From NCBI GenBank assembly GCA_030447305.1, contig JAUJPC010000003.1, forward strand, positions 332,738 through 396,737: a stretch of DNA of 64,000 bases. Reading direction: 5' to 3'. Position 1 is the stretch's first letter. Every line of letters begins with the position of its first letter. The translations under genes and the position numbers were made by a program. Shown here in pieces: positions 1-64,000 of this stretch. The notes under the pieces were generated by a model, which was not told where the DNA came from, did no database searches, and was given only the letters and a program-made list of their open reading frames with translations. Origin of the DNA: Actinomycetota bacterium. GTDB lineage: Bacteria; Actinomycetota; CADDZG01; JAHWKV01.

Positions 1-134
1 TCGATGAGATCGAAAGCCTGCTTGAGCAGTTGCCGGCCCGCCACCATCAAAGCTTTGAAGATAGCTTTTTCCAGCGCGGCCAGCGTCGGATGCTTGGGCC
101 AGGGCACTTCAATCGTTATCGTCAGCTTAGGCAC
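1..134 (-). CDS. Probable transposase N-terminus (partial)
   Basis: This is the first 44 codons of a gene that runs off the left edge of the window. The start is a GTG at 134-132, preceded by a GAGGAG ribosome-binding site 7 bases upstream. The peptide begins VPKLTITIEVPWPKHPTL and continues with an amphipathic helix (ALEKAIFKALMVAGRQLLKQ). This short beta-strand followed by a helix resembles the N-termini of ISKra4/UPF0236-type transposases, but that is recall and the catalytic region is outside the window. It is divergent from the genes that follow. An insertion-sequence end may lie between 140 and 280, but I could not define an inverted repeat. Confidence 0.45.
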   Translation of the reverse strand, partial: MPKLTITIEVPWPKHPTLAALEKAIFKALMVAGRQLLKQAFDLI

Positions 135-296
135 GTGGCGTCTCCTCATTCCGCAAGTTTGAGAAACGCTACGTGCCACCTTTCATCAAAGACCGGATTT
201 GGTGGCTACTGTCGCGGGGGCGACGCTACCTCCCGAAGGGATAGCCCTGGACAAGTTTGGGCATAAGGTGTAACCACCACGCAGGAGGTGAGGACG

Positions 297-452
297 ATGG
301 TAGACCCACAGTACCCCGATGATCAGGAGCGGTCGGATGGCACCGTCGAGCCGGACGCCAACGACAACAGCGCTCAGTTCGGCGTTCCGTCAACGAGCAC
401 AGAGATGGTAGACGGCCCACCGGGCGGACCGGAGATGGCCGAGCATGAATGA
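297..452 (+). CDS. Small acidic protein coupled to DksA-like gene
   Basis: This ORF of 51 residues has an excellent Shine-Dalgarno (AGGAGGT at 283-289, 7 bases before the ATG). It ends in a TGA that lies 8 bases inside the following gene, an overlap typical of translational coupling. The product is hydrophilic, rich in Asp, Glu, Pro and Ser, begins MVDPQYPDDQERSDG and has no predicted membrane segment or Cys. It looks intrinsically disordered. Function unknown. The coupling suggests it is made in fixed ratio with the DksA/TraR-type protein. Confidence 0.6.
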   Translation: MVDPQYPDDQERSDGTVEPDANDNSAQFGVPSTSTEMVDGPPGGPEMAEHE

Positions 453-822
453 CGCAACCGCGCGAAGGCTTCTGGAGGAGGAACGCAAACGTCTTGAGGC
501 GGTCAGGCACACTCTCCAGCTCGAGAGTCTTGAGGAAGGCCAGCTTGACAGCCTGCAGGAGCTCTCGGCCGTGGATCAGCACCCTGGCGACCTGGGAACG
601 GAGACCTTCGAGAGGGAGAAGGCGGAGTCGATCCGAATCTCCACAGACGGTCAGCTTACGGACGTGGAGCGTGCTATTGCCCGTCTGGACTCGGGCGAGT
701 ACGGGATTTGCGAGATGTGCGGCAACAAGATCTCGGATGAGCGGCTAGAGGCCCGTCCGGCGGCACGCTACTGCGTGGAGGACCAAGCGAAGGTCGAGGC
801 CCAAAACGCGGGCCTTCCATAG
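445..822 (+). CDS. DksA/TraR-type zinc-finger protein
   Basis: A 125-residue protein of the DksA/TraR family, whose members bind the RNA polymerase secondary channel and tune transcription under stress. Residues 1-60 form a charged coiled-coil-like hairpin (RRLLEEERKRLEAVRHTL). The middle contains the family signature around AIARLDSGEYGICEMCG. The C-terminal finger has CEMC near residue 90, but the second pair is YCVED, so the fourth ligand Cys is replaced by Asp. RLEARPAARYC matches the family well. The degenerate finger may bind zinc with three Cys and one Asp or not at all. The upstream 51-residue gene overlaps its start. Confidence 0.85.
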   Translation: MNDATARRLLEEERKRLEAVRHTLQLESLEEGQLDSLQELSAVDQHPGDLGTETFEREKAESIRISTDGQLTDVERAIARLDSGEYGICEMCGNKISDERLEARPAARYCVEDQAKVEAQNAGLP

Positions 823-870
823 GTCCGGCTAAGGTTCGCCAGGACCTTTCGTCAGTTTGCGGGGGCCGGT

Positions 871-897
871 CCCCGGGTAGTGATCTGGGACCCGGGG
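871..897 (+). terminator. GC-rich hairpin downstream of DksA-like gene
   Basis: CCCCGGGT at 871-878 pairs perfectly with ACCCGGGG at 890-897 across an 11-base loop. No run of T follows, so it is only a candidate terminator. The rest of the 823-1042 gap shows no coding signal that I can support. Confidence 0.35.
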
Positions 898-1042
898 GTT
901 GAGCCGTTCAGCCACGGCCGGAACAACTTCGGGCGGCTAGCCGTCGTCAGGTCAGCGCACCCCGCGCGATTAACTTTCACGCGATCCCCCACCGTCTAGG
1001 CGGACCCGAAGCCAGACCGGGAAATGCTCAAGGAGGAGTCAT

Positions 1043-1543
1043 ATGGCCGAGGACAACATGCAAGACATGCTGGTTTCGTACATCCGGGATGCCCACGCCA
1101 TGGAAAAGAACGTCCACCAGATGCTGGATGGGCTCATTTCGACGACCGAAGATGCCGAGATCAAGTCTCAGATGGAGCACCACCGGACGGAGACCGAGCG
1201 CCATCAGCAGCTCCTCGAGGGCCGGCTGGACGCAATCGGCGCCGGATCCGAAACCACTTCGATCAAGGACATTCCGGCCATGATGGGTGCCATGGTCAAG
1301 GGCATCGCCGACGTGGCCCGCACCGACAAGCCGGGCAAGAATGCCCGTGACGCGTACGTCACCGAGGCGCTGGAGATTGCCGCTTACGAGTTGCTCGAGC
1401 GTTTGGCGGATCGTTGCGGGGACCAGGAGACGGCCGAAGTTGCCAGGTCCATCAAGGCCGACGAGATCGCAATGCGGTCGAAGATCGAGCAGAACTGGGA
1501 CAAGGTGCTCGACCTGTCGATCGCTGACAAGCAGCCCGCCTAG
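1043..1543 (+). CDS. DUF892 (YciE/YciF-like) ferritin-like protein
   Basis: A 166-residue all-helical protein of the DUF892 family (YciE/YciF), a ferritin-like superfamily often linked to stress. The start ATG has a strong AAGGAGGAG site just upstream. Visible ferritin-like elements are MLVSYIRDAHAMEKNVHQML, then E..HHRTETERHQQLLEGRL, and a second helix pair AYVTEALEIAAYELLERLADRCGD followed by IKADEIAMRSKIEQNW. Glu and His residues in these helices are the likely di-iron ligands. The gene stands alone between a DksA-like gene and an exported methyltransferase. Confidence 0.85.
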   Translation: MAEDNMQDMLVSYIRDAHAMEKNVHQMLDGLISTTEDAEIKSQMEHHRTETERHQQLLEGRLDAIGAGSETTSIKDIPAMMGAMVKGIADVARTDKPGKNARDAYVTEALEIAAYELLERLADRCGDQETAEVARSIKADEIAMRSKIEQNWDKVLDLSIADKQPA

Positions 1544-1582
1544 CCGGATCATTCACACGGCGGAGCGCAAGAACCTTCCGGG

Positions 1583-2413
1583 ATGAGGCGAAGAGCCAGA
1601 CGGCTCGGGGTTGCGCTGGTCGCGCTGGCCTTCGCCGCACCGGCGGCTTGTGGCGACAGCGGAACGCGTGCCGCGCCAGCCCCACCGCCCGAGGCTCCCA
1701 GCCCGTCTTCTCCCAGCCCGGTGACTTCGGGCGACGTCCCAAGTCCGGTGCCGCCTTCGCCGGTGCAGACGGGGGAGGATGAGAGGTACCGAACGGCGCG
1801 CATGCAGATGGTTGAGAGCAGCATCTTGGGCCTGGGCATCCGGGACCAGCGTGTCCTCCAGGCCATGCGGGACGTGCCCCGTCACCGATTCGTACCGGAG
1901 GACCAGATCGGCAGGGCGTACGACAATCGACCCCTGCCGATCGGCTACGGCCAGACCATCAGCCAGCCCTACGTGGTGGCGCTCATGACCGAGCTTCTCG
2001 ATGTGCAGCCGGGGGAGCGCGTTCTGGAGATCGGGACCGGTTCGGGATATCAGGGCGCCGTGCTGGCGGAGCTGACGGACGAGGTCCGCTCGATAGAGAT
2101 CATCCCCGAGCTCGCCCGGCGGGCGCGATCCACCTTTGGTGATCTTGGATACTCGGTGGATGTCAGGCAGGCCGACGGGTATTTCGGCTGGCCGGAGCCC
2201 CAGCCCTTTGACGGAATCATCGTAACCGCTGCGCCGGATCACATGCCCCAGCCGCTGATCCAGCAGCTGGCGGAGGGGGGCAAGCTTGTCATCCCGGTCG
2301 GGCCTCCCGGCAGCTACCAGACGCTTTGGCGGCTCACCAAGCGGAACGGCCAGATCGTGTCGGAGAACATCACCGACGTAATCTTCGTTCCGCTCGTCCG
2401 CAAGAAGGACTAA
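1583..2413 (+). CDS. pcm: Exported lipoprotein isoaspartyl O-methyltransferase
   Basis: Residues 1-23 form a lipoprotein signal peptide ending in a lipobox (AAPAAC). A Pro/Ser-rich linker follows to about residue 65. The remaining ~210 residues are a protein-L-isoaspartate(D-aspartate) O-methyltransferase, which methylates damaged isoaspartyl residues with S-adenosylmethionine to start their repair. Family landmarks are VPRHRFVPEDQIGRAYDNRPLPIGYGQTISQPYV (first half), the SAM motif VLEIGTGSGYQGAVLAELT, and FDGIIVTAAPDHMPQPLIQQL. Most PCMTs are cytosolic, so the export signal is unusual and implies repair of envelope or periplasm-like proteins, although a SAM supply outside the membrane is unexplained. 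The stop is 5 bases from the convergent gene's stop. Confidence 0.88.
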   Translation: MRRRARRLGVALVALAFAAPAACGDSGTRAAPAPPPEAPSPSSPSPVTSGDVPSPVPPSPVQTGEDERYRTARMQMVESSILGLGIRDQRVLQAMRDVPRHRFVPEDQIGRAYDNRPLPIGYGQTISQPYVVALMTELLDVQPGERVLEIGTGSGYQGAVLAELTDEVRSIEIIPELARRARSTFGDLGYSVDVRQADGYFGWPEPQPFDGIIVTAAPDHMPQPLIQQLAEGGKLVIPVGPPGSYQTLWRLTKRNGQIVSENITDVIFVPLVRKKD

Positions 2414-2418
2414 GCGAT

Positions 2419-4869
2419 CTAGTCGGGCTCTGGGCGCGGGGACTTCCAGACGGCCGCGAGTGCCAGCAGGTAGGCCAGTCCCCCGGCTGCCAGCACCACC
2501 GAGTAGCCCCACGACAGGGAAACCAGTGCCGCCAGGACCGCGCCTATCACCGAGGTAAAGCCGTTCACGCCCCACGCCATGGGCAGCATGGCAGGTCTGT
2601 CAACTGCCAGACGGCGCAGGCCCTTGGGGAATGCGACGCCCATGAGTATCCCGAGGGGGGCAAGCAGTAACACGGTGGCGATGATGCGCAGCGGCAAGCC
2701 GACCTTCAGCAGGATCTGGAGGATCGTTGAAAGGGACAGGGCATAAACGGCGGTAAGCAGCACGAGTGCGGCGAGCGCCGGCCGCCATGGGATGCGGGAT
2801 GACAGAAGGCTCCCCAGTCCGCTGAAGATCAGCAGTCCGAAGAGCACCATCGTGAACGACAGGGCGGAGTGGTTCAAAACGATCAAAAAGCGCCCAACGA
2901 GCGCGACCTCAACCATCAGAAAGCCCAGGCCGAGCATCGCGAAGTAGGCGACAGGCCGGACCGGCTGGAGCCTCGGGATGCCCGCTCTCTGCCTTCGCAG
3001 CGCCACCGCCGGGAGAACGATCATCGCCGCCGAAAGAAGGGTCGTAACGACCAGGAGTCCCAGGACCAGAAGGTAACCGCTTCCGCCGAACGGCTGCCAA
3101 GTCTTGCCCATCAGGCTGAGAACGGTGGGAATTTGAGCCCACTTGAAGAAGTGAAAGAAGAACGGCCGGTCGTCCGAAGGGGCGCGCACCTCGTACTCAT
3201 AGTTCCGAAAGAACGATTCCCGGTCCTCGAGCATGCTGCGGAATGATTGGTAGTACCGGTCGTTTCTGAGTACGTTCCAGCGGTTCGACTCAGAGGCCTG
3301 GATGCCCGGATAGTGGACGAGGTCGAGTTGTGTCCCCTCGGCGAAGCCTCTAATCTCCGCGATCTGATCGTCGGTGAAAGGCTCCTTGCTGGCGACGAGC
3401 AGCATGGTGGAGAAGGACCGAAGGGCGACGAGGTGCCGCCCTGCTTCTTTGCCGTTTTGCTCCAGGGCGTCGATGAGTAAAGCTGCAGTGCGCAGCTCGT
3501 CGGTCGGCGGGAGCTGGAGCCACCGGTGCATCACCAGCAGGCCGCCGGGCCGGAGCCGGTCCAGATAGGTGTCGACCGCTTCCCGGGTCATCAAGTAGTT
3601 CTCCGAGAGAGAGAAGGCGCCGGCCGTGACGGTTCTGCGGTTCTCGGAAAGGGCAAGCGATATGACGTCGAAGTCCTCAGCTCTGCCGGCCAGATAGGCC
3701 CGGGGGTTGGCGGTGACAAGCCGCACGCGCGGGTCCTGATAGAGGTTGCCGGTGCGAGAAGCGAGCGGTACCTGGAGCAGGTCGGTCAGCAGGGGGTTGC
3801 TCTCCAGGGCAGTGACCGATGCGGCGGCCCCGTGGAGAGCAGTGGCGACCTCCAGACCAGCGCCCGGCTCCAGGACCAGTACCCGGGAGTCCGGCTTCAG
3901 CCGGTAGGCAAGAGCCGAAGGCAGTGCTCCAAAGAAACCTGGCTCCAGCTGGTCGACACCGGTCGCCGGTAGGATCCTTTCGCCGTCGATCACCACCGCG
4001 GCCTGCCGTGGAAGAGAGCCCTGATAGGTGAAGCTCAGGCCGGGCGCCGAGTGCACCGAAGTGCTGTCGACCACGTCTATGCGTGACTGGGCGTTCGACG
4101 CATTGAGGGCCACCTTCGAATCGGGGTATCGAAGTAGCTGGGGAAGGGGCTTGTACTCCGACATGCGAACCTGAAGCCACCCCGGCTGGGCGGCGGTGAC
4201 CAGAGCCAGCGCGGCGAACATTGCAACCGATGTCCCGGTAACAGCCTTTTGGGAGCTCGTCCACGCTTTGTTCCGAGCCGACCTTTCGGAGGCCGCCCGG
4301 CTAAGCAGCAGGGCGCTTATAGCAGCCCCACCCGAGGCCGCGGTCAGAGCGCCGGGAGCGCTGAGGCGCTCCAACGCCAGCAGGGCTAGCAAACCTCCCA
4401 GTCCTGAGCCGGCCAGTGCCGCCGCGTAGATCTTCCCCGCCCGCTCCGGCCAGGAGGTGATGGGCAGACCCTGCACCAGGCCGGTGAGCAGGAACGGCAG
4501 GGCGTAAGCCAGTAGATACGCCGCCAGAAGGGGCAATTGGCCGGGGTCCCAGCCGACCCGGTAGGGGTCGAGCGGAATGTTGTTTGCCAGGAGGTAGCCG
4601 GAGAAGAAGGTTGCGGATGCTCCAACCGCCAGCCAGCCCAGCCTCACGCCCCCCAGAGCTTGACGCCACGCCGGACGCAGGGAGATGAGCGTGCCGCTCA
4701 TGCCGAACCCAAGCAGCCCCAGGCTCATCGCCAGGAACGCAAAGTGGTAGCCGTAAGCGATGGAGAAGATTCGTGTCAGCGCCACCTCGTACACGATGGT
4801 GGCTCCGGCAACGATCGCAACACCTAGATAAAGGAGCACCGACACCTCAATCGTCTTGAAGGACGTCAT
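2419..4869 (-). CDS. Membrane-bound spermidine synthase-like protein
   Basis: An 816-residue protein with about seven N-terminal membrane segments (from LLYLGVAIVAGATIVYEVALTRIFSIAYGY), a central Rossmann methyltransferase-like domain of the spermidine synthase family, and about six more membrane segments at the C-terminus. The SAM-type motif is visible as RVLVLEPGAGLEVATALHG followed by an acidic residue after the next strand (VTALESNPLL), and later DFDVISLALSENR. Proteins of this architecture are widespread but mostly uncharacterised; true polyamine synthesis is not assured. The start ATG is at 4869. It is convergent with the pcm gene. Confidence 0.75.
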   Translation of the reverse strand: MTSFKTIEVSVLLYLGVAIVAGATIVYEVALTRIFSIAYGYHFAFLAMSLGLLGFGMSGTLISLRPAWRQALGGVRLGWLAVGASATFFSGYLLANNIPLDPYRVGWDPGQLPLLAAYLLAYALPFLLTGLVQGLPITSWPERAGKIYAAALAGSGLGGLLALLALERLSAPGALTAASGGAAISALLLSRAASERSARNKAWTSSQKAVTGTSVAMFAALALVTAAQPGWLQVRMSEYKPLPQLLRYPDSKVALNASNAQSRIDVVDSTSVHSAPGLSFTYQGSLPRQAAVVIDGERILPATGVDQLEPGFFGALPSALAYRLKPDSRVLVLEPGAGLEVATALHGAAASVTALESNPLLTDLLQVPLASRTGNLYQDPRVRLVTANPRAYLAGRAEDFDVISLALSENRRTVTAGAFSLSENYLMTREAVDTYLDRLRPGGLLVMHRWLQLPPTDELRTAALLIDALEQNGKEAGRHLVALRSFSTMLLVASKEPFTDDQIAEIRGFAEGTQLDLVHYPGIQASESNRWNVLRNDRYYQSFRSMLEDRESFFRNYEYEVRAPSDDRPFFFHFFKWAQIPTVLSLMGKTWQPFGGSGYLLVLGLLVVTTLLSAAMIVLPAVALRRQRAGIPRLQPVRPVAYFAMLGLGFLMVEVALVGRFLIVLNHSALSFTMVLFGLLIFSGLGSLLSSRIPWRPALAALVLLTAVYALSLSTILQILLKVGLPLRIIATVLLLAPLGILMGVAFPKGLRRLAVDRPAMLPMAWGVNGFTSVIGAVLAALVSLSWGYSVVLAAGGLAYLLALAAVWKSPRPEPD

Positions 4870-4945
4870 ACCTACCCAATCGACGAGCGGCTAGCGTCGT
4901 TTCTTGACCAGGAAAAGGGCCGTCCTCACTAGGGCGATACAGCTC

Positions 4946-5545
4946 CTAAAAGCCGATGACCCGCCGCTGGCCGGCTCTGACGGAACGCTCGGAGGAGTCG
5001 TAAAGCTCGGCCAACGTCCCTCCGGAAGCCGGGCTTATCCTGCCGGTTCTCTTGGCCCACTCCTTCGCCTCGCCCGCGGTAAACGCGCCGAAAAGTACCT
5101 CTGCGGCACAACGGCCCGGCCTGACAACCGCCGGATGTAATGCCTGCAAAGGCTCATTGGTGGTGACGAGAATCATCAGGCGAAGGCCTTGTCCCAGGAT
5201 TCCGTCAACCAGGTTCAGCAGGCGAGAAAGCCCCTGGCCGGTATGCTCCTTCGCATCCACGGTTAAAAGCTCCCCGGTGTCCTCCAGAACCAGCAGGCGC
5301 CACCCGTTTCCCAGGTCGTCATCGTCTTCATGGGTTATGACGTTTACCAGGTAATGCGAGTCCTTCAGAAGTTGCTCGGGATCGATTACGTACTCAACCC
5401 GGCACCACCTCCGCCACTCCCAAGCCAGCGCTCGCATAGCGAAGGTCTTGCCCGTTCCCGGCGGCCCGTGCCACAAGATCAACCGGCCGCTTCCTTCGGG
5501 ACGGAAATCCTCGAACAGCGGAGTGATGAGATTTCGGGCTCGGCG
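4946..5545 (-). pseudogene. N-terminally truncated AAA ATPase
   Basis: The readable part is an AAA ATPase domain: Walker A WHGPPGTGKTFAM, Walker B-type RLLVLEDTGELL, sensor MILVTTNEPL, and the arginine region HPAVVRPGRC. It resembles the C-terminal ATPase of actinobacterial DUF5925-type proteins, which normally carry about 200 residues before the P-loop. Here the frame is closed by a TGA at 5548-5546, only about 20 codons upstream of Walker A. The first start-like codon is a TTG at 5482 directly before ILWHGPPG. The divergent gene at 5660 leaves no room for the missing domain. I read it as a remnant, though translation of the ATPase domain alone is possible. Confidence 0.6.
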
Positions 5546-5659
5546 TCAAGGGGCGCTCGAGGATGACGAAGATGGAGCTGGGAAAGGCCATCGCCCGAAA
5601 GCAGGACTGATCCGGTTCCGGTCGGCTTTTCGCTGATCCTCGCCGGATATGTAAGCAAT

Positions 5660-6112
5660 GTGGAGGCGTTCACGAACCGAAGAGCAGTTACTCGGCTGAT
5701 GAGAACGGTGACCGCCGGACATGTGGCCCTGTATCGAGCAACGCAAGGGCGGCTGGGATTCAAGGTGGTCGGAATGCCGGTGCTGTTGCTGACGACGACC
5801 GGTCGAAGGAGCAGGCGGCGCCGAACCACACCGCTCACCTATATCCCGGACGGAGAGGACCTGGTGCTGGCGGCTTCCAACGGAGGCAACGCATGGTTTC
5901 CGGCCTGGTACCTGAACCTGAAGGCCAACCCCCACGCCGAGGTGCAGATACGCGGCCACAGGCGTAAGGTCACCGCCTTTGAGGCTAGCCCTCAGGAAAG
6001 GGAGCGCCTGTGGCCGAAATTCATCGACAGTTATGGCGGATACCGGGACTACGAGCAGAAGACCACCCGCAGAATCCCGGTGGTGATCCTTACTACTCCT
6101 ACGGAGCTATGA
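5660..6112 (+). CDS. F420-dependent nitroreductase-family (Ddn-like) protein
   Basis: A 150-residue split-barrel protein of the deazaflavin-dependent nitroreductase (Ddn) family, which uses reduced F420 to reduce diverse substrates. Family features visible are PVLLLTTTGRRSRRRRTTPLTYI, DGEDLVLAASNGGNAWFPAWYLNL and NPHAEVQIRGHRRKVTAFEASPQERERLWP. The start is taken as GTG 5660 because the ATG slightly upstream is out of frame. Its last 14 bases overlap the convergent PPOX gene, which belongs to the same wider cofactor group, so both depend on a cellular F420 pool. Confidence 0.85.
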   Translation: MEAFTNRRAVTRLMRTVTAGHVALYRATQGRLGFKVVGMPVLLLTTTGRRSRRRRTTPLTYIPDGEDLVLAASNGGNAWFPAWYLNLKANPHAEVQIRGHRRKVTAFEASPQERERLWPKFIDSYGGYRDYEQKTTRRIPVVILTTPTEL

Positions 6113-6485
6113 CCTTCTCGGGTTCGATCTTCAGAATGATCCGCTCCTCGCCCTGCTTGCGAAACGGGTAAGTGTCCTGACCCAGATACTTCTTCGCCAT
6201 GGCGTCGATGTGATCGTCGGCTCCGTCGGTGGTCATTTCGACGACCTTCCCTTTGAGACTCAGCATGCTGTACGGGTTCTCCTGCTCGACGACCTCAACC
6301 GACACTCTGGGGTCGCGCTCCACGTTGCGGACCTTCTTCCGGCCCTTGGCACTGTTGATCAAGATGTACTGGTCGTCCACATCGATCCACACCGGAGTCA
6401 CCTGAGGATAGCCATCCGGCTCGAGGGTGGCGAGGTGGCCGAAGTTGGGCTTGCGGAAAAATTCCCTCTGTTCGTCGGTTAACAC
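6099..6485 (-). CDS. PPOX-class F420-dependent oxidoreductase
   Basis: A 128-residue pyridoxamine-phosphate-oxidase-like split barrel. The sequence FFRKPNFGHLATLEPDGYPQVTPVWIDVDDQYILINSAKGRKKVRNVERDPRVSV is characteristic of the F420-binding PPOX subgroup (Rv1155-like). It ends by overlapping the tail of the convergent Ddn-like gene. Substrate unknown. Confidence 0.85.
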   Translation of the reverse strand: MLTDEQREFFRKPNFGHLATLEPDGYPQVTPVWIDVDDQYILINSAKGRKKVRNVERDPRVSVEVVEQENPYSMLSLKGKVVEMTTDGADDHIDAMAKKYLGQDTYPFRKQGEERIILKIEPEKVIAP

Positions 6486-6540
6486 AATGGCCTCCTTGTT
6501 CTCTCACCCAGTCTGTACCCATTTATTGAGGGTCCGGGTG

Positions 6541-7248
6541 ATGACTACTATCGGTGTGATGACCTATGAGCAGGTGGTGGAAGAGTTGAGGTCGATGGCC
6601 GACCCCTCCAACCTGGAGGGTCAGGCTCGTTTCGGCATCGACATCTCGACATCCCTCGGAATCTCGATGACCCAGCTTCGGCCGGTTGCCCGCCGAATAG
6701 GCAAGGACCATGAGCTTGCCCTCAGACTGTGGGACTCCGGCATTCGGGAGGCTCGAATTCTGGCCACACTCGTCGATGACCCCAGGCACGTGACGCCGGA
6801 GCAGATGGAGGAGTGGGCGCAGCAGTTTCGTTCCTGGGAGGTGGTGGATGCCGCCTGTTGCAACCTGTTCGACCGCACCCCGTACCGCTTCACCAAGGCC
6901 GTGGAGTGGGCCGACCGTGAGGAGGAGCTCGTCAAGCGGGCCGGCTTCAGTCTCATGGCCGGAATTGCCGTCCACGACCGGCAGGCAGCGAACCACGAGC
7001 TGATCAACCTGCTGCAGATCATTCAAAGAGAGTCATGCGACAGCCGAAACTTCGTGCGCAAGGCCGTGAACTGGGCGCTGCGGCAGATCGGGAAACGAAA
7101 TCTCGAGCTGAACCGGGCAGCGATTGAAACAGGGGAACGGATCGCCGGCATGGAATGCAAGGGTGCTCACTGGGTTGCTTCCGACGCCCTCAAAGAACTC
7201 CAAAGCCCACAGGTTCAACGGCGGCTAGCGCTCCGAGGCAGACGTTAG
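6541..7248 (+). CDS. AlkD-like DNA alkylation repair protein
   Basis: A ~235-residue HEAT-repeat-like helical protein of the AlkD family (DNA glycosylases for alkylated bases). Landmarks are GISMTQLRPVARRIGKDHELALRLWDSGIREARILATLVDDP, MEEWAQQFRSWEVVDAACCNLFDRT and FVRKAVNWALRQIGKRN. The open frame extends upstream to 6427, but that part overlaps the divergent PPOX gene. I chose ATG 6541; an alternative ATG is at 6559. Confidence 0.85.
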   Translation: MTTIGVMTYEQVVEELRSMADPSNLEGQARFGIDISTSLGISMTQLRPVARRIGKDHELALRLWDSGIREARILATLVDDPRHVTPEQMEEWAQQFRSWEVVDAACCNLFDRTPYRFTKAVEWADREEELVKRAGFSLMAGIAVHDRQAANHELINLLQIIQRESCDSRNFVRKAVNWALRQIGKRNLELNRAAIETGERIAGMECKGAHWVASDALKELQSPQVQRRLALRGRR

Positions 7249-7281
7249 AGGAGTAGTTCAATGTTGCTCGCGAACCGAGCA

Positions 7282-7313
7282 CCCTGCTAGTTTCAATCCC
7301 TTGGCTAGCAGGG
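7282..7313 (+). terminator. Perfect 9-bp hairpin between AlkD-like and RpfB-like genes
   Basis: CCCTGCTAG at 7282-7290 pairs with CTAGCAGGG at 7305-7313 across a 14-base loop. There is no U-tract. It lies just after the AlkD-like stop and covers the TTG that opens the next reading frame, so it may be a weak terminator or a translation-control hairpin. Confidence 0.35.
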
Positions 7314-8533
7314 CAAATGCTTCCCCGGCCCCCCGCGCTTCCGGACTTCCCCGGCCCAGCGATTGGGATCTCGCGTCATTACCGCAGAGAGAAGCCGATG
7401 CCCAGATCATCGATCTGGTTTCCCTGCAGTACACCACGGTCCCGAACCCAAATCCCGTATTTCTCGGCATTTTGCGGGCTGCGATCGCACTGGCTCTGGC
7501 CGCCGGCTGCGGCCTGTACCTACAGGCTCAAAAGCAGGTAACGGTCGCCGACCGGGGTGTCGAGCGCCGTATAGAGACGTTTGCGCCTACCGTCGGGGAA
7601 GCGCTCTCCCGAGCGGGGGTTGCCCTGAGCCCGTTCGACAAGGTCCTTCCCGGCCTGAACGCCGAGCTCACGCCGAACCGCCGGGTAGAGGTCCTTCGGG
7701 CGAAAGATGTGGTGGTCGTCATCAACGGGGAGCGCAAGACGGAGCGGGTGACCGGCCGCACCGTCGATGAGGTTTTGAAGGAACTCTCCGTAGTTTCCCG
7801 CGGCGCGCTGATCGCCCCGGCTCCCAGCACCCGCGTCGACCCGGGCGACGAAATAGTGGTGGCCCAGTCGGCGGCGGCGACCGTACATTACGACGGCAGG
7901 TCGCAGCGGGTGCGCACCAATGTGCTGACTGCGGGAGGGCTGCTGCGTCAGCTGGGGGTGGTGCTCGGGCCCTACGACAGGGTTGAGCCGAGCATCGTGG
8001 CTTATCCGTCCGAGGGCTCGACGATCAAGGTGATCCGGGTCAATCAGGCCACCGAGAAGCTGCACTCCAAAATCGGCTTCAAGCGGCAGACGGAGCAGAG
8101 CCCCACCCTGGAGCTCGGCGTTCGCAAGGTTCGCAACGCCGGCGTGGAAGGGGTGCGTGAAACCTCCTACCGGATCCTTTACGAGGACGGTAAGGTCAAG
8201 TCCCGCACGCCGCTCGGGTCCAAGGTGCTGAGGGAGCCGGTGAACGAGCTGACGATGGTGGGGACGGCCCGGCCGTTGCTGAAGGCGGCTACCCATAGCC
8301 AGAGCGGAAAGGCTTCGTGGTACCACCAGCCGGGTCTCATGGCCGCCCACCGGAGTCTTCCGTTCGGCACGGTCGTGCGGGTGACGAACCTGGCCAACGG
8401 TAAGCGGGTGACCGTGACCATCCGCGACCGGGGGCCGTACATCGACGGACGTATCATCGACCTGTCGGAGGCCGCGTTCGACCAGCTTTCGCCGCAGTCC
8501 AGGGGGGTACTGAACGTAAAGATCGAGTGGTAG
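7301..8533 (+). CDS. RpfB-like DUF348/G5 protein with RlpA domain
   Basis: A wall-associated protein of up to 410 residues. There is one membrane segment near residues 55-73 (LRAAIALALAAGCGLYL), three DUF348 (ubiquitin-like) repeats over roughly 80-235, a G5-type beta domain over ~240-315, and a C-terminal double-psi beta-barrel of the RlpA type (SWYHQPGLMAAHRSLPFGTVVRVTNL ... IRDRGPYIDGRIIDLS). Classical RpfB ends in a lysozyme-like resuscitation domain; here it is replaced by the RlpA/3D-like barrel, so the catalytic activity on peptidoglycan, if any, would differ. The TTG at 7301 lies in a hairpin, so the true start may be downstream. The gene overlaps rsmA by 7 bases, the conserved rpfB-rsmA-ispE order of actinobacteria. 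Confidence 0.85.
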   Translation: MASRANASPAPRASGLPRPSDWDLASLPQREADAQIIDLVSLQYTTVPNPNPVFLGILRAAIALALAAGCGLYLQAQKQVTVADRGVERRIETFAPTVGEALSRAGVALSPFDKVLPGLNAELTPNRRVEVLRAKDVVVVINGERKTERVTGRTVDEVLKELSVVSRGALIAPAPSTRVDPGDEIVVAQSAAATVHYDGRSQRVRTNVLTAGGLLRQLGVVLGPYDRVEPSIVAYPSEGSTIKVIRVNQATEKLHSKIGFKRQTEQSPTLELGVRKVRNAGVEGVRETSYRILYEDGKVKSRTPLGSKVLREPVNELTMVGTARPLLKAATHSQSGKASWYHQPGLMAAHRSLPFGTVVRVTNLANGKRVTVTIRDRGPYIDGRIIDLSEAAFDQLSPQSRGVLNVKIEW

Positions 8534-9366
8534 GCCGTAATCTCCTCAGCCCCGCAGACATTGGAGACCTTGCACGCCGGCACGGGATAGTCCCTTCCAG
8601 GGCCCTCGGACAGAACTTCGTGATCGACCAGAACACCATACGCCGTATCGTGCGGCTGGCCGAGGTTAACCCTTCCGACCGAGTTATCGAGGTGGGGGCC
8701 GGCGTCGGAACGCTGACCCTCGCTTTGGCCGGGGAGGCGGAACAGGTGACGGCCGTCGAGCTGGACCGCAAGCTCATTCCTGCGCTCCAGGAGGTCCTTC
8801 GGGGCATCTCTAACGTTGAGATTGTGGTGGGCGATGCCATGCAGCTTGACTTTGCTCCACTCGTGGCCAAGGGGATGCACCGGATGGTGGCCAACCTTCC
8901 CTACAACATTGCGACGCCGTTGATCGCCAACCTCCTGCAGGAGCGACCCGAGATCGATGACTTCGTAATCATGGTTCAGCGGGAGGCGGGGGAGCGCTTC
9001 GTCGCCTCCCCAGGTTCGAAAGCCTATGGAGCAGTCAGCCTTCTGGTGGCCTACCACGCCGAGGCCCGGCTGCTGGGAAAGGTGCCGGCCTCGGTGTTCT
9101 GGCCCGTGCCGAACGTGGAGTCGCTCCTTGTGCGGCTGACCCGCCGTCCCCCGGTTGTCGATGTGGAGGGACCGGAGCTGATGCGCGTCGTGAGGGCGGC
9201 CTTCAGCCAGAGGCGGAAGACGATACGGAATACTCTTGCATCGGGTCTTGAACTACAGGTGGGTGACGTCGAGGCGGCTCTCGCCGGTGCGGGAGTGGAC
9301 CCGGGGGCCAGGGCGGAATCGCTCGGCCTGAAGGAGTTCGCCGGACTGGTGAGGGCGCTGCGGTGA
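8527..9366 (+). CDS. rsmA: 16S rRNA (A1518/A1519) dimethyltransferase RsmA
   Basis: 279 residues, usual length for RsmA/KsgA, which dimethylates two adjacent adenines in the 3' hairpin of 16S rRNA during 30S maturation. Visible motifs are RALGQNFVIDQNTIRRIV, the SAM site VIEVGAGVGTLTLALA, and the adenine-methyltransferase motif NLPYNIATPLI (NLPY). GTG start overlaps the upstream gene by 7 bases, and the stop overlaps ispE by 4 bases. Confidence 0.97.
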   Translation: MVGRNLLSPADIGDLARRHGIVPSRALGQNFVIDQNTIRRIVRLAEVNPSDRVIEVGAGVGTLTLALAGEAEQVTAVELDRKLIPALQEVLRGISNVEIVVGDAMQLDFAPLVAKGMHRMVANLPYNIATPLIANLLQERPEIDDFVIMVQREAGERFVASPGSKAYGAVSLLVAYHAEARLLGKVPASVFWPVPNVESLLVRLTRRPPVVDVEGPELMRVVRAAFSQRRKTIRNTLASGLELQVGDVEAALAGAGVDPGARAESLGLKEFAGLVRALR

Positions 9367-10268
9367 TAAGCACGATAGGCAGGGCCAAGGTCAACCTGCG
9401 GCTCGAGATCGTGGGACGGAGGCCGGACGGCTACCACGAGCTGGAAACCGTCATGCAGTCGGTCAGCCTGGCGGATGAGCTGACGATCGAGCCGGCGGAG
9501 CACTCCGAGGTCTGCATCCGTTGGGCGGAGGGCCTGGAAGGGCCGGTTCCCCAGGCTCCCGATATCGTCGAGAGGACCGTTGCCGCCGCCCGGCTGCAGT
9601 GTCCCGAACGCCCTTCCATCACGGTGGTGAAGCGGATTCCGGTAGGCGCCGGCCTTGGCGGAGCCAGTGCCGACGCGGCCGCGGCCCTGGTGGGTCTTGC
9701 CCGCATGCAGGGCCCTCAATGCGCCGGGTCCATGGCAGTCGATGTGCTGGCCCGCCGGCTGGGCGCCGATGTGCCGTTCTGCCTGCAGGGCGGCGTGGCT
9801 CTGGCCACCGGCATCGGCGAGCGTCTCAGCTCCATACCGTGTCCCGCCACGCTGTGGTGGGTGATCGGTATTTCCGACGCAGCCCTGGCTACCGTCAAGG
9901 TGTACCAACGCTACGACGAGCTGGTTGCCCAGGGCGGCCGGCCGTCAAAAAATGGGCAGCCTGCAGGGTCGACGGCGGCGTTGGCCAACGCGCTGGGTGC
10001 CGGCGACATCGGGGGCATAGCCGGCAACCTTGCCAATGACCTGGAGATTGCCGCGTTCGACATGGTCCCGCAGCTTGCCGACCTGAAGCAGGCGATGCTG
10101 GCCAGCGGTGCTCTTGCAGCGATAATGACCGGGAGCGGCTCGGCCATCATCGGCCTTTGCCGGGACGAGGCGCACGCCGGACAGGTGGCGGAACGAGCCC
10201 GAACGACTTTTCCTCGTGTAGAGGCGGTTTGCGGCACTGCGGCAGGAGCGGAGTTGCTGGAGTCCTAG
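9363..10268 (+). CDS. ispE: 4-diphosphocytidyl-2-C-methyl-D-erythritol kinase
   Basis: 301 residues of the GHMP kinase superfamily. IspE phosphorylates CDP-methylerythritol in the non-mevalonate isoprenoid pathway. Motif 1 is AKVNLRLEIVGRRPDGYHEL, the GHMP ATP-binding loop is PVGAGLGGASADAAAAL, and the C-terminal motif 3 is IMTGSGSAIIGL. GTG start, 4-base overlap with rsmA. Confidence 0.97.
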   Translation: MISTIGRAKVNLRLEIVGRRPDGYHELETVMQSVSLADELTIEPAEHSEVCIRWAEGLEGPVPQAPDIVERTVAAARLQCPERPSITVVKRIPVGAGLGGASADAAAALVGLARMQGPQCAGSMAVDVLARRLGADVPFCLQGGVALATGIGERLSSIPCPATLWWVIGISDAALATVKVYQRYDELVAQGGRPSKNGQPAGSTAALANALGAGDIGGIAGNLANDLEIAAFDMVPQLADLKQAMLASGALAAIMTGSGSAIIGLCRDEAHAGQVAERARTTFPRVEAVCGTAAGAELLES

Positions 10269-10414
10269 GGGCGGCGGCCGTCATCATCGGGCCTGCTGCA
10301 GGCACTATCCCGTTCCAAGAGCACTGCTGGCCACCGTCCGGCGCCGTTGGTCCGGGGCCGAGTTCGTTCGGCCTGCGGTGCTTAAACTGTAGACGAGGAC
10401 GCTTGCGTGTCTAA

Positions 10415-10485
10415 TCCGGGATAGTGTAACGGCAGCACCAGGGTCTTTGGATCCCTTAGTCAAGGTTCGAATCCTTGTCCCGGAG
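10415..10485 (+). tRNA. tRNA-Gln (anticodon TTG)
   Basis: A 71-nt cloverleaf. Acceptor TCCGGGA at 10415-10421 pairs with TCCCGGA at 10478-10484, discriminator G. The anticodon loop CTTTGGA carries TTG at 10447-10449, reading CAA. The T arm contains GGTTCGAATCC. The innermost anticodon-stem pair is T-T, otherwise normal. It lies between ispE and glmU, a common actinobacterial position. Confidence 0.95.
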
Positions 10486-10495
10486 CGTGATAGCG

Positions 10496-11905
10496 ATGAC
10501 GCCATCTGATCCCGATACTCCCCCGAATCCCCCACTTGCAGTAGTGGTTCTGGCCGCGGGAGCCGGCAAGCGGTTTCGGTCCGAGATTCCGAAGGTCCTG
10601 CACCGGGCAGCCGGTCTCCCGCTTGTGCACCATGTGCTCGAAGCCGCCCGTGCCCTGCCCGGTGTGGACCGGGTACTGGTGGTCGTGGGCAAAGCGGCCG
10701 ACGAGGTAAGCAGCTATGTCGACGCTCATTTCCCCGGCACACTCTTCGTCCACCAGACCGAGCTCTTGGGCACCGGTGATGCCGTCAAACGCTGCCGGCA
10801 GGCATTGGAAGGTTTCGACGGCACGGTTCTGGTTCTCTCCGGTGACAGCCCGCTGGTCACCACCGACACTCTGCGCCGGCTTGTCGACGCCCACCGCGCC
10901 GCGGGAACCGGACCGACCGTGCTGACCGCCGCCTTACCCGATCCCACCGGCTACGGACGAATTGTGCGCAGCGCCACCGGGGAGGTGGTTGACGTGGTCG
11001 AGGAGCGGGATGCCTCCGAGGTGCACAAGCAGATCAACGAGGTCTCGAGCGGCATTTGGGCGTTCGAGCCGGAGGGCCTGTTCCGAGCGCTGGAACTAAT
11101 CGACAACAACAACGCGCAGGGCGAGTACTACCTGCCGCAGGCGGCTCTGGTGATGGCCCGGGAGGGGGGCGGCCTTGGCTCTGTGTCCACGGCCGACCCG
11201 GCCGAGATCCAGGGGGTGAACGACCGCCTGCAGCTGGCCGCCGCCGCCCGCGTGCTGTGGCGGCGAAAGATCGCCGAGCTGGCGGCGTCCGGCGTGAGCA
11301 TAGAGGACCCCGAAACGACCTACATCGATGTTGGCGCCCGCATCGGCCCCAACACGGTGGTCCGTCCCCTTACCTTTGTCGAGGGATCGACCCGGGTGGG
11401 TGCCGGCTGCCTTCTCGGGCCCTCGACCCGGCTGGTCGACTCGGTCGTCGAGGACGGAGCCGAGGTCACTTTCGCCGTGGTAAAGGAGTCCCACATCGGT
11501 CCTGCGGCTGCGGTCGGCCCGTTTGCATCTCTTAGGCCCGGTACCCGCCTGGGTGCGAAGGCCAAGGTGGGGACGTTTGTCGAGACGAAGGGATCTATCA
11601 TCGGGGACGGGTCCAAGGTCCCCCACCTTTCTTATGTCGGCGATGCCGAGATCGGCAAAGGGGTGAACCTCGCGGCAGGAACCATCACCGCCAACTACGA
11701 TACTGAGAGCAAGGTAAAGTCCAGAACTGTGGTGGAGGATGGTGCTTTCACAGGCTCGGATACCACTCTTATTGCGCCGGTTCGTGTCGGTCGCAACGCC
11801 GGCACCGGCGCCGGGTCGGTGGTCACCCGGGACGTCGAGGATGGGCAGATCGTCGCCGGGGTCCCCGCCAAGCCCTTTCGGAAGCGAAAGCTGGAGCAGG
11901 CGTAA
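10496..11905 (+). CDS. glmU: Bifunctional GlcN-1-P acetyltransferase / GlcNAc-1-P uridyltransferase
   Basis: About 469 residues. GlmU makes UDP-GlcNAc for peptidoglycan. The N-terminal nucleotidyltransferase shows VVLAAGAGKRFRSEIPKVLH and later LSGDSPLVT; the C-terminal half is a left-handed beta-helix of hexapeptide repeats with IGPNTVVRP, GTFVETKGS and AAGTITANYD. ATG 10496 was chosen because the upstream TTG/GTG extension would begin inside tRNA-Gln. It is 3 bases from prs. Confidence 0.96.
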   Translation: MTPSDPDTPPNPPLAVVVLAAGAGKRFRSEIPKVLHRAAGLPLVHHVLEAARALPGVDRVLVVVGKAADEVSSYVDAHFPGTLFVHQTELLGTGDAVKRCRQALEGFDGTVLVLSGDSPLVTTDTLRRLVDAHRAAGTGPTVLTAALPDPTGYGRIVRSATGEVVDVVEERDASEVHKQINEVSSGIWAFEPEGLFRALELIDNNNAQGEYYLPQAALVMAREGGGLGSVSTADPAEIQGVNDRLQLAAAARVLWRRKIAELAASGVSIEDPETTYIDVGARIGPNTVVRPLTFVEGSTRVGAGCLLGPSTRLVDSVVEDGAEVTFAVVKESHIGPAAAVGPFASLRPGTRLGAKAKVGTFVETKGSIIGDGSKVPHLSYVGDAEIGKGVNLAAGTITANYDTESKVKSRTVVEDGAFTGSDTTLIAPVRVGRNAGTGAGSVVTRDVEDGQIVAGVPAKPFRKRKLEQA

Positions 11906-11908
11906 ACG

Positions 11909-12916
11909 ATGCAGATCGCGGTGAAGAAGCGGGCGATGATCTTCTCGGGGACCTCGAACCCTGAGCTGGCCGAAGAGATCTCTGTTGAGTTGGGTATGCG
12001 CTTGGGGGAGGTGGAGATCAGCCGGTTTGCCTCCGGCGAGGTGTACGTCCGCTTCCACGAGTCGGTGCGGGGCACCGACGCCTTCATCGTCCAGAGCCAC
12101 TGCCACCCGGTGAACGAGATGATCATGGAGCAGCTGCTCATGATCGACGCCCTCAAACGGGCCAGCGCCAAGAGGATCAACGCCGTCATCCCCTTCTTCG
12201 GCTACTCCCGGCAGGACCGCAAGTCGCTGGCCCGGGAGCCAATCTCCGCTCGCGTGGTCATGGACCTGCTTGCCGCAGCCGGAGCGGACCGCGTCCTGAC
12301 GGTGGACCTGCATAGTGGCCAGACCCAGGGATTCTTCGATGGCCCGGTGGACCACCTGACCGCGTTACCGATTCTGTCCAAGTACGTCCAGACTTGTTAC
12401 CCGGACAACCTGGTCGTCGTGGCCCCCGATGCGGGCCGAGCCGGGCATGCCGCCAAGTTCGCCCGGCACCTGCATGCCGAGATCGCAGTCATGAACAAGA
12501 GCCGCCGGGCCGATGTGCGAAACGTCAGCAAGAGCGCGGGCCTCATCGGCGACGTCGACGGCAAGGTTTGCCTGGTGGTGGACGACATGATCGACACGGC
12601 CGGGACCCTCTGCAGCGCTGTGATGGAGCTGGTGGACCAGGGGGCACGGAGGGTCATCGCGGTTGCGACTCACGGCATCTTCTCCGGTCCCGCCATGGAC
12701 CGCATGGAGGATTCCGCTCTCAGCGAGGTCATCGTCACCAACAGTCTTCCGGGTGGCAGGGAGGCCAAGTCGGAGAAAATCACGGTACTTTCGATAGCTC
12801 CGATCCTGGCCTCGACGATCAAGGCGGTCTTCGAGGACGAGTCGGTCTCGGAGATCTTCCAGGGCGAGCACCTCGAGGCCATCCCGCCCGAGCGGGTGCT
12901 TGGGGGTTTCGACTGA
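11909..12916 (+). CDS. prs: Ribose-phosphate pyrophosphokinase
   Basis: 335 residues. It makes PRPP from ribose-5-phosphate and ATP for nucleotide, His and Trp synthesis. Motifs include IFSGTSNPELAEEIS, the RQDRKS loop (FFGYSRQDRKSLAREPIS), VDLHSGQTQGFF and the PRPP-binding loop VCLVVDDMIDTAGTL. Three bases separate it from glmU, as in many actinobacteria. Confidence 0.96.
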   Translation: MQIAVKKRAMIFSGTSNPELAEEISVELGMRLGEVEISRFASGEVYVRFHESVRGTDAFIVQSHCHPVNEMIMEQLLMIDALKRASAKRINAVIPFFGYSRQDRKSLAREPISARVVMDLLAAAGADRVLTVDLHSGQTQGFFDGPVDHLTALPILSKYVQTCYPDNLVVVAPDAGRAGHAAKFARHLHAEIAVMNKSRRADVRNVSKSAGLIGDVDGKVCLVVDDMIDTAGTLCSAVMELVDQGARRVIAVATHGIFSGPAMDRMEDSALSEVIVTNSLPGGREAKSEKITVLSIAPILASTIKAVFEDESVSEIFQGEHLEAIPPERVLGGFD

Positions 12917-12963
12917 GGATCACAGACGCGGGACCACCTGCTACCGGGTACACTTCCTAGTTC

Positions 12964-13605
12964 ATGGAGATCACGCTTGACGTAAAGCCGCGCGCTGAGA
13001 TGGGCAAAGGCCCGACTCGTCGCTTTCGCGCTGCCGGATTGGTACCTGCAGTGTTCTACGGCCCGTCCGTGGAGCCGGTGCCTTTGCTGGTGGACGGCAA
13101 GCAGATGAGCCAGGCCCTACGCACCGAAGCCGGAGACAACGTCCTCATCAACCTGAGAGTCGACGGCAAGTCCCGCCTGACGATTCCCCGGGAGGTCCAG
13201 CGGCACCCCATCCGCGGCACCATCCTCCACGTGGACTTCGTCCATGTCGCCCGTGACCAGAGGATCGCGGCTCACGTACCCGTTCACGTCGTCGGTGAGT
13301 CGCCCGGAGTCAAGGAGGGCGGCGTGGTCGATCAGCATCTCCACGAGATCCAGGTGGAAGCCGTCCCCACCGACATTCCGGCAGCCGTCGAGGTCGACAT
13401 CAGCGAGTTGGGCATCGGTGACAGCCTGCACGTCACCGATGTGAAGGTACCGGAGGGCGTCGATGTCCTTACCCCAGAGGATGAGCTGGTCGTTGCAGTC
13501 ATCGAGCCCCGGATCATCGAGCTCGAGGAAGACATCGAGGAGGCCGCCGAGTCCGCTGAGGAAGTTCCTTCCGAGGACGATGCCGCCTTGGACGAAGAGT
13601 CCTAG
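12964..13605 (+). CDS. rplY: 50S ribosomal protein L25/TL5 (general stress CTC form)
   Basis: 213 residues, the long TL5/CTC form: an N-terminal 5S-rRNA-binding L25 domain (TLDVKPRAEMGKGPTRRFRAAGLVPAVFYGP), a C-terminal beta domain (VHVVGESPGVKEGGVVDQHLHEIQVEAVPTDIP) and an acidic tail rich in Glu and Ala. Followed by pth, the usual partner. Confidence 0.95.
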   Translation: MEITLDVKPRAEMGKGPTRRFRAAGLVPAVFYGPSVEPVPLLVDGKQMSQALRTEAGDNVLINLRVDGKSRLTIPREVQRHPIRGTILHVDFVHVARDQRIAAHVPVHVVGESPGVKEGGVVDQHLHEIQVEAVPTDIPAAVEVDISELGIGDSLHVTDVKVPEGVDVLTPEDELVVAVIEPRIIELEEDIEEAAESAEEVPSEDDAALDEES

Positions 13606-13681
13606 GACTACAGTGAGCGTGCTTTAGCGTTTCGGCAGACCCTGTACGACCTTCTGATCCCTCAGATCCAAGGAACAAACC

Positions 13682-14290
13682 ATGTCTTCCGCGGAACTCT
13701 CTTGGCTTGTGGTGGGCCTGGGTAACCCGGGGACCCGCTACGAGTTCACCAGGCACAACGCCGGAGCCCGTGCTCTGGAGCGGCTGGCGAAACGTCTTGA
13801 CGTCAAGCTGCGCGCCACGAGGTCGGTCGCCCGTCTGGGCCAGACTCGCAGCGATGGAGTGCGGCTCTACCTGGGCCGCCCTTTGACCTTCATGAACGAG
13901 AGCGGCCGGGCGGTCGCCACCCTGGCGCATCTGAAGGGGGTGGGTCCACAGAACGTGATAGTTCTGCACGACGAGATCGACCTTCCGGTCGGCGCGATCA
14001 AGGTGAAGCTTGGCGGAGGCAGCGCCGGCAACAAGGGAATTGAATCGGTCGCCAGGTCGTTAGGATCTCGGGACTTTTACCGCGTGCGGATCGGAGTAGG
14101 CCGGCCCCCTCACCCCTTCCAGGAACCGGCCGACTTCGTGCTGGAGCAGATGTCCAAGAAGGATGTGCTGGAGCTGTTCGAGTTGGAGGAGCGTGCCGGT
14201 GATGCGGTTCTGTCCTTGATTCACGATGGGCTGGAAGCCACCAGAAACAAGTTCAACTCATCAGCTAGATCGATCAGGGCCGAAGAATGA
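13682..14290 (+). CDS. pth: Peptidyl-tRNA hydrolase
   Basis: 202 residues. Pth recycles peptidyl-tRNA dropped from ribosomes. Visible features: LVVGLGNPGTRYEFTRHNAGARAL with the catalytic His of the RHNAG motif, RPLTFMNESGRAV, and VLHDEIDLPVGAIKVKLGGGSAGNKGIESV. Stop overlaps mfd by 4 bases. Confidence 0.96.
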   Translation: MSSAELSWLVVGLGNPGTRYEFTRHNAGARALERLAKRLDVKLRATRSVARLGQTRSDGVRLYLGRPLTFMNESGRAVATLAHLKGVGPQNVIVLHDEIDLPVGAIKVKLGGGSAGNKGIESVARSLGSRDFYRVRIGVGRPPHPFQEPADFVLEQMSKKDVLELFELEERAGDAVLSLIHDGLEATRNKFNSSARSIRAEE

Positions 14291-17200
14291 ACGAACTCCT
14301 CAAAGCTTGGGATCCCTCGGCGCTGCTGGACGAGCTGCTCGATCAGGGCGGCGGCGGAGTGCCCGAGGTTGCCCGCGCTTTCACCGTGGCCGGTCTGGCG
14401 TCCCGAACCCCGGTGCTCCTCGTGGTGCTGCCCCGGAGCCGGGATGCCGAGGGGTTCACCGAAGCTCTCAAGGTGTGGATGGACCCCGGGGACGTCGCCC
14501 TGTTTCCCGCTTGGGAGGTTGTGCCCGGCGAGGCGATGTCGCCCACCCTGCAAACCATGGGCCGCCGGGTCAAGCTGCTGCGCGACCTGGCCGCCGGGAG
14601 GCCGCCCAAGGTGATCGTCACCCCGGTGAGGGCTCTGGTGCAGGCGGTGGCGGAGCCCCCCACCGGCGCCATCAATCTGACGGTGGGAAAGGAGGTCTCG
14701 CTCGACGAGACAGTTGCGAAGTTGGTGGATTACGGCTTCGAGCGCAATTACCTGGTGGAGCGCCCGGGCGAATTCTCCGTCCGAGGCGGCTTGCTGGACA
14801 TCTTTCCGGCCGACCGGCGTGATCCCGTTCGTGCGGAGTTCTTCGGTGACGAGGTCAGCGACCTCCGCAGCTTCTCGGTTTCCAGCCAGCGCAGCGGTGC
14901 CCGTCTCAGCTCCGTCGAGATCACGCCGTGCCGCGAGCTCCGCCTCGACGATGCAGTGCGCACCCGGGCGGCCGAGCTGCTGGGTGAGATCCACGCGGAC
15001 TCGGAGCTGCAGGGCGATCTGACAAGGCTCGCCGAGGGCTTAGTCTTCCCCGGCATGGAGGCGTACCTCAGCCTGGTGGCGGGACCGCTGAGGGCGATCA
15101 CCGACTTTCTGCCCGCCGGCGGCCGCCTGGTGCTATGCGATCCTAAGCAGGTCTCGGACCGCGGCGCCGACTTTCTCGAGCAGGCCTCCAGCTGGGGCAG
15201 GGCCGAGTCCGAGGGGCTTTTTGTACCGCTCGAAGCCATCACCGCCGAAGCGGACGCCGTGGAGCTTTGGCCCTACAGCCGGGGGGAGGAGGGTATCGAC
15301 CTCGACGTCACGGGGTGGGACGAGCACACCGGACGTATCGACATCCTGGCCGGCGGCCTGAACAGCCTTCTCGCCGAGGGGGGCAGCGTACTGGTTGCTG
15401 CCGGCCTCAGCGCATCGAGGGCCCGGCAGATCCTTGCCGACGCAGGCCTCGGGCTACCCATCGCAGAGCCGGCGCTCGGCAAGGGCGTCATCACGGAGGA
15501 CTCGCTCGGCAAGGGTTTCCGGTTGGAGTTTCCCGGCTCGCCGCCCGTGGCCGTAGTCGGCGAGAGTGACCTGTTCGGCCGCCGCCGGCCGGTGACGGCC
15601 TCCGGTAGCCAGGCCCCGGCCCGGGCTTCCGCCCTCGTCCTGGAGCTTGCCGCGGATGACTACATCGTCCACGACACCTATGGAGTGGGCCGCTACCACG
15701 GCATGATCACCCGTGAGGTGGCCGGCATCAGCCGCGATTATCTGGTGATTTCCTACGCCTCCGGCGACAAGCTTTACCTGCCCACCGAGCAGCTGGATGC
15801 GGTGACCAAATACACCGGCGGTGAGGCACCCAAGCTCAACCGGCTGGGCACCGGCGAGTGGGAGAAGTCGAAGGCCCGAGCGCGTAAGGCGGTTCAGGAC
15901 ATTGCCAAAGATCTCATCCGCCTGTACTCGACCCGGATTCGATCGATAGGTTACTCATTCTCGCCCGACACTCCGTGGCAGACCGAGCTGGAGAACGCAT
16001 TCCCCCACATCGAGACCCCCGACCAGCAGCGGGCCATCGATGCGGTCAAGCAGGACATGGAGATGCCAATTCCGATGGACCGGCTGGTGTGCGGAGACGT
16101 TGGATTCGGAAAGACCGAGGTTGCGGTGCGGGCCGCCTTCAAGGCGGTGCAGGACTCCAAGCAGGCCGCCGTGCTGGTCCCGACGACCATCCTGGCGCAG
16201 CAGCACCATCAGACCTTCTCCGAGCGGTTTGCCGCCTTCCCGGTCAAGGTCGCGCAGCTGTCCCGCTTCCTCACCCCCTCCCAGCAGGCGGCCGTGCTTG
16301 AGGAGGTGGCGTCCGGGAAGGTCGACGTTGTCGTCGGCACGCACAGGCTGCTGCAGCCCGATGTCAAATTCCACGACCTGGGGCTGCTGGTGGTGGACGA
16401 GGAGCAGCGCTTCGGGGTCAAGCACAAGGAGAAGATCAAGCAGCTGCGCGAGAACGTCGACGTCTTGACGATGACCGCCACGCCCATTCCCCGCACCCTG
16501 GAGATGGGCGTTACCGGGATCCGGGATCTGTCGCTCATGGACACCCCGCCTCTCGACCGGCGTCCGGTGATGACCTACGTCGGCGACTACGACGGCCGCA
16601 TGGTCACGGCCGCCATTCGCCGGGAGCTCGCCCGGGACGGACAGGTCTTCTTCGTCCACAACCGCGTGAGCTCCATCAAGGCGACTGCCCGCCGGATCGC
16701 CTCCCTGGCGCCGGGGGCCCGGGTGGACATCGCCCACGGCCAGATGACCGAGGGCGAGCTGGAAAAGGTCATGGTCGACGTCTGGGACGGCAAGGTCGAC
16801 ATCCTGGTATGCACGACGATCATTGAGAGCGGTCTGGACATTCCGGCGATGAACACCCTGATCGTGGACCGGGCCGACCTCCTGGGGCTCTCCCAGCTCT
16901 ACCAGTTGCGGGGCCGTGTCGGACGGGCGCGGGAGCGAGCCTACGCCTACTTCTTCTACCCCCACGAGACCGTGCTGACCGAGGAAGCCCACGAGCGGCT
17001 CAAGACCCTCTCCGAGTTCACCGAGCTGGGCGGCGGGTTCAAGATCGCCCTTCGGGACCTGGAGCTGCGGGGTGCCGGCAACCTGCTGGGGGCGGAACAG
17101 TCGGGCCACATCGCAGCCGTCGGGTTCGACCTCTACATGCGCATGATGACTGAGACCATCGAGGAACTGACCGGCCGAGCTCCGGAACCGAAGCTTCAGG

Positions 17201-17622
17201 TGAAGCTGGACATCCCGGCCGACGCCTACATCCCGGCAGCGTACATCGAGCGGGAGTCGCTGCGCATGGAGGCGTACCGGCAGATCGAACAGGTCCGGGC
17301 GCCGGAGGACGTGGTGGCTCTGATCGAGGAGTTCACCGACCGCTACGGGCCGGTGCCCAAGCCGCTCAGCACGCTGCTCGTGGTCGCCGAGCTGCGGGCT
17401 TACCTGGCGGAGAAGGGCATCACGGAGGCGGGCGTGCGCAATGGGCTGATGAAGCTGCGTCCGGTACCTGCCCTTCTCGACTCCCAGCAGGTCCGGCTGA
17501 GGCGGAAGTATCCCGGCGCAACATACAAGGAGGTGTCGGGCACGCTGCTTCTGCAGGTTCCCGCTGGGGATACCGCCCGATGGGTTATCGATACGCTCCG
17601 TGATATTCTCGATCCGCAGTGA
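14287..17622 (+). CDS. mfd: Transcription-repair coupling factor Mfd
   Basis: 1111 residues, near full length. Mfd displaces stalled RNA polymerase and recruits UvrA. An N-terminal UvrB-like region precedes the RNA-polymerase-interacting domain (ADDYIVHDTYGVGRYHGM). The RecG-like motor has Walker A GDVGFGKTEVAVRAAF, DEEQ box VVDEEQRFGV, TATPIPRTLEM, and motif VI QLRGRVGRARERAYAYF. The C-terminal TRCF domain ends at the 4-base overlap with the SurA-like gene. Confidence 0.96.
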   Translation: MNELLKAWDPSALLDELLDQGGGGVPEVARAFTVAGLASRTPVLLVVLPRSRDAEGFTEALKVWMDPGDVALFPAWEVVPGEAMSPTLQTMGRRVKLLRDLAAGRPPKVIVTPVRALVQAVAEPPTGAINLTVGKEVSLDETVAKLVDYGFERNYLVERPGEFSVRGGLLDIFPADRRDPVRAEFFGDEVSDLRSFSVSSQRSGARLSSVEITPCRELRLDDAVRTRAAELLGEIHADSELQGDLTRLAEGLVFPGMEAYLSLVAGPLRAITDFLPAGGRLVLCDPKQVSDRGADFLEQASSWGRAESEGLFVPLEAITAEADAVELWPYSRGEEGIDLDVTGWDEHTGRIDILAGGLNSLLAEGGSVLVAAGLSASRARQILADAGLGLPIAEPALGKGVITEDSLGKGFRLEFPGSPPVAVVGESDLFGRRRPVTASGSQAPARASALVLELAADDYIVHDTYGVGRYHGMITREVAGISRDYLVISYASGDKLYLPTEQLDAVTKYTGGEAPKLNRLGTGEWEKSKARARKAVQDIAKDLIRLYSTRIRSIGYSFSPDTPWQTELENAFPHIETPDQQRAIDAVKQDMEMPIPMDRLVCGDVGFGKTEVAVRAAFKAVQDSKQAAVLVPTTILAQQHHQTFSERFAAFPVKVAQLSRFLTPSQQAAVLEEVASGKVDVVVGTHRLLQPDVKFHDLGLLVVDEEQRFGVKHKEKIKQLRENVDVLTMTATPIPRTLEMGVTGIRDLSLMDTPPLDRRPVMTYVGDYDGRMVTAAIRRELARDGQVFFVHNRVSSIKATARRIASLAPGARVDIAHGQMTEGELEKVMVDVWDGKVDILVCTTIIESGLDIPAMNTLIVDRADLLGLSQLYQLRGRVGRARERAYAYFFYPHETVLTEEAHERLKTLSEFTELGGGFKIALRDLELRGAGNLLGAEQSGHIAAVGFDLYMRMMTETIEELTGRAPEPKLQVKLDIPADAYIPAAYIERESLRMEAYRQIEQVRAPEDVVALIEEFTDRYGPVPKPLSTLLVVAELRAYLAEKGITEAGVRNGLMKLRPVPALLDSQQVRLRRKYPGATYKEVSGTLLLQVPAGDTARWVIDTLRDILDPQ

Positions 17623-18740
17623 GACCCAAACTACACCTCAGTATTGTGCTGGCGGCCGCGCTGACCTTGGGCGCATGTGGGGGTCAAACCACCCTAAATG
17701 AGCCGGGCAGCTACTTTGCACCCACGGCCGCCGTCGTATGCGGCGCAATCAACTGCCAGAAGATCGCCGAAAGCCGGATCAACAGTCAGCTGAGCTCCGC
17801 AGTCAACGATCCCGCCAACGCCAATGTCTTCAAAGGACCGGAGGGGGCTGCCAACCGCCTCGATGCCCAGCGGGAGATCCTCAGCGAGCTAATCCGGCGA
17901 GAGGTAGGCCTTCAGATGGCCCGGCGGATGAACATCACCACCAATCAGGCCGACGTCGACGCCCGGCTGCAAAACGTCAAAGCTGGTTTCGAAAGCGAGA
18001 CGGCCTTCAAGGAGGCCCTGAAGCAGGAGGGTCTGACCGAGGGGGAGCTCAGGGGCTTTCTGGAGAACGACAGCGTTCTGGCCAAGGTCCGCGAGACGGT
18101 GGGCAAGAATGCCAAAGCCAGCGAGGCAGAGGTCGAGCGGTACTACGAGTTGAACAAGTCCCAGTTCAACGAGCAGGTGAAAATCGCTCACATCGTCGTT
18201 TGCGGAAACTTCGATCAAGCCAATCGAAAATGCAACGTGAGCCCTGCGGACCAGCAGTTGGCAGCCGACATTGCGGCACGGGCCCGCAATGGAGAAGACT
18301 TCGCCGCCATGGCGAGGGAGTTCTCCGTCGACACCGCCAGCAAGGAGAACGGCGGCGAACTGGACTTCATCTCTCGTGGTGATGTGGTCCCGGAGCTCGA
18401 GGAGGCCGCCTTCAACATGTCCCAGGTCGGTGACGTATCGGATCCCGTTCAGACGCCGTTCGGCTTCCATGTGGTGAAGCTTGTCGCGGTGGGACGTCCG
18501 TTCGACCAGGCGAAGACACAAATTGCCGAAGTCCTGGCCACCCAGAAAGCCAACGCTGCCTTCGAAGAGTGGCTCATCGACGCAGTCAAGAGCGCCCGGG
18601 TGAAGGTCAACCCCAAGCTCGGCGTATTCGATGCGATTTCACAGTCGGTGGTGCCGAAGTCGGCGAAGCAAGCTCAGGGCAACGCCAACCGACCAGTCCA
18701 GCCGCCCGCTGCTCCGCCGGTGGCCCCCGCAGCCCCCTAG
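17619..18740 (+). CDS. SurA/PrsA-like lipoprotein peptidyl-prolyl isomerase
   Basis: 373 residues with a lipoprotein signal peptide (LSIVLAAALTLGACGG, lipobox LGAC). A SurA N-like helical chaperone region spans ~40-170 (REILSELIRREVGLQMARRMNIT). A parvulin rotamase domain spans ~185-295 (KIAHIVVCGNF ... FAAMAREFSVDTASKENGGELDFISRGDVVPELEEAAFNM ... TPFGFHVVKL). The tail is Ala/Pro/Gln-rich. Probably folds exported proteins. GTG start overlaps mfd; the mfd-surA-mazG-eno order is common in actinobacteria. Confidence 0.9.
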   Translation: MRPKLHLSIVLAAALTLGACGGQTTLNEPGSYFAPTAAVVCGAINCQKIAESRINSQLSSAVNDPANANVFKGPEGAANRLDAQREILSELIRREVGLQMARRMNITTNQADVDARLQNVKAGFESETAFKEALKQEGLTEGELRGFLENDSVLAKVRETVGKNAKASEAEVERYYELNKSQFNEQVKIAHIVVCGNFDQANRKCNVSPADQQLAADIAARARNGEDFAAMAREFSVDTASKENGGELDFISRGDVVPELEEAAFNMSQVGDVSDPVQTPFGFHVVKLVAVGRPFDQAKTQIAEVLATQKANAAFEEWLIDAVKSARVKVNPKLGVFDAISQSVVPKSAKQAQGNANRPVQPPAAPPVAPAAP

Positions 18741-18749
18741 CCCCCTGGT

Positions 18750-19478
18750 TTGAAAGACGCCGCAATCCCTCTGGAGACCCGGGGGACGGAGGCAGCTGCG
18801 CGTGCCGGTCCTGCATTCGAACGACTGGTCTCCATCATGGCCCGGCTCCGGGCTCCCGGCGGCTGCCCCTGGGACGCCGAACAGACGCATGAGTCCCTGG
18901 CGGTCCACCTGCTGGAGGAGGCCCATGAGACTCTTGATGCCATCGATTCTGGGAACATGGTCGATCTGGCGGAAGAGCTGGGTGATCTGCTGCTGCAGGT
19001 GGTCTTCCACGCCGAGATAGCGGCGGAGTCGGGCAGCTTTGAGATTGGCGATGTGGTGGACGGTCTGGTGCGCAAGCTGGTCGACCGCCATCCTCACGTA
19101 TTCGGTGAGGTGCAGGTCCGGGGTTCAGCAGATGTCGTAGCTAACTGGGAGACGCTCAAAAAGGAGCAGAAGGGCCGGACCTCGTTGTCCGAGGGCCTCC
19201 CGAAGGGTCTTCCGGCGCTGATCCACGCTCACAAGGTGCTTCGCCGGGTGTCCGGTGTGGGTCACGAGTTCGACGCCTCGCCGGAGCGGCTTACCCAGCT
19301 GTCGACAGCTGTGGGCGCCGAGATAACCGAGGAGACGGTGGGGGATCTCCTGCTGGAGGCGGTGGCCCTGGCAGGGGCGGCGGGGATCGATCCCGAGGGC
19401 GCCTTGAGGCGACGGTCGAACCAGCTCATGAAGGAAGCCGCGGCGCCACCGGCTGATCCCACCGGGACGACGGCCTAA
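18750..19478 (+). CDS. mazG: Nucleoside triphosphate pyrophosphohydrolase MazG
   Basis: 242 residues. The all-alpha NTP-PPase signature is clear: MARLRAPGGCPWDAEQTHESL, then HLLEEAHETLDAI and LAEELGDLLLQVVFHAEIA, giving the EExxE and ExxD metal ligands. The second MazG unit is partly present (AHKVLRRVSGVGHEFDA ... ITEETVGDLLLEAVALA). It hydrolyses NTPs and aberrant dNTPs. TTG start at 18750. Confidence 0.92.
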   Translation: MKDAAIPLETRGTEAAARAGPAFERLVSIMARLRAPGGCPWDAEQTHESLAVHLLEEAHETLDAIDSGNMVDLAEELGDLLLQVVFHAEIAAESGSFEIGDVVDGLVRKLVDRHPHVFGEVQVRGSADVVANWETLKKEQKGRTSLSEGLPKGLPALIHAHKVLRRVSGVGHEFDASPERLTQLSTAVGAEITEETVGDLLLEAVALAGAAGIDPEGALRRRSNQLMKEAAAPPADPTGTTA

Positions 19479-19552
19479 ACCTTTCTCACGCGCTTTGATG
19501 AGACAAGCGACGAGGGTCGAGATACCACACAATGCGGCGACAGCGCTGTTAA

Positions 19553-21216
<1,664 letters not shown>

Positions 21217-21361
21217 CCTCCTGGGCCGTTGGCAGACGGCGGGTGCCCTGACGTTTTCGCAGGATCGCTGCATCGCAGGCTCGGTGTGCCTCGATGCTGA
21301 TCGGGGTACGATTAGAGTGCGTCAGCGTTCGTTCACCAGTTTTCTAAATTTGGGGGGTTTA

Positions 21362-21727
21362 TTGGCAGAAGTAGGAGCAATTGTGGAAGGCACGGTCACG
21401 CGTTTGGCGGACTTCGGCGCCTTCGTACAGATAGGTGCCGGAGAGACAGGCCTGGTCCACATCTCGGAGGTAGACCGCAATTACGTCAAGGACATCAAGG
21501 AGCATCTGAAGGAAGGCGACAAGGTCAACGTGAAGGTTGTCGCCATCAAGGAAGATGGAAAGATCGACCTTTCGATCAAGCAGGCGGATCCTTCGTGGGA
21601 GGAGCAGTCCACTCGGGCACGCTCCGGCAGGGACCCTGAATTCGAAGCCAAGTTGAAGAGATTCATGCGTGAGTCTCAGGAACGCCTGGCCGATGTCCGA
21701 AGGCAGCGGGACTCAAAGCGCCAGTAA
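21362..21727 (+). CDS. S1 RNA-binding domain protein (YabR-like)
   Basis: 121 residues with one S1 domain: VGAIVEGTVTRLADFGAFVQIGAGETGLVHISEVDRNYVKDIKEHLKEGDKVNVKVVAIKEDGKIDLSIKQ. A basic tail follows. TTG 21362 sits just after a GGGGGG stretch at 21352-21357 and aligns with the family N-terminus. YabR-like genes often follow divIC, as here. Confidence 0.85.
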   Translation: MAEVGAIVEGTVTRLADFGAFVQIGAGETGLVHISEVDRNYVKDIKEHLKEGDKVNVKVVAIKEDGKIDLSIKQADPSWEEQSTRARSGRDPEFEAKLKRFMRESQERLADVRRQRDSKRQ

Positions 21728-21770
21728 CCCCCGATCCACCGCCCTACGGTCCGGCGGCGTTTTCTGTTCA

Positions 21771-22244
21771 GTGACCTCGATCCCAGAGGTGGACCTAGCG
21801 TCGGTGAAAGCTCAGCTCGGCCGGGAGCCCCGAGGTCGGTGGAGCGTCGCTCGCAGGTGCGCCTGTGGAAAACCGCAGGTACTCGAAACCTATCCACGGC
21901 TCGACGACGGGACGCCGTTTCCCACGCTCTACTGGCTTAGCTGCCGCAACCTCTCCTCCCAGATCGGCCGGCTGGAGTCCTCGGGATGGATGGCCCGGCT
22001 CAACCAACGGCTGGCCGAGGATCCCGAGTTCCACACGTCCCTCTGCCGCTCGACCGAAACCTATGCTCGGCGCAGGGACGAGCTGGACGTCTTGGGGACC
22101 ACCTCCCATCCCGGCGGAGGGCCGGACCGGATAAAGTGCTTGCATGCTCATACCGCCCACCACCTGGTGAGTGGTGACAACCCGGCCGGCGCTGAGGTTT
22201 TAAGGGAGCTGGGCTGGGAGGATCCGAAGAGGCCATGCGTATGA
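21771..22244 (+). CDS. DUF501 protein
   Basis: About 157 residues. VKAQLGREPRGRWSVARRCACGKPQVLETYPRLDDGTPFPTLYWLSCRNL is characteristic of DUF501, a conserved actinobacterial family of unknown function found next to divIC and ppx. Three Cys (CACG and SCRNL) are conserved and may bind metal. GTG 21771 chosen; the longer frame overlaps the S1 gene. It overlaps ppx by 10 bases. Confidence 0.85.
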   Translation: MTSIPEVDLASVKAQLGREPRGRWSVARRCACGKPQVLETYPRLDDGTPFPTLYWLSCRNLSSQIGRLESSGWMARLNQRLAEDPEFHTSLCRSTETYARRRDELDVLGTTSHPGGGPDRIKCLHAHTAHHLVSGDNPAGAEVLRELGWEDPKRPCV

Positions 22245-23179
22245 GGCTGGCAGCTATCGATGTCGGCACCAACACCACCCGGCTGCTCGTCGCCGAGGCG
22301 CAGGGAAGCACCTACCGGGAGTTGGACCGCCGGCTCACATTCACCCGCCTGGGCGAACGGGTCGACACGCAGAAGGTCATCGCCCCGGTGGCCATGAACC
22401 GCACGCTTGCCGCCATAGCCGAGTTCTGTTCGGTGTGCGGCGAGTTTGGGGTTGAGAAGCTAACAATCGCCGGCACCAGTGCGGTGCGGGACGCCCGCAA
22501 CTCCGGTGACTTCCTGAAGGCGGCCACCAAGCTTGCGGGTGCTCCCGCGGTGGTGCTCACCGGGGACCAGGAGGCCCGGCTTTCGTTCTGGGGCGCCACC
22601 GATGACCTGTCCGCCTCCAACTGCCTTGTGTGCGACATAGGCGGCGGATCGACCGAGTTCGTGCTGGGCACCCCGTCATCGGAGATCGCCGGCCGCATCT
22701 CCGTGGATATCGGTTCGGTGCGACTGACGGAGCGTTACTGCGTGTCCGACCCGCCGGCCACCGAGGAGATCCTGACGATGGAGTCGGCCATCGACGAAAA
22801 GCTGGAACAGGTTGACTCTCAGGTCCCTGTCGGCTCCGAGGCAGTGTTGGTCGGGCTTGGAGGAACCGTGACGACCCTGGCCGCCATCTATCTGGGGCGT
22901 GATCGATATGTCCCGGAACTCGTCGACCGCACAACTCTGGGGAGAGAGTCGCTGGACGCTCTGTACCGCAACCTCGCCCGCATGACGGTGGCCGAACGGT
23001 CCCGGATTCCGCTGCTGCCGGAGGGTCGGGCAGACGTCATCGTCGCCGGAGCTGCAATCCTCTCCCGCATTCTGGCCCGCTGGTCCTTCAGCGAGGTCGT
23101 CGTTTCCAACAAGGACATCCTGGACGGGTTGCTGCTCCAGATGATGGGCCGGCTGGACGACCGGGATCTGTCGGGGTGA
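22235..23179 (+). CDS. Ppx/GppA-family phosphatase
   Basis: 314 residues of the ASKHA fold. AAIDVGTNTTRLLVAE and CDIGGGSTEFVLG are the two phosphate-binding motifs; GLGGTVTTLAAIYLG completes the ATPase-like core. Exopolyphosphatase or (p)ppGpp phosphohydrolase activity is expected. The 4-base overlap with the following ABC gene suggests cotranscription. Confidence 0.9.
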   Translation: MRMRLAAIDVGTNTTRLLVAEAQGSTYRELDRRLTFTRLGERVDTQKVIAPVAMNRTLAAIAEFCSVCGEFGVEKLTIAGTSAVRDARNSGDFLKAATKLAGAPAVVLTGDQEARLSFWGATDDLSASNCLVCDIGGGSTEFVLGTPSSEIAGRISVDIGSVRLTERYCVSDPPATEEILTMESAIDEKLEQVDSQVPVGSEAVLVGLGGTVTTLAAIYLGRDRYVPELVDRTTLGRESLDALYRNLARMTVAERSRIPLLPEGRADVIVAGAAILSRILARWSFSEVVVSNKDILDGLLLQMMGRLDDRDLSG

Positions 23180-24072
23180 CGCCCGCCATAGAGCTGGTGG
23201 CACTGACCAAACGGTTCGGCACCGTGACCGCAGTCAACGATGTCTCGCTCACCGTCCACGTTGGGGAAGTCATGGGATACCTCGGTCCCAACGGGGCCGG
23301 CAAGACCACCACTATTCGCTGCCTGCTGGGGTTTGTCTTCGCCACCTCGGGCAGCATCTCCATCTTCGGAAAGGACGCTTTGAAGAATCGAGAGCAGCTG
23401 CTCGGCGAGGTCGGGTATCTGCCGGGCGAGTTTGAGATGTGGCCTAACCTCACCGGCGGAGAGGTTCTGGACTACCTGGGCAGCCTTCATCCCCGGCCAC
23501 CTTCCCGGCGGCGGGAGCTGTGTTCGCTTTTCGAGATGTCCGAGAAGGAGCTCGATCGGCAGGTGCGGTTCTACTCCCGAGGGATGAAGCAGAAGATCGG
23601 GCTGATCCAGGCCTTCCAGCACGACCCGTTGTTGGTGGTTCTGGACGAGCCGACCGCGGGCTTGGACCCCGTGATGAAAGAGCGATTCGTGGATCTGCTG
23701 CTAACCCAGCGCGACCGGGGTGGCACCGCGCTGCTTTCCTCCCACATCCTGTCGGAGGTGGAGCTGTCCACCGACCGGGTTGCCATCATCAGGCGGGGCT
23801 CACTGATCAAGATGGGCCCGACTGATGAGCTCACCGGTGAAAAGGTCCGTCATTGCGAGCTGGAGCTCAGACAACGGGCTCCCTTAGGGCTGAACCGGGT
23901 TCCCGGCGTGAGCAACGTCATGGTCAAGGGAAACCGGTACAAGTTCGATGTGGCGGGCGACATGGGGCCGATGCTGCGGTGGATCGCTCCTGCGAACCCG
24001 GTGGACTTCATCTCTGAGCCGGTCAGCCTGTCCGAGGCTTTCTTCGAGATCTTCGAAGAGGACCAGCCGTGA
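23176..24072 (+). CDS. ABC transporter ATP-binding protein
   Basis: 298 residues of the DrrA/CcmA type. Walker A GPNGAGKTTTIR, signature YSRGMKQKIGLIQAF, Walker B LLVVLDEPTAGLDPV and switch His SSHILSEVEL. Paired with the membrane gene that overlaps its stop by 4 bases. The substrate cannot be told. Confidence 0.92.
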   Translation: MTPAIELVALTKRFGTVTAVNDVSLTVHVGEVMGYLGPNGAGKTTTIRCLLGFVFATSGSISIFGKDALKNREQLLGEVGYLPGEFEMWPNLTGGEVLDYLGSLHPRPPSRRRELCSLFEMSEKELDRQVRFYSRGMKQKIGLIQAFQHDPLLVVLDEPTAGLDPVMKERFVDLLLTQRDRGGTALLSSHILSEVELSTDRVAIIRRGSLIKMGPTDELTGEKVRHCELELRQRAPLGLNRVPGVSNVMVKGNRYKFDVAGDMGPMLRWIAPANPVDFISEPVSLSEAFFEIFEEDQP

Positions 24073-24881
24073 ATTCGACGGTGTTCAGACACGCCCTCAG
24101 ACTCAGCCGCAAGACCGTGATCATCGCCTTGGTGGGGTTTGCGGCCTTTCTGTATCTGGGCTTGTTGGGCTCGTCCCTCGTGTTGCAGGACTTCGCAGCG
24201 ATGGCGGATGCAGGTGGGTTCCTGGAGAACCCGCCGAAGGCCGTGCAGGCACTGTCCGGCGGCTCCCTCGACTTTTTCAGCCCCTTCGGGTGGCTGGCCT
24301 CGTCGATCATGCATCCGATCTCGCTCACGCTGCAGACCATGGCCGCGCTCACTATCGCCGTCAGCATTCCAACCGAGGTTGAGCGCGGGACCCTTGATTT
24401 GGTTCTGTCCCGCCCGCTCAGCCGAGCCTCGTATCTGCTCTCGAAGGTTGCCGCCGGGATATCGGCCATAGCGCTGGTCGAGCTGGCCGGCTTGGCGGTA
24501 GTGCTACTGGCCCGCCTGACGCTGATCGACCTGGCCCAGGTATCGGTTGCCGCGGTTCTCCGGATGTTCGCCGGCTCCTTCTGCTTGTTCCTGGCGTTTG
24601 CAATGGTCGCCTTTCTGATCGCTTCCCGTTCCAGCCTGAGGGGCCGCGCCCTGGGGTTGGCGGTGGGCGTCGTCGTGGGCTCCTTCTTCTTGAACTTCCT
24701 GGGGCTGCTGTTCGAGGACGCCGGCTTCATCCGGTATCTGAGCCCTTTCCACTACTTCTCTCCTGCCGGGCAGCTGAGCGGCGACGCTCCTGCGTACGAC
24801 CTGGCGGTGCTGTTCGGTATCGCAGTCGCGGCAGGTCTCGCGGCCCTCCGGTTCTTCTCCACTCGGGACCTCACCCGTTGA
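24069..24881 (+). CDS. ABC-2 type permease
   Basis: 270 residues with about six membrane segments. The motif IPTEVERGTLDLVLSRPLSRASYLLSKVAAG is typical of ABC-2/NosY-like permeases. Partner of the preceding ATPase; together they form a simple exporter. Confidence 0.88.
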   Translation: MNSTVFRHALRLSRKTVIIALVGFAAFLYLGLLGSSLVLQDFAAMADAGGFLENPPKAVQALSGGSLDFFSPFGWLASSIMHPISLTLQTMAALTIAVSIPTEVERGTLDLVLSRPLSRASYLLSKVAAGISAIALVELAGLAVVLLARLTLIDLAQVSVAAVLRMFAGSFCLFLAFAMVAFLIASRSSLRGRALGLAVGVVVGSFFLNFLGLLFEDAGFIRYLSPFHYFSPAGQLSGDAPAYDLAVLFGIAVAAGLAALRFFSTRDLTR

Positions 24882-25027
24882 CGGCACAGTAGAATCCCGT
24901 CGGTCCTCCTCCATGCTGCTAATGGAATTTCTCGCACATACGCGAGCATGGTTGCGAGGTGGGGTGGCCACCGATACCGGCGGATATTGAAAGCAACGCA
25001 CGCGCGTTGCTCCAGGAGGCTATTGAG

Positions 25028-25765
25028 ATGAGCAACGGGCCGAACGCCAAGCGCCAGCGGCAGAAGGAACTTCGCAGGCTCAAGCAGGAGCAGGAGCGCA
25101 AGGCTGCTCTGGCGAAGAAGAGAAGGACGACCTTCATCCTCGTGGCACTCGGCGGCCTGGTGATTGCGGCGCTGCTGTTCCGTCCCGGGCGGGATCGTGC
25201 CGAAACCAGTGCATCCTCCACGTCGACTCCCAGCCCGAACGCTGCCGGCACCTCCGCGGCACCGGCCGACCCGACGAAGCCGCTGGCCACCGTGACGACC
25301 TCGCTCGGCGAGCTGCAGATTGAGCTGGCTTCCGACACCTCACCCAATGTCGTTGCCGCCTTCACGAAGCTGGCGAACGAAGGTTTCTACAACGACCTGA
25401 CCTTTCACCGGATAGTGAGGGACTTCGCGATCCAGGGGGGAGACCCCTCCGGCGACGGCAGCGGAGGACCTCCCGAAAAGACGGTTGATCCCGTCCCAGC
25501 AGGATTCCGGTACGTGCGCGGCACGGTGGCGATGGCCAAAGCGGCCAACGAGCCGGCGGGAACTGCCGGCAGCCAGTTCTTCATCGTTCCCTCGGACGCC
25601 GCCGCCGACCGCCTTACCCCCGACTACGCAGTTCTGGGGCGGGTTGTCACCGGGCTGGACACCGTGGACAAGCTGAACTCGGTGGAGACGGAGGTGGCGA
25701 ACGGTGAGAAATCGAAGCCGGTTGACCCGGTTACGATCGAAAGGATTGAAATAAAAGAACCGTAA
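25028..25765 (+). CDS. Cyclophilin-type peptidyl-prolyl isomerase, membrane anchored
   Basis: About 245 residues: a Lys/Arg/Gln-rich N-terminus (KRQRQKELRRLKQEQERKAAL), one membrane segment (TTFILVALGGLVIAALLF), a Ser/Thr/Pro linker, and a cyclophilin domain (VVAAFTKLANEGFYNDLTFHRIVRDFAIQGGDPSGDGSGGPP, GTVAMAKAANEPAGTAGSQFFIV). ATG 25028 is preceded by GGAGG; the earlier in-frame start lacks a site. Likely assists folding outside the membrane. Confidence 0.9.
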   Translation: MSNGPNAKRQRQKELRRLKQEQERKAALAKKRRTTFILVALGGLVIAALLFRPGRDRAETSASSTSTPSPNAAGTSAAPADPTKPLATVTTSLGELQIELASDTSPNVVAAFTKLANEGFYNDLTFHRIVRDFAIQGGDPSGDGSGGPPEKTVDPVPAGFRYVRGTVAMAKAANEPAGTAGSQFFIVPSDAAADRLTPDYAVLGRVVTGLDTVDKLNSVETEVANGEKSKPVDPVTIERIEIKEP

Positions 25766-25805
25766 GTTCTGGGTAACATCCTTAACTCGGCTACACTGTT
25801 TGCCC

Positions 25806-27014
25806 ATGTCCCAACGCTCTCTGCGCTTGCCCGGCCACAAACTGCCCATGATTTCGACTGTGGTGGTCGGACTTCTCGTCGTGGTTCTGGCAGGCCTGTC
25901 TCTGGTCTTCCTAAACAAGAGTGCCTCTTTGAACGAGCCGAAGTCGGTCGAAGGCAAGGCGCAGGCGGCTCAGGTTATAGACGTGGATGACGAGCTGGTG
26001 CCTCCGCACCGAGAGCCGGAACCACCACCGCCGCCTCCGCCGGCCCCTGCCCCGGCTCCGCCGCCCGCCCCGCAGGCCGCCAAACCGGCTCCGGCTCCGG
26101 CACCCGCCAAGGCACCCGCTGCGGCAAAGCCCGCTGCGGCAAAGCCCGCTCCTGCGCCGGCTCCTGCCAAAGCGCCGGCGCCCAGGAGCACTGCGAGCAT
26201 CGACCCCTATCGGGGCTTCGGAGCATGGGTGGACATCTACGATTACGCGATCCGCGACACCATGGACATTCCGGCTGCGGTGAACGTCATGGCCGACAAG
26301 GGCGTGCGGACCCTCTATCTGCAGACCGGCAGGTGGAAGGACCCGAACGACATCGTCAACGTGGATGCGGTCAACCAGTTCCTCGAGCGGTCGCACGCTC
26401 GAGGTATGAAGGTTGTCGGCTGGTACGTTCCCGGCTTCGGCAACATGGACCGGGACATCAGGCGTTCCATGGTGGTTCTGGAGTACAAGTCCCCCACCGG
26501 CCACCAGTTCGACGGATTTGCCCCCGACATCGAGACTCGTGAAGAGGTCGGCGGCGACGCCGGCCGGTACAACGCCGGAGTGGCCGAGTACTCGAGGCGT
26601 CTGCGGGCGCAGGTTCCCAATGCTGCGCTGGGGGCCATCGTGGACGATGCCAAGAACAACCTGAGGGCCCCCGCCCGGCACGTCGGCTTCCCGTGGGCCG
26701 AGATAGCCGCCAACTACGACGTCGTCATGCCGATGGCGTATTGGACGGTTACCAAGGGGAAGAACGGCGGGTGCGGCGCTCAGTACGACGCCGACGCCTA
26801 CATCCGAGAGGTGGTGTCCCTCACCCGAGACCACATGGGGACGGACAAGCCGATCCACCCGGTGGGCGGCATCGCCGACTGCGTGACGGAAAGCGAAGTA
26901 GTGGGCTATGTCGCCGCCACCAACGCCCTGGGCATCGGCGGCAGCTTCTACGACTTCGCCACCACCCAGTCCAGCGGCGTCCCGATCTGGAAGCACCTGG
27001 CCACGCTCAAGTAG
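25806..27014 (+). CDS. Proline-rich membrane-anchored protein with TIM-barrel hydrolase-like domain
   Basis: About 402 residues. One N-terminal membrane anchor (ISTVVVGLLVVVLAGLSLVFL), a Pro/Ala/Lys-rich spacer of ~80 residues made of PAPAPAKAPAAAKPA-like repeats, and a C-terminal ~270-residue domain. The latter has the alternating strand/helix pattern of a glycoside-hydrolase-like barrel: FGAWVDIYDYAIRD, VRTLYLQTGRWKD, RGMKVVGWYVPGF, FDGFAPDIETREEVGG, YDVVMPMAYWTV, IHPVGGIAD. The acidic pair DIE in strand 4 could be catalytic. No exact family assigned. The spacer would span the cell wall. Confidence 0.7.
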   Translation: MSQRSLRLPGHKLPMISTVVVGLLVVVLAGLSLVFLNKSASLNEPKSVEGKAQAAQVIDVDDELVPPHREPEPPPPPPPAPAPAPPPAPQAAKPAPAPAPAKAPAAAKPAAAKPAPAPAPAKAPAPRSTASIDPYRGFGAWVDIYDYAIRDTMDIPAAVNVMADKGVRTLYLQTGRWKDPNDIVNVDAVNQFLERSHARGMKVVGWYVPGFGNMDRDIRRSMVVLEYKSPTGHQFDGFAPDIETREEVGGDAGRYNAGVAEYSRRLRAQVPNAALGAIVDDAKNNLRAPARHVGFPWAEIAANYDVVMPMAYWTVTKGKNGGCGAQYDADAYIREVVSLTRDHMGTDKPIHPVGGIADCVTESEVVGYVAATNALGIGGSFYDFATTQSSGVPIWKHLATLK

Positions 27015-27145
27015 CGGCCGGCATCCCCTGCTCGCAGTCTTCCCAGGATTCCGCTTTGCCGGTACTCAAGCTGGTCCCTGGGTATCCTCTCGTAGCAAGC
27101 TCGGTCCGCGGCTCAGCTTTCCGCCGCGAGATAGGGGGGCATGGC

Positions 27146-27565
27146 ATGAGTCAAGAGGGCGAAGGACCCGCGATGGCATGGGTCCGGGAGTACAACGCAC
27201 AGAACTTGTCACTCGATGAGCTGGCGGACCGTATCGCCGGCCATGATTTTCGCAAGCGCAAGGGGGAAAAGCAGGAGCCGAATATGGCCCGGGCACTCGA
27301 GTATAGGGACGCCGACTACGAGGAGGGCACCTTCGACGAGGTCTACCGGGCGAGGGCGTTCGGGCTTCTAACCCGGCAGGACATGGACGTGATCCTGGAC
27401 CGGGTGCAGGAGACCGAGGAGACCGAGGACACCTCGGAACCTAACTTTGTTTGCCAGACTGCGTCTTCGCCGGCGCAGGCCACGCTGATCGAGTTGTCCG
27501 CTTCGTCGGAGCCCCAACTGATCAAGGTTGACGACGGCTTCATCAAGATCAAGGTCACAGGGTGA
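27146..27565 (+). CDS. Conserved-looking hypothetical protein, two-part acidic
   Basis: 139 residues, beginning MSQEGEGPAMAWVREYNAQNLSLDELADRIAGHDF. The first half is helical and charged, with MARALEYRDADYEEGTFDEVYRARAFGLLTRQDMDVILDRV; the end is a short beta segment (QLIKVDDGFIKIKV). I do not recognise the family. An internal ATG at 27173 is an alternative start. It is the last gene before the tRNA and island; two small overlapping hairpins at 27566-27593 follow it and may end transcription. Confidence 0.6.
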   Translation: MSQEGEGPAMAWVREYNAQNLSLDELADRIAGHDFRKRKGEKQEPNMARALEYRDADYEEGTFDEVYRARAFGLLTRQDMDVILDRVQETEETEDTSEPNFVCQTASSPAQATLIELSASSEPQLIKVDDGFIKIKVTG

Positions 27566-27673
27566 CGGAGCGTCAACTCCGGCTGAGGAGCCGAGCCGTG
27601 AACCTCCTGTTGACCTGCCCCAATTGCAACCCCAAGACTTCTGCCGAGGAAAAGGCATAGGGAAGGGCGCAGC

Positions 27674-27747
27674 GCCCCCGTACTCCAACGGGCAGAGAGA
27701 GTCGACTTAAAATCGATACAGTGTGAGTTCGAATCTCACCGGGGGCA
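27674..27747 (+). tRNA. tRNA-Leu (TAA), class-I-shaped, island attachment site
   Basis: A 74-nt cloverleaf. Acceptor GCCCCCG (27674-27680) pairs with CGGGGGC (27740-27746), discriminator A. The D stem is 3 bp (CTC/GAG). The anticodon arm GTCGA-CTTAAAA-TCGAT carries TAA at 27708-27710, reading TTA. The T arm is GTGAG-TTCGAAT-CTCAC. The variable loop is only five bases (ACAGT), whereas bacterial tRNA-Leu normally has a long variable arm, so the molecule is atypical and may be a rare or mobile-element tRNA. The antisense recombinase gene ends in it: its stop codon lies over 27707-27709, in the anticodon loop. Confidence 0.8.
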
Positions 27748-29425
27748 CGGGACAGACCTGGACACCATCGAGTCCTCCGTTGTGGAGTGTGATCTCGATG
27801 TCGGCCTCCTTCTTTTCGTGGTCGTAGGTCACTGTGAGCTGGAGCGCCTCGAACAGGCGCCGCAGTTCGGCCGTCGGCAGCTCAGGGAGCTTTTCGGCGA
27901 TCAACGGTAGCTTGCTCAGAAGTCCGGCGATGTCGGCGAAACGGGGCGGCAGAGCGGGCGCCTGGGCAGCAAGCTGGTCCCGCAGGCTGCGCTTGTTGGC
28001 CAGGGCTTGATCGAGCTCGCCGATCCGGAGGGCCACCCGCTTTCGGACCGCGGCCGTAGTTTCTTCATCTTCGAGGACGACAACCTGCCGGCCCAGTCTG
28101 GCTTCCAGGTCGGCGATCTCGGTCTCCAGCTCGTGGATGCGTGCTTCGTTGGACGGCGCCGGCTCGGACTGGTTGGCGACGGTCAGGCAGTAGTGCCAGT
28201 AAGCTTCCCGCTCCGCCCCGAAGACCGCAGTCTTGAGGAATTCGAGCACCGCCTCGTTGAGTTTCTTCTCGCTCAAGTGAACGGTCGCCGGGTGTCCGGC
28301 GGGCATGTTGGCTGAACGTTGATGCGTCACCTGGCACTGGTAGTAGACCCCGCTCGGCCGGGTCTTGCCCCACATCCGGTTGCCGCAGGCGCCGCATCGT
28401 AGAATGCTCCGATATAGATAGGCGGTCTTGGGCGGCGTCCCCGGCTCCCGGTAGCTTCGGTGATTGGTCCGGGCCCTTCTGCCGACGGCCTCGAATTCTG
28501 CACGCCTAATGATCGCCGGGTGCGACGGCTCCTCAGACCACACCCACGCCGAGGGGTCGTTCGGTCGCCCGCCCTTCTTGCGCGCCCGGCGGTTCCAGAC
28601 CTGATAGCCGGTGTACTTCGGGTTTCGCAGGATCTCCCAGATGCTAGAGCGCGACCAAGTGCCGGTTGACTGCGCGGGATCCGGCTTGCGCGGCGCCGGG
28701 CAGCGCTCCAGGTCGGCGTTCAAGATGTCCTGCAGCTGTTTGATCCCGGCGCTCCCCGACAGGTACAGGTCGAACATCCGCCGCACCACCGGCGCCCGCA
28801 CCGGATCCAGCTCCAAAGTCCGCTTCACACTGCCCTGCCTGGCCTTGTGCGGGTTGGGGTGGGGATGCTCGACGAAGCGGTAACCGTAGGGAGCGATCCC
28901 TCCGGTGTGCCATCCCTGGCGGATCGATGTCTCCGACCCCTGCCGGGACTTGACCATCAGTTCGTGGTGGTACCCCTTGGCGATCCCGACGTTGACGTGG
29001 CGGAGCACGATGGTGCCGAACGACTCCTCCAGCGGCTCGTCGGCACAGCACAACCGCACCCCGCAAGCCGACAACTCCTCCTCAATCCGAAACGCAACCG
29101 AGGAGTTGCGCGACAGCCGGCTGATCGACTCCACGATCACCCGGTCGAACCCCGCCGGCCTTCGCTGAGCCGCCGCGAGCAGATCGTGGAGCCCGCCGTC
29201 CCGGGGAATCGGGATCTCGAAGCCGGCCAGCCCTCCCGACCCTCGTGCGTCGTAGCGCCGGGTCCCCGACTCGACGTCGTAGAAGTGCGCCACGATCAGC
29301 CCACCCGACTCCGCCACCCGCTTCTCGGCATTGTTCAGCTGCCGGGGGAAGGAGAGTGTGGGGTCCTGCTCGTCCTCGGTGGAGACCCGGCCGTACCAGG
29401 CGTAGCGAGCCGGGACTGCCTCCAT
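27707..29425 (-). CDS. Large serine recombinase (site-specific integrase)
   Basis: 572 residues. N-terminal resolvase domain (RYAWYGRVSTEDEQDPTLSFPRQL, catalytic Ser in GRVST; VIVESISRLSRNSS), a Recombinase domain (GWHTGGIAPYGYRFVEHP ... SRSSIWEILRNPKYTGYQVWNRR), a zinc ribbon (LRCGACGNRMWG ... YYQC) and a C-terminal coiled coil (ARIHELETEIADLEARLG). It would integrate and excise the island. Its final ~14 codons (PPVRFELTLYRF) are the antisense reading of tRNA-Leu, so integration at the tRNA supplied its 3' end. ATG 29425 overlaps the stop of the preceding small gene (TGATG); GTG 29428 is an alternative. Confidence 0.92.
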   Translation of the reverse strand: MEAVPARYAWYGRVSTEDEQDPTLSFPRQLNNAEKRVAESGGLIVAHFYDVESGTRRYDARGSGGLAGFEIPIPRDGGLHDLLAAAQRRPAGFDRVIVESISRLSRNSSVAFRIEEELSACGVRLCCADEPLEESFGTIVLRHVNVGIAKGYHHELMVKSRQGSETSIRQGWHTGGIAPYGYRFVEHPHPNPHKARQGSVKRTLELDPVRAPVVRRMFDLYLSGSAGIKQLQDILNADLERCPAPRKPDPAQSTGTWSRSSIWEILRNPKYTGYQVWNRRARKKGGRPNDPSAWVWSEEPSHPAIIRRAEFEAVGRRARTNHRSYREPGTPPKTAYLYRSILRCGACGNRMWGKTRPSGVYYQCQVTHQRSANMPAGHPATVHLSEKKLNEAVLEFLKTAVFGAEREAYWHYCLTVANQSEPAPSNEARIHELETEIADLEARLGRQVVVLEDEETTAAVRKRVALRIGELDQALANKRSLRDQLAAQAPALPPRFADIAGLLSKLPLIAEKLPELPTAELRRLFEALQLTVTYDHEKKEADIEITLHNGGLDGVQVCPVPPVRFELTLYRF

Positions 29426-29676
29426 CACCCACCCTCCTCGTCCAACAACCCCAACTTTAGAGCAATCGCGAGCAAGACCTCGCCCTGTGCCCTGGCTGCG
29501 GCCGCGCCAGCGTCACCCTCGATCGCTCGAACCTCGGTGCGGCCGACGACGATCGAACGGCACAAGGAGCGCTCAGATCGGGAGCGGTTGTCAAGCGACA
29601 GTTTTCCGGACGAACTCGGCAGCGGGATCTCCTTGTCGGTCATCGGTGTGGCCCAGTACGGGAGTAGCGCCTCCAC
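29425..29676 (-). CDS. Small protein coupled to serine recombinase
   Basis: 83 residues (MEALLPYWATPMTDKEIPLPSSSGKLSLDNRSRSERSL...), ending ALKLGLLDEEGG, with its TGA overlapping the recombinase ATG. A second start at ATPMTDKE is possible. It is basic in the middle with an Ala-rich helix near the end. Not recognised. The position suggests a recombination directionality factor, a regulator of the recombinase, or an orphan; none is proven. Confidence 0.5.
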   Translation of the reverse strand: MEALLPYWATPMTDKEIPLPSSSGKLSLDNRSRSERSLCRSIVVGRTEVRAIEGDAGAAAARAQGEVLLAIALKLGLLDEEGG

Positions 29677-30145
29677 CCCTAGAAACCGGCTTTTGGGCCG
29701 GAAATCGGACGGCGGTTCTTCAACTTTTCGCTCGACTCTGACGGGGAGGGAAAAGTGTCGGAGATTTGAAGCCGCCGGTTGCCAAACTGGATCGAGAGCG
29801 CGAAGCGAGCCAGGCCGCAGTGGACTCGGCGAGTCGAGAACTCCTGTTCGGCGTAGCCCCGCATGCTGACAGCTGACGCCAAGCGGGTTCTCGGCGACGT
29901 GGCGCTTTTTGGCATCTCGTGTGCGCGCGTCTCGCTGTCGGTCGGTAGATCGGTCGACCGATCAGTCGGTAGATCGGTCGGTAGATCGGTCATGACCGAT
30001 CGGGTCTCCTACACCAAATCCCGGCGTGGATTCCGCTCTCCAACCCGATCGGTGGTCACTCCGACCTCATTAGCTGATTTGTTTGTTTCTTGAGATCTCG
30101 CTACGTCAAGCAGGCTTCGGTCGGCTGTGAACGTTTCTTTCGGCC
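29677..30145. other. Non-coding stretch upstream of recombinase
   Basis: No convincing gene is seen here. The notable content is the palindromic repeat cluster at 29943-30001. A 76-codon frame crossing the repeats is low complexity (SVGRSVDRSVGRSVGRS) and is treated as a by-product of them. Confidence 0.5.
29943..30001. repeat. Palindromic direct-repeat cluster (CGGTAGATCGGTC)
   Basis: CGGTAGATCGGTC occurs three times (29943-29955, 29967-29979, 29979-29991). Within the cluster are two perfect palindromes: GATCGGTCGACCGATC at 29948-29963 and GATCGGTCATGACCGATC at 29984-30001. The core unit is GATCGGTC and its complement. It lies about 270 bp upstream of the small gene plus recombinase on the minus strand and upstream of the Gabija-like genes on the plus strand. 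This density suggests an operator array or recombination-accessory sites. Confidence 0.75.
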
Positions 30146-30385
30146 TTAGCGCACGATTCCCAAGCTACGCAGGATCAGAGCGGCAAACTCCCAGTGTGCT
30201 TCCTCACACAGCAGGCGTACTGCCTTCAGCGCGTTGCTGGAGCGCAGGAGGGCGCTGGCGTCGAACGTCACGAGAGGTTTCTCTTCGTCATTGTCCGGGA
30301 TTTCAATCGTCCGCATTGCGGCCTCGGCAGCCTCCGGGATGTCGATCAGGAGCCGGAACAGGCCCTCGGGGCGGGCCTTCGGCAC
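30146..30385 (-). pseudogene. Small fragment, possibly DUF5677-like remnant
   Basis: A 79-codon frame with natural-looking protein sequence (LFRLLIDIPEAAEAAMRTIEIPDNDEEKPLVTFDASALLRSSNALKAVRLLCEEAHWEFAALILRSLGIVR). The helical end, with an ALKAVRLL...ALILRSL pattern, recalls the start of DUF5677-type proteins that continue for another 200 residues. The GTG start has no ribosome-binding site, and a TAG closes the frame about 26 codons upstream of it. I think it is a leftover of a larger gene. Confidence 0.35.
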
Positions 30386-30588
30386 CGAAGGGACTGGACC
30401 CCGGTGTCCGGCGGGGTGCGCGTGCGTGAGCTGCGGTGTGGGTTGCGCTTCTTGCTGCTAGGCATGTCACGAGGGTATCGGCCGTTCCTGGTGACCACCG
30501 GTCAGCGGCCCGGACGTGAGGTCGTCTCCCGCGCTTCCGGTTGTGGTAGGGCACCTTCGCCGGGGCGATGATCCTTTAGAAGCACTTC

Positions 30589-32469
30589 ATGGTGGTCGCG
30601 CTGAGCTGGAGATGTCAACATCGGATCGTGCGTATCCGCCAGGTCACTATCGAGCGGTTCAGGGGCCTTGAATATCTTCGCTTTGCCCCTGGTCCTTGCA
30701 CCGTCATCTTGGGGCCGAATAACGCGAGCAAAAGCACGGTGCTGGACGCCCTAGACCTCCTCCTCCATCCAGGACTGGGGCGGCTTCGTCCCGCACCCGA
30801 GGAGGCCGACTATTTCCTCCGCGATCCGGTCAGCGGCTTCGAGATCGAGGTGGTGCTCGGCGATCTGCCCGACCCGTTCCGAGCTGATGTTCACCAGCAC
30901 TTGGAGGGCTGGCGAAGCGCGGACGCCGAACTGGTTCCCGAGCCCGACGGCGAGGGTATCGAGCCAGTCGTTCGCGTTCGTGTCCGAGGTACATCCGATT
31001 TCGACATCCTTCACGAGTTTGCGAAACCCGAGTCGGAGAGCGCGCGCTTCAATCCGGCCTTGCGGACACAGGCGGGATGGATCTTCGACGGACGGTCGCG
31101 GGACCCTGGCCGCCAGCTCTCTTTCTATCAGGGCGGCCTGCTCGATCGGCTCTTTGCGAACGCCGATCTCGACGCTGCAATAGAGGCGCTCCGGGGCGCC
31201 CTCGGCGATGGCGCCCAGGCCATTAACGCCGATGATTCTGTGGAAACGGTGATCACGGACCTCTCTACGGATCTCATTACACTGGGGCTCCTCCGCGATG
31301 GCGAGAGGGCAGCGTTTGAGGGCGGCGCGGTCTCTCGGCGAGCGTTGCTGCAGACCCTACGGCTCTCTCTCCCGACCCCAGAGGGGATCCCCATTCCGCT
31401 CTCGCGCCAGGGTCGTGGTGCACAGCGTCTCGTTCTGGTGGCGACGCTGCTTCGGGTAGCAGAGGCGATCGGAGCGAAGCCCATTGGAGGGTTCGAGGAA
31501 CCCGAAGAGGCGCTCGAACCGCTTCGCCAAGGGCAACTGGCTGAGATGCTGCGAGCAATTGCGGACCAAGGCGGACAGATCATTGTAGTAACGCACTCAC
31601 CTGACATCGCCAGATGCTTTGAGATCGATGACTTTCTCCTGCTTCAGGAGCGTGCGGCGGGGGAGGGGGCTCGGCAGCTGTTTCGAGTCCTCTCTCCGCC
31701 GGTCCGCCAAACGTACGAGCGCAGTCTGGACGGCGCCGTCGTTCGCGGTCTTTTCTGCAGGATCCCCGTGCTCGTCGAAGGTCCCAGCGACCGGGCGGTG
31801 TTCGACACGTTCTGGAGCGCGTTGGCCAAAGCCGGGCATGTCCTCCCCCGGTTCCGTATGGGATTGGACGTCGTGAACGCGGAGGGGGTCGCCAACATGC
31901 CCATGCTGGCCGCCGTCCTCCACGAGGCGGGCAAGATGCCCGTCGCCTGGGTGGATCAGGACACGCAGGAGGCGCTCCGCGAGATCAATCGTCTGAGACA
32001 GGAGAGGCACTGCGGCGCCATCCTCCTGCACCATCATGCAGCGGGTCGGCAGAACCTCGAGCAGGCGTTCGCATGGGGCTGCTCGCTCGAAGCGCTAAGC
32101 CGCGCCATGGACGCGGTGGCTCGGGATCGGGGGTACACCTGGGATGAACAGCGCAATGATCTACTGAGCCGCTGCGAGGGGATAGACCATGCCGCCAGGG
32201 AACGAGCGAAAGCAGCAGGCTGCGTCTCCGAGTTCCTGGGCGAGCTCGAGGAGGCGTTCGCGCGCCGGCTCGTCGCCTCAGCGTTGAGCGCGAAGGGAGT
32301 GACGCCGTTCGACGTCAAGGGCGCCCGGCAGGCCCGGGTCCTCGCGGAAACCATCGTTGAAGAGCAGGGCGTTCCGGATAACTTTGCCAGGGCGTTCAAG
32401 GAACTCGACGCCTGGATCCGTGATGGCGCCACCCTCACTACCGAGATCGCCATGACTACCGGTGCCTGA
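30589..32469 (+). CDS. gajA: Gabija-like OLD-family ATPase/TOPRIM nuclease (GajA-like)
   Basis: 626 residues from ATG 30589, or about 613 from GTG 30628, which gives the more typical N-terminus (VRIRQVTIERFRGLEYLRF). ABC-type ATPase half: Walker A ILGPNNASKSTVLDALD (SKS variant), signature-like SRQGRGAQRLVLVA, Walker B region IGGFEEPEEALEP and His switch VVTHSPDIARCF. C-terminal TOPRIM nuclease: IPVLVEGPSDRAVFDTFW with the catalytic Glu, GLDVVNAEGVANMPML, and the acidic VAWVDQDTQEA. In Gabija, GajA is a nucleotide-regulated DNA endonuclease acting with GajB. The two genes overlap by 8 bases. Family assignment rests on architecture and neighbour. Confidence 0.85.
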   Translation: MVVALSWRCQHRIVRIRQVTIERFRGLEYLRFAPGPCTVILGPNNASKSTVLDALDLLLHPGLGRLRPAPEEADYFLRDPVSGFEIEVVLGDLPDPFRADVHQHLEGWRSADAELVPEPDGEGIEPVVRVRVRGTSDFDILHEFAKPESESARFNPALRTQAGWIFDGRSRDPGRQLSFYQGGLLDRLFANADLDAAIEALRGALGDGAQAINADDSVETVITDLSTDLITLGLLRDGERAAFEGGAVSRRALLQTLRLSLPTPEGIPIPLSRQGRGAQRLVLVATLLRVAEAIGAKPIGGFEEPEEALEPLRQGQLAEMLRAIADQGGQIIVVTHSPDIARCFEIDDFLLLQERAAGEGARQLFRVLSPPVRQTYERSLDGAVVRGLFCRIPVLVEGPSDRAVFDTFWSALAKAGHVLPRFRMGLDVVNAEGVANMPMLAAVLHEAGKMPVAWVDQDTQEALREINRLRQERHCGAILLHHHAAGRQNLEQAFAWGCSLEALSRAMDAVARDRGYTWDEQRNDLLSRCEGIDHAARERAKAAGCVSEFLGELEEAFARRLVASALSAKGVTPFDVKGARQARVLAETIVEEQGVPDNFARAFKELDAWIRDGATLTTEIAMTTGA

Positions 32470-34186
32470 ATACCGACCCGATCCCGATCACGACGCGGTC
32501 CTTGAGTCCCAGGCCAAACACCTCGTGGTCACGGCGCCGCCCGGGACCGGGAAGACGTTCCTGTCCGTAAGGCTCGCCGGCGCCCTGGCACCGCTTCTGT
32601 CGGCTGGAGGTCGGGTCCTGCTCCTAACCTTTTCCAATCAGGCCCGCACTCAGCTCGAACGCGAAGCGGCCCGCCAGTTGACCCCCGAGCTTCGGCGCCG
32701 CGTAGACGTTACCAACTATCACCGTTTCTTTTGGCACGGTGTGCTGGCTTACAGGCGAGCCCTGAGGCTTCCGATGCGCTTGGACATTGGAAGTCGCCGT
32801 CGCAGGGAGGGCGCCCTGCGCCGCGTCGACGAAGAACTCGTCAGGGAGCTGAGACGGGCTGAAGGGCTGATCGACTGCCTTGCAGAGCACGCCTTTCCAG
32901 AGCTGCGGGACCATCGAACTCCAAACGAGGAGACCCTGCAGCGCCTGCTCCCTATTGTGGCAGAGGAGCAGCGACAGGGTCGGCTCGTATTCGACGACCT
33001 TGGAGCGCTCTTCTGGTCACTGCTCGGACGCTTCCCCGCCGTCGAGGAGGCTTACAGATGCCGCTACCCGGTGGTCATCGCGGACGAACACCAGGACGCC
33101 TCGGCGCTTCAGGACGCTGTGGTTCGCCGGCTGGCGCATGATCGCCTGGTGGTCTTCGCAGATCCCATGCAGCTCATCCACGAGTTCAGGGGGGCAAGTC
33201 GGGGCCGGCTCATGGGCCACGTGGCAGAATGCGAGGAGCACCTCACGCTGAGCACAGCGCATCGTTGGCATGGGAGCGTGGAGTTGCCCCGTTGGTTGCT
33301 CACGGTCCGTGCACGCCTCGAGGGGGAAGCCAGACCAGGTCCCCCTCCCCCGCAACTTCGTATCGAGCACAGCCCTGCCGACCGGGGGTTCAACGGGATG
33401 AAGCCCCTCGTCAGGAATGCTGTGGCCTGGGCTTTCCAAGAGGGCGCTCGGACCGTCGCGGTTATGGCGCGCGGCAACCGGGAGGTGGCGGAACTTCGCT
33501 CGTACCTCTGCCGGGCGGGACAATTCCCGCGTCAGATCGGCGCGGAGGATTTCGAGGAGGCTCGCGGGGACATCGAGCAGCTCCCGCTTCTGACTGACTC
33601 ACAGACCATCGCCCTTCACGCAGTGGATCGCCTCGAAGCGCTCGTCCCCACCCTCCGCACGCCTCTGCTGGCTCAGGTCCGCGGACGGCTCGGCCCCGTG
33701 GACATCAACATGAGCAGAGCTGGCTCCGAGGCTGGGCTGATCCTCCGCGCACTCGAACCCATCTATGACAAGGGTCCGGGCGCGTACTTCGGGTCCGTGG
33801 TTACCGCCTTGGAGACGCTTGCTGGAGGTGGCCATCACCTTCCTCGGTTGGAGGCGGTTCGGGCACTAAGGATCACCGCCGAGGCGAAGGAGAAAGAACC
33901 TGTAGATCTGGATATGGCGCTTGAGAGATACACGGCAGCCGTGCTGGCCGCAACCTACACAGCTCCACGGATGGATCGAGGGCTGTTCATTATGACCGCA
34001 CACCAAGCCAAGGGCAAGGAGTTCGACGCCATCATCCTTGGGGATGCTATGGAGCGCTTCTGGCCAGACGGCGACGACCACCGGCAATTGTTCTACGTGG
34101 TGATCACGCGGGCGAGCAGATTGTGGGCGGTCGTCGCCCCGGATCGAGGCGCCTCGCCGCTGCTCGCTTATCTCGGCGACCAATGA
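32462..34186 (+). CDS. gajB: Gabija-like UvrD/Rep-type helicase (GajB-like)
   Basis: 574 residues of superfamily 1 helicase. Walker A HLVVTAPPGTGKTFLSVRLAG, motif Ia LLLTFSNQARTQLE, motif II VVIADEHQDASALQ, motif III FADPMQLIHEFRGA, motif IV/V-like FIMTAHQAKGKEFDAIIL and motif VI LFYVVITRASRLW. It is shorter than UvrD and lacks large 1B/2B domains, as expected for GajB. GTG start within the end of the upstream gene implies coexpression. It probably unwinds or senses DNA to activate the nuclease. Confidence 0.85.
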   Translation: MPEYRPDPDHDAVLESQAKHLVVTAPPGTGKTFLSVRLAGALAPLLSAGGRVLLLTFSNQARTQLEREAARQLTPELRRRVDVTNYHRFFWHGVLAYRRALRLPMRLDIGSRRRREGALRRVDEELVRELRRAEGLIDCLAEHAFPELRDHRTPNEETLQRLLPIVAEEQRQGRLVFDDLGALFWSLLGRFPAVEEAYRCRYPVVIADEHQDASALQDAVVRRLAHDRLVVFADPMQLIHEFRGASRGRLMGHVAECEEHLTLSTAHRWHGSVELPRWLLTVRARLEGEARPGPPPPQLRIEHSPADRGFNGMKPLVRNAVAWAFQEGARTVAVMARGNREVAELRSYLCRAGQFPRQIGAEDFEEARGDIEQLPLLTDSQTIALHAVDRLEALVPTLRTPLLAQVRGRLGPVDINMSRAGSEAGLILRALEPIYDKGPGAYFGSVVTALETLAGGGHHLPRLEAVRALRITAEAKEKEPVDLDMALERYTAAVLAATYTAPRMDRGLFIMTAHQAKGKEFDAIILGDAMERFWPDGDDHRQLFYVVITRASRLWAVVAPDRGASPLLAYLGDQ

Positions 34187-34381
34187 GATCCTGCGGAGGC
34201 CCTAGGAAGACCGTCTCGGGCGAGCCATCATGCTAGACGTGCTCGCGATCCCATGACTCTTGATTTACGAAACACGGGCTCTCTGAAAGGGCCGCTGCAA
34301 AACGATTAACACAAATGGCAAAGTGACGACTGGCACCGTTCGGCGCCAACTGGTTCTGCATTACGGATTGCTGGGCCGAAA
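34187..34381. other. Convergent intergenic region
   Basis: Between the helicase stop and the convergent pyrF-like stop. A+T-richer than the helicase gene. I see no clear terminator hairpin or small gene here. Confidence 0.4.
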
Positions 34382-35251
34382 TCAAGACGGGAGTTTGGTT
34401 CGGGAGGCGTCGTTTGACATAAAGTTCCTAATTCTGTTGTCCAAACTGAGTCCCGCCCGTCTTGCTCCTTCAGCAAAATGCTGATCCGACTGAGCAAAAA
34501 TAATCCCTCGGGAGCTGTTGATAACTCCGACCAATTTCCCTGAAATAACTGCAGCGGACAACGTTTCTTCAAGGTCTGCTCCTTGTGCACCTACCCCAGG
34601 AATCAAAAGCGGCAGGTCTGGAGCTAGGGCGCGTATGCGGGCAAGCTCGCGAGGATACGTAGCACCGACGACTAAGCCACAATTCTGCGAAGTGTTCCAC
34701 CTCTCTCTTACTGCGATTGCGACAGCCTCATAGAGCGGCATGTCGGTGCCCTCCCAGTGGACAAGTAGGTCCTGAAGCTCCGGGGCACCGGGATTCGAAG
34801 TCCTGCACAAAACGAGTATTCCTCGATCAGCGTACGAGCGAAATTCCGACGCGGACTCTGAGCCGAGATAAGGCTGAACGGTCATTGCGTGAGCACGAAC
34901 TTGTTCAAAGGCGAAATGAGCGTAGCCAAGATTTGTCGAACCGATATCTCCTCGCTTGGCGTCAAGAATCACGGGGGTGTCTGGAACGGTCTTTCTTATG
35001 TACTTGACTGTTGAAACCAGGGTGGAGATTCCATCAGGGCCGAGAGCTTCATAAAACGCCGAGTTGGGTTTGTAAGCAGCGGCGAAGTCAGCTGTCGCGT
35101 CGACAATTGCACAATTGAAGGCCAATTGCGGGTTCCTATTACTCGATACGGCACGTGGCAGTCTGATCAACTCACTATCAAGGCCTACGCAGACGTGGCG
35201 GTGTGCTTGGCTCATAGAGCTAAGCAGTTCATTGAAGGTCGAGTTACTCAT
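34382..35251 (-). CDS. pyrF: Orotidine 5'-phosphate decarboxylase, type 2
   Basis: 289 residues of the OMP decarboxylase fold. CVGLDSELIRLPRA, YKPNSAFYEALG and the catalytic core VILDAKRGDIGSTNLGYAHFAF (Asp-Lys-Asp) match actinobacterial type-2 PyrF; later motifs are TVQPYLGSESA, LVLCRTSNPGA, GLVVGATYPREL and LLIPGVGAQGADL. All core residues are present, so decarboxylation of OMP to UMP is plausible. It is the last gene of the five-gene operon and overlaps the preceding gene by 8 bases. Housekeeping pyrF normally sits with pyrB/carAB, so this looks like an accessory copy. Confidence 0.88.
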   Translation of the reverse strand: MSNSTFNELLSSMSQAHRHVCVGLDSELIRLPRAVSSNRNPQLAFNCAIVDATADFAAAYKPNSAFYEALGPDGISTLVSTVKYIRKTVPDTPVILDAKRGDIGSTNLGYAHFAFEQVRAHAMTVQPYLGSESASEFRSYADRGILVLCRTSNPGAPELQDLLVHWEGTDMPLYEAVAIAVRERWNTSQNCGLVVGATYPRELARIRALAPDLPLLIPGVGAQGADLEETLSAAVISGKLVGVINSSRGIIFAQSDQHFAEGARRAGLSLDNRIRNFMSNDASRTKLPS

Positions 35252-36974
35252 CAGGATCGTCGGGAAGGCTGCGTCCTAGCATTTGGTAATGGTGCTTCTT
35301 CACGTCGCTTTGTATATCGGCCGGCACCGGCACAAGGCCGGCGCTTAAGTTTGAGGTTGCCACCAAGAGCAGGCTTCGAAATAGCAGTCCGTAGACGAAC
35401 GCGATTTCCTCATCGGGAACGCTCTCATTAACGAAGTTCACCGGATACCCGTTGGCGAGCAAAGTGAGGGTTGCCTCAGTGATCAGAGTTATCCGACGGA
35501 CGCCTGCAGGAAGCAATTGTTCATCGGTCTGTAAGTCGTGAAGATCCTTCCAAACTAGCTCCCGACGTTTGGAGGATCCGTTTGCAAAGTAGGTATTTTG
35601 CTTCAAGCTCAACAGAGCACTAGAGTCAATAGAGTCTTTGCCTGTACACCCGACGATGAGATCTACGTCCCTGCATCCCTCCTCGAGAGTTGAGCAGACG
35701 CGGTAGCCTTCGACCTCAGCCTCTTTGCGTCGGTCGGGGTTCGTATCGAAGACCGTAAGGTCCTTGCATGCTGCCTTCAAATGTCTGGCTGCATGCTTGC
35801 CGGTAGCCCCGAAGCCGATGAGCAGGGTACGCTGATCCCCTAACCCAAACCCCATTTTTCCGATTTGGTCTTCGACGTTCCTGGCAATCGATCGGCCGAT
35901 CAAAGGACTTTCAGTATTCTTTTTCAAAGCAGATTCGGCGACGTTCACCAGAGGAATTCTTGGCTGAACGCCTCTTTCTTCGTACTGCCAAATGCCGTTT
36001 TGAGTTTGCTCCACAATTCCGGCTGTTATATCAAGCAGCTCGGGTCGCGCTTCATGGAGGTAAGGTCCTATGTATCCGCCGTCTTCCACCACGATTAGCT
36101 TCGAAGGTGTGCGGCGAGCGACCACTTCTGCATCGGCAATCGCGTTCAATACGGCTTTGTTGATTGCATCGTCGTTAGTGATGTAGAGATTTCGGATGCC
36201 CATCGTCCACAAGTTTGCGACGGCAGCTTGCTTGGTCGAATAGGGAATGTTGGCGAGGAATATTCGCTCCGGTGGCATTCCCGCTTGGATGGTGGCTGAG
36301 ATGAACCCCTGTACGTCAGACAAGAGATGAAGGGCAAAGACTCCCACAAAACCCGCAAGAGGAGCATCATGACCAAAATGTTGCCTATACCATTGCATCA
36401 GCCGCGTGCTTCGGGGTTCGACCTCATGCGAGAAGCTGAGCGCGATCGGACCAGTACTGTTCAGCGATGCCCGGGCGATCAGATAGCAGGTACCGTCGTC
36501 GAAACGTTGGATCTCCAACGGATCGGGAGTCACTTGCGCTTTGAGTCTCGATGACTCTGTCAGCTCGGGGAATGGAACATGAAGCCGAAATTCGTATCGA
36601 ACGGTCGGAATCGACTCGAACGTGACGCTGTAGCTCAAAGGATGCTGAAAATTAGGACTGACGAGGCGCGCCCTCAATTGCACGACAACCGGGGTAGTGC
36701 AATCCACGTCAGCGATGATTTCCCACGTCACGGTTCCCGGCCTGCTGGGTGCTGGGGGAAAAAGGCGAAGGGCTGCCTTGGCAGGTACCGCAGATCCGAC
36801 GATTTCCTTCACATCTAGGCCAAGAGTCTCCTGGCGAGAGTAGGTGAAGGCCTGCGGACTGTCTTCGTCAGTCGTGAACTCGAAAGTCCTAACGAGATCG
36901 ACGGCTCCATCGGGGTTCACAGTCACTTCGTCACCAACGTAGACCAGAACCTGCGGCGTCGGACTTACAAACAT
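35244..36974 (-). CDS. Beta-rich domain fused to S-adenosylhomocysteine hydrolase-like domain
   Basis: 576 residues. The first ~200 are strand-rich, immunoglobulin-like in texture (VLVYVGDEVTVNPDGAVDLVRTFEF ... YSVTFESIPTVRYEFRLHVPFPEL), with no family I know. Residues ~215-540 resemble AdoHcy hydrolase: KLIVVEDGGYIGPYLHEARPEL, GIVEQTQNGIW, IPLVNVAESALKKNTESPLIGRSI, the NAD-binding loop TLLIGFGATGKHAARHLKA, VFDTNPDRRKEAEVEGYRV, and DLIVGCTGKDSIDSSALLSLKQNTYFANGSS. By my hand alignment the catalytic Lys of the VTKSKFD motif is retained (ALKKNTES), while the second Glu of EETTTG is Gln. The true SAHH substrate domain seems modified, so it probably acts on another nucleoside or is regulatory. 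Confidence 0.75.
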   Translation of the reverse strand: MFVSPTPQVLVYVGDEVTVNPDGAVDLVRTFEFTTDEDSPQAFTYSRQETLGLDVKEIVGSAVPAKAALRLFPPAPSRPGTVTWEIIADVDCTTPVVVQLRARLVSPNFQHPLSYSVTFESIPTVRYEFRLHVPFPELTESSRLKAQVTPDPLEIQRFDDGTCYLIARASLNSTGPIALSFSHEVEPRSTRLMQWYRQHFGHDAPLAGFVGVFALHLLSDVQGFISATIQAGMPPERIFLANIPYSTKQAAVANLWTMGIRNLYITNDDAINKAVLNAIADAEVVARRTPSKLIVVEDGGYIGPYLHEARPELLDITAGIVEQTQNGIWQYEERGVQPRIPLVNVAESALKKNTESPLIGRSIARNVEDQIGKMGFGLGDQRTLLIGFGATGKHAARHLKAACKDLTVFDTNPDRRKEAEVEGYRVCSTLEEGCRDVDLIVGCTGKDSIDSSALLSLKQNTYFANGSSKRRELVWKDLHDLQTDEQLLPAGVRRITLITEATLTLLANGYPVNFVNESVPDEEIAFVYGLLFRSLLLVATSNLSAGLVPVPADIQSDVKKHHYQMLGRSLPDDPDE

Positions 36975-37024
36975 TCGGGTCTTCTTAAAGAACAGCCGAT
37001 ATTGACTCCGGGCTGCTCTGAGCG

Positions 37025-37624
37025 CTAAGCCGCTTCTGAGTCCGGGACCTTAACGATGGAGTACAGCGGAATGTCCATCGAGGACAGGAGGTGCTCGGCG
37101 CCTTCGCCGCGATCTGCGAACGCCAACGCCCCGCAGTTCCTCGCGCCCAGCTTCCAAAGAACCTCAGCGGCGTGCCAAATACTCCTACCTGTAGTCGCAA
37201 CATCGGAGACAATCAGGACGTGCGCATCTTTGGGTAGAACAAATGGTTTTGCTGCCTGACTAAGAAGTCGCTTCTCTGGCCGTATCACCATACTTCTCAT
37301 GCCAGTCTTCTGAGCCAGCAGCACCCGAGCGGCAACGATACCAACCGGACCTGGTCGGGTAACAACGAAAGCGAGCAAGTTGTAACCCTCGGCATCTCGT
37401 AAATCCTTTATACGTCGCGCGAGGGACTCGATCAGTCCGCTTAGCTTCGCCTCCTCGCCGTCATTAGGTCCGAAAAGTTCATCCAAATCTACGAAGTCGT
37501 GGCCGTGACCGCCGGACACATAGTCATATTCGCTGTTCTTGACGCAAACGCGCGTAAATTCTTCTAGCAGTTCTGGCGCGACTTCAGCTCCCGGTGATGC
37601 TACCCATGTTCTCGTAGCCGCCAT
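37025..37624 (-). CDS. Orotate-type phosphoribosyltransferase
   Basis: 199 residues. A PRTase fold with LLAFVVTRPGPVGIVAARVLLAQKTGMRSMVIRPEKRL and the PRPP-binding loop VLIVSDVATTGRSIWHAAEVLWKLGA, where the usual paired acidic residues are Ser-Asp. Overall it resembles PyrE-like enzymes that couple a base to PRPP; the N-terminal ~70 residues are divergent. Starts exactly where the 153-residue gene stops (TAATG). The operon also encodes an OMP decarboxylase, so orotate or an analogue is a reasonable substrate guess. Confidence 0.78.
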   Translation of the reverse strand: MAATRTWVASPGAEVAPELLEEFTRVCVKNSEYDYVSGGHGHDFVDLDELFGPNDGEEAKLSGLIESLARRIKDLRDAEGYNLLAFVVTRPGPVGIVAARVLLAQKTGMRSMVIRPEKRLLSQAAKPFVLPKDAHVLIVSDVATTGRSIWHAAEVLWKLGARNCGALAFADRGEGAEHLLSSMDIPLYSIVKVPDSEAA

Positions 37625-38085
37625 TAGTCTCCCCCCCGCCGAACAAGGCCGATAAAGTCAGAATTTAGATCCGAGACGACTGATAGGTAATCTCTAAGTG
37701 CGCGCTCTATAACTGGCGCCCACTGATTCGAATCGTCAAAATCAACTCCGGCCAACGTCTCAAATTCGTTGCCCAACCGTCCAAAGAACTGGCGACGAAC
37801 CCTGTCCGAATCCTCGTCGTATCGAAAGTCCCCGGTCAGGTTCTCAAGCGCGTCTTCAAGAAATCTGCTGATGAAATAGAGCAGCAGAGTCAGGCCAGCC
37901 GGAGTCGATCTTGTCAGGGTTGACTCACACCATGCCTGAAGGTTGTGGGCCGGCCGCAGCGGCTTCGGAGCACCTGGTTCTGCCGCTGCACGAAGAGGCG
38001 TGGCCGCGTTCCTTAGCTCGTCTCGGAGAAAATCGTGGACGGGTTGAGCTGAAGGGCTCACGGGCACAGCTTGAATAGAGCCCAT
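37624..38085 (-). CDS. Unknown 153-residue operon protein
   Basis: 153 residues, largely helical after a disordered Pro/Ala N-terminus (MGSIQAVPVSPSAQPVHDFL). The core LTLLLYFISRFLEDALENLTGDFRYDEDSDRVRRQFFGRLGNEFETLAGVDFDD contains one amphipathic or weakly hydrophobic helix. No known domain recognised. One-base overlaps (TAATG) on both sides put it firmly in the operon between the MerR-like and PRTase genes, so it may be an adaptor or sensor subunit. Confidence 0.7.
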   Translation of the reverse strand: MGSIQAVPVSPSAQPVHDFLRDELRNAATPLRAAAEPGAPKPLRPAHNLQAWCESTLTRSTPAGLTLLLYFISRFLEDALENLTGDFRYDEDSDRVRRQFFGRLGNEFETLAGVDFDDSNQWAPVIERALRDYLSVVSDLNSDFIGLVRRGGD

Positions 38086-38321
38086 TACGCGGACTCCGCC
38101 AACACTTTCTTGATTGAAACCAGATTCATGCCTTGCTCTTGCATTGATCGAATCTTCCTACAACGTTCCAAACTCGACGTCGCCTCATATTTCCGGCGAC
38201 GGCCCCGGCGGTTAAACCTCAGAAGACCTAGCTCGGACCAGTGGTCTATTGTTGTGTAAGGCTCTTGGGAAAGTTCCGCGAGCTCCAGAGCGGTGATGAA
38301 CTCGGGTTCGGTCGCCTGCAT
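38085..38321 (-). CDS. Minimal MerR-type DNA-binding protein
   Basis: 78 residues with only a winged HTH of the MerR kind: FITALELAELSQEPYTTIDHWSELGLLRFNRRGRRRKYEATSSLERCRKIRSMQEQGMNLVSIKKVL. The dimerisation helix and effector domain are missing. It is the first gene of the operon, preceded by an AAAGGTG ribosome-binding site, so it probably autoregulates it. Effector sensing may be contributed by a partner such as the 153-residue protein. Confidence 0.82.
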   Translation of the reverse strand: MQATEPEFITALELAELSQEPYTTIDHWSELGLLRFNRRGRRRKYEATSSLERCRKIRSMQEQGMNLVSIKKVLAESA

Positions 38322-38500
38322 TGTTTCACCTTTGCGTCCTTGATTGCGTCGGGACTTAGAGCAGTTCTAGCACTTGATACTGCTAACGAAGATAACACCC
38401 GATTGCGCGAGTGAGCTGAATTTGGCAAGTTTCGGACCATTATTCGGAGCGTCTTTTCTCCGATCGTTCATCCCGAGAGACTACGGCGTCGAGACCGGAC

Positions 38501-39160
38501 TTGTTCGACTCCTCAGGAGGGATCTCGCGTCAGATTGACATAGTCGTTTATCGGACGAGCTACCACCCTGTCTTCGAGGTAGCTGGCGTCAAGCACTTCA
38601 TGGTGGAGTCGGTGGCCGCCGTCATCGAGAACAAAGCCGACATCGGTAGCAAGGAGAGACTGAGGCAAGCCCTTGAGAACATCGAGTCGGTCAAGCGGCT
38701 GGACCGAACCGGCGAAGGGAAGAACTACATGGTTATGGGCTTCCACGGTAGGGGGGAGGACCTGTCACGAGATAACCCTCAGCATGGAGTCTGGGGAGCC
38801 ATTATCACGGAGAACTCTTTGGGGCGGCAGGTTCTCGCCGAGGAGCTGAACACCTACATGCATCAGAAGCCCCGCAGCCTATGGCCCAACGCCTACATCG
38901 ACATCTCACGCTTTGCCGCTTTCTATGTGAAGGAGGGGCAGTTTGGGGTCAATCCGTGTCTCTATCCAGAAGATGCGAGTCGCTTGGTATTCACTGACCC
39001 TGATGTTCCCGGCTGCCTTCCTCCACTCGTAGATTTAAGCCGGCTCTTAGCTGACAGACTCAGGACCGTAGGGGTCCCTGATTTCCCGCCCAGCAAGTAT
39101 TTCGCCTTGAGCAAAGAATCGGTCGCCGCACTCAAACTCCCAAGCCCGGAAGACTCTTAA
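38501..39160 (+). CDS. DUF6602-like protein, N-terminally truncated
   Basis: 219 residues from TTG 38501. The sequence SSGGISRQIDIVVYRTSYHPVFEVAGVKHFMVESVAAVIENKADIGSKERLRQALENIESVKRL is typical of DUF6602, a restriction-nuclease-like family; the Asp of QIDIVV and the E-x-K of IENK resemble a PD-(D/E)XK core. Full members have ~60-80 residues before this point including an upstream Glu. Here the frame is open only to about 38413 with no better start. It is either a truncated remnant or a short form. Divergent from the five-gene operon, with ~180 bp between them. Confidence 0.6.
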   Translation: MFDSSGGISRQIDIVVYRTSYHPVFEVAGVKHFMVESVAAVIENKADIGSKERLRQALENIESVKRLDRTGEGKNYMVMGFHGRGEDLSRDNPQHGVWGAIITENSLGRQVLAEELNTYMHQKPRSLWPNAYIDISRFAAFYVKEGQFGVNPCLYPEDASRLVFTDPDVPGCLPPLVDLSRLLADRLRTVGVPDFPPSKYFALSKESVAALKLPSPEDS

Positions 39161-39252
39161 CACCCGCGAGACGGTTGTACGGCCGCCGGGGTTGCTCAAA
39201 CGTGAGGGCTACTCCAGATCCATGGCGCGACAAGGACGACTCCTTCTCTCTA

Positions 39253-39690
39253 TCAAAGCCCGAGTCGGCCCTTGAGGAACTCCAGCAGGAGGCCGCCCCC
39301 CACTCCCTGACCGAGTGATAGGAGGGCCTCTCGGAGCCGCTCGAGCCGCGAGCGCCGGCCTTCGTCAGGCTCCCGCTCGATCATCCGCTCCACGACCGCC
39401 ACGAAGTCGTCGAAAGGGTCCTCGCTAGGCCACTGGCCCACGGCCCTGCGCCCCCGTTCCAAAGGGCGAATGTCCATGTAGTCGGTCGGAAGCAGCTCCT
39501 CGGCGACCTCGACCGGGTAAGCCTCGACGTAGCGGGCCTCGTATAGGGCCCTGACTCCCAGGATGACCTGGTGTCGCTCGAGGGAAAGCCGCTCCGCGAG
39601 GGCGCCTACGTTCAAGTCGCCCTTGCCCTCGCCCTCCACCACCTCCTGGAGAATCGGCAGCTCGCGCTCGGTCCACGTGTCCACAACCAT
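39253..39690 (-). CDS. Winged-helix-like hypothetical protein
   Basis: 145 residues from ATG 39690 (longer TTG start at 39699). TWTERELPILQEVVEGEGKGDLNVGALAERLSLERHQVILGVRALYEARYVEAYPVE has the pattern of a winged helix. The C-terminal half is a charged helix pair (FVAVVERMIEREPDEGRRSRLERLREALLSL) with a Gly-rich end. Found in islands of actinobacteria in my recollection, with no known function. Confidence 0.65.
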   Translation of the reverse strand: MVVDTWTERELPILQEVVEGEGKGDLNVGALAERLSLERHQVILGVRALYEARYVEAYPVEVAEELLPTDYMDIRPLERGRRAVGQWPSEDPFDDFVAVVERMIEREPDEGRRSRLERLREALLSLGQGVGGGLLLEFLKGRLGL

Positions 39691-39778
39691 GCTGCCCAAG
39701 AGTGTAGGCGCTCCAAAGGTCCTGAGGCCCCGCTCATGCTATGGGCAAATCCATCGAACGAGACAGCGCGCTGCTACG

Positions 39779-39967
39779 ATGCCTAGCAGGGAGCATGTGC
39801 GCCGTTGCCCGGGATGCGGGCGTGCGCTTCGGGTCGGCGGCCACGCCCTGAAGCTGGGCTCGCCGATTATCGGAGGTCGCTTGGGAGAGCCGATTGCTTA
39901 TTGCGATGGCTGCAAGTCAGGCCTCGAGATGGCCGCGGGCACCTCCCGCTGGCGCCCGAGCACCTAA
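39779..39967 (+). CDS. Small double-CxxC zinc-ribbon protein
   Basis: 62 residues. CPGCGRALRVGGHALKLGSPIIGGRLGEPIAYCDGCKSGLEM carries two CxxC pairs 27 residues apart, a zinc-ribbon layout. ATG 39779 lies at the natural beginning of this sequence; the open frame before it is not protein-like. Function unknown. Confidence 0.5.
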   Translation: MPSREHVRRCPGCGRALRVGGHALKLGSPIIGGRLGEPIAYCDGCKSGLEMAAGTSRWRPST

Positions 39968-40648
39968 GTGCTTGGGCTCGGCACGAATAGCGGGTCCGAA
40001 CGGATTGTTTAGGTTCTGTGCGTAGACACTAAACCGTTCCCATCCTCCAACGAGGCAGACTACACCCTGAGGCGGCAGCGACTACGGTCCGCCACCTTCC
40101 ACGACGGCGACAGAGGCCGCGGCCATGATCAGCGCCAGTGGGACACTTGCCAGACGGCGTTCCCGGTGACTAAATTATCCGTCCAGCCGCCCAATCCCCA
40201 TGGACGAGGAGCGTCACAAGGGCCGTCGCCTTCACCGACAAGTCGGCAGAGAGCAAAGAGACAGCGGCCGCAGTGACGCCACCCGCCAACCGACTCAAGG
40301 AACTCCGTCTTCCAGTCGTCCTCGCCTGGGCCGGTCACGAGCCCAGTATGGGCGACGTGAAGGAGCGGAGTCTGACCACTGGGGAATAGGTGGGACGTCC
40401 ACTAAGCGATCTCAACTCTTCTGGATCTTCCTCAGCTAGCTCTTGTCCCCAACGGAGTTCACACCCGTTGTTACAACCTTGAGGGGGTGTGGGTCCCAAA
40501 CTAGAACTGCGCGGCTTCGCCATAAAAGGGGGCGAAGCCGTCATTCCAAACTGCTCCTTTCATTCCCAAGCCCAGCTCCCCGCCATAAGTACACGGGACT
40601 TGAGCGCTTAGCTACGGCTACCGAGAGCGCTCCCATCGTTGCGACTCG
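39968..40648. other. Gene-poor stretch in the island
   Basis: About 680 bases in which I see no convincing gene. Short frames of 69-79 codons at 40129-40338 (minus) and 40200-40439 (plus) overlap each other and lack ribosome-binding sites. The only structure noted is the hairpin at 40512-40540. Confidence 0.4.
40512..40540. terminator. Perfect 10-bp hairpin
   Basis: CGGCTTCGCC at 40512-40521 pairs with GGCGAAGCCG at 40531-40540, loop ATAAAAGGG. It lies ~110 bp past the stop of the minus-strand membrane gene, so it may terminate that gene. No U-tract on either strand. Confidence 0.4.
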
Positions 40649-41428
40649 TCACGACACTTTTGATTCCAGGAGTGGGTGTTCCGACACGGCCAAACCAGCC
40701 TCACTGAGGGCTTCTTGCATGTTCGTCGCTATCCATGCCCGAAGTCGATCGGCGTCCTCTAACCAATTAACGACCATGCTCGAAAGGCCGCTGAACGTCC
40801 CAGACATGTAGTCGAGAAACCCCTGACTTGCGAGGGTCAGAAACGGGGAGTCGACGACTTGGAAGAGCAGCTTCTGAAGTTCGATGGGGACGAACGGAGC
40901 CCACCGTTGCACTCTGGCTGTTGCTCGCTCCGTTCGGCTTAGTGCATCCCGTGCTGCCTGTCCTATCGAAAGCTCGTTTCCATTGAGATCGATGAGGTTG
41001 GTTGGTGTGCTCACCTGGAGGTTGCCGAACATCGCCTGAACGTCATCGGCGGAGGCGGGGCCGTTAGGAGGCTGTCGCTGGGCGCTGTGAAATGCATGTC
41101 CTAGGTAACCAGCTGCGGCACCCCAGACTGCCAGTGCATTCCGCACCAAGTCCGGCTGAATCCGGTGTCGCTCGATTTCCCGCGGTCGCCAGACGGTTAG
41201 GTAGAAGAATATCCAGCCTGCGACGTAGCCCAGGCTCAGGTCGAACGCTGCCGTCCCCACGTCCGCTGCACCAGGGAAGAGCTCCGGCCAACGTCGAAGG
41301 ATGATGACAACTGCGATCGTGAGAATGGTTCCTGCGAGTAGCCCGTTGACAACTCGGAGGCCGGGGTCGCGGAAGACGTCCGAAAGACTACCACCACCGA
41401 TACGTCTGGCCCTCTGCGGAGATCCCAT
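40649..41428 (-). CDS. Unknown membrane protein
   Basis: 259 residues with two or three hydrophobic segments near the N-terminus (VVNGLLAGTILTIAVVIIL; FDLSLGYVAGWIFFYLTVW) and a soluble helical C-terminal half (ARDALSRTERATARVQRWAPFVPIELQKLLFQVVDSPFLTLASQGFLDYMSGTFSGLS). I do not recognise it. It is the last intact gene before the proposed right end of the island. Two N-terminal membrane helices plus a cytoplasmic domain would suit a membrane effector, but that is speculation. Confidence 0.6.
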   Translation of the reverse strand: MGSPQRARRIGGGSLSDVFRDPGLRVVNGLLAGTILTIAVVIILRRWPELFPGAADVGTAAFDLSLGYVAGWIFFYLTVWRPREIERHRIQPDLVRNALAVWGAAAGYLGHAFHSAQRQPPNGPASADDVQAMFGNLQVSTPTNLIDLNGNELSIGQAARDALSRTERATARVQRWAPFVPIELQKLLFQVVDSPFLTLASQGFLDYMSGTFSGLSSMVVNWLEDADRLRAWIATNMQEALSEAGLAVSEHPLLESKVS

Positions 41429-41838
41429 CGCACACCAGCATGCCGCATTCGCTCGCTATACAAAGGCCGGGGTGCTACTAGAGGTTGTCATGCTCACCGC
41501 CCATGCAAGGACCGGACTAACTGGCATAAGAAGGGTTAAGGTTGCTCTCGCCGGCGGGATCTAGGCCGTTCTCCAGATCCTTCTCGTGATTTTAGCGGCA
41601 GGTGATGGGACGCCGAATGGTGATCTAAAGCACTCAAGCTGGGCACCGAGTACTCATCGCTCCTACGGGGCGAGGCCGTTTCCCCATCACGCTACCCTTT
41701 TTGCGCGGCCTGAGGGCAGTAGCGCTACACCGATGAGCTTTCACTGAAGCATGATCTTGGCCTCAAGTCGGATCCTGCTCAGGTCTGACCCGGCTCGGAC
41801 CGGGGGCACCGATTTGGCTCAATCCTTGGCGCTTCGCA
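41429..41838. other. Gene-poor stretch at island right end
   Basis: About 410 bases with no gene that I can support. It holds the candidate right attachment repeat at 41799-41809, close to the RadC remnant. Confidence 0.4.
41799..41809 (+). other. Candidate attR core
   Basis: ACCGGGGGCAC is identical to 27738-27748 at the 3' end of tRNA-Leu, where the recombinase gene begins its overlap. No other copy was noticed between 27.7 and 45 kb. The match is short and G-rich, so chance cannot be excluded; the supporting context is the change from island cargo to other genes at this point. Confidence 0.35.
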
Positions 41839-41967
41839 CTAACTCCCTGCGATCACGATGTGATCCAGAAATCTGAGCCCCACGGTCCCGGCTGCATCAT
41901 GAAGCCTTTGCGTGACGGCCGGGTCTTCTTGACTGGGGTTGGGTCGCCCATAGGGGTGATTATGATC
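41839..41967 (-). pseudogene. RadC C-terminal remnant
   Basis: A short minus-strand stretch reads HNHPYGRPNPSQEDPAVT followed by QRLHDAAGTVGLRFLDHIVIAGS and a TAG stop. This is the C-terminal end of RadC (JAB/MPN metalloprotease-like fold), whose consensus is HNHPSGDP.PS..D...T..L..A....G...LDH.I. The metal-binding HNH is present, but the Ser and Asp of SGDP are changed to Tyr and Arg. Upstream the frame is lost, so the gene is truncated. RadC genes often travel with mobile elements. Confidence 0.7.
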
Positions 41968-42125
41968 TACGGCGGAGCCGCACCGCCGCACCTTCTACCT
42001 GCACGTCAGGACCCCTGATCGACAGAGGGTTTCTCCACCCTCTTCCGAGCGTATGAGTTTCTCGGCTCCGAGTTGTCGCCGCCTCACAAAGCGGCCTCCG
42101 GGTCACCGCCATAAGATCTGAGGTC

Positions 42126-42854
42126 ATGAAGCCGTTCCTGCTGCTGTCGACCCGGGCCGTCGACCGCGCAGCAGATAACGAGTACGAGGCCATGCTCCAC
42201 TTCGCCGGACTCGAAGAAGGGCAGCTGCAGCGCGTGCGAATGGAGCAGAGACCACTTGGCCCGATATGCCTCGACGACTTCTCGGGTGTGATCCTCGGGG
42301 GCGGGCCGTTCAACTCGTCCGACGTCGAGAAGTCAGCGGTCCAGATCCGGGTGGAGGCCGAGATCAGCGCCCTGCTCGACCAGATCGTCTCCCGGGACTT
42401 TCCGTTTCTGGGGGCGTGCTACGGCATCGGCACATTAGGCATGCACCAGGGCGCCGTGGTCGACCGGACCTATGCCGAGCCGGTCGGACCGACGATGATC
42501 ACGCTGACCGACCAGGGCCGTGCCGACCAGCTGTTCCAAGGTCTTCCCGACGGGTTCGAGGCATTCCTCGGGCATAAGGAAGCCATCCGCAAGCTGCCGG
42601 CACACGCCGTCAACCTGGCCTCCTCGGCGGCCTGCCCGGTGCAGGCGTTCCGTGTCGGCAGCAACGTTTATGCAACCCAATTTCACCCGGAGCTCGACTT
42701 TGCCGGCGTCGAGGTTCGGATCGATGTCTACAAGCATGCCGGGTATTTCGAGCCGTCCGAGGCCGACGCCTTGAAAGAACGAGCACGGGCCAGCAACGTA
42801 GTCCACTCACCGGAGATCCTTCGCCGGTTCGTCGAGCTGTTTGCCCGAGAGTAG
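42126..42854 (+). CDS. Class I glutamine amidotransferase (GMP synthase-like)
   Basis: 242 residues. A GATase1 domain: PFLGACYGIGTLGMHQ with the nucleophile Cys, and QFHPELDF with the catalytic His-x-Glu. The N-terminus (LLLSTRAVDRAADNEYEAMLHFAGL) and the C-terminal ~40 residues (YFEPSEADALKERARASNVVHSPEILRRFVELF) match stand-alone GuaA-domain glutamine amidotransferases. No synthetase partner is nearby, so its acceptor is unknown; some relatives are glutamyl or peptide hydrolases. Confidence 0.85.
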   Translation: MKPFLLLSTRAVDRAADNEYEAMLHFAGLEEGQLQRVRMEQRPLGPICLDDFSGVILGGGPFNSSDVEKSAVQIRVEAEISALLDQIVSRDFPFLGACYGIGTLGMHQGAVVDRTYAEPVGPTMITLTDQGRADQLFQGLPDGFEAFLGHKEAIRKLPAHAVNLASSAACPVQAFRVGSNVYATQFHPELDFAGVEVRIDVYKHAGYFEPSEADALKERARASNVVHSPEILRRFVELFARE

Positions 42855-42957
42855 CCACCTAAGTGCGCTTGCGGTACGACTGGCCGACGCCGCGTGGTCG
42901 CAAAGCGACATTCAGTGCGAGATAGCCTTGCCACATTATCCAGCGAGGAGAGGCCCA

Positions 42958-43374
42958 ATGGTCACGGAGCACGACTTACCGCTCGAGGAGTACCACCGTG
43001 CAGGACTCGAGATCACAAAGGGGAATCCGGAGGTGTACAAAGCGCTCTACTCCCGCCGGGATGATGTGACCATCGCCAATCCCTTCGGGCCCCCCCTGTG
43101 CGGTTGGAGCAAGGTGTCGGAGTGGTTGGACCGCACTGCGAACAACTACCGGGATGGTCAAGACTACGAGTTCGAAAACATCTCCACGGTGATGGCCTCG
43201 GGCCTTGCCTACACTGTGGAGATAGAAAGGGCGCGGGCTCGGGTCGGCGGAGCGGCGGAGCTCACTCCCGTCACTAGCGCTTTTCGTCGCGAGGGCGGCG
43301 TTTGGAAGGTGACGCATAGGCACGCGGATCCGATAACGACGACGCGACCGCCGGAATCAGTGATCGAGACATAG
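42958..43374 (+). CDS. SnoaL/NTF2-like protein
   Basis: 138 residues. The cone-shaped NTF2-like fold is suggested by VYKALYSRRDDVTIANPFGPPLCGWSKVSEWLDRTANNYRDGQDYEFENISTVMASGLAYTVEIERARARVGG followed by the characteristic ending SAFRREGGVWKVTHRHADP. It starts at ATG 42958 with GAGGAGAGG before it. The open frame upstream is not protein-like. Probably a small enzyme or ligand binder; substrate unknown. Confidence 0.8.
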   Translation: MVTEHDLPLEEYHRAGLEITKGNPEVYKALYSRRDDVTIANPFGPPLCGWSKVSEWLDRTANNYRDGQDYEFENISTVMASGLAYTVEIERARARVGGAAELTPVTSAFRREGGVWKVTHRHADPITTTRPPESVIET

Positions 43375-43639
43375 CCCCGGCGATCCTCGGGTGCCGATAG
43401 CTGGTAGAAGTGGACAGCCCCGCCGCCACCTTGTTGAAGTCGTTCACTTCTCTAGGTCAGAGCGGACATTGCCCCACCGCATTGCCTTTGAAGACCACCT
43501 CGCTCGCTCCCAGACAGCGCGGTCGCGAATCTGCTTAGAGCAGGCAGCGGGTCAATATGTCAAATGACACCGGCGAGATGTCCCCGCGCCGTCGCCCGCT
43601 TACCTCGGCGGACTGGCGTCCGGATTCCACTCCAGCTCT

Positions 43640-44180
43640 CTAAACGCGCGTGAGGATGGCGATGCCGGCCACCAAGGGCCACACGTGGACGAGGATGGGC
43701 TGCGAGAAGGGTCCTCCGTTCATTGCGATGTATCCGGTGGTAACCACGGCTCCTAAACCCACAGCCACCCATCCTTCCCAGGTCGGCAACACTCCGCTCT
43801 GTAACACGGACAGGCCGAGGAAATCACTGCAACGTGGGAAAGGAGGATATGCAGGGTGAAGACGAGAGTGCCCCACGCGCGCATGGCCAAAACCCCTTCG
43901 GGCAAGGTGCCGAGCGTCGATGTGCGAGCCGCGGCGTCTTCAAGCATCGTCATCGACCAGGTCAGTGTGATCAAGAAAAGAAGGGCGCCCATCGCAAACA
44001 GAATCTCCCGAAGGAAACCAGGATCGGCTCGCCGCCCTGTACCTGGGTTTCCCGGAACGCGAAGACACCCAACACCGACAGGATCGATTCAAAGATCATC
44101 CACGAGTAGATCCACCGCAGTCGCTTGGCATCTCGGTGCATGGCCGTCAATGCATCAACTGGTGGGGCCTCATAATCCAT
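43640..44180 (-). pseudogene. Disrupted multi-span membrane protein
   Basis: Three overlapping minus-strand frames join into one protein: MDYEAPPVDALTAMHRDAKRLRWIYSWMIFESILSVLGVFAF... (44180-43971), then ALLFLITLTWSMTMLEDAAARTSTLGTLPEGVLAMRAWGTLVFTLHILLSHVAVIS (43992-43753), then LGLSVLQSGVLPTWEGWVAVGLGAVVTTGYIAMNGGPFSQPILVHVWPLVAGIAIL (43876-43640). About four membrane segments result. Each join needs a one-base deletion relative to an intact gene. It is either a decayed gene or an assembly artefact. Confidence 0.6.
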
Positions 44181-44348
44181 CTTCCAGAACGCCGCTCCGA
44201 TTGTGAAGGAAACGGCCCCCTGCGATCCACAATGCTCCAGCCCACCGACCTGCGACAGCCGCGGTTCCGGCCATCTCGTACGTGCCTGCAGCTGTCACTT
44301 AGAAGCCCTTAACCAGCCCGGCACAGTGTCTGTCGTCCAGCGATCAGC

Positions 44349-44981
44349 TTACTCACCTCCAGATCTCAGGAGGGCCCAGCCAAGCGCCGCAAAGAGGAGC
44401 ATCCAGCCGGCGATAGCCAGGCGTGCCAGCACGAACGGGCCCATCAGCGCCGGGGTCATCGGCACGAAAACGTACGCACCCGTCACCAGCATGAGGAGGC
44501 CGCGCCAACCCGTCCATCGACCGGCGCGAAGCACCGCGATTCCGGCGACTATCATCCCGAGGCCAATCAAAAAGGACGAGATGCCGTAGAAGACGTCCAA
44601 AACGTCAGTTCGAGGACTCGGGTAGACCGAGTTGGCGGCGCTGATCGCCGCCAGCTCGACCAGGGCGAGCAGACCCATTCCGGCGACCGCCGCCCCTAGT
44701 CCCCAGGTCCCCATCCGGCTCCGCCCGGCGGCTCCCGACCGCCACACACCGAGCAGACCCAACACAAGGGCCAGGTGCTGCAGGAAGAAGAACACCTGTA
44801 TGGCGGCGAAGGGGGCATCGTTCAGCGGGTAGCTGTAAAGGTGGTCGTCGACCTGGGCCGGGACCAGCGCTAAGAAGACTCCAGATGCTGCGCCGAGCAA
44901 GCCCGCCCATAAACACGTGCCGCCGGCCCGCTGGACGAAGGCCTGATCTGATGCCGGTGGGGCGGACTCGCGAACATCCAT
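44349..44981 (-). CDS. Membrane protein, divergent from marR
   Basis: 210 residues, five or six membrane segments (GGTCLWAGLLGAASGVFLAL, AAIQVFFFLQHLALVLGLLGVW, GLGAAVAGMGLLALVELAAI, GISSFLIGLGMIVAGIAVL, GLLMLVTGAYVFVPM, LAIAGWMLLFAALGWALL). ATG 44981 follows AAAGGAG. Divergent from a MarR-type regulator with operator-like repeats between, so probably its regulated partner. Function not recognised. Confidence 0.8.
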   Translation of the reverse strand: MDVRESAPPASDQAFVQRAGGTCLWAGLLGAASGVFLALVPAQVDDHLYSYPLNDAPFAAIQVFFFLQHLALVLGLLGVWRSGAAGRSRMGTWGLGAAVAGMGLLALVELAAISAANSVYPSPRTDVLDVFYGISSFLIGLGMIVAGIAVLRAGRWTGWRGLLMLVTGAYVFVPMTPALMGPFVLARLAIAGWMLLFAALGWALLRSGGE

Positions 44982-45001
44982 GGGATCTCCTTTGGAAGAA
45001 A

Positions 45002-45033
45002 TATAATCAGGTAACCCTGTAATTAAGGTAACC
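45002..45033 (+). promoter_or_regulatory. Divergent promoter with MarR operator candidate
   Basis: A perfect TATAAT lies at 45002-45007 and two copies of AGGTAACC at 45009-45016 and 45026-45033, 17 bp apart. They sit between the divergent membrane gene and the marR-type gene, where a MarR dimer would be expected to bind and repress both. No good -35 element was found for the TATAAT. Confidence 0.5.
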
Positions 45034-45044
45034 TTAGGATAGTC

Positions 45045-45485
45045 GTGGCTGATCGTCAAGACTTCGGACCTCAAGAACTGAACACGATCGCGATGCTAGG
45101 CCGCGCCTACAGCCTGCTTGGTTTCAAGATCGTCGACGGAGTCGTCGGTGCCGGGTTCCCGCAGAAGCCCTCCCACTCGGCCGTGTTCGCCCAGATCAGC
45201 CCCGACGGCTCGCGCCTGACCGACCTGGCGCGAAGAGCAAACATGACGGCTCAGGCTATGGGGGAGCTCGTCGACGAGCTTGAGGAAATGGAATACGTGG
45301 TGCGCCGTGCAGACCCGACGGACCGGCGGGCCAAGCTGATCGTGCTTACCGACAAAGGCCGGGCGTGCATCGCTGCGGGTATCCAGATCATCGAGGGCAT
45401 CGAGGCCCGCATCGCCGAGACGCTGGGCGAACGTGGCCACCGGCAGCTCCGCACACTCCTCGGCAAACTCCTCGATGCCGGCTGA
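45045..45485 (+). CDS. MarR-family transcriptional regulator
   Basis: 146 residues with the MarR winged helix: RLTDLARRANMTAQAMGELVDELEEMEYVVRRADPTDRRAKLIVLTDKGRACIAAG. GTG start at 45045. The divergent membrane gene and the AGGTAACC repeats suggest local autoregulation, possibly in response to a small ligand. Confidence 0.9.
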   Translation: MADRQDFGPQELNTIAMLGRAYSLLGFKIVDGVVGAGFPQKPSHSAVFAQISPDGSRLTDLARRANMTAQAMGELVDELEEMEYVVRRADPTDRRAKLIVLTDKGRACIAAGIQIIEGIEARIAETLGERGHRQLRTLLGKLLDAG

Positions 45486-45538
45486 CGCACGAGGTCGCTC
45501 TTGCCCAGCTATCAGATTTGTATGCTTAGTAGGATCGC

Positions 45539-45570
45539 TTGACCTTCCGGTCAACTGGAAGGTGTACCTT
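45539..45570 (+). promoter_or_regulatory. MerR/CueR-type promoter upstream of thioredoxin-like gene
   Basis: TTGACC (-35, 45539-45544) and TACCTT (-10-like, 45565-45570) are 20 bp apart. The spacer contains the perfect dyad ACCTTCC (45542-45548) and GGAAGGT (45557-45563). Overlong spacers carrying such a dyad are the hallmark of MerR-family promoters, and ACCTTCC...GGAAGGT resembles CueR copper boxes. The dyad centre is 8 bases, one more than I recall for CueR sites. No MerR gene is adjacent. Confidence 0.65.
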
Positions 45571-45592
45571 GGTTTCAGGGAGGTGATTGAAC

Positions 45593-45853
45593 ATGACAAA
45601 GAGGCAAATTGAGGTTTTCACCGCAGGTTGTCCCGTATGCGAGCCGGCGGTGGCGCTGGTCAATGAAATGGCTTGTCCCGATTGCGAAGTCACGGTTCAC
45701 AACCTGCAGGAGTCAGGCTCCGTGCAGGCGAACAAGTACGGGCTTAAGGCGGTTCCTGCCGTCGTGGTAGACGGCACTTTGGTTTCGTGCTGCGATACTC
45801 CGGGGCCAACTCGGGAGGCACTGGCAGAAGCCGGTATCGGCCAGCGACTCTAG
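45593..45853 (+). CDS. Small thioredoxin-like protein, metal-responsive context
   Basis: 86 residues with thioredoxin-like fold: RQIEVFTAGCPVCEPAVALVNEMACPDCEVTVHNL, LKAVPAVVVDGTLVSCC. It has a CPVC redox motif, a CPDC, and a CC pair near the end. ATG 45593 is preceded by GGAGGTGA with correct spacing. The MerR/CueR-type promoter directly upstream implies induction by a metal (copper, mercury or similar), so it may reduce or shuttle thiol-bound metal. Confidence 0.8.
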   Translation: MTKRQIEVFTAGCPVCEPAVALVNEMACPDCEVTVHNLQESGSVQANKYGLKAVPAVVVDGTLVSCCDTPGPTREALAEAGIGQRL

Positions 45854-45997
45854 ACCTCCACCAGCGCACTGACCCGGCGAGCCCCAACCGGCCGGGACAT
45901 CCTCCTCCGCTGCAATGGGTTGGCGCAACGTCGAGTTTGCAAATCCGCAGCGCAGTGCGTCGTCACAATCCGCCACGGGCGTCCCGGTCACCCGCCC

Positions 45998-46378
45998 TCA
46001 GCGGCCGAACCACAACGCCAGGATCAATGCGATACCGGCGATCAGAACCATCAAGCCCGTCAACAGCCCCGGCAGACTCGACCGCTCAAGCGACAGATGC
46101 GCCGCGAAGCGGCGTTCGTTCCGATCCCATCTTCGATAGCTAAGAACCGCAATCACGGCCCCGAAAAGGATAAGACAGGCCCCCACGATGCTTAGCCTGA
46201 TCGAATCCTCCGAGGTCGCCAGTACTTGAGCCACGGCAACCCCGGCGGCCATTAATGCCAGAGCGGTCCTTATCCAGGCAAGGAAAGTTCGCTCGTTCGC
46301 CAGTGAGATCCGAGGATCGACGTCGCCGGAATACTCATCTGAGTCGGGCTTGGGGATGTCTGACGGACTGGATGCCAT
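45998..46378 (-). CDS. DUF202 (YidH-like) membrane protein
   Basis: 126 residues with three membrane segments. DPRISLANERTFLAWIRTALALMAAGVAVAQVL is the DUF202 hallmark, followed by two hydrophobic helices. Function unknown. Confidence 0.85.
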   Translation of the reverse strand: MASSPSDIPKPDSDEYSGDVDPRISLANERTFLAWIRTALALMAAGVAVAQVLATSEDSIRLSIVGACLILFGAVIAVLSYRRWDRNERRFAAHLSLERSSLPGLLTGLMVLIAGIALILALWFGR

Positions 46379-46438
46379 GGCTGCCGGCGATTAGGCTTTC
46401 GGAGTCGGCTGGATCAGAGCCGCCCCGGAACTCGGTGC

Positions 46439-47434
46439 TTAGTCTCTTTCTCGCTTCTCCGAGTGGTGGTCGGCCGTCACCAGGCGCACGGTTCCGGTCT
46501 GCGACCTCATCACTATCGACTGGGTGGTGGCCTTATTCCCGTGGAACCGGACACCCTTAAGCAAATCTCCGTCGCTGATGCCGGTGGCCGCGAAGAAGGC
46601 ATCGCTGCGGACCAGGTCGTCGGTGGTGAGCACCTGGTTCAGCTCGTAACCGGCGTCCAGAGACGCCTGGCGCTCCTGCTCGTTGCGGGGGTATAGCTTG
46701 GCCTGCATGCAGCCCTGGAGACACTTGATGGCGCACGCCGAGATGATGCCCTCGGGGCTGCCGCCGATGCCGAGGAGAAGGTCGATGCCGGTCGTTTCCT
46801 CGCTGGCGGCGGCGATTGAGCCGGCCACGTCGCCGTCGGGGATCAGCCTGATCCGGGCTCCAGCCTCTCCGACCTGTCGAATGAGGTCGGTGTGGCGGTC
46901 ACGCTCGAGAATCACGACGGTCACATCTTCTATGGCGCCCCCCTTGGCCCTGGCCACCCTACGCAGGTTCGTCGCCACGGGGGCCTCGATGTCGATCACA
47001 TCGGCTGCTGCCGGGCCGGTCACGATCTTCTGCATGTAAAGCGACGGTCCGGGGTTGAACATTGCACCTCGATCGGCCACCGCCAGCACGGCAACGGCGT
47101 TGGGCTGGCCCTTGGCGGTCAATGTGGTTCCGTCCACCGGGTCTACTGCTACGTCCACATGCGGCGGCTGCCCGTTGCCCACCTGCTCGCCGTTGTAGAG
47201 CATGGGGGCCTCGTCCTTCTCCCCCTCGCCGATCACCACGATGCCGTCCATATCGACGCCCTTGAGCATCATGCGCATAGCGTCGACGGCAGCTTGGTCG
47301 GCGGCTTCCTTGTTGCGCCGGCCGAGCCAGCGCGCGGCTGCGATGGCAGCCTCCTCGGTGACCCTAACCAGCTCCATGGAGAGGTTGCGGCCGGGGGCGG
47401 AGTGAAGAGTCGGCACGGTGGAGGTGGATTCCAT
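46439..47434 (-). CDS. glpX: Fructose-1,6-bisphosphatase class II
   Basis: 331 residues. [55 protein letters not shown] and [22 protein letters not shown] (metal-binding DPVDGTT) identify GlpX, the main FBPase of actinobacteria and needed for gluconeogenesis. ATG 47434 fixed by homology; a longer open frame upstream is not homologous. Divergent from fur. Confidence 0.95.
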
Positions 47435-47612
47435 GTGCTCAGCATAGCGCAGAGGCCCCGACCGGCGGCGGGGCCTCTGGGGCCGGTGATCTTGTCGCCG
47501 CTGAGCTTGCGCGGCGGGTTGTTGCCATGCCAACCTCACGGAGAAGATGCAGTCCGGAAAACGTATCCAGCCAGATCTAGACTCGTTCCAGCACTGGGAT
47601 TAGGCTTTCGGC

Positions 47613-48058
47613 GTGTCCAGCCAGACGCATCAGTTGACAACGGCGTTCTCCGCCAGCACGGTCTGCAGGTCACGGCCCAGCGTCTGGCCGTTCTGCGGGC
47701 AGTGTCCGACCGACCGCACGGCACGGCGGACGAAATCGACAAGGCCGTACGGGCCGATATCGGTGCCGTCTCCCGTCAGGCGGTGTACGACGCCCTGTCG
47801 GTCCTCACCGACAAGGGCCTCCTCCAGCGCATCCAGCCGGCCGGGTCGCCGGCCCGCTACGAGAACCGGGTCGGTGATAACCACCACCACCTCATCTGCC
47901 GAACCTGCGGCCGGATGGTCGACGTTGACTGTGCTGCTGGCGACGCCCCGTGCCTGATCGCTGCCGACGACTCCGGCTACGAGGTCGACGAAGCCGAGGT
48001 CATCTTCTGGGGTCGATGCCCCGAGTGTGTCGCGCAACTTGAAGTCTCGTCCGGCTGA
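47613..48058 (+). pseudogene. Fur-family regulator with frameshifted N-terminus
   Basis: The body is a clear Fur protein: [63 protein letters not shown], then [19 protein letters not shown] and GRCPECV. No ATG/GTG/TTG starts this frame before the HTH. A GTG at 47613 gives [11 protein letters not shown] in another frame and would join it with a one-base deletion near 47645. It is next to katG, as FurA usually is, and would regulate it by metal or peroxide. Either a broken gene or a local sequencing error. Confidence 0.65.
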
Positions 48059-48133
48059 GAGCGGACATGCAGCGTGTGACACACCCTTTTGGATCCGGAG
48101 CAAGCCAAGGTCAGGAGCAAAGAACCATCATAA

Positions 48134-50351
<2,218 letters not shown>

Positions 50352-50396
50352 TCGACGTGCCAAATCACTACCCCGGCGCACCACACGAGCGGCTTA

Positions 50397-50422
50397 CCCT
50401 CGTTCCGGCGACACGGCGAGGG
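50397..50422 (+). terminator. Hairpin after katG
   Basis: CCCTCG at 50397-50402 pairs with CGAGGG at 50417-50422, with an inner CCG/CGG. It lies 46 bases past the katG stop; no strong T-run follows. Confidence 0.35.
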
Positions 50423-50497
50423 TTCGAGTTCGTATGCCTCTCATATAAGGGATCGGACGGTCGTAGTATCGAAACTCGCCAAGAGGAGGGTTCCGCC

Positions 50498-50794
50498 ATG
50501 ACGACCGAACCATGCAGCCACCTGGATCAGATCAAAGAGGTAACCCCGACCGGCAACGGATGTGTCGAGTGCCTGGAAACCGGCGGGCGCTGGGTGCACC
50601 TGCGGCTGTGCCAGGTGTGCGGCCACGTCGGCTGCTGCGACTACTCCCCGGGAACCCATGCAACCAAGCACGCCCATTCCTCCGGCCACCCAATCATCCG
50701 CTCCTACGAGTCCGGCGAGGAGTGGCTGTGGTGCTACCCCGACGAGCTGTTGTTCGAGCTGGAGGATCTGCCGCCCGGTCCCTGGCACTCCTGA
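50498..50794 (+). CDS. UBP-type zinc-finger protein
   Basis: 98 residues. CSHLDQIKEVTPTGNGCVECLETGGRWVHLRLCQVCGHVGCCDYSPGTHATKHAHSSGHPIIRSYE has the Cys/His spacing of the ubiquitin-hydrolase-type zinc finger, a stand-alone form common in actinobacteria. ATG 50498 has GAGGAGGG before it. Function unknown; in bacteria without ubiquitin it may bind C-terminal Gly-Gly peptides or DNA-linked partners. Confidence 0.85.
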   Translation: MTTEPCSHLDQIKEVTPTGNGCVECLETGGRWVHLRLCQVCGHVGCCDYSPGTHATKHAHSSGHPIIRSYESGEEWLWCYPDELLFELEDLPPGPWHS

Positions 50795-50882
50795 GCGGCT
50801 CGAGAGCCCCACAACCGACTGCTTAGATCACCGCGGCTGCGGCCGGGCAGCGCCTCGCTCTTGCGAGGGATAGCATCTGCAC

Positions 50883-51695
50883 ATGCCCAGTGCAGAGATC
50901 GGAATCTTTGGCGGCTCAGGTTTCTACTCGTTGATGCCCGGGTTCGAGGAAGTCGAGATCCAGACGCCTTACGGCGCTCCATCGGATACGCTGGCCATCG
51001 GGGAGGTCAACGGGCGGCGAGTGGCGTTCATGGCCCGCCACAACCGGGCCCACACCATTCCGCCACACAAGATCAACTACCGGGCAAACCTTTGGGCCTT
51101 CAAGTCGCTGGGAATCACCCGGGTGCTGGCTCCGTGTGCCGCCGGATCACTGAAGCCATACGTCCAGCCGGGCCACTTTGTGGTTTGCGACCAGTTCATC
51201 GACCGTACCCGGGGCCGAGAAGACACCTTCTTCGACGGTCCCGATGTGGCTCATGTCAGCACGGCCGATCCCTACTGCCCGGAGCTGCGAGCGCTTGCAG
51301 TCAAGAGCGGGACCGCTGCCGGTCTAACCATGCACCCCACCGGCACGATGGTCGTGATCGAGGGGCCACGCTTCTCCACCCGCGCCGAGAGCGCTTTCCA
51401 CTCGTCTCAGGGGTGGACGGCGGTGAGCATGACCCAGTACCCCGAGGTTGTCCTGGCCCGGGAGCTCGAGATGTGCTTCGCCGGCATCGCGCTGATAACC
51501 GACTACGACTCCGGGATCGAAGAGGCGGCGCCGGTATCCGCCGCCGAGGTCATCCGCGTGTTCGGCGAGAGCAACGACAAACTGCGGCGGCTGCTGATCA
51601 GCCTGGTTGCCGAGATCCCGGCCGAACGATCCTGCTCCTGCGGAACTGCGCTGACGGGTGCAAGATTGTCCTACACGACGGAGCCCGAGGAGTAG
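50883..51695 (+). CDS. mtnP: S-methyl-5'-thioadenosine phosphorylase
   Basis: 270 residues of the trimeric nucleoside phosphorylase family. [56 protein letters not shown] and [11 protein letters not shown] point to MTA phosphorylase, though thioinosine or purine specificity cannot be excluded. Recycles the methylthioadenosine made by polyamine synthesis. Five bases separate it from the LuxR-type gene. Confidence 0.9.
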
Positions 51696-51699
51696 GACG

Positions 51700-53340
51700 T
51701 TGACCGTGGACTCGCTCCAACTCGGCCGGGAGGCATTCGGGGGTGGAGCGTGGGGTGATGCGTACCGTGAGCTTGCAGCTGCGGACGCGATCTTGCCTCT
51801 GGCGGCTGAAGACCTCGAACTTCTCTTCGTAGCCGCGTACCTGACCGGCCATACCAACGAGTTCCGGGAGCGGGCAGCTCGCGCGTTCCGGTCGTTCCTG
51901 TCGGCGGGCGACATTCCCAGGGCGGTCAGATGCGCCTTCAACCTGGTGATGCATCTGTCGGAGCACCGTGAGCTCGCTCAAGCCGGCGGCTGGTTGGGAC
52001 GTGCCCGGACCCTTCTGGATGACAGCGGCCTGGACTGCGTCGAGCAGGGCTATGTGCTGGTCCCCGTAGCACTCCAGAGCCTTAGGGCCGGGGATGCGGG
52101 CGGAGCGCTTTCGACCTTTGTGCAAGTCGGCAAGATGGCCAAGCGGTTCGGTGATGACGATCTGCTCACTATCAGCAAGGTCGGCCGGGGGAACTCCTTG
52201 CTGGCCCTTGGTGAGATGGCCGAGGGCGTGGCGTGCCTGGATGAGGCGATGGTGGCGGTTACCTCCGGCGAGCTCTCACCGATCATTTGTGGATTCATGT
52301 ACTGCGCGGGCATAGAGACCTGCCATCGAATCTTTGACATGCGCCGGGGGCACGAGTGGACCGCCGCATTGAGCCGATGGTGTGCCAGTCAGCCGGATAT
52401 CGTGTCCTTCCGCGGTGAGTGCCTGGCGTACCGGGTGGAGGTGATGCGGCTGCACGGCTCCTGGGCGGACGCCCTCGATGAGGCTCGGCAGGCATGCGAA
52501 CTGCTTAAAGGTCCGCCGGTCCAGCCAGCCGCCTCCCAAGCCTACTACCAACAGGCGGAGCTGCACCGGCTGGGAGGCGAGCTAGGAAGGGCGGAGGAGT
52601 GCTACCGGCTCGTCTCCCGCCTGGGGGGATCGACTCAGCCGGGCCTTGCTCAGTTGAGGCTCGCCCAGGGTGAGATGAAGACTGCCGAATCCTCGATTCG
52701 CCTGGCCGTCGACGAGGCGAGGTCACCGGGCGACCGAGCCAGGCTCCTGGCGCCGTACGTCGAAATACTGCTTGCCGTTGACGAATTCGAGCAGGCCCGG
52801 GGGGCCGCTGGTGAGCTGAACGAGCTTGCCGCCCATCTCAACGCTCCACTGCTCGCCGCCAGAGCCGCCCATACCACCGGATCGGTTCTGCTATCGGCGG
52901 GCGAAGCGAGGGAGGCTCTCGGCTGGCTGCGTGAGGCATGGTTCCTGTACCGAGATCTGGATGTGCCGTATGAGGGGGCTCGGACAAGGGCTCTTCTAGG
53001 CCTGGCGTGCCGTCAGCTGGGAGATGAGGACACCGCCCAGATGGAGCTTGATGCGGCGGGTTGGGTATTCCGGCAGCTGGGGGCCGTCCTCGACCAAGCC
53101 GCAGTCGACCGCCATCTGGCCAGGAGGACGCCGGAGACCCCGGCCGGCCTAACCGACCGCGAGGTGGAGGTGCTCCGCCTCGTTGCCGCCGGAAAGACGA
53201 ATCGGGAGATCGCCGGGGAGCTCTTTCTCAGCCAGAAGACGGTGGCCCGGCATCTGAGCAACATCTTTACGAAGCTCGACGTCAACTCCCGCTCGGCAGC
53301 GACTGCCTTTGCGTTCCAACACGACCTGATCGAGGCCTAG
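51700..53340 (+). CDS. TPR-type LuxR-family regulator
   Basis: About 546 residues. The bulk is a helical-repeat (TPR/MalT-like) scaffold, e.g. [50 protein letters not shown]. The C-terminal ~65 residues are a Lux[49 protein letters not shown]. No ATPase domain precedes the repeats, so it is not a full STAND/LAL protein. TTG 51700 preceded by GAGGAG. Possibly cotranscribed with mtnP. Confidence 0.88.
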
Positions 53341-53457
53341 AGGAAATACCCACGCGGCCCAGCCGCATGTTGGGTAATTTGCCCGATGCCCCTCTCCAGC
53401 CCTCAGACGTAGTTTTCGCTAAGCCATGTCGGCAAAGCGAATCGAGAGGAGGGCCAA

Positions 53458-54135
53458 ATGACCGAGACACTGAGGGGCCGGTTCCAAGCGGCAGTTGTTG
53501 TGATCGCCCCGCTGTTCCTGCTGGCGATTGCGTACCACCCATACGTGGGCAATCTCAGCGACAAGTCGGAGCTGGCAGGTGCGATATCCGCCGATCCTGC
53601 ACGGTGGGGAGCGGCACATGTCGCTGTCGGCGCCGGGATGGGGCTGCTGCTTGCGGCGTTCCTCGCCGTATGCAGTTATCTACGGAAGTCCGGTGAAGAG
53701 CGCTGGAGTGCGGCCGCGGTGCCCTTCCTGGTGATGGGAACCACCTTTTCCATCTTCTTGCCCGCCATCGAGACGGCCGTCGGAGGTGCCGCGGCAGCGG
53801 GAATGGACCCCATTTCCTCGCTTACCCAGATCGAGAGGTGGTTCGTTCCGATGCTGGTTAGCGGAGCAATTCTGTTCGGTATTGGAGTCCTTCTCGTGGC
53901 AACCAGCATCGTCCGCAGTGGCGCATTCGAGCGGCAGCGGAGCAGGGTTCTGGCCGGTGCCCTGGCGGTGCTGGCGATATCCCGCTTAATTCCTCAGGGC
54001 AGGATGCTGTACGCCGGCGCCTTGGCGGGTGTGGTTGCTCTGGTGCCGATTGCCATCTCAATGTGGAAACCGGCTTCTGCGCTTGACCGGTCCGGCAGCG
54101 CAACAATCGCCGAGAGCCGTGGAGTGGCACGATGA
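53458..54135 (+). CDS. Multi-span membrane protein
   Basis: 225 residues with about six membrane segments (FQAAVVVIAPLFLLAIAYHP, AHVAVGAGMGLLLAAFLAVCSYL, AAVPFLVMGTTFSIFLPAI, FVPMLVSGAILFGIGVLLVATSIV, AGALAVLAISRLI, LYAGALAGVVALVPIAISMW). Resembles small unannotated actinobacterial membrane proteins. A good ribosome-binding site (GAGAGGAGG) precedes ATG 53458. Confidence 0.7.
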   Translation: MTETLRGRFQAAVVVIAPLFLLAIAYHPYVGNLSDKSELAGAISADPARWGAAHVAVGAGMGLLLAAFLAVCSYLRKSGEERWSAAAVPFLVMGTTFSIFLPAIETAVGGAAAAGMDPISSLTQIERWFVPMLVSGAILFGIGVLLVATSIVRSGAFERQRSRVLAGALAVLAISRLIPQGRMLYAGALAGVVALVPIAISMWKPASALDRSGSATIAESRGVAR

Positions 54136-54183
54136 CCTCTGCGGACAGAACGGTAGTACTGGTCCGAGCCGGGATTTGAAACA

Positions 54184-54218
54184 GGAAAGCCACCTGCCGG
54201 TTGGGCGGGTGGCTTTCC
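54184..54218. terminator. Bidirectional terminator
   Basis: GGAAAGCCACC (54184-54194) pairs with GGTGGCTTTCC (54208-54218), an 11-bp perfect stem, located between the convergent membrane gene and the DEAD-box gene. AATTGTTCTG follows on the plus strand. Confidence 0.75.
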
Positions 54219-54232
54219 AATTGTTCTGCTTG

Positions 54233-55420
54233 CTAGAACCCGCGGCGGGGACGGCGGCGCATCATGTTGTTGCGGCCTTTGCCCGAGGTGTAGGCGAGCC
54301 TTGGAGCGTGAACCTTCAAGCCGGCCAGCTCGTACTGCTCCCTTAGCTTGAGGATCGATGCAATCCGGCTGACGTCACCCTGTTGCTCGGAGGTGACGAG
54401 GGTGATCCCGGTGCCGGTCCGGCCCGCCCGGGCGGTGCGGCCGACCCGGTGGATGTACGCCTTGTGGTCTTCCGGCGGGTCGTAGTTGATGACCTGGGTG
54501 ATGTCGTCCAGGTCGATTCCCCGTGCCGCCACGTCGGTGGCCACCAGGGTGTCGTAGCGGCCTTTGGTGAAGCCGGCAAGGGCACGCTCGCGGGCCGACT
54601 GCGTCATATCGCCGTGCATCGCCGTCGCCCTGATGCCGTTGGCGTTGAGCTTCGCGGACAGGCGGTCGGCGCCTCGCTTCGTCTTGACGAAGACGAGCCG
54701 GCGCTGGTTCGCCTCCTCCAAGAGCTTGAGAAGGGCCTGGGTCTTATCGGCGGTCGCGACGTTGACGAAGCGGTGCTCCGCTTCGTCGACCGTCTGTGCG
54801 GCGGACTCGACGTTGTGCCGCTTGGCGTCCCTCGTGTAGCTGGCGGCCAGGCGGCCCACGTCTCCGTCGAGTGTGGCTGAGAAGAACATCGTCTGGCGGT
54901 CCTTGGGGAGGCGGCGGACGATGGCTTGGATCTGCGGCTGGAATCCCATGTCGAGCATCCGGTCCGCCTCGTCCAATACCAGGATCTCAACGCCGCTGAG
55001 GCTGATGAGCCTCTGCTGGGCCAGGTCTTCCAGCCGGCCGGGGGTCGCCACGATGATGTGGGCTCGAGCCGCCTTCTTGGCCTGCGCCGGAAGGCTGACG
55101 CCGCCGTAAACCGCAGCTACCCGCAGGTTCTTGGCCCTGCCGATGATCTCGAACTCGATGGCCACCTGGGCTGCCAGCTCACGGGTGGGAACGAGCACAA
55201 GCGCAGCGACGCCGGTCTTGGCTTTGATCCGCTCGACGATCGGGATGGCAAAGGCCAGGGTCTTGCCGGAGCCGGTACGGCTGCTGGCCAGGATGTCGGC
55301 GCCGGCGAGGGCGTCTTTCATGACCAGTGACTGGATGTGGAACGGGATGTCGATGTTGCGGCTGGTCAGTGCGGCCGTGACGGCGTCGGATACGCCGAGA
55401 TCAGCAAATGTAGATGTCAA
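54233..55420 (-). CDS. DEAD-box RNA helicase
   Basis: 395 residues. Motifs: FHIQSLVMKDALAG (Q motif), ASSRTGSGKTLAF (I), PTRELAAQ (Ia), VLDEADRMLDMGF (II), FFSATL (III), ATDVAARGIDLDDI (V) and HRVGRTARAGRTG (VI), with a short basic tail RRRPRRGF. A RhlE/CshA-type RNA unwinder. Upstream 55421-55643 is non-coding. Confidence 0.92.
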   Translation of the reverse strand: MTSTFADLGVSDAVTAALTSRNIDIPFHIQSLVMKDALAGADILASSRTGSGKTLAFAIPIVERIKAKTGVAALVLVPTRELAAQVAIEFEIIGRAKNLRVAAVYGGVSLPAQAKKAARAHIIVATPGRLEDLAQQRLISLSGVEILVLDEADRMLDMGFQPQIQAIVRRLPKDRQTMFFSATLDGDVGRLAASYTRDAKRHNVESAAQTVDEAEHRFVNVATADKTQALLKLLEEANQRRLVFVKTKRGADRLSAKLNANGIRATAMHGDMTQSARERALAGFTKGRYDTLVATDVAARGIDLDDITQVINYDPPEDHKAYIHRVGRTARAGRTGTGITLVTSEQQGDVSRIASILKLREQYELAGLKVHAPRLAYTSGKGRNNMMRRRPRRGF

Positions 55421-55643
55421 CTATTGAACTCCTTGTGGTTCGGAAACGCCGGCCGTATTGCCGACCAAAAGCTTCGATCGCTCGAAACTTCCCGAACAAA
55501 CTCAGGAGACAAGCGACATTACCTCGGGTGGGAAGCGGATTCTTCCCTGCTACGAGAGTAGCACGGGGGCCGGCTGACAGCGGGAATTTGGCCTTTGGCA
55601 CGCTGCCGGACAGAATACGGACGGGGTATCGGTGGAGGAATCG

Positions 55644-56114
55644 ATGGACGAGGCGTCCCGTGAGAGGTTGAAAGCCTATGGCTATCTTCTGGTATTCGTG
55701 GCAGCAGTTGTACTCTACGGATATTTGTCGGCCTCCATCCTCCGGGAGGCCGCCACCTCTCCCTTGCCGGCTACACCTCTGTTGACCGGAGCCGTGGTCA
55801 TCTCCCTTGCGACCGTTGTTCCACTGGTCGTGACGTTCCGGCCTTCGGCGGCGGAGAACATGCTGGCCACGATGAGGGAGAAGGCACGCCGGACCGGCAA
55901 GACCGTGACCTTCCAGAGCGTCAGCCGTACGGTCAGCCTCTACGTGGCAGCACTGGCAAGCACCCCGCTCCTTTATGGCGTGATACTGCAGTTCCTGGTG
56001 GGCGAGTTCCGGCTGATGCTGCTGATGCTGCCCGCCACCGCTATTCTGGCGGCGGTTGGATGGGCGGTTCTCGGAGGATTCTTCAAGGAGCTGGCCACCC
56101 GGTTCGCTCGGTAG
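55644..56114 (+). CDS. Membrane protein, four spans
   Basis: About 156 residues (ATG 55644; GTG 55632 also possible). Hydrophobic stretches: YLLVFVAAVVLYGYL, LLTGAVVISLATVVPLVVTF, VSLYVAALASTPLLYGVILQFLV and LLMLPATAILAAVGWAVLG. Not recognised. Confidence 0.65.
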   Translation: MDEASRERLKAYGYLLVFVAAVVLYGYLSASILREAATSPLPATPLLTGAVVISLATVVPLVVTFRPSAAENMLATMREKARRTGKTVTFQSVSRTVSLYVAALASTPLLYGVILQFLVGEFRLMLLMLPATAILAAVGWAVLGGFFKELATRFAR

Positions 56115-56167
56115 GCACGTCAAACCCTGGCTTATTTTTGGAATCGTGATCTCTTATACTGACCACC

Positions 56168-57358
56168 ATGTACGCCAAAGAGCACGGGGCTTCCAAGCCC
56201 CGAGCAGAGACCGGATCGGAGGATTCTGTGCGCATGCCGGCCGCCGACGAGATCCTCGAGGCCATAAACGGTTCCCTGACCGCCTTGGCAGCCACCGCCC
56301 CTGCGGTCGACGGCGAGGGCAAGTTCCCCGACGACAACCTGGACATCCTGGCGGGCACCGGTGCGTTCGGGCTGGTGGCTTCGCCCGACCACGGTGGTTC
56401 GGGAGGATCCCAGACGCAGCTGGCGAAAGCCTGCGAAGCCATCGGCGCGGCCTGTGCGTCGACCGGCATGGTGTTTTTGATGCATTCGGTCACGGTGGCC
56501 ACCCTGGAGGCCGCAGGCGGTCCGGCAGCAGAAGCTGCGGTGACGGATATCGTCAACACCGGGGCCCTTGCCACTCTGGCGTTTAGTGAGCGCGGCACCG
56601 GTGCCCACTTCTACGCGCCGGAGCTGAAGGCCACGAAGAACGACGACGGCTCCGTCAGCGTCAGCGGCCGAAAGAGCTTCGTAACCTCCGGCGGCCACGC
56701 CGACTACTACCTGATCCTCGTACAGGGCGACCAGGGCGCCGACACCTACCTCATGGGCAGCCGGGACCCTGGACTGAGCTGGGAGGGCCGCTGGTGGGGC
56801 CTGGGCATGGCGGGCAACTCGAGCATCACGATGAACCTCGACAACGTGAACTTACCCCTCGAAAAAAGGGTGGGGGTTCCCGGCAAAGCCTCAGACCTCA
56901 TATTCGGCGTGGTGGCCCCCTGGTTTCTGGTGGGGCTGTCCTCGGTGAGCATCGGCATCGCTCAGGCCGCAGCGACCGCCGCCGGCCAACACATCAAGAA
57001 CCGCAAGTACGACTCTGGTGGAAGCCTGGCTGATGTGCAGTACATCCAGCACCTCGTCGCAGACATGGACATGACCACCCGGAAGGCTCGTCTTCTGTTG
57101 CACAACGCAGCCGGCCTTGGCGACGCCGGCGACCCCGGCGCCCTCGTCCCGATCATGGAGGCCAAGGTAGCCTCCACCGAGGCGGCGCAGGAGGTTACCG
57201 GCATGGCGATGACCGCTACCGGCGGGCAGGGCTACACGCCGTCTCTGCCGGTGGAGCGGCATTTCCGAGACGCCCGCGCCGGCGCGGTCATGGCGCCGAC
57301 CAATGCGGTGCTTCGTAGCTGGATCGGCAAGGCCCTCACCGGCCTGCCCGTGCCGTGA
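56168..57358 (+). CDS. Acyl-CoA dehydrogenase-family protein
   Basis: 396 residues. The N-terminal helical domain includes DDNLDILAGTGAFGLVASPDHGG; the middle has ALATLAFSERGTGAHFYAPELKA and SFVTSGGHADYYLILVQ; the C-terminal helices carry DVQYIQHLVADMDMTTRKARLLLHNAA and the final MTATGGQGYTPSLPVERHFRDARAGAVMAPTNAVL. This is the ACAD fold. The C-terminal part is also compatible with flavin monooxygenase relatives (DszC/SfnB type). It overlaps the PhnD-like gene by 4 bases, suggesting one pathway. Confidence 0.82.
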   Translation: MYAKEHGASKPRAETGSEDSVRMPAADEILEAINGSLTALAATAPAVDGEGKFPDDNLDILAGTGAFGLVASPDHGGSGGSQTQLAKACEAIGAACASTGMVFLMHSVTVATLEAAGGPAAEAAVTDIVNTGALATLAFSERGTGAHFYAPELKATKNDDGSVSVSGRKSFVTSGGHADYYLILVQGDQGADTYLMGSRDPGLSWEGRWWGLGMAGNSSITMNLDNVNLPLEKRVGVPGKASDLIFGVVAPWFLVGLSSVSIGIAQAAATAAGQHIKNRKYDSGGSLADVQYIQHLVADMDMTTRKARLLLHNAAGLGDAGDPGALVPIMEAKVASTEAAQEVTGMAMTATGGQGYTPSLPVERHFRDARAGAVMAPTNAVLRSWIGKALTGLPVP

Positions 57359-58170
57359 GCGCTCCCATATTGGTGGTGGGCGCAGTTGCCTACCACGAGC
57401 GGGTGGTTCCCATCTGGGAGGTGTTCCGCGAGTACTTCACGGCGAAGGGCGTCCCGGTTGACTACGTGCTGTTCTCGAACTACGAACGTCAGGTTGAGGC
57501 CTTCGTCTCCGGACGGATCGATATCGGCTGGAACACCAATACGGCGTACGTCCGGGTTCGCCACGTTGCCGGGCAGCCGGTTCGAACCCTGGGGATGAGG
57601 GACGTCGACAGTGACTGGGCCACCCTTGTAGTCACCCGCAAAGGCGAGGGGTTTGAGAAGCCATCCGAGCTTGCCGGCAAACGTCTTGCCTTGGGCAGCC
57701 GGGACTCCGGCCACGCGGCCATCCTTCCGCTGTACTACCTGGCCGGGGAAGGTCTGGATGCGGCGACCGATTGCGATCTCGTCCGGTTCGACACGGACCT
57801 GGGCAAGCATGGAGACACCGGCGACTCTGAGCTGAGGGTGCTGCGGGCGGTCGCCGCCGGCGACGCCGATGCCGGCGCCGTGGGAGCCCCGCTCTGGGCC
57901 TCTCTCAAGGGTAAGGCGGACCCCATGGTGAATGGCTTGCAGGTGCAGTGGCGCAGCGAGGCCTACTACCACTGCAACTTCACTGTGCTGGACTCGCTGG
58001 ATTCTGAGGTGAGCGGGCGGTGGAAGCAGGCGCTGCTGGAAATGGACTACAACGATCCCGCCCTGCGCAACGCCATGGACCTTGAGGGCGTCCGCAAGTG
58101 GCTTCCGGGGAACGAACAGGGCTACGCCACGCTGATTGAAGCGATGGCGCAGCAGGGATACCTCGAGTAG
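57355..58170 (+). CDS. PhnD-like periplasmic-binding-fold protein without signal
   Basis: 271 residues of the PhnD/SsuA binding fold: LVVGAVAYHERVVPIWEVFREYFTAKGVPVDYVLFSNYERQVEAFVSGRIDIGWNTNTAYVRV, LAGKRLALGSRDSGHAAILPLYYL, LRAVAAGDADAGAVGAPLW. No signal peptide or lipobox precedes the domain, and no permease or ATPase gene is near. It may be a cytosolic ligand sensor or enzyme partner for the neighbouring ACAD-type and TusA-ferritin proteins. Confidence 0.82.
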   Translation: MSAPILVVGAVAYHERVVPIWEVFREYFTAKGVPVDYVLFSNYERQVEAFVSGRIDIGWNTNTAYVRVRHVAGQPVRTLGMRDVDSDWATLVVTRKGEGFEKPSELAGKRLALGSRDSGHAAILPLYYLAGEGLDAATDCDLVRFDTDLGKHGDTGDSELRVLRAVAAGDADAGAVGAPLWASLKGKADPMVNGLQVQWRSEAYYHCNFTVLDSLDSEVSGRWKQALLEMDYNDPALRNAMDLEGVRKWLPGNEQGYATLIEAMAQQGYLE

Positions 58171-58183
58171 TCGGAGACCTACG

Positions 58184-59473
58184 ATGAGCGCATCTGGGAG
58201 CCCCCCGACAAAGCCGGCAACCAGGGTGGTGGACGCCGGGAATATCGAGTTCGGCGACGGGCTCGAGATCTTGTTGTCCACCGTGTTCCAGGCGGCGGAG
58301 CCGGGCCAGACCATCGACGTCACCACGGCCAGTCGGGCCACCGCGCTGGAGCTGCCGGGCTGGGCCCGCTCCACGGGTCACCATGCCGAGCGGGACTGGA
58401 AGGAGCACAACGGCAACGGCCAGCGGTTTGTCGTTCGCTTGCGCCGGGGCGACGTCGTGCCGGTGCTGGGGCCGGACCTTCCTCCCCCAAGCGACCCAAT
58501 GCCTCTGCGTCTCGGCAGCCAGTTCCACACAACGGACCTGATCTCGGCAGCACCGGGCGGGATACCATCGTCGGCACAGCCCAACCACGGTCTGGTGCCT
58601 TTGGGTGCCATCCCGGAGACCGGCGGCCCGGACTATGCCTGGCGCCTCAACACGCACGACGACCTGTGGGCTGAGGAGCTTACCGACCTCACCGAGCGGG
58701 CCAGCTCCTCGCAGTGGGATGCCACCACCGACATTCCGTGGAACGAGGCCATCGGCCTGCCGGAAGAGGTCGAGAGGGCGGTTGCCCAGGTCATGACCTT
58801 CATCGCTTCCAATGAGTATGTGGCGCTGTATGTGCCGGCTAAGTTTCTTCCTCAGGTAAACCCCGCATTCGTCGACGTACTGATGTGGCTGGCGAGCCAC
58901 ATAAACGACGAGGCTCGCCACGTGGAGGTGTTCACCAAGCGGGCTCTGGTCGGCGGCCAGCGCGGGTATGCCCTTGCCGCCACCCAGCTGTCGCTGCACT
59001 CGCTGCTGCAGGAGGACGACTTCAGCTCCGCGTCGCTGCTTCTCAACGTCCTGGGGGAGGGCACGTTCATCGACCTGCTCGGGTTTGTCGCCCGTAACGC
59101 TCCCGACGCGGCAACCGCTGCGTGCGCTCGCCTGGCGCATCGTGATGAGCAGCGCCACGTGCATTTTGGAATCTCGCACGTGCGGCGCAGCCAGAAACTG
59201 GACCCCGACTCCACTCGCCAGCTCATCGCGGCAGTGGAGGCGCGGGCGGCGAGGCTGGCCACCCTGACCGGCCTCAGTCCGGTGCTGCTGGAGTCCCTGA
59301 CGGTCCTGGCGTCCGGTTCGGTGAGCGCTGCCGCCCTGCGGCAGGGGGCCGGCGCGGTCAAGGAGCTGACGAAGCTGATGGAGACCAACCGCATCCGGCG
59401 CCTGAGGGCAGCCGGTTTCGACAAGGAGACCTCGCACTATCTGTCGGAGCTGCACACGCCAAACCTGATGTAA
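58184..59473 (+). CDS. TusA-like + ferritin-like fusion protein
   Basis: 429 residues. Residues ~10-95 resemble a TusA/SirA sulfur-carrier domain (GDGLEILLSTVFQAAEPGQTIDVTTASRATALELPGWARSTGHH...QRFVVRLRRGD), but its usual catalytic Cys is absent. From ~190 a ferritin-like diiron domain follows: VMTFIASNEYVALYVPAKFL, WLASHINDEARHVEVFTKRAL, GEGTFIDLL and LAHRDEQRHVHFGISHVRR give E, ExxH, E and ExxH ligands. ATG 58184 is 13 bases after the PhnD-like gene. A diiron oxidase or oxygenase working with the ACAD-type and binding proteins is plausible, perhaps in sulfur or organic-acid metabolism. Confidence 0.75.
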   Translation: MSASGSPPTKPATRVVDAGNIEFGDGLEILLSTVFQAAEPGQTIDVTTASRATALELPGWARSTGHHAERDWKEHNGNGQRFVVRLRRGDVVPVLGPDLPPPSDPMPLRLGSQFHTTDLISAAPGGIPSSAQPNHGLVPLGAIPETGGPDYAWRLNTHDDLWAEELTDLTERASSSQWDATTDIPWNEAIGLPEEVERAVAQVMTFIASNEYVALYVPAKFLPQVNPAFVDVLMWLASHINDEARHVEVFTKRALVGGQRGYALAATQLSLHSLLQEDDFSSASLLLNVLGEGTFIDLLGFVARNAPDAATAACARLAHRDEQRHVHFGISHVRRSQKLDPDSTRQLIAAVEARAARLATLTGLSPVLLESLTVLASGSVSAAALRQGAGAVKELTKLMETNRIRRLRAAGFDKETSHYLSELHTPNLM

Positions 59474-59515
59474 AGAGCGGGAACCGGTGTGGGTGTAGGT
59501 TTCGTCAGGCAGGTC

Positions 59516-60067
59516 ATGAAGAGTCTCGCCGTTTGCATCGCTTCGCTGGCCCTGGTTCTCGGCGTTGCCGGGGCCGCCCACGCTTCCTGCCTGCCTCAGC
59601 CTTCGCTGTCGGAGAGCATCGCCGCCTCCAGCGTTGCGTTCACCGGCACGGTGACGGCGGTCGGGGGCGGCGATCGAATCGCCACCGTCATCGTCGACGA
59701 GGTGTGGAAGGGTGGTCCGCTGCCTCCCGAGGTCCAGGTTCATGGTGGTCCGTCCGATCCCCGGACGGCCACATCGGTGGACCGCACCTATGAGCAGGGA
59801 GACAAGTACCTGTTTGTTCCGGTCAACGATGAGAGCCCCTTCCAGGACAACATCTGCTCGGCGACGCGGGAGTACTCGCCCCGGCTCGAAAACTCCAGGC
59901 CGTTGGACTCGCCGGCCTCGGGGGGAGTGACGACGGCACCGAAGACGCAGGATTCGCGGCATCCCGGGCCCAGCCAGACGGCGAAAGCGCTGATCTTCGC
60001 ACTGGCATTGGGTGTTTCGCTGGCGGCCGGATACGCGCTCAAGGGCAGGGGGAACGGCGGCGGCTGA
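59516..60067 (+). CDS. Secreted protein with C-terminal anchor
   Basis: About 183 residues from ATG 59516 (GTG 59489 is another option). A signal peptide (SLAVCIASLALVLGVAGAAHA) leads to a small Cys-containing beta domain (SVAFTGTVTAVGGGDRIATVIVDEVWKGGPLPPEVQVHGG), a Ser/Pro linker and a C-terminal membrane helix (ALIFALALGVSLAAGYAL) with a basic tail. The beta domain resembles OB-like secreted domains seen in many actinobacteria. Function unknown. Confidence 0.72.
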   Translation: MKSLAVCIASLALVLGVAGAAHASCLPQPSLSESIAASSVAFTGTVTAVGGGDRIATVIVDEVWKGGPLPPEVQVHGGPSDPRTATSVDRTYEQGDKYLFVPVNDESPFQDNICSATREYSPRLENSRPLDSPASGGVTTAPKTQDSRHPGPSQTAKALIFALALGVSLAAGYALKGRGNGGG

Positions 60068-60093
60068 TTCGGCTTCGTGCGTGGACGGTGTTG

Positions 60094-61089
60094 ATGAGGA
60101 CATCCTGGCTACACTTAGATCGAACCTTTAAGCGGGCGGGAGAACTCATTACGGCCAATCCGGCGATCTCGGTTACGGGGCTACGCAAGTCGTACGGCGG
60201 CCTGAAAGCGGTCGATGGAATAGACCTGGAGGTAGCCGAAGGAGAGGTCTTTGCCCTCCTTGGACCCAACGGCGCCGGCAAGACCACCACCGTCGAGATC
60301 CTTGAGGGATATCGCGACCGGGACGCTGGCCGGGTCCAGGTGCTGGGCCATGATCCGCAGAAGGCGGATCCTGCCTACAAGGCCCGCATCGGAATAGTTC
60401 TGCAGTCGACCGGCATGGATCCCTACCTCACGGTCGCAGAGACCCTTGATCTGTTCGGGGGGTACTACCCGAACCCCCGGTCGCCCGAGGACATCATGGC
60501 GCTGGTCGGGTTGACCGAGAAGGCCGGCGTCCGGGTTACGAAGCTGTCGGGCGGGCAGCAGCGGCGGCTGGACGTCGGGGTGGGCCTGGCGGGGGACCCC
60601 GACCTGCTGTTCCTGGACGAGCCGACCACGGGGTTTGACCCCGGAGCCCGGCGCAACGCATGGGACATGATCAAAAACCTGGCTGCTACGGGAAAAACCA
60701 TCTTCCTAACGACCCACTTCATGGACGAGGCGCAGTACCTCGCCGACCGGGTGGCGATCATCAACCAGGGACGGATCATTGCCCAGGGTTCACCGGCTAC
60801 CCTGGCCGGCCGGAATAGCGGCGCCACAGTCATCCGATTCAAGCTGGGCGAGGGAGCCGCGCTTCCCGGGCCGGTGCGCGCCGCTGCCAAGGAGGTGGGT
60901 GACCTTCTGGAGTTCTCCATGGCCAACCCCGTCTACTTCCTCCATGAGCTGACCGGCTGGGCGATGGCTCACAGCGTCACCCTCGAAGGCCTGGAGGTGA
61001 TTCGGCCCAGTCTGGAGGATGTCTACCTTGAGCTGACTCAGGACCCGGCTAAAGGCAATGTCGAGGGGAGCATAGAGGAGGCATCATGA
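60094..61089 (+). CDS. ABC transporter ATP-binding protein (DrrA-like)
   Basis: About 331 residues (ATG 60094; GTG 60088 is 2 codons earlier). LLGPNGAGKTTTVEILEGY, signature KLSGGQQRRLDVGVGLAG, Walker B LLFLDEPTTGFDPGARR and TTHFMDEA. A DrrA-like C-terminal extension follows. It overlaps the permease gene by 4 bases. Confidence 0.92.
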   Translation: MRTSWLHLDRTFKRAGELITANPAISVTGLRKSYGGLKAVDGIDLEVAEGEVFALLGPNGAGKTTTVEILEGYRDRDAGRVQVLGHDPQKADPAYKARIGIVLQSTGMDPYLTVAETLDLFGGYYPNPRSPEDIMALVGLTEKAGVRVTKLSGGQQRRLDVGVGLAGDPDLLFLDEPTTGFDPGARRNAWDMIKNLAATGKTIFLTTHFMDEAQYLADRVAIINQGRIIAQGSPATLAGRNSGATVIRFKLGEGAALPGPVRAAAKEVGDLLEFSMANPVYFLHELTGWAMAHSVTLEGLEVIRPSLEDVYLELTQDPAKGNVEGSIEEAS

Positions 61090-61859
61090 GCGGCCTCGGT
61101 CTGGTTCTTCGCCAGCTCCGGTTCACCAACAGGGCATTCTGGCGCAATCCGGCGGCCGCCTTCTTCACGTTTGCTTTCCCGCTCCTGTTTCTGGTCATCT
61201 TCACAACGCTGTTCGGGTCGGCCGACATAAACATCAACGGCAACAACGTAAGCGTCGCCACCTTCTACATCGCCGGCATCGCCGCCTTCTCGGTGATCAC
61301 CGCCTGCTACACGAACATCGCCATGAGCCTGACCTTCGCCCGGGATCTTGGCGTCCTCAAGCGGGTCAAGGGCACGCCGCTCCCCGGCTGGGCCTATCTG
61401 GCTGCGCGAATGCTCCACGCGGTGGCCATCGCGATTCTCCTGGTGCTGATCTGCCTGATCTTTGGGATGCTGCTCTACGACGCCAGGCTCCCCGCCGGCT
61501 CGATTCCCGCCTTTGTGGTGACGCTGGCTGTGGGCGCTGCCTGCTTCACGGCGCTCGGCATGGCGATCACGACTGTCGTTCCCAACGCTGACGCCGCCCC
61601 GGCCATTGTGAACGCCAGCATCCTACCGCTGCTTTTCGTGTCGGACGTTTTCATCCCCCTGCAGGATCCTCCGGCGTGGCTGGACATGCTGGGGAATTTT
61701 TTTCCCGTCCGTCACTTCAGCGAGGCAATGCAAAACGTGTTCTTTCCCGCGCCCGGCTCTTCGGCTTTCCGCCCCGCCGATCTGGCGGTGATGGCGGCAT
61801 GGGGAGCTGCGGGCCTGCTTGCTGCGGTACGGCGGTTCTCCTGGGAACCGCGCCGCTAA
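61086..61859 (+). CDS. ABC-2 permease (DrrB-like)
   Basis: 257 residues, about six membrane segments. RQLRFTNRAFWRNPAAAFFTFAFPLLFLVIFTTLFG and DVFIPLQDPPAWLDMLGNFFPVRHFSEAMQNVFF are typical of DrrB-like drug/lipid exporter permeases. Confidence 0.9.
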   Translation: MSGLGLVLRQLRFTNRAFWRNPAAAFFTFAFPLLFLVIFTTLFGSADININGNNVSVATFYIAGIAAFSVITACYTNIAMSLTFARDLGVLKRVKGTPLPGWAYLAARMLHAVAIAILLVLICLIFGMLLYDARLPAGSIPAFVVTLAVGAACFTALGMAITTVVPNADAAPAIVNASILPLLFVSDVFIPLQDPPAWLDMLGNFFPVRHFSEAMQNVFFPAPGSSAFRPADLAVMAAWGAAGLLAAVRRFSWEPRR

Positions 61860-61900
61860 GCGGGGACCAAACTAAAGCACAGGTCCGGTCTACGGGAGGC

Positions 61901-62551
61901 TCAGGAAAGAACGTTTACCGGGGTGCCGATCTGGGCGAAGTTCCACATCGTCACGGCGTCCTCGTAGCGCTGGCGCACGCAGCCGAGGCTTTGATAGGAG
62001 CCCAGCTCATCGACGCTTTGAATCTGTGCGCCTCTGCGGTTCACGGGGATGGCGTGAAATCCGATGGGTAGGCCGGGGGTGCGGGCGAACCGGACCATGT
62101 ACTCCATGGTGACTCCGGGCACCTTGGCGCGAGCGTGGCGGGAGCGGGAGAAAACCGCATAGTTACCGGGATTGGGCTCTCCGGCACGGCCGGAGACCAG
62201 CCAGGTGCCGTGCAGGGACTCATCCTCGTTGACCAGCCATACGCGCTGGGCGCCAACTGCGTAGACCACCCGCCTGCCGGATCCGGAGCCGGGGGGAACC
62301 GCCTGCGGCCTGAGGTCCCCGGCGGGTGCCGCCGCCACGGGTGCCGGGGGCGCGGGAGGCGTCTGGGCATCGACCGGGGGAGGAGGTGACGAAGGTGGAG
62401 GAGGTTGGGGGGGCCCGTGGAGTCCGAGCAGGCCGGCCCAGTCGAGCTCTCCGATGGACGCTGCAGCACTGCCGGTCATGGAAAAGGAGAACACCGCGGA
62501 CAGGAGCAGGGCGGTGGCGAACCTAGTAAAGGCAGGTCGTTTGTTGTTCAT
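61901..62551 (-). CDS. L,D-transpeptidase (YkuD domain)
   Basis: 216 residues: signal peptide (FATALLLSAVFSFSMTGSAAAS), a Pro-rich spacer (PPQPPPPSSPPPPVD), and a catalytic domain with VVYAVGAQRVWLVNEDESLHGTWLVSG, HARAKVPGVTMEYM, GFHAIPV (His) and YQSLGCVRQRYEDA (SxGC nucleophile Cys). It cross-links peptidoglycan 3-3 or attaches proteins. ATG 62551 has AAAGGAG before it; the longer frame upstream is spurious. Confidence 0.9.
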   Translation of the reverse strand: MNNKRPAFTRFATALLLSAVFSFSMTGSAAASIGELDWAGLLGLHGPPQPPPPSSPPPPVDAQTPPAPPAPVAAAPAGDLRPQAVPPGSGSGRRVVYAVGAQRVWLVNEDESLHGTWLVSGRAGEPNPGNYAVFSRSRHARAKVPGVTMEYMVRFARTPGLPIGFHAIPVNRRGAQIQSVDELGSYQSLGCVRQRYEDAVTMWNFAQIGTPVNVLS

Positions 62552-62625
62552 TGTGACTCCTTTCCCCGGTTGATCCGTTTGTAAAGGTGAATGTAACACT
62601 GGCCTTGTAAAGCTCTGGATCTCCG

Positions 62626-63840
62626 TCAACCGTCCCTGATTCGAATGACCCGGCAGCGGCTGCCCGGTTCGAGGTTGGTAGCCTGAGGAATCTCTGCCAG
62701 TCCGTCGGCCTGCGCGAGGGCGGCAAGCTGGTTCGAGCGCCGGCGACCGGAGGGGTAGGCAAGCGCTTCGGATCCCCGGCAAGCGAGCCGGACCGGTACG
62801 TATCTAACGCAGTCGGCGGAGGCCCCGAGATTGCCCTGGAGGGTTGCCGGAACGTACTGAGTCTGGGGGTCCCTTCCGGCCATTATGCACAGCGCGGGGC
62901 GCACAAAGAGCTCAAACGCAACGAGCGCCGCCATCGGATTGCCGGGAAGACCGAAGAACGGCTTGCCGAGCCAGGTGCCGAAAGCCTGGGGCCTTCCCGG
63001 CTGGACCGCCACCTGAAGAAAGCTCACCGCGTCGCTCGAAGCGAAGGCCCGCTTGACCGGGTCGTCGCGCCCCACCGAAACGCCGCCGGAACAGACGAAG
63101 ACGTCGGCTGAGGGAGCGGCCGTAGTGAGCGCTTCCAGCACAGCGGCCGGGTCGTCCGGCACGCGGCCGGCGCGGAGAGGCTCCCCGCCCGCCCGCCGCA
63201 CCAGGCCCTGCAGTAGAAAGGAGTTGGATTCGCAGATCTGGCCGGAGGCCGGTTCGGTGCCCGGATCCACGAGCTCGTCGCCGGTCGACACAATGGCAAC
63301 CCGTGGGCGAGGCGTCGCTTCGACATTCGAGTATCCGGCAGCCGCCAGGGCCCCGAGGTCCGCCGCCTCCAGGCGGCGGCCTGCCGGCACCAGCACCTCA
63401 CCTTGCCGAAGGTCCTCGCCCGCCGGTCGGACGTTGTGGCCGGGTGGTGAAGGCCCGGTCACCACCAGTCCGCCTTCCGCCAGCCCGCACAGCTCAACCG
63501 GTATCACCGTGTCGGCCCCGGCGGGCAGCATCCCTCCGGTGGGCACGGCCACGGCCTTCCCTCTTGCGACCTCGAACAGCGCAGGGCGTCCCATGCGGAC
63601 CTCCCCGGCAAGCTCGAGCACCACGGGCGCTTCCGCCGAGGCGAGGCCGGTATCTGCCGACTGAACGGCGAACCCGTCCATTGCGGACGACGGAAAAGGC
63701 GGGAGGTCCCGGGTGGCCGAGAGTTCGGCGGCAAGGATGTAGCCGTACGCCGCATCCAGAGGTATCCGCTGCGGCTTTAGCGCCACGATGCCTCGGAGCA
63801 CCCGCTTCCGGTACTCATCTGCGGTGACCAGCGGTCTCAT
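62626..63840 (-). CDS. moeA: Molybdopterin molybdenumtransferase MoeA
   Basis: 404 residues. LPPFPSSAMDGFAVQ, VPTGGMLPAGADTVIPVE, VAIVSTGDEL, FVCSGGVSVGRDDPVK and FFGLPGNPMAALVAFELFVRPAL are MoeA landmarks. It inserts Mo into adenylylated molybdopterin. ATG 63840 overlaps the stop of the upstream (mobA-like) gene (GGATGAGA). Confidence 0.95.
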   Translation of the reverse strand: MRPLVTADEYRKRVLRGIVALKPQRIPLDAAYGYILAAELSATRDLPPFPSSAMDGFAVQSADTGLASAEAPVVLELAGEVRMGRPALFEVARGKAVAVPTGGMLPAGADTVIPVELCGLAEGGLVVTGPSPPGHNVRPAGEDLRQGEVLVPAGRRLEAADLGALAAAGYSNVEATPRPRVAIVSTGDELVDPGTEPASGQICESNSFLLQGLVRRAGGEPLRAGRVPDDPAAVLEALTTAAPSADVFVCSGGVSVGRDDPVKRAFASSDAVSFLQVAVQPGRPQAFGTWLGKPFFGLPGNPMAALVAFELFVRPALCIMAGRDPQTQYVPATLQGNLGASADCVRYVPVRLACRGSEALAYPSGRRRSNQLAALAQADGLAEIPQATNLEPGSRCRVIRIRDG

Positions 63841-64000
63841 CCTCGTGCGGCCTCGGAGGATGCCGCGTTGGCCGCCCGAAGGTCGGCGGGCGTGTCGACA
63901 TCGGTGAGGGCCCCCGGTCCGGCGACGCGGCCCCAAACCTCCGGCTCAACTCTTCGCACCGCAATGTTTTCCATCAGCGCCCGCATCGAAAGTTCCTCTC
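63837..64000 (-). CDS. mobA: MobA-like nucleotidyltransferase C-terminus (partial)
   Basis: 54 codons ending at 63837, open at the right window edge. EELSMRALMENIAVRRVE followed by VAGPGALTDVDTPADLRAANA is the typical C-terminus of MobA (NTP-transferase fold), and the position before moeA supports molybdenum cofactor guanylylation. The N-terminal catalytic part is outside the window. Confidence 0.7.
   Translation of the reverse strand, partial: EELSMRALMENIAVRRVEPEVWGRVAGPGALTDVDTPADLRAANAASSEAARG

Follow-up and report, generated by a model that had tools for sequence, protein, structure and literature searches.

S-adenosylhomocysteine hydrolase (SAHH) is usually regarded as a one-reaction enzyme. 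The same fold can also serve nucleoside chemistry, as shown by AgmF of angustmycin biosynthesis, a homologue of SAHH that has NAD+ bound and dehydrates the sugar of a nucleoside, SAH not being its substrate (PMC8599513). The residues H56, D129, K184, D188 and H299 are essential in AgmF, an H299A substitution abolishing activity, and its cluster also encodes a phosphoribosyltransferase (PRTase), AgmE, and a LOG protein (PMC8599513). In SAHH itself, the adenine is contacted by T57/E59 and H353 and the ribose by E156 (T56, E58 and E155 in rat numbering), while Thermotoga-type SAHHs lack the C-terminal tail and bacterial SAHHs are described as lacking C195 (reviewed in PMC12955632).

Here we describe a diverged SAHH relative that has an orphan region at its N-terminus and is encoded in an unusual pyrimidine operon. 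It lies in a 64,000-nucleotide stretch of an Actinomycetota genome (the window), whose relevant features are as follows:

27674-27748, forward strand: tRNA-Leu gene, the left edge of the island, conserved in a sister genome
27707-29428, reverse strand: serine recombinase of the island (Pfam Recombinase/Resolvase)
30589-34186, forward strand: Gabija genes gajA (30589-32469) and gajB (32462-34186) (PADLOC GajA 3e-39, GajB 3e-42)
34382-35251, reverse strand: OMP decarboxylase (OMPDC), 289 aa (TIGR02127, PDB 3qw3)
35244-36974, reverse strand: SAHH-like protein, 576 aa (ORF, homology, model and fold match)
35433-35918, reverse strand: its NAD-binding half, residues ~353-514, with a GFGATG loop and N513 for N346 (Pfam, alignment, residue table)
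35919-36407, reverse strand: its SAHH substrate-binding half, residues ~190-352, including E322/Q323 for E155/E156 (alignment, model, fold match, residue table)
36408-36974, reverse strand: its family-less N-terminal extension, residues 1-189, predicted to be all-beta
37025-37624, reverse strand: OPRT-like PRTase, 199 aa, PRPP motif VLIVSDVATTG (TIGR00336, PDB 2yzk)
37624-38085, reverse strand: 153-aa protein with no family match (homology searches empty)
38085-38321, reverse strand: MerR-type helix-turn-helix regulator, 78 aa, the first gene of the operon (Pfam MerR_1, 1.6e-9)

The SAHH-like core and its N-terminal region

The open reading frame at 35244-36974 is intact, with an ATG start and 576 codons. 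Its product matched the Pfam family AdoHcyase_NAD (6.5e-11) and SAHH chains in the PDB, such as 5tov (E = 4.9e-14); in the best PDB alignment residues 192-567 pair with residues 20-389 of a complete, 407-residue SAHH. With 16 relatives included, AlphaFold2 gave a model in which the core (residues ~190-570) had pLDDT values mostly between 80 and 95. Foldseek placed this core on whole SAHH structures, with a target-normalised TM-score of 0.80 to 3x2f over ~400 columns. On this modelled structure, the protein has the two-domain SAHH fold, with a Rossmann NAD domain. The initial annotation had held that the substrate half was swapped for a beta domain, but the alignment, the AlphaFold core and the Foldseek match refute this, since both SAHH halves are there. 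The motifs that it listed, i.e., DGG (as DGGY), GIVEQT..G, VNVAES..K and the NAD loop GFGATGKHAARH, were all found. It had also held that a model with an intact SAHH substrate pocket would count against its reading: the substrate domain is indeed there, but its pocket residues differ from those of SAHH.

Residues 1-189 were predicted as strands only, with pLDDT below 50 for most of the region in the full-length model and 41 when it was modelled by itself. The region had no Pfam match, no significant PDB match and no confident Foldseek match; no relative was found among 24 genomes of the class and 396 genomes of Actinomycetota, and a comparison with plasmids gave a single weak match (E = 0.04). 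The strand-rich domain without a known family that had been proposed here thus stands as regards its strands (at low confidence) and its lack of homologues, but not as a replacement: because the alignment and the AlphaFold core cover the whole of SAHH, the region is an addition in front of a complete two-domain fold.

Identity to SAHH is only ~20-30%, and the score with the AdoHcyase equivalog TIGR00936 was 72.5 bits, below the curated cut-off of 497.6. The same genome encodes a separate, canonical SAHH, which was among the canonical SAHHs used for comparison of active-site residues (given in human SAHH numbering). The protein retains His55, Asp131, Glu155, Thr157, Lys186, Asn346 and all three glycines in its NAD loop, the catalytic K186, H55 and D131 being K351, H216 and D298 in the 576-aa protein. 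Changed are T57L, E59D, D134Y, E156Q, N181A, D190E, N191S, C195I, H301S and H353V. The adenine-reading T57, E59/Q59 and H353 are thereby replaced by L, D and V, while S468 and A346 stand in place of H301 and N181, and Asp410 occupies the position of Glu243. The EETTTG motif reads VEQTQNG, with Gln323 for the ribose-binding Glu156, so that the Glu-to-Gln change in the initial annotation was correct, the further changes being more numerous than it noted. Also missing is the C-terminal Lys426/Tyr430 tail. By itself this is not decisive, because Thermotoga SAHH lacks the tail as well; nor is the C195 change diagnostic, given that C195 is described as absent from bacterial SAHHs. The earlier suggestion that AdoHcy is not the substrate gains support from the altered adenine-binding residues, E156, N181 and H301, from the low equivalog score and from the separate canonical SAHH, and judging by the sequence AdoHcy is an unlikely substrate.

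The operon and its island

Read from the MerR gene, the five genes follow one another as MerR, the 153-aa protein, the PRTase, the SAHH-like protein and OMPDC, with junctions that are, in order, a 1-nt overlap, a 1-nt overlap, a 50-nt gap and an 8-nt overlap. The sequence upstream of the MerR gene yielded no operator dyad. The catalytic loop of OPRT carries a catalytic His. In the PRTase this His is absent according to our reading of the alignment, and the PRPP motif reads SDVATTG; the protein scored 35.4 bits with TIGR00336, under the cut-off of 106.8, and matched the PDB OPRT 2yzk at 1e-8. Because both the catalytic loop and the PRPP motif have diverged, it may be inactive as an OPRT. The OMPDC passed its cut-off comfortably (TIGR02127, 233.3 bits against 110.6; PDB 3qw3, 2e-50) and keeps the catalytic DxKxxD as DAKRGD, but it is a second copy in the genome and lies on a mobile island, a canonical PyrF adjoining PyrD elsewhere. 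Since canonical SAHH and PyrF are both encoded outside the operon, its SAHH-like and OMPDC genes are extra copies.

No relative with the same operon was found in our searches, and no SAHH-like partner was annotated in the neighbourhoods of plasmid OMPDC genes from Vibrio, Lactococcus, Leptospira and Natronorubrum. The evidence for the association of these genes is therefore this one locus, together with looser parallels. PROSITE-like regular expressions for PRPP and OMPDC motifs missed annotated PRTases, and the count that they gave is left out. On Vibrio lentus and Lactococcus plasmids, a dTMP kinase gene adjoins the OMP decarboxylase gene pyrF (L051, 5412-6840; L053, 5393-6942).

From tRNA-Leu to glpX, the interval measures 18.7 kb here (27674-46450) and 5.1 kb in the sister genome, with unrelated DNA in between, and is an island hot spot. 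Three features mark the region as a mobile island: this difference in length, the recombinase gene located at the tRNA gene, and Gabija. The operon, with a G+C content of 53-55% against 64% for the region, lies beside the Gabija pair on the opposite strand. On its other side is a DUF6602/NucC-like nuclease gene (38501-39160), whose profile match begins at position 41; it seems to be shortened at its 5' end, possibly through insertion of the operon. A search of Rfam found nothing.

Relatives of the SAHH-like protein

The altered active site is shared by a rare family of diverged SAHH paralogues, with members in four phyla. All 18 members compared keep H55, E155, T157, K186, N346 and GxGxxG, and all 18 carry Ala for N181 and Ser or Thr for H301; the window protein fits the family pattern (DGGY, E-[QDV]-T, [VL]A[ERK]S..K, H301S/T, N181A). 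The split between the family and canonical SAHHs received 89% ultrafast bootstrap, with long branches, because of which the precise position of the window protein in the tree is uncertain. When 396 Actinomycetota genomes were searched with a profile, two matches exceeded 400 bits and the rest stayed below 150, and those of the rest that we inspected were canonical EETTTG proteins, so that the family occurs in only two of these genomes. No close relative turned up when viral contigs were scanned with the single protein and with an alignment; a scan of genome contigs returned members of clade A only.

Clade A comprises proteins of ~500 aa from Streptomyces, Herbidospora, Catellatospora, an Egibacteraceae metagenome-assembled genome and an acidobacterium. 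Those of Streptomyces, Herbidospora and Egibacteraceae are the nearest relatives (~30% identity; five loci) and share DGGY, VEQT, VAES..K and H301S. In Streptomyces there is a PRTase nearby, as at the window locus. However, the N-terminal extension that they carry is a different one, and their neighbours are methyltransferase, GNAT, HAD and radical-SAM genes, with no OMPDC. In three Streptomyces loci and one other, the clade A gene was accompanied by genes for a ~650-aa PRTase, a HAD protein, a GNAT protein and a methyltransferase, with a radical SAM gene nearby in some, which is likely to be an uncharacterised biosynthetic module.

Clade B proteins ("NAD(P)-dependent oxidoreductase", ~370-390 aa) come from S. 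epidermidis, Lactiplantibacillus, Agrobacterium, Aeromonas, Rhizobium, Streptomyces and phage-like contigs. They have N181A, H301S and D134Y in common with the window protein, but lack an N-terminal extension and carry Ile/Val for D131; some have HD, MFS, NUDIX or OPRT neighbours. A three-gene unit, MFS-HD-SAHH-like, is widespread on lactobacilli plasmids, being present on three Lactiplantibacillus or Pediococcus plasmids and ~40 others. The SAHH-like protein of lactobacilli plasmids is annotated as S-adenosyl-L-homocysteine hydrolase, yet lacks the SAHH active-site residues.

On NZ_CP121498.1 (270-10805), a plasmid from a skin isolate of S. epidermidis, a clade B member is clustered with a bona fide OPRT (TIGR00336, 158 bits). 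The genes of this cluster encode a LOG-type protein (TIGR00730), a ParB-like protein, an HpaB-like hydroxylase, a NUDIX protein, an M24 peptidase, an SbnA-like PLP enzyme, OPRT, an HD protein, the SAHH-like protein, an MFS protein and MerR, and together they probably serve nucleoside biosynthesis. 6-N-hydroxyaminopurine is produced by some strains of S. epidermidis, and this cluster could be a candidate for its production.

Proposed function and its alternatives

Bundling with two pyrimidine-nucleotide enzymes suggests a role for the SAHH-like protein in modifying an unusual nucleoside at its sugar. In the mechanism that we propose, it would bind NAD+ and, with Lys351 as base, oxidise a hydroxyl group on the sugar of a nucleoside or nucleotide. 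The likeliest substrate would carry a pyrimidine-type base supplied by the other enzymes of the operon. As in SAHH and AgmF, this oxidation would drive elimination, addition or epimerisation at the sugar, and the five genes would form a small pathway under MerR control, acquired horizontally, that leads to a modified nucleoside or nucleotide. We give this reading, i.e., NAD-dependent modification of the sugar of a nucleoside or nucleotide in a small mobile pathway, a probability of about 0.45. We consider it the best explanation because of the alignment and fold match over the whole length of SAHH, the residues conserved in 18 of 18 relatives, the extra gene copies and the close spacing with the PRTase and OMPDC genes, and because of the S. 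epidermidis pairing with OPRT, the PRTase near clade A genes in Streptomyces and the precedent of AgmF. The S. epidermidis pairing is independent of the window operon and provides the strongest outside support for the mechanism, AgmF being the other.

The parallel with AgmF has bounds, as its published description makes clear. The two loci have in common a protein annotated as SAHH, a PRTase-fold protein in the cluster (here at 37025-37624) and a proposed oxidation of a sugar hydroxyl, and the equivalents of His56, Asp129 and Lys184 are kept. However, His299 is replaced by Ser and Asp188 by Glu in the window protein, and the AgmF pathway is a purine rather than a pyrimidine one. Since AgmF needs His299, where the family has Ser or Thr, the chemistry cannot be identical. 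By this comparison, the window protein is not an AgmF, but a possible functional parallel to it.

The initial annotation had also raised the idea of a nucleoside sensor. In that case the core would be a non-catalytic binding site for NAD or a pyrimidine nucleotide, and the beta region would relay a signal, e.g., to a partner in the defence island. The joint loss of H301, N181 and E156 with gain of the extra region would fit this, as would the neighbouring Gabija and recombinase genes in the tRNA island. However, the protein still has Lys186, His55, Asp131 and every NAD-binding residue that we checked, K186 and H55 being invariant among the 18 relatives, and the operon neighbours are enzymes rather than effectors; from the sequence, the kept catalytic residues and NAD site argue more for an enzyme, and we regard a sensor as unlikely. 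Much the same surroundings could instead suggest an anti-phage system, which would block phage replication by producing or using up a pyrimidine nucleotide: the operon is of low G+C content, lies in the tRNA-Leu island by Gabija and adjoins the NucC-like gene. Neighbourhood alone is weak evidence, however; the sole PADLOC match among the operon enzymes was a weak one of ShosT to the PRTase, and members of the family occur mostly in plasmid metabolic clusters and not in known defence loci. We therefore consider this account distinctly improbable. A search of the literature for a comparable system within a defence island gave no result. More of a long shot is a version that joins the mobile pathway to defence, in which the PRTase, OMPDC and repurposed SAHH with its orphan beta region would make a sugar-modified pyrimidine nucleotide (e.g., 4',5'-didehydro or 3'-keto) that poisons replication of a phage or competitor, in the manner of viperin products.

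Two more conventional readings seem very unlikely. The protein could be an ordinary, if diverged, hydrolase of SAH or S-inosylhomocysteine whose N-terminus is mere decoration, since it has the fold, the NAD loop and Lys186, Asp131 and His55 of SAHH, and the C-terminal tail is missing from Thermotoga-type SAHH too (PMC12955632); against this are the alterations of EETTTG, T57, N181, H301 and H353 together, the score far under the equivalog cut-off, the canonical SAHH elsewhere in the genome and the pyrimidine-directed operon. Equally doubtful is the view that the operon holds an auxiliary pyrE-pyrF pair that simply makes UMP, the SAHH-like gene being functionally unrelated to it. Although the OMPDC scored above its curated cut-off, the PRTase fell under that for OPRT, canonical PyrF is encoded with PyrD elsewhere, and the SAHH-like and OMPDC genes overlap by 8 nt.

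With its diagnostic changes at N181, H301 and E156, and its patchy occurrence on plasmids and islands in four phyla, the family widens the range of SAHH folds that appear to have been repurposed. In databases, many members still go under the name "S-adenosyl-L-homocysteine hydrolase", which calls for caution in assigning them to the methyl cycle. By linking one member of the family to pyrimidine enzymes, the operon described here provides concrete candidate substrates.
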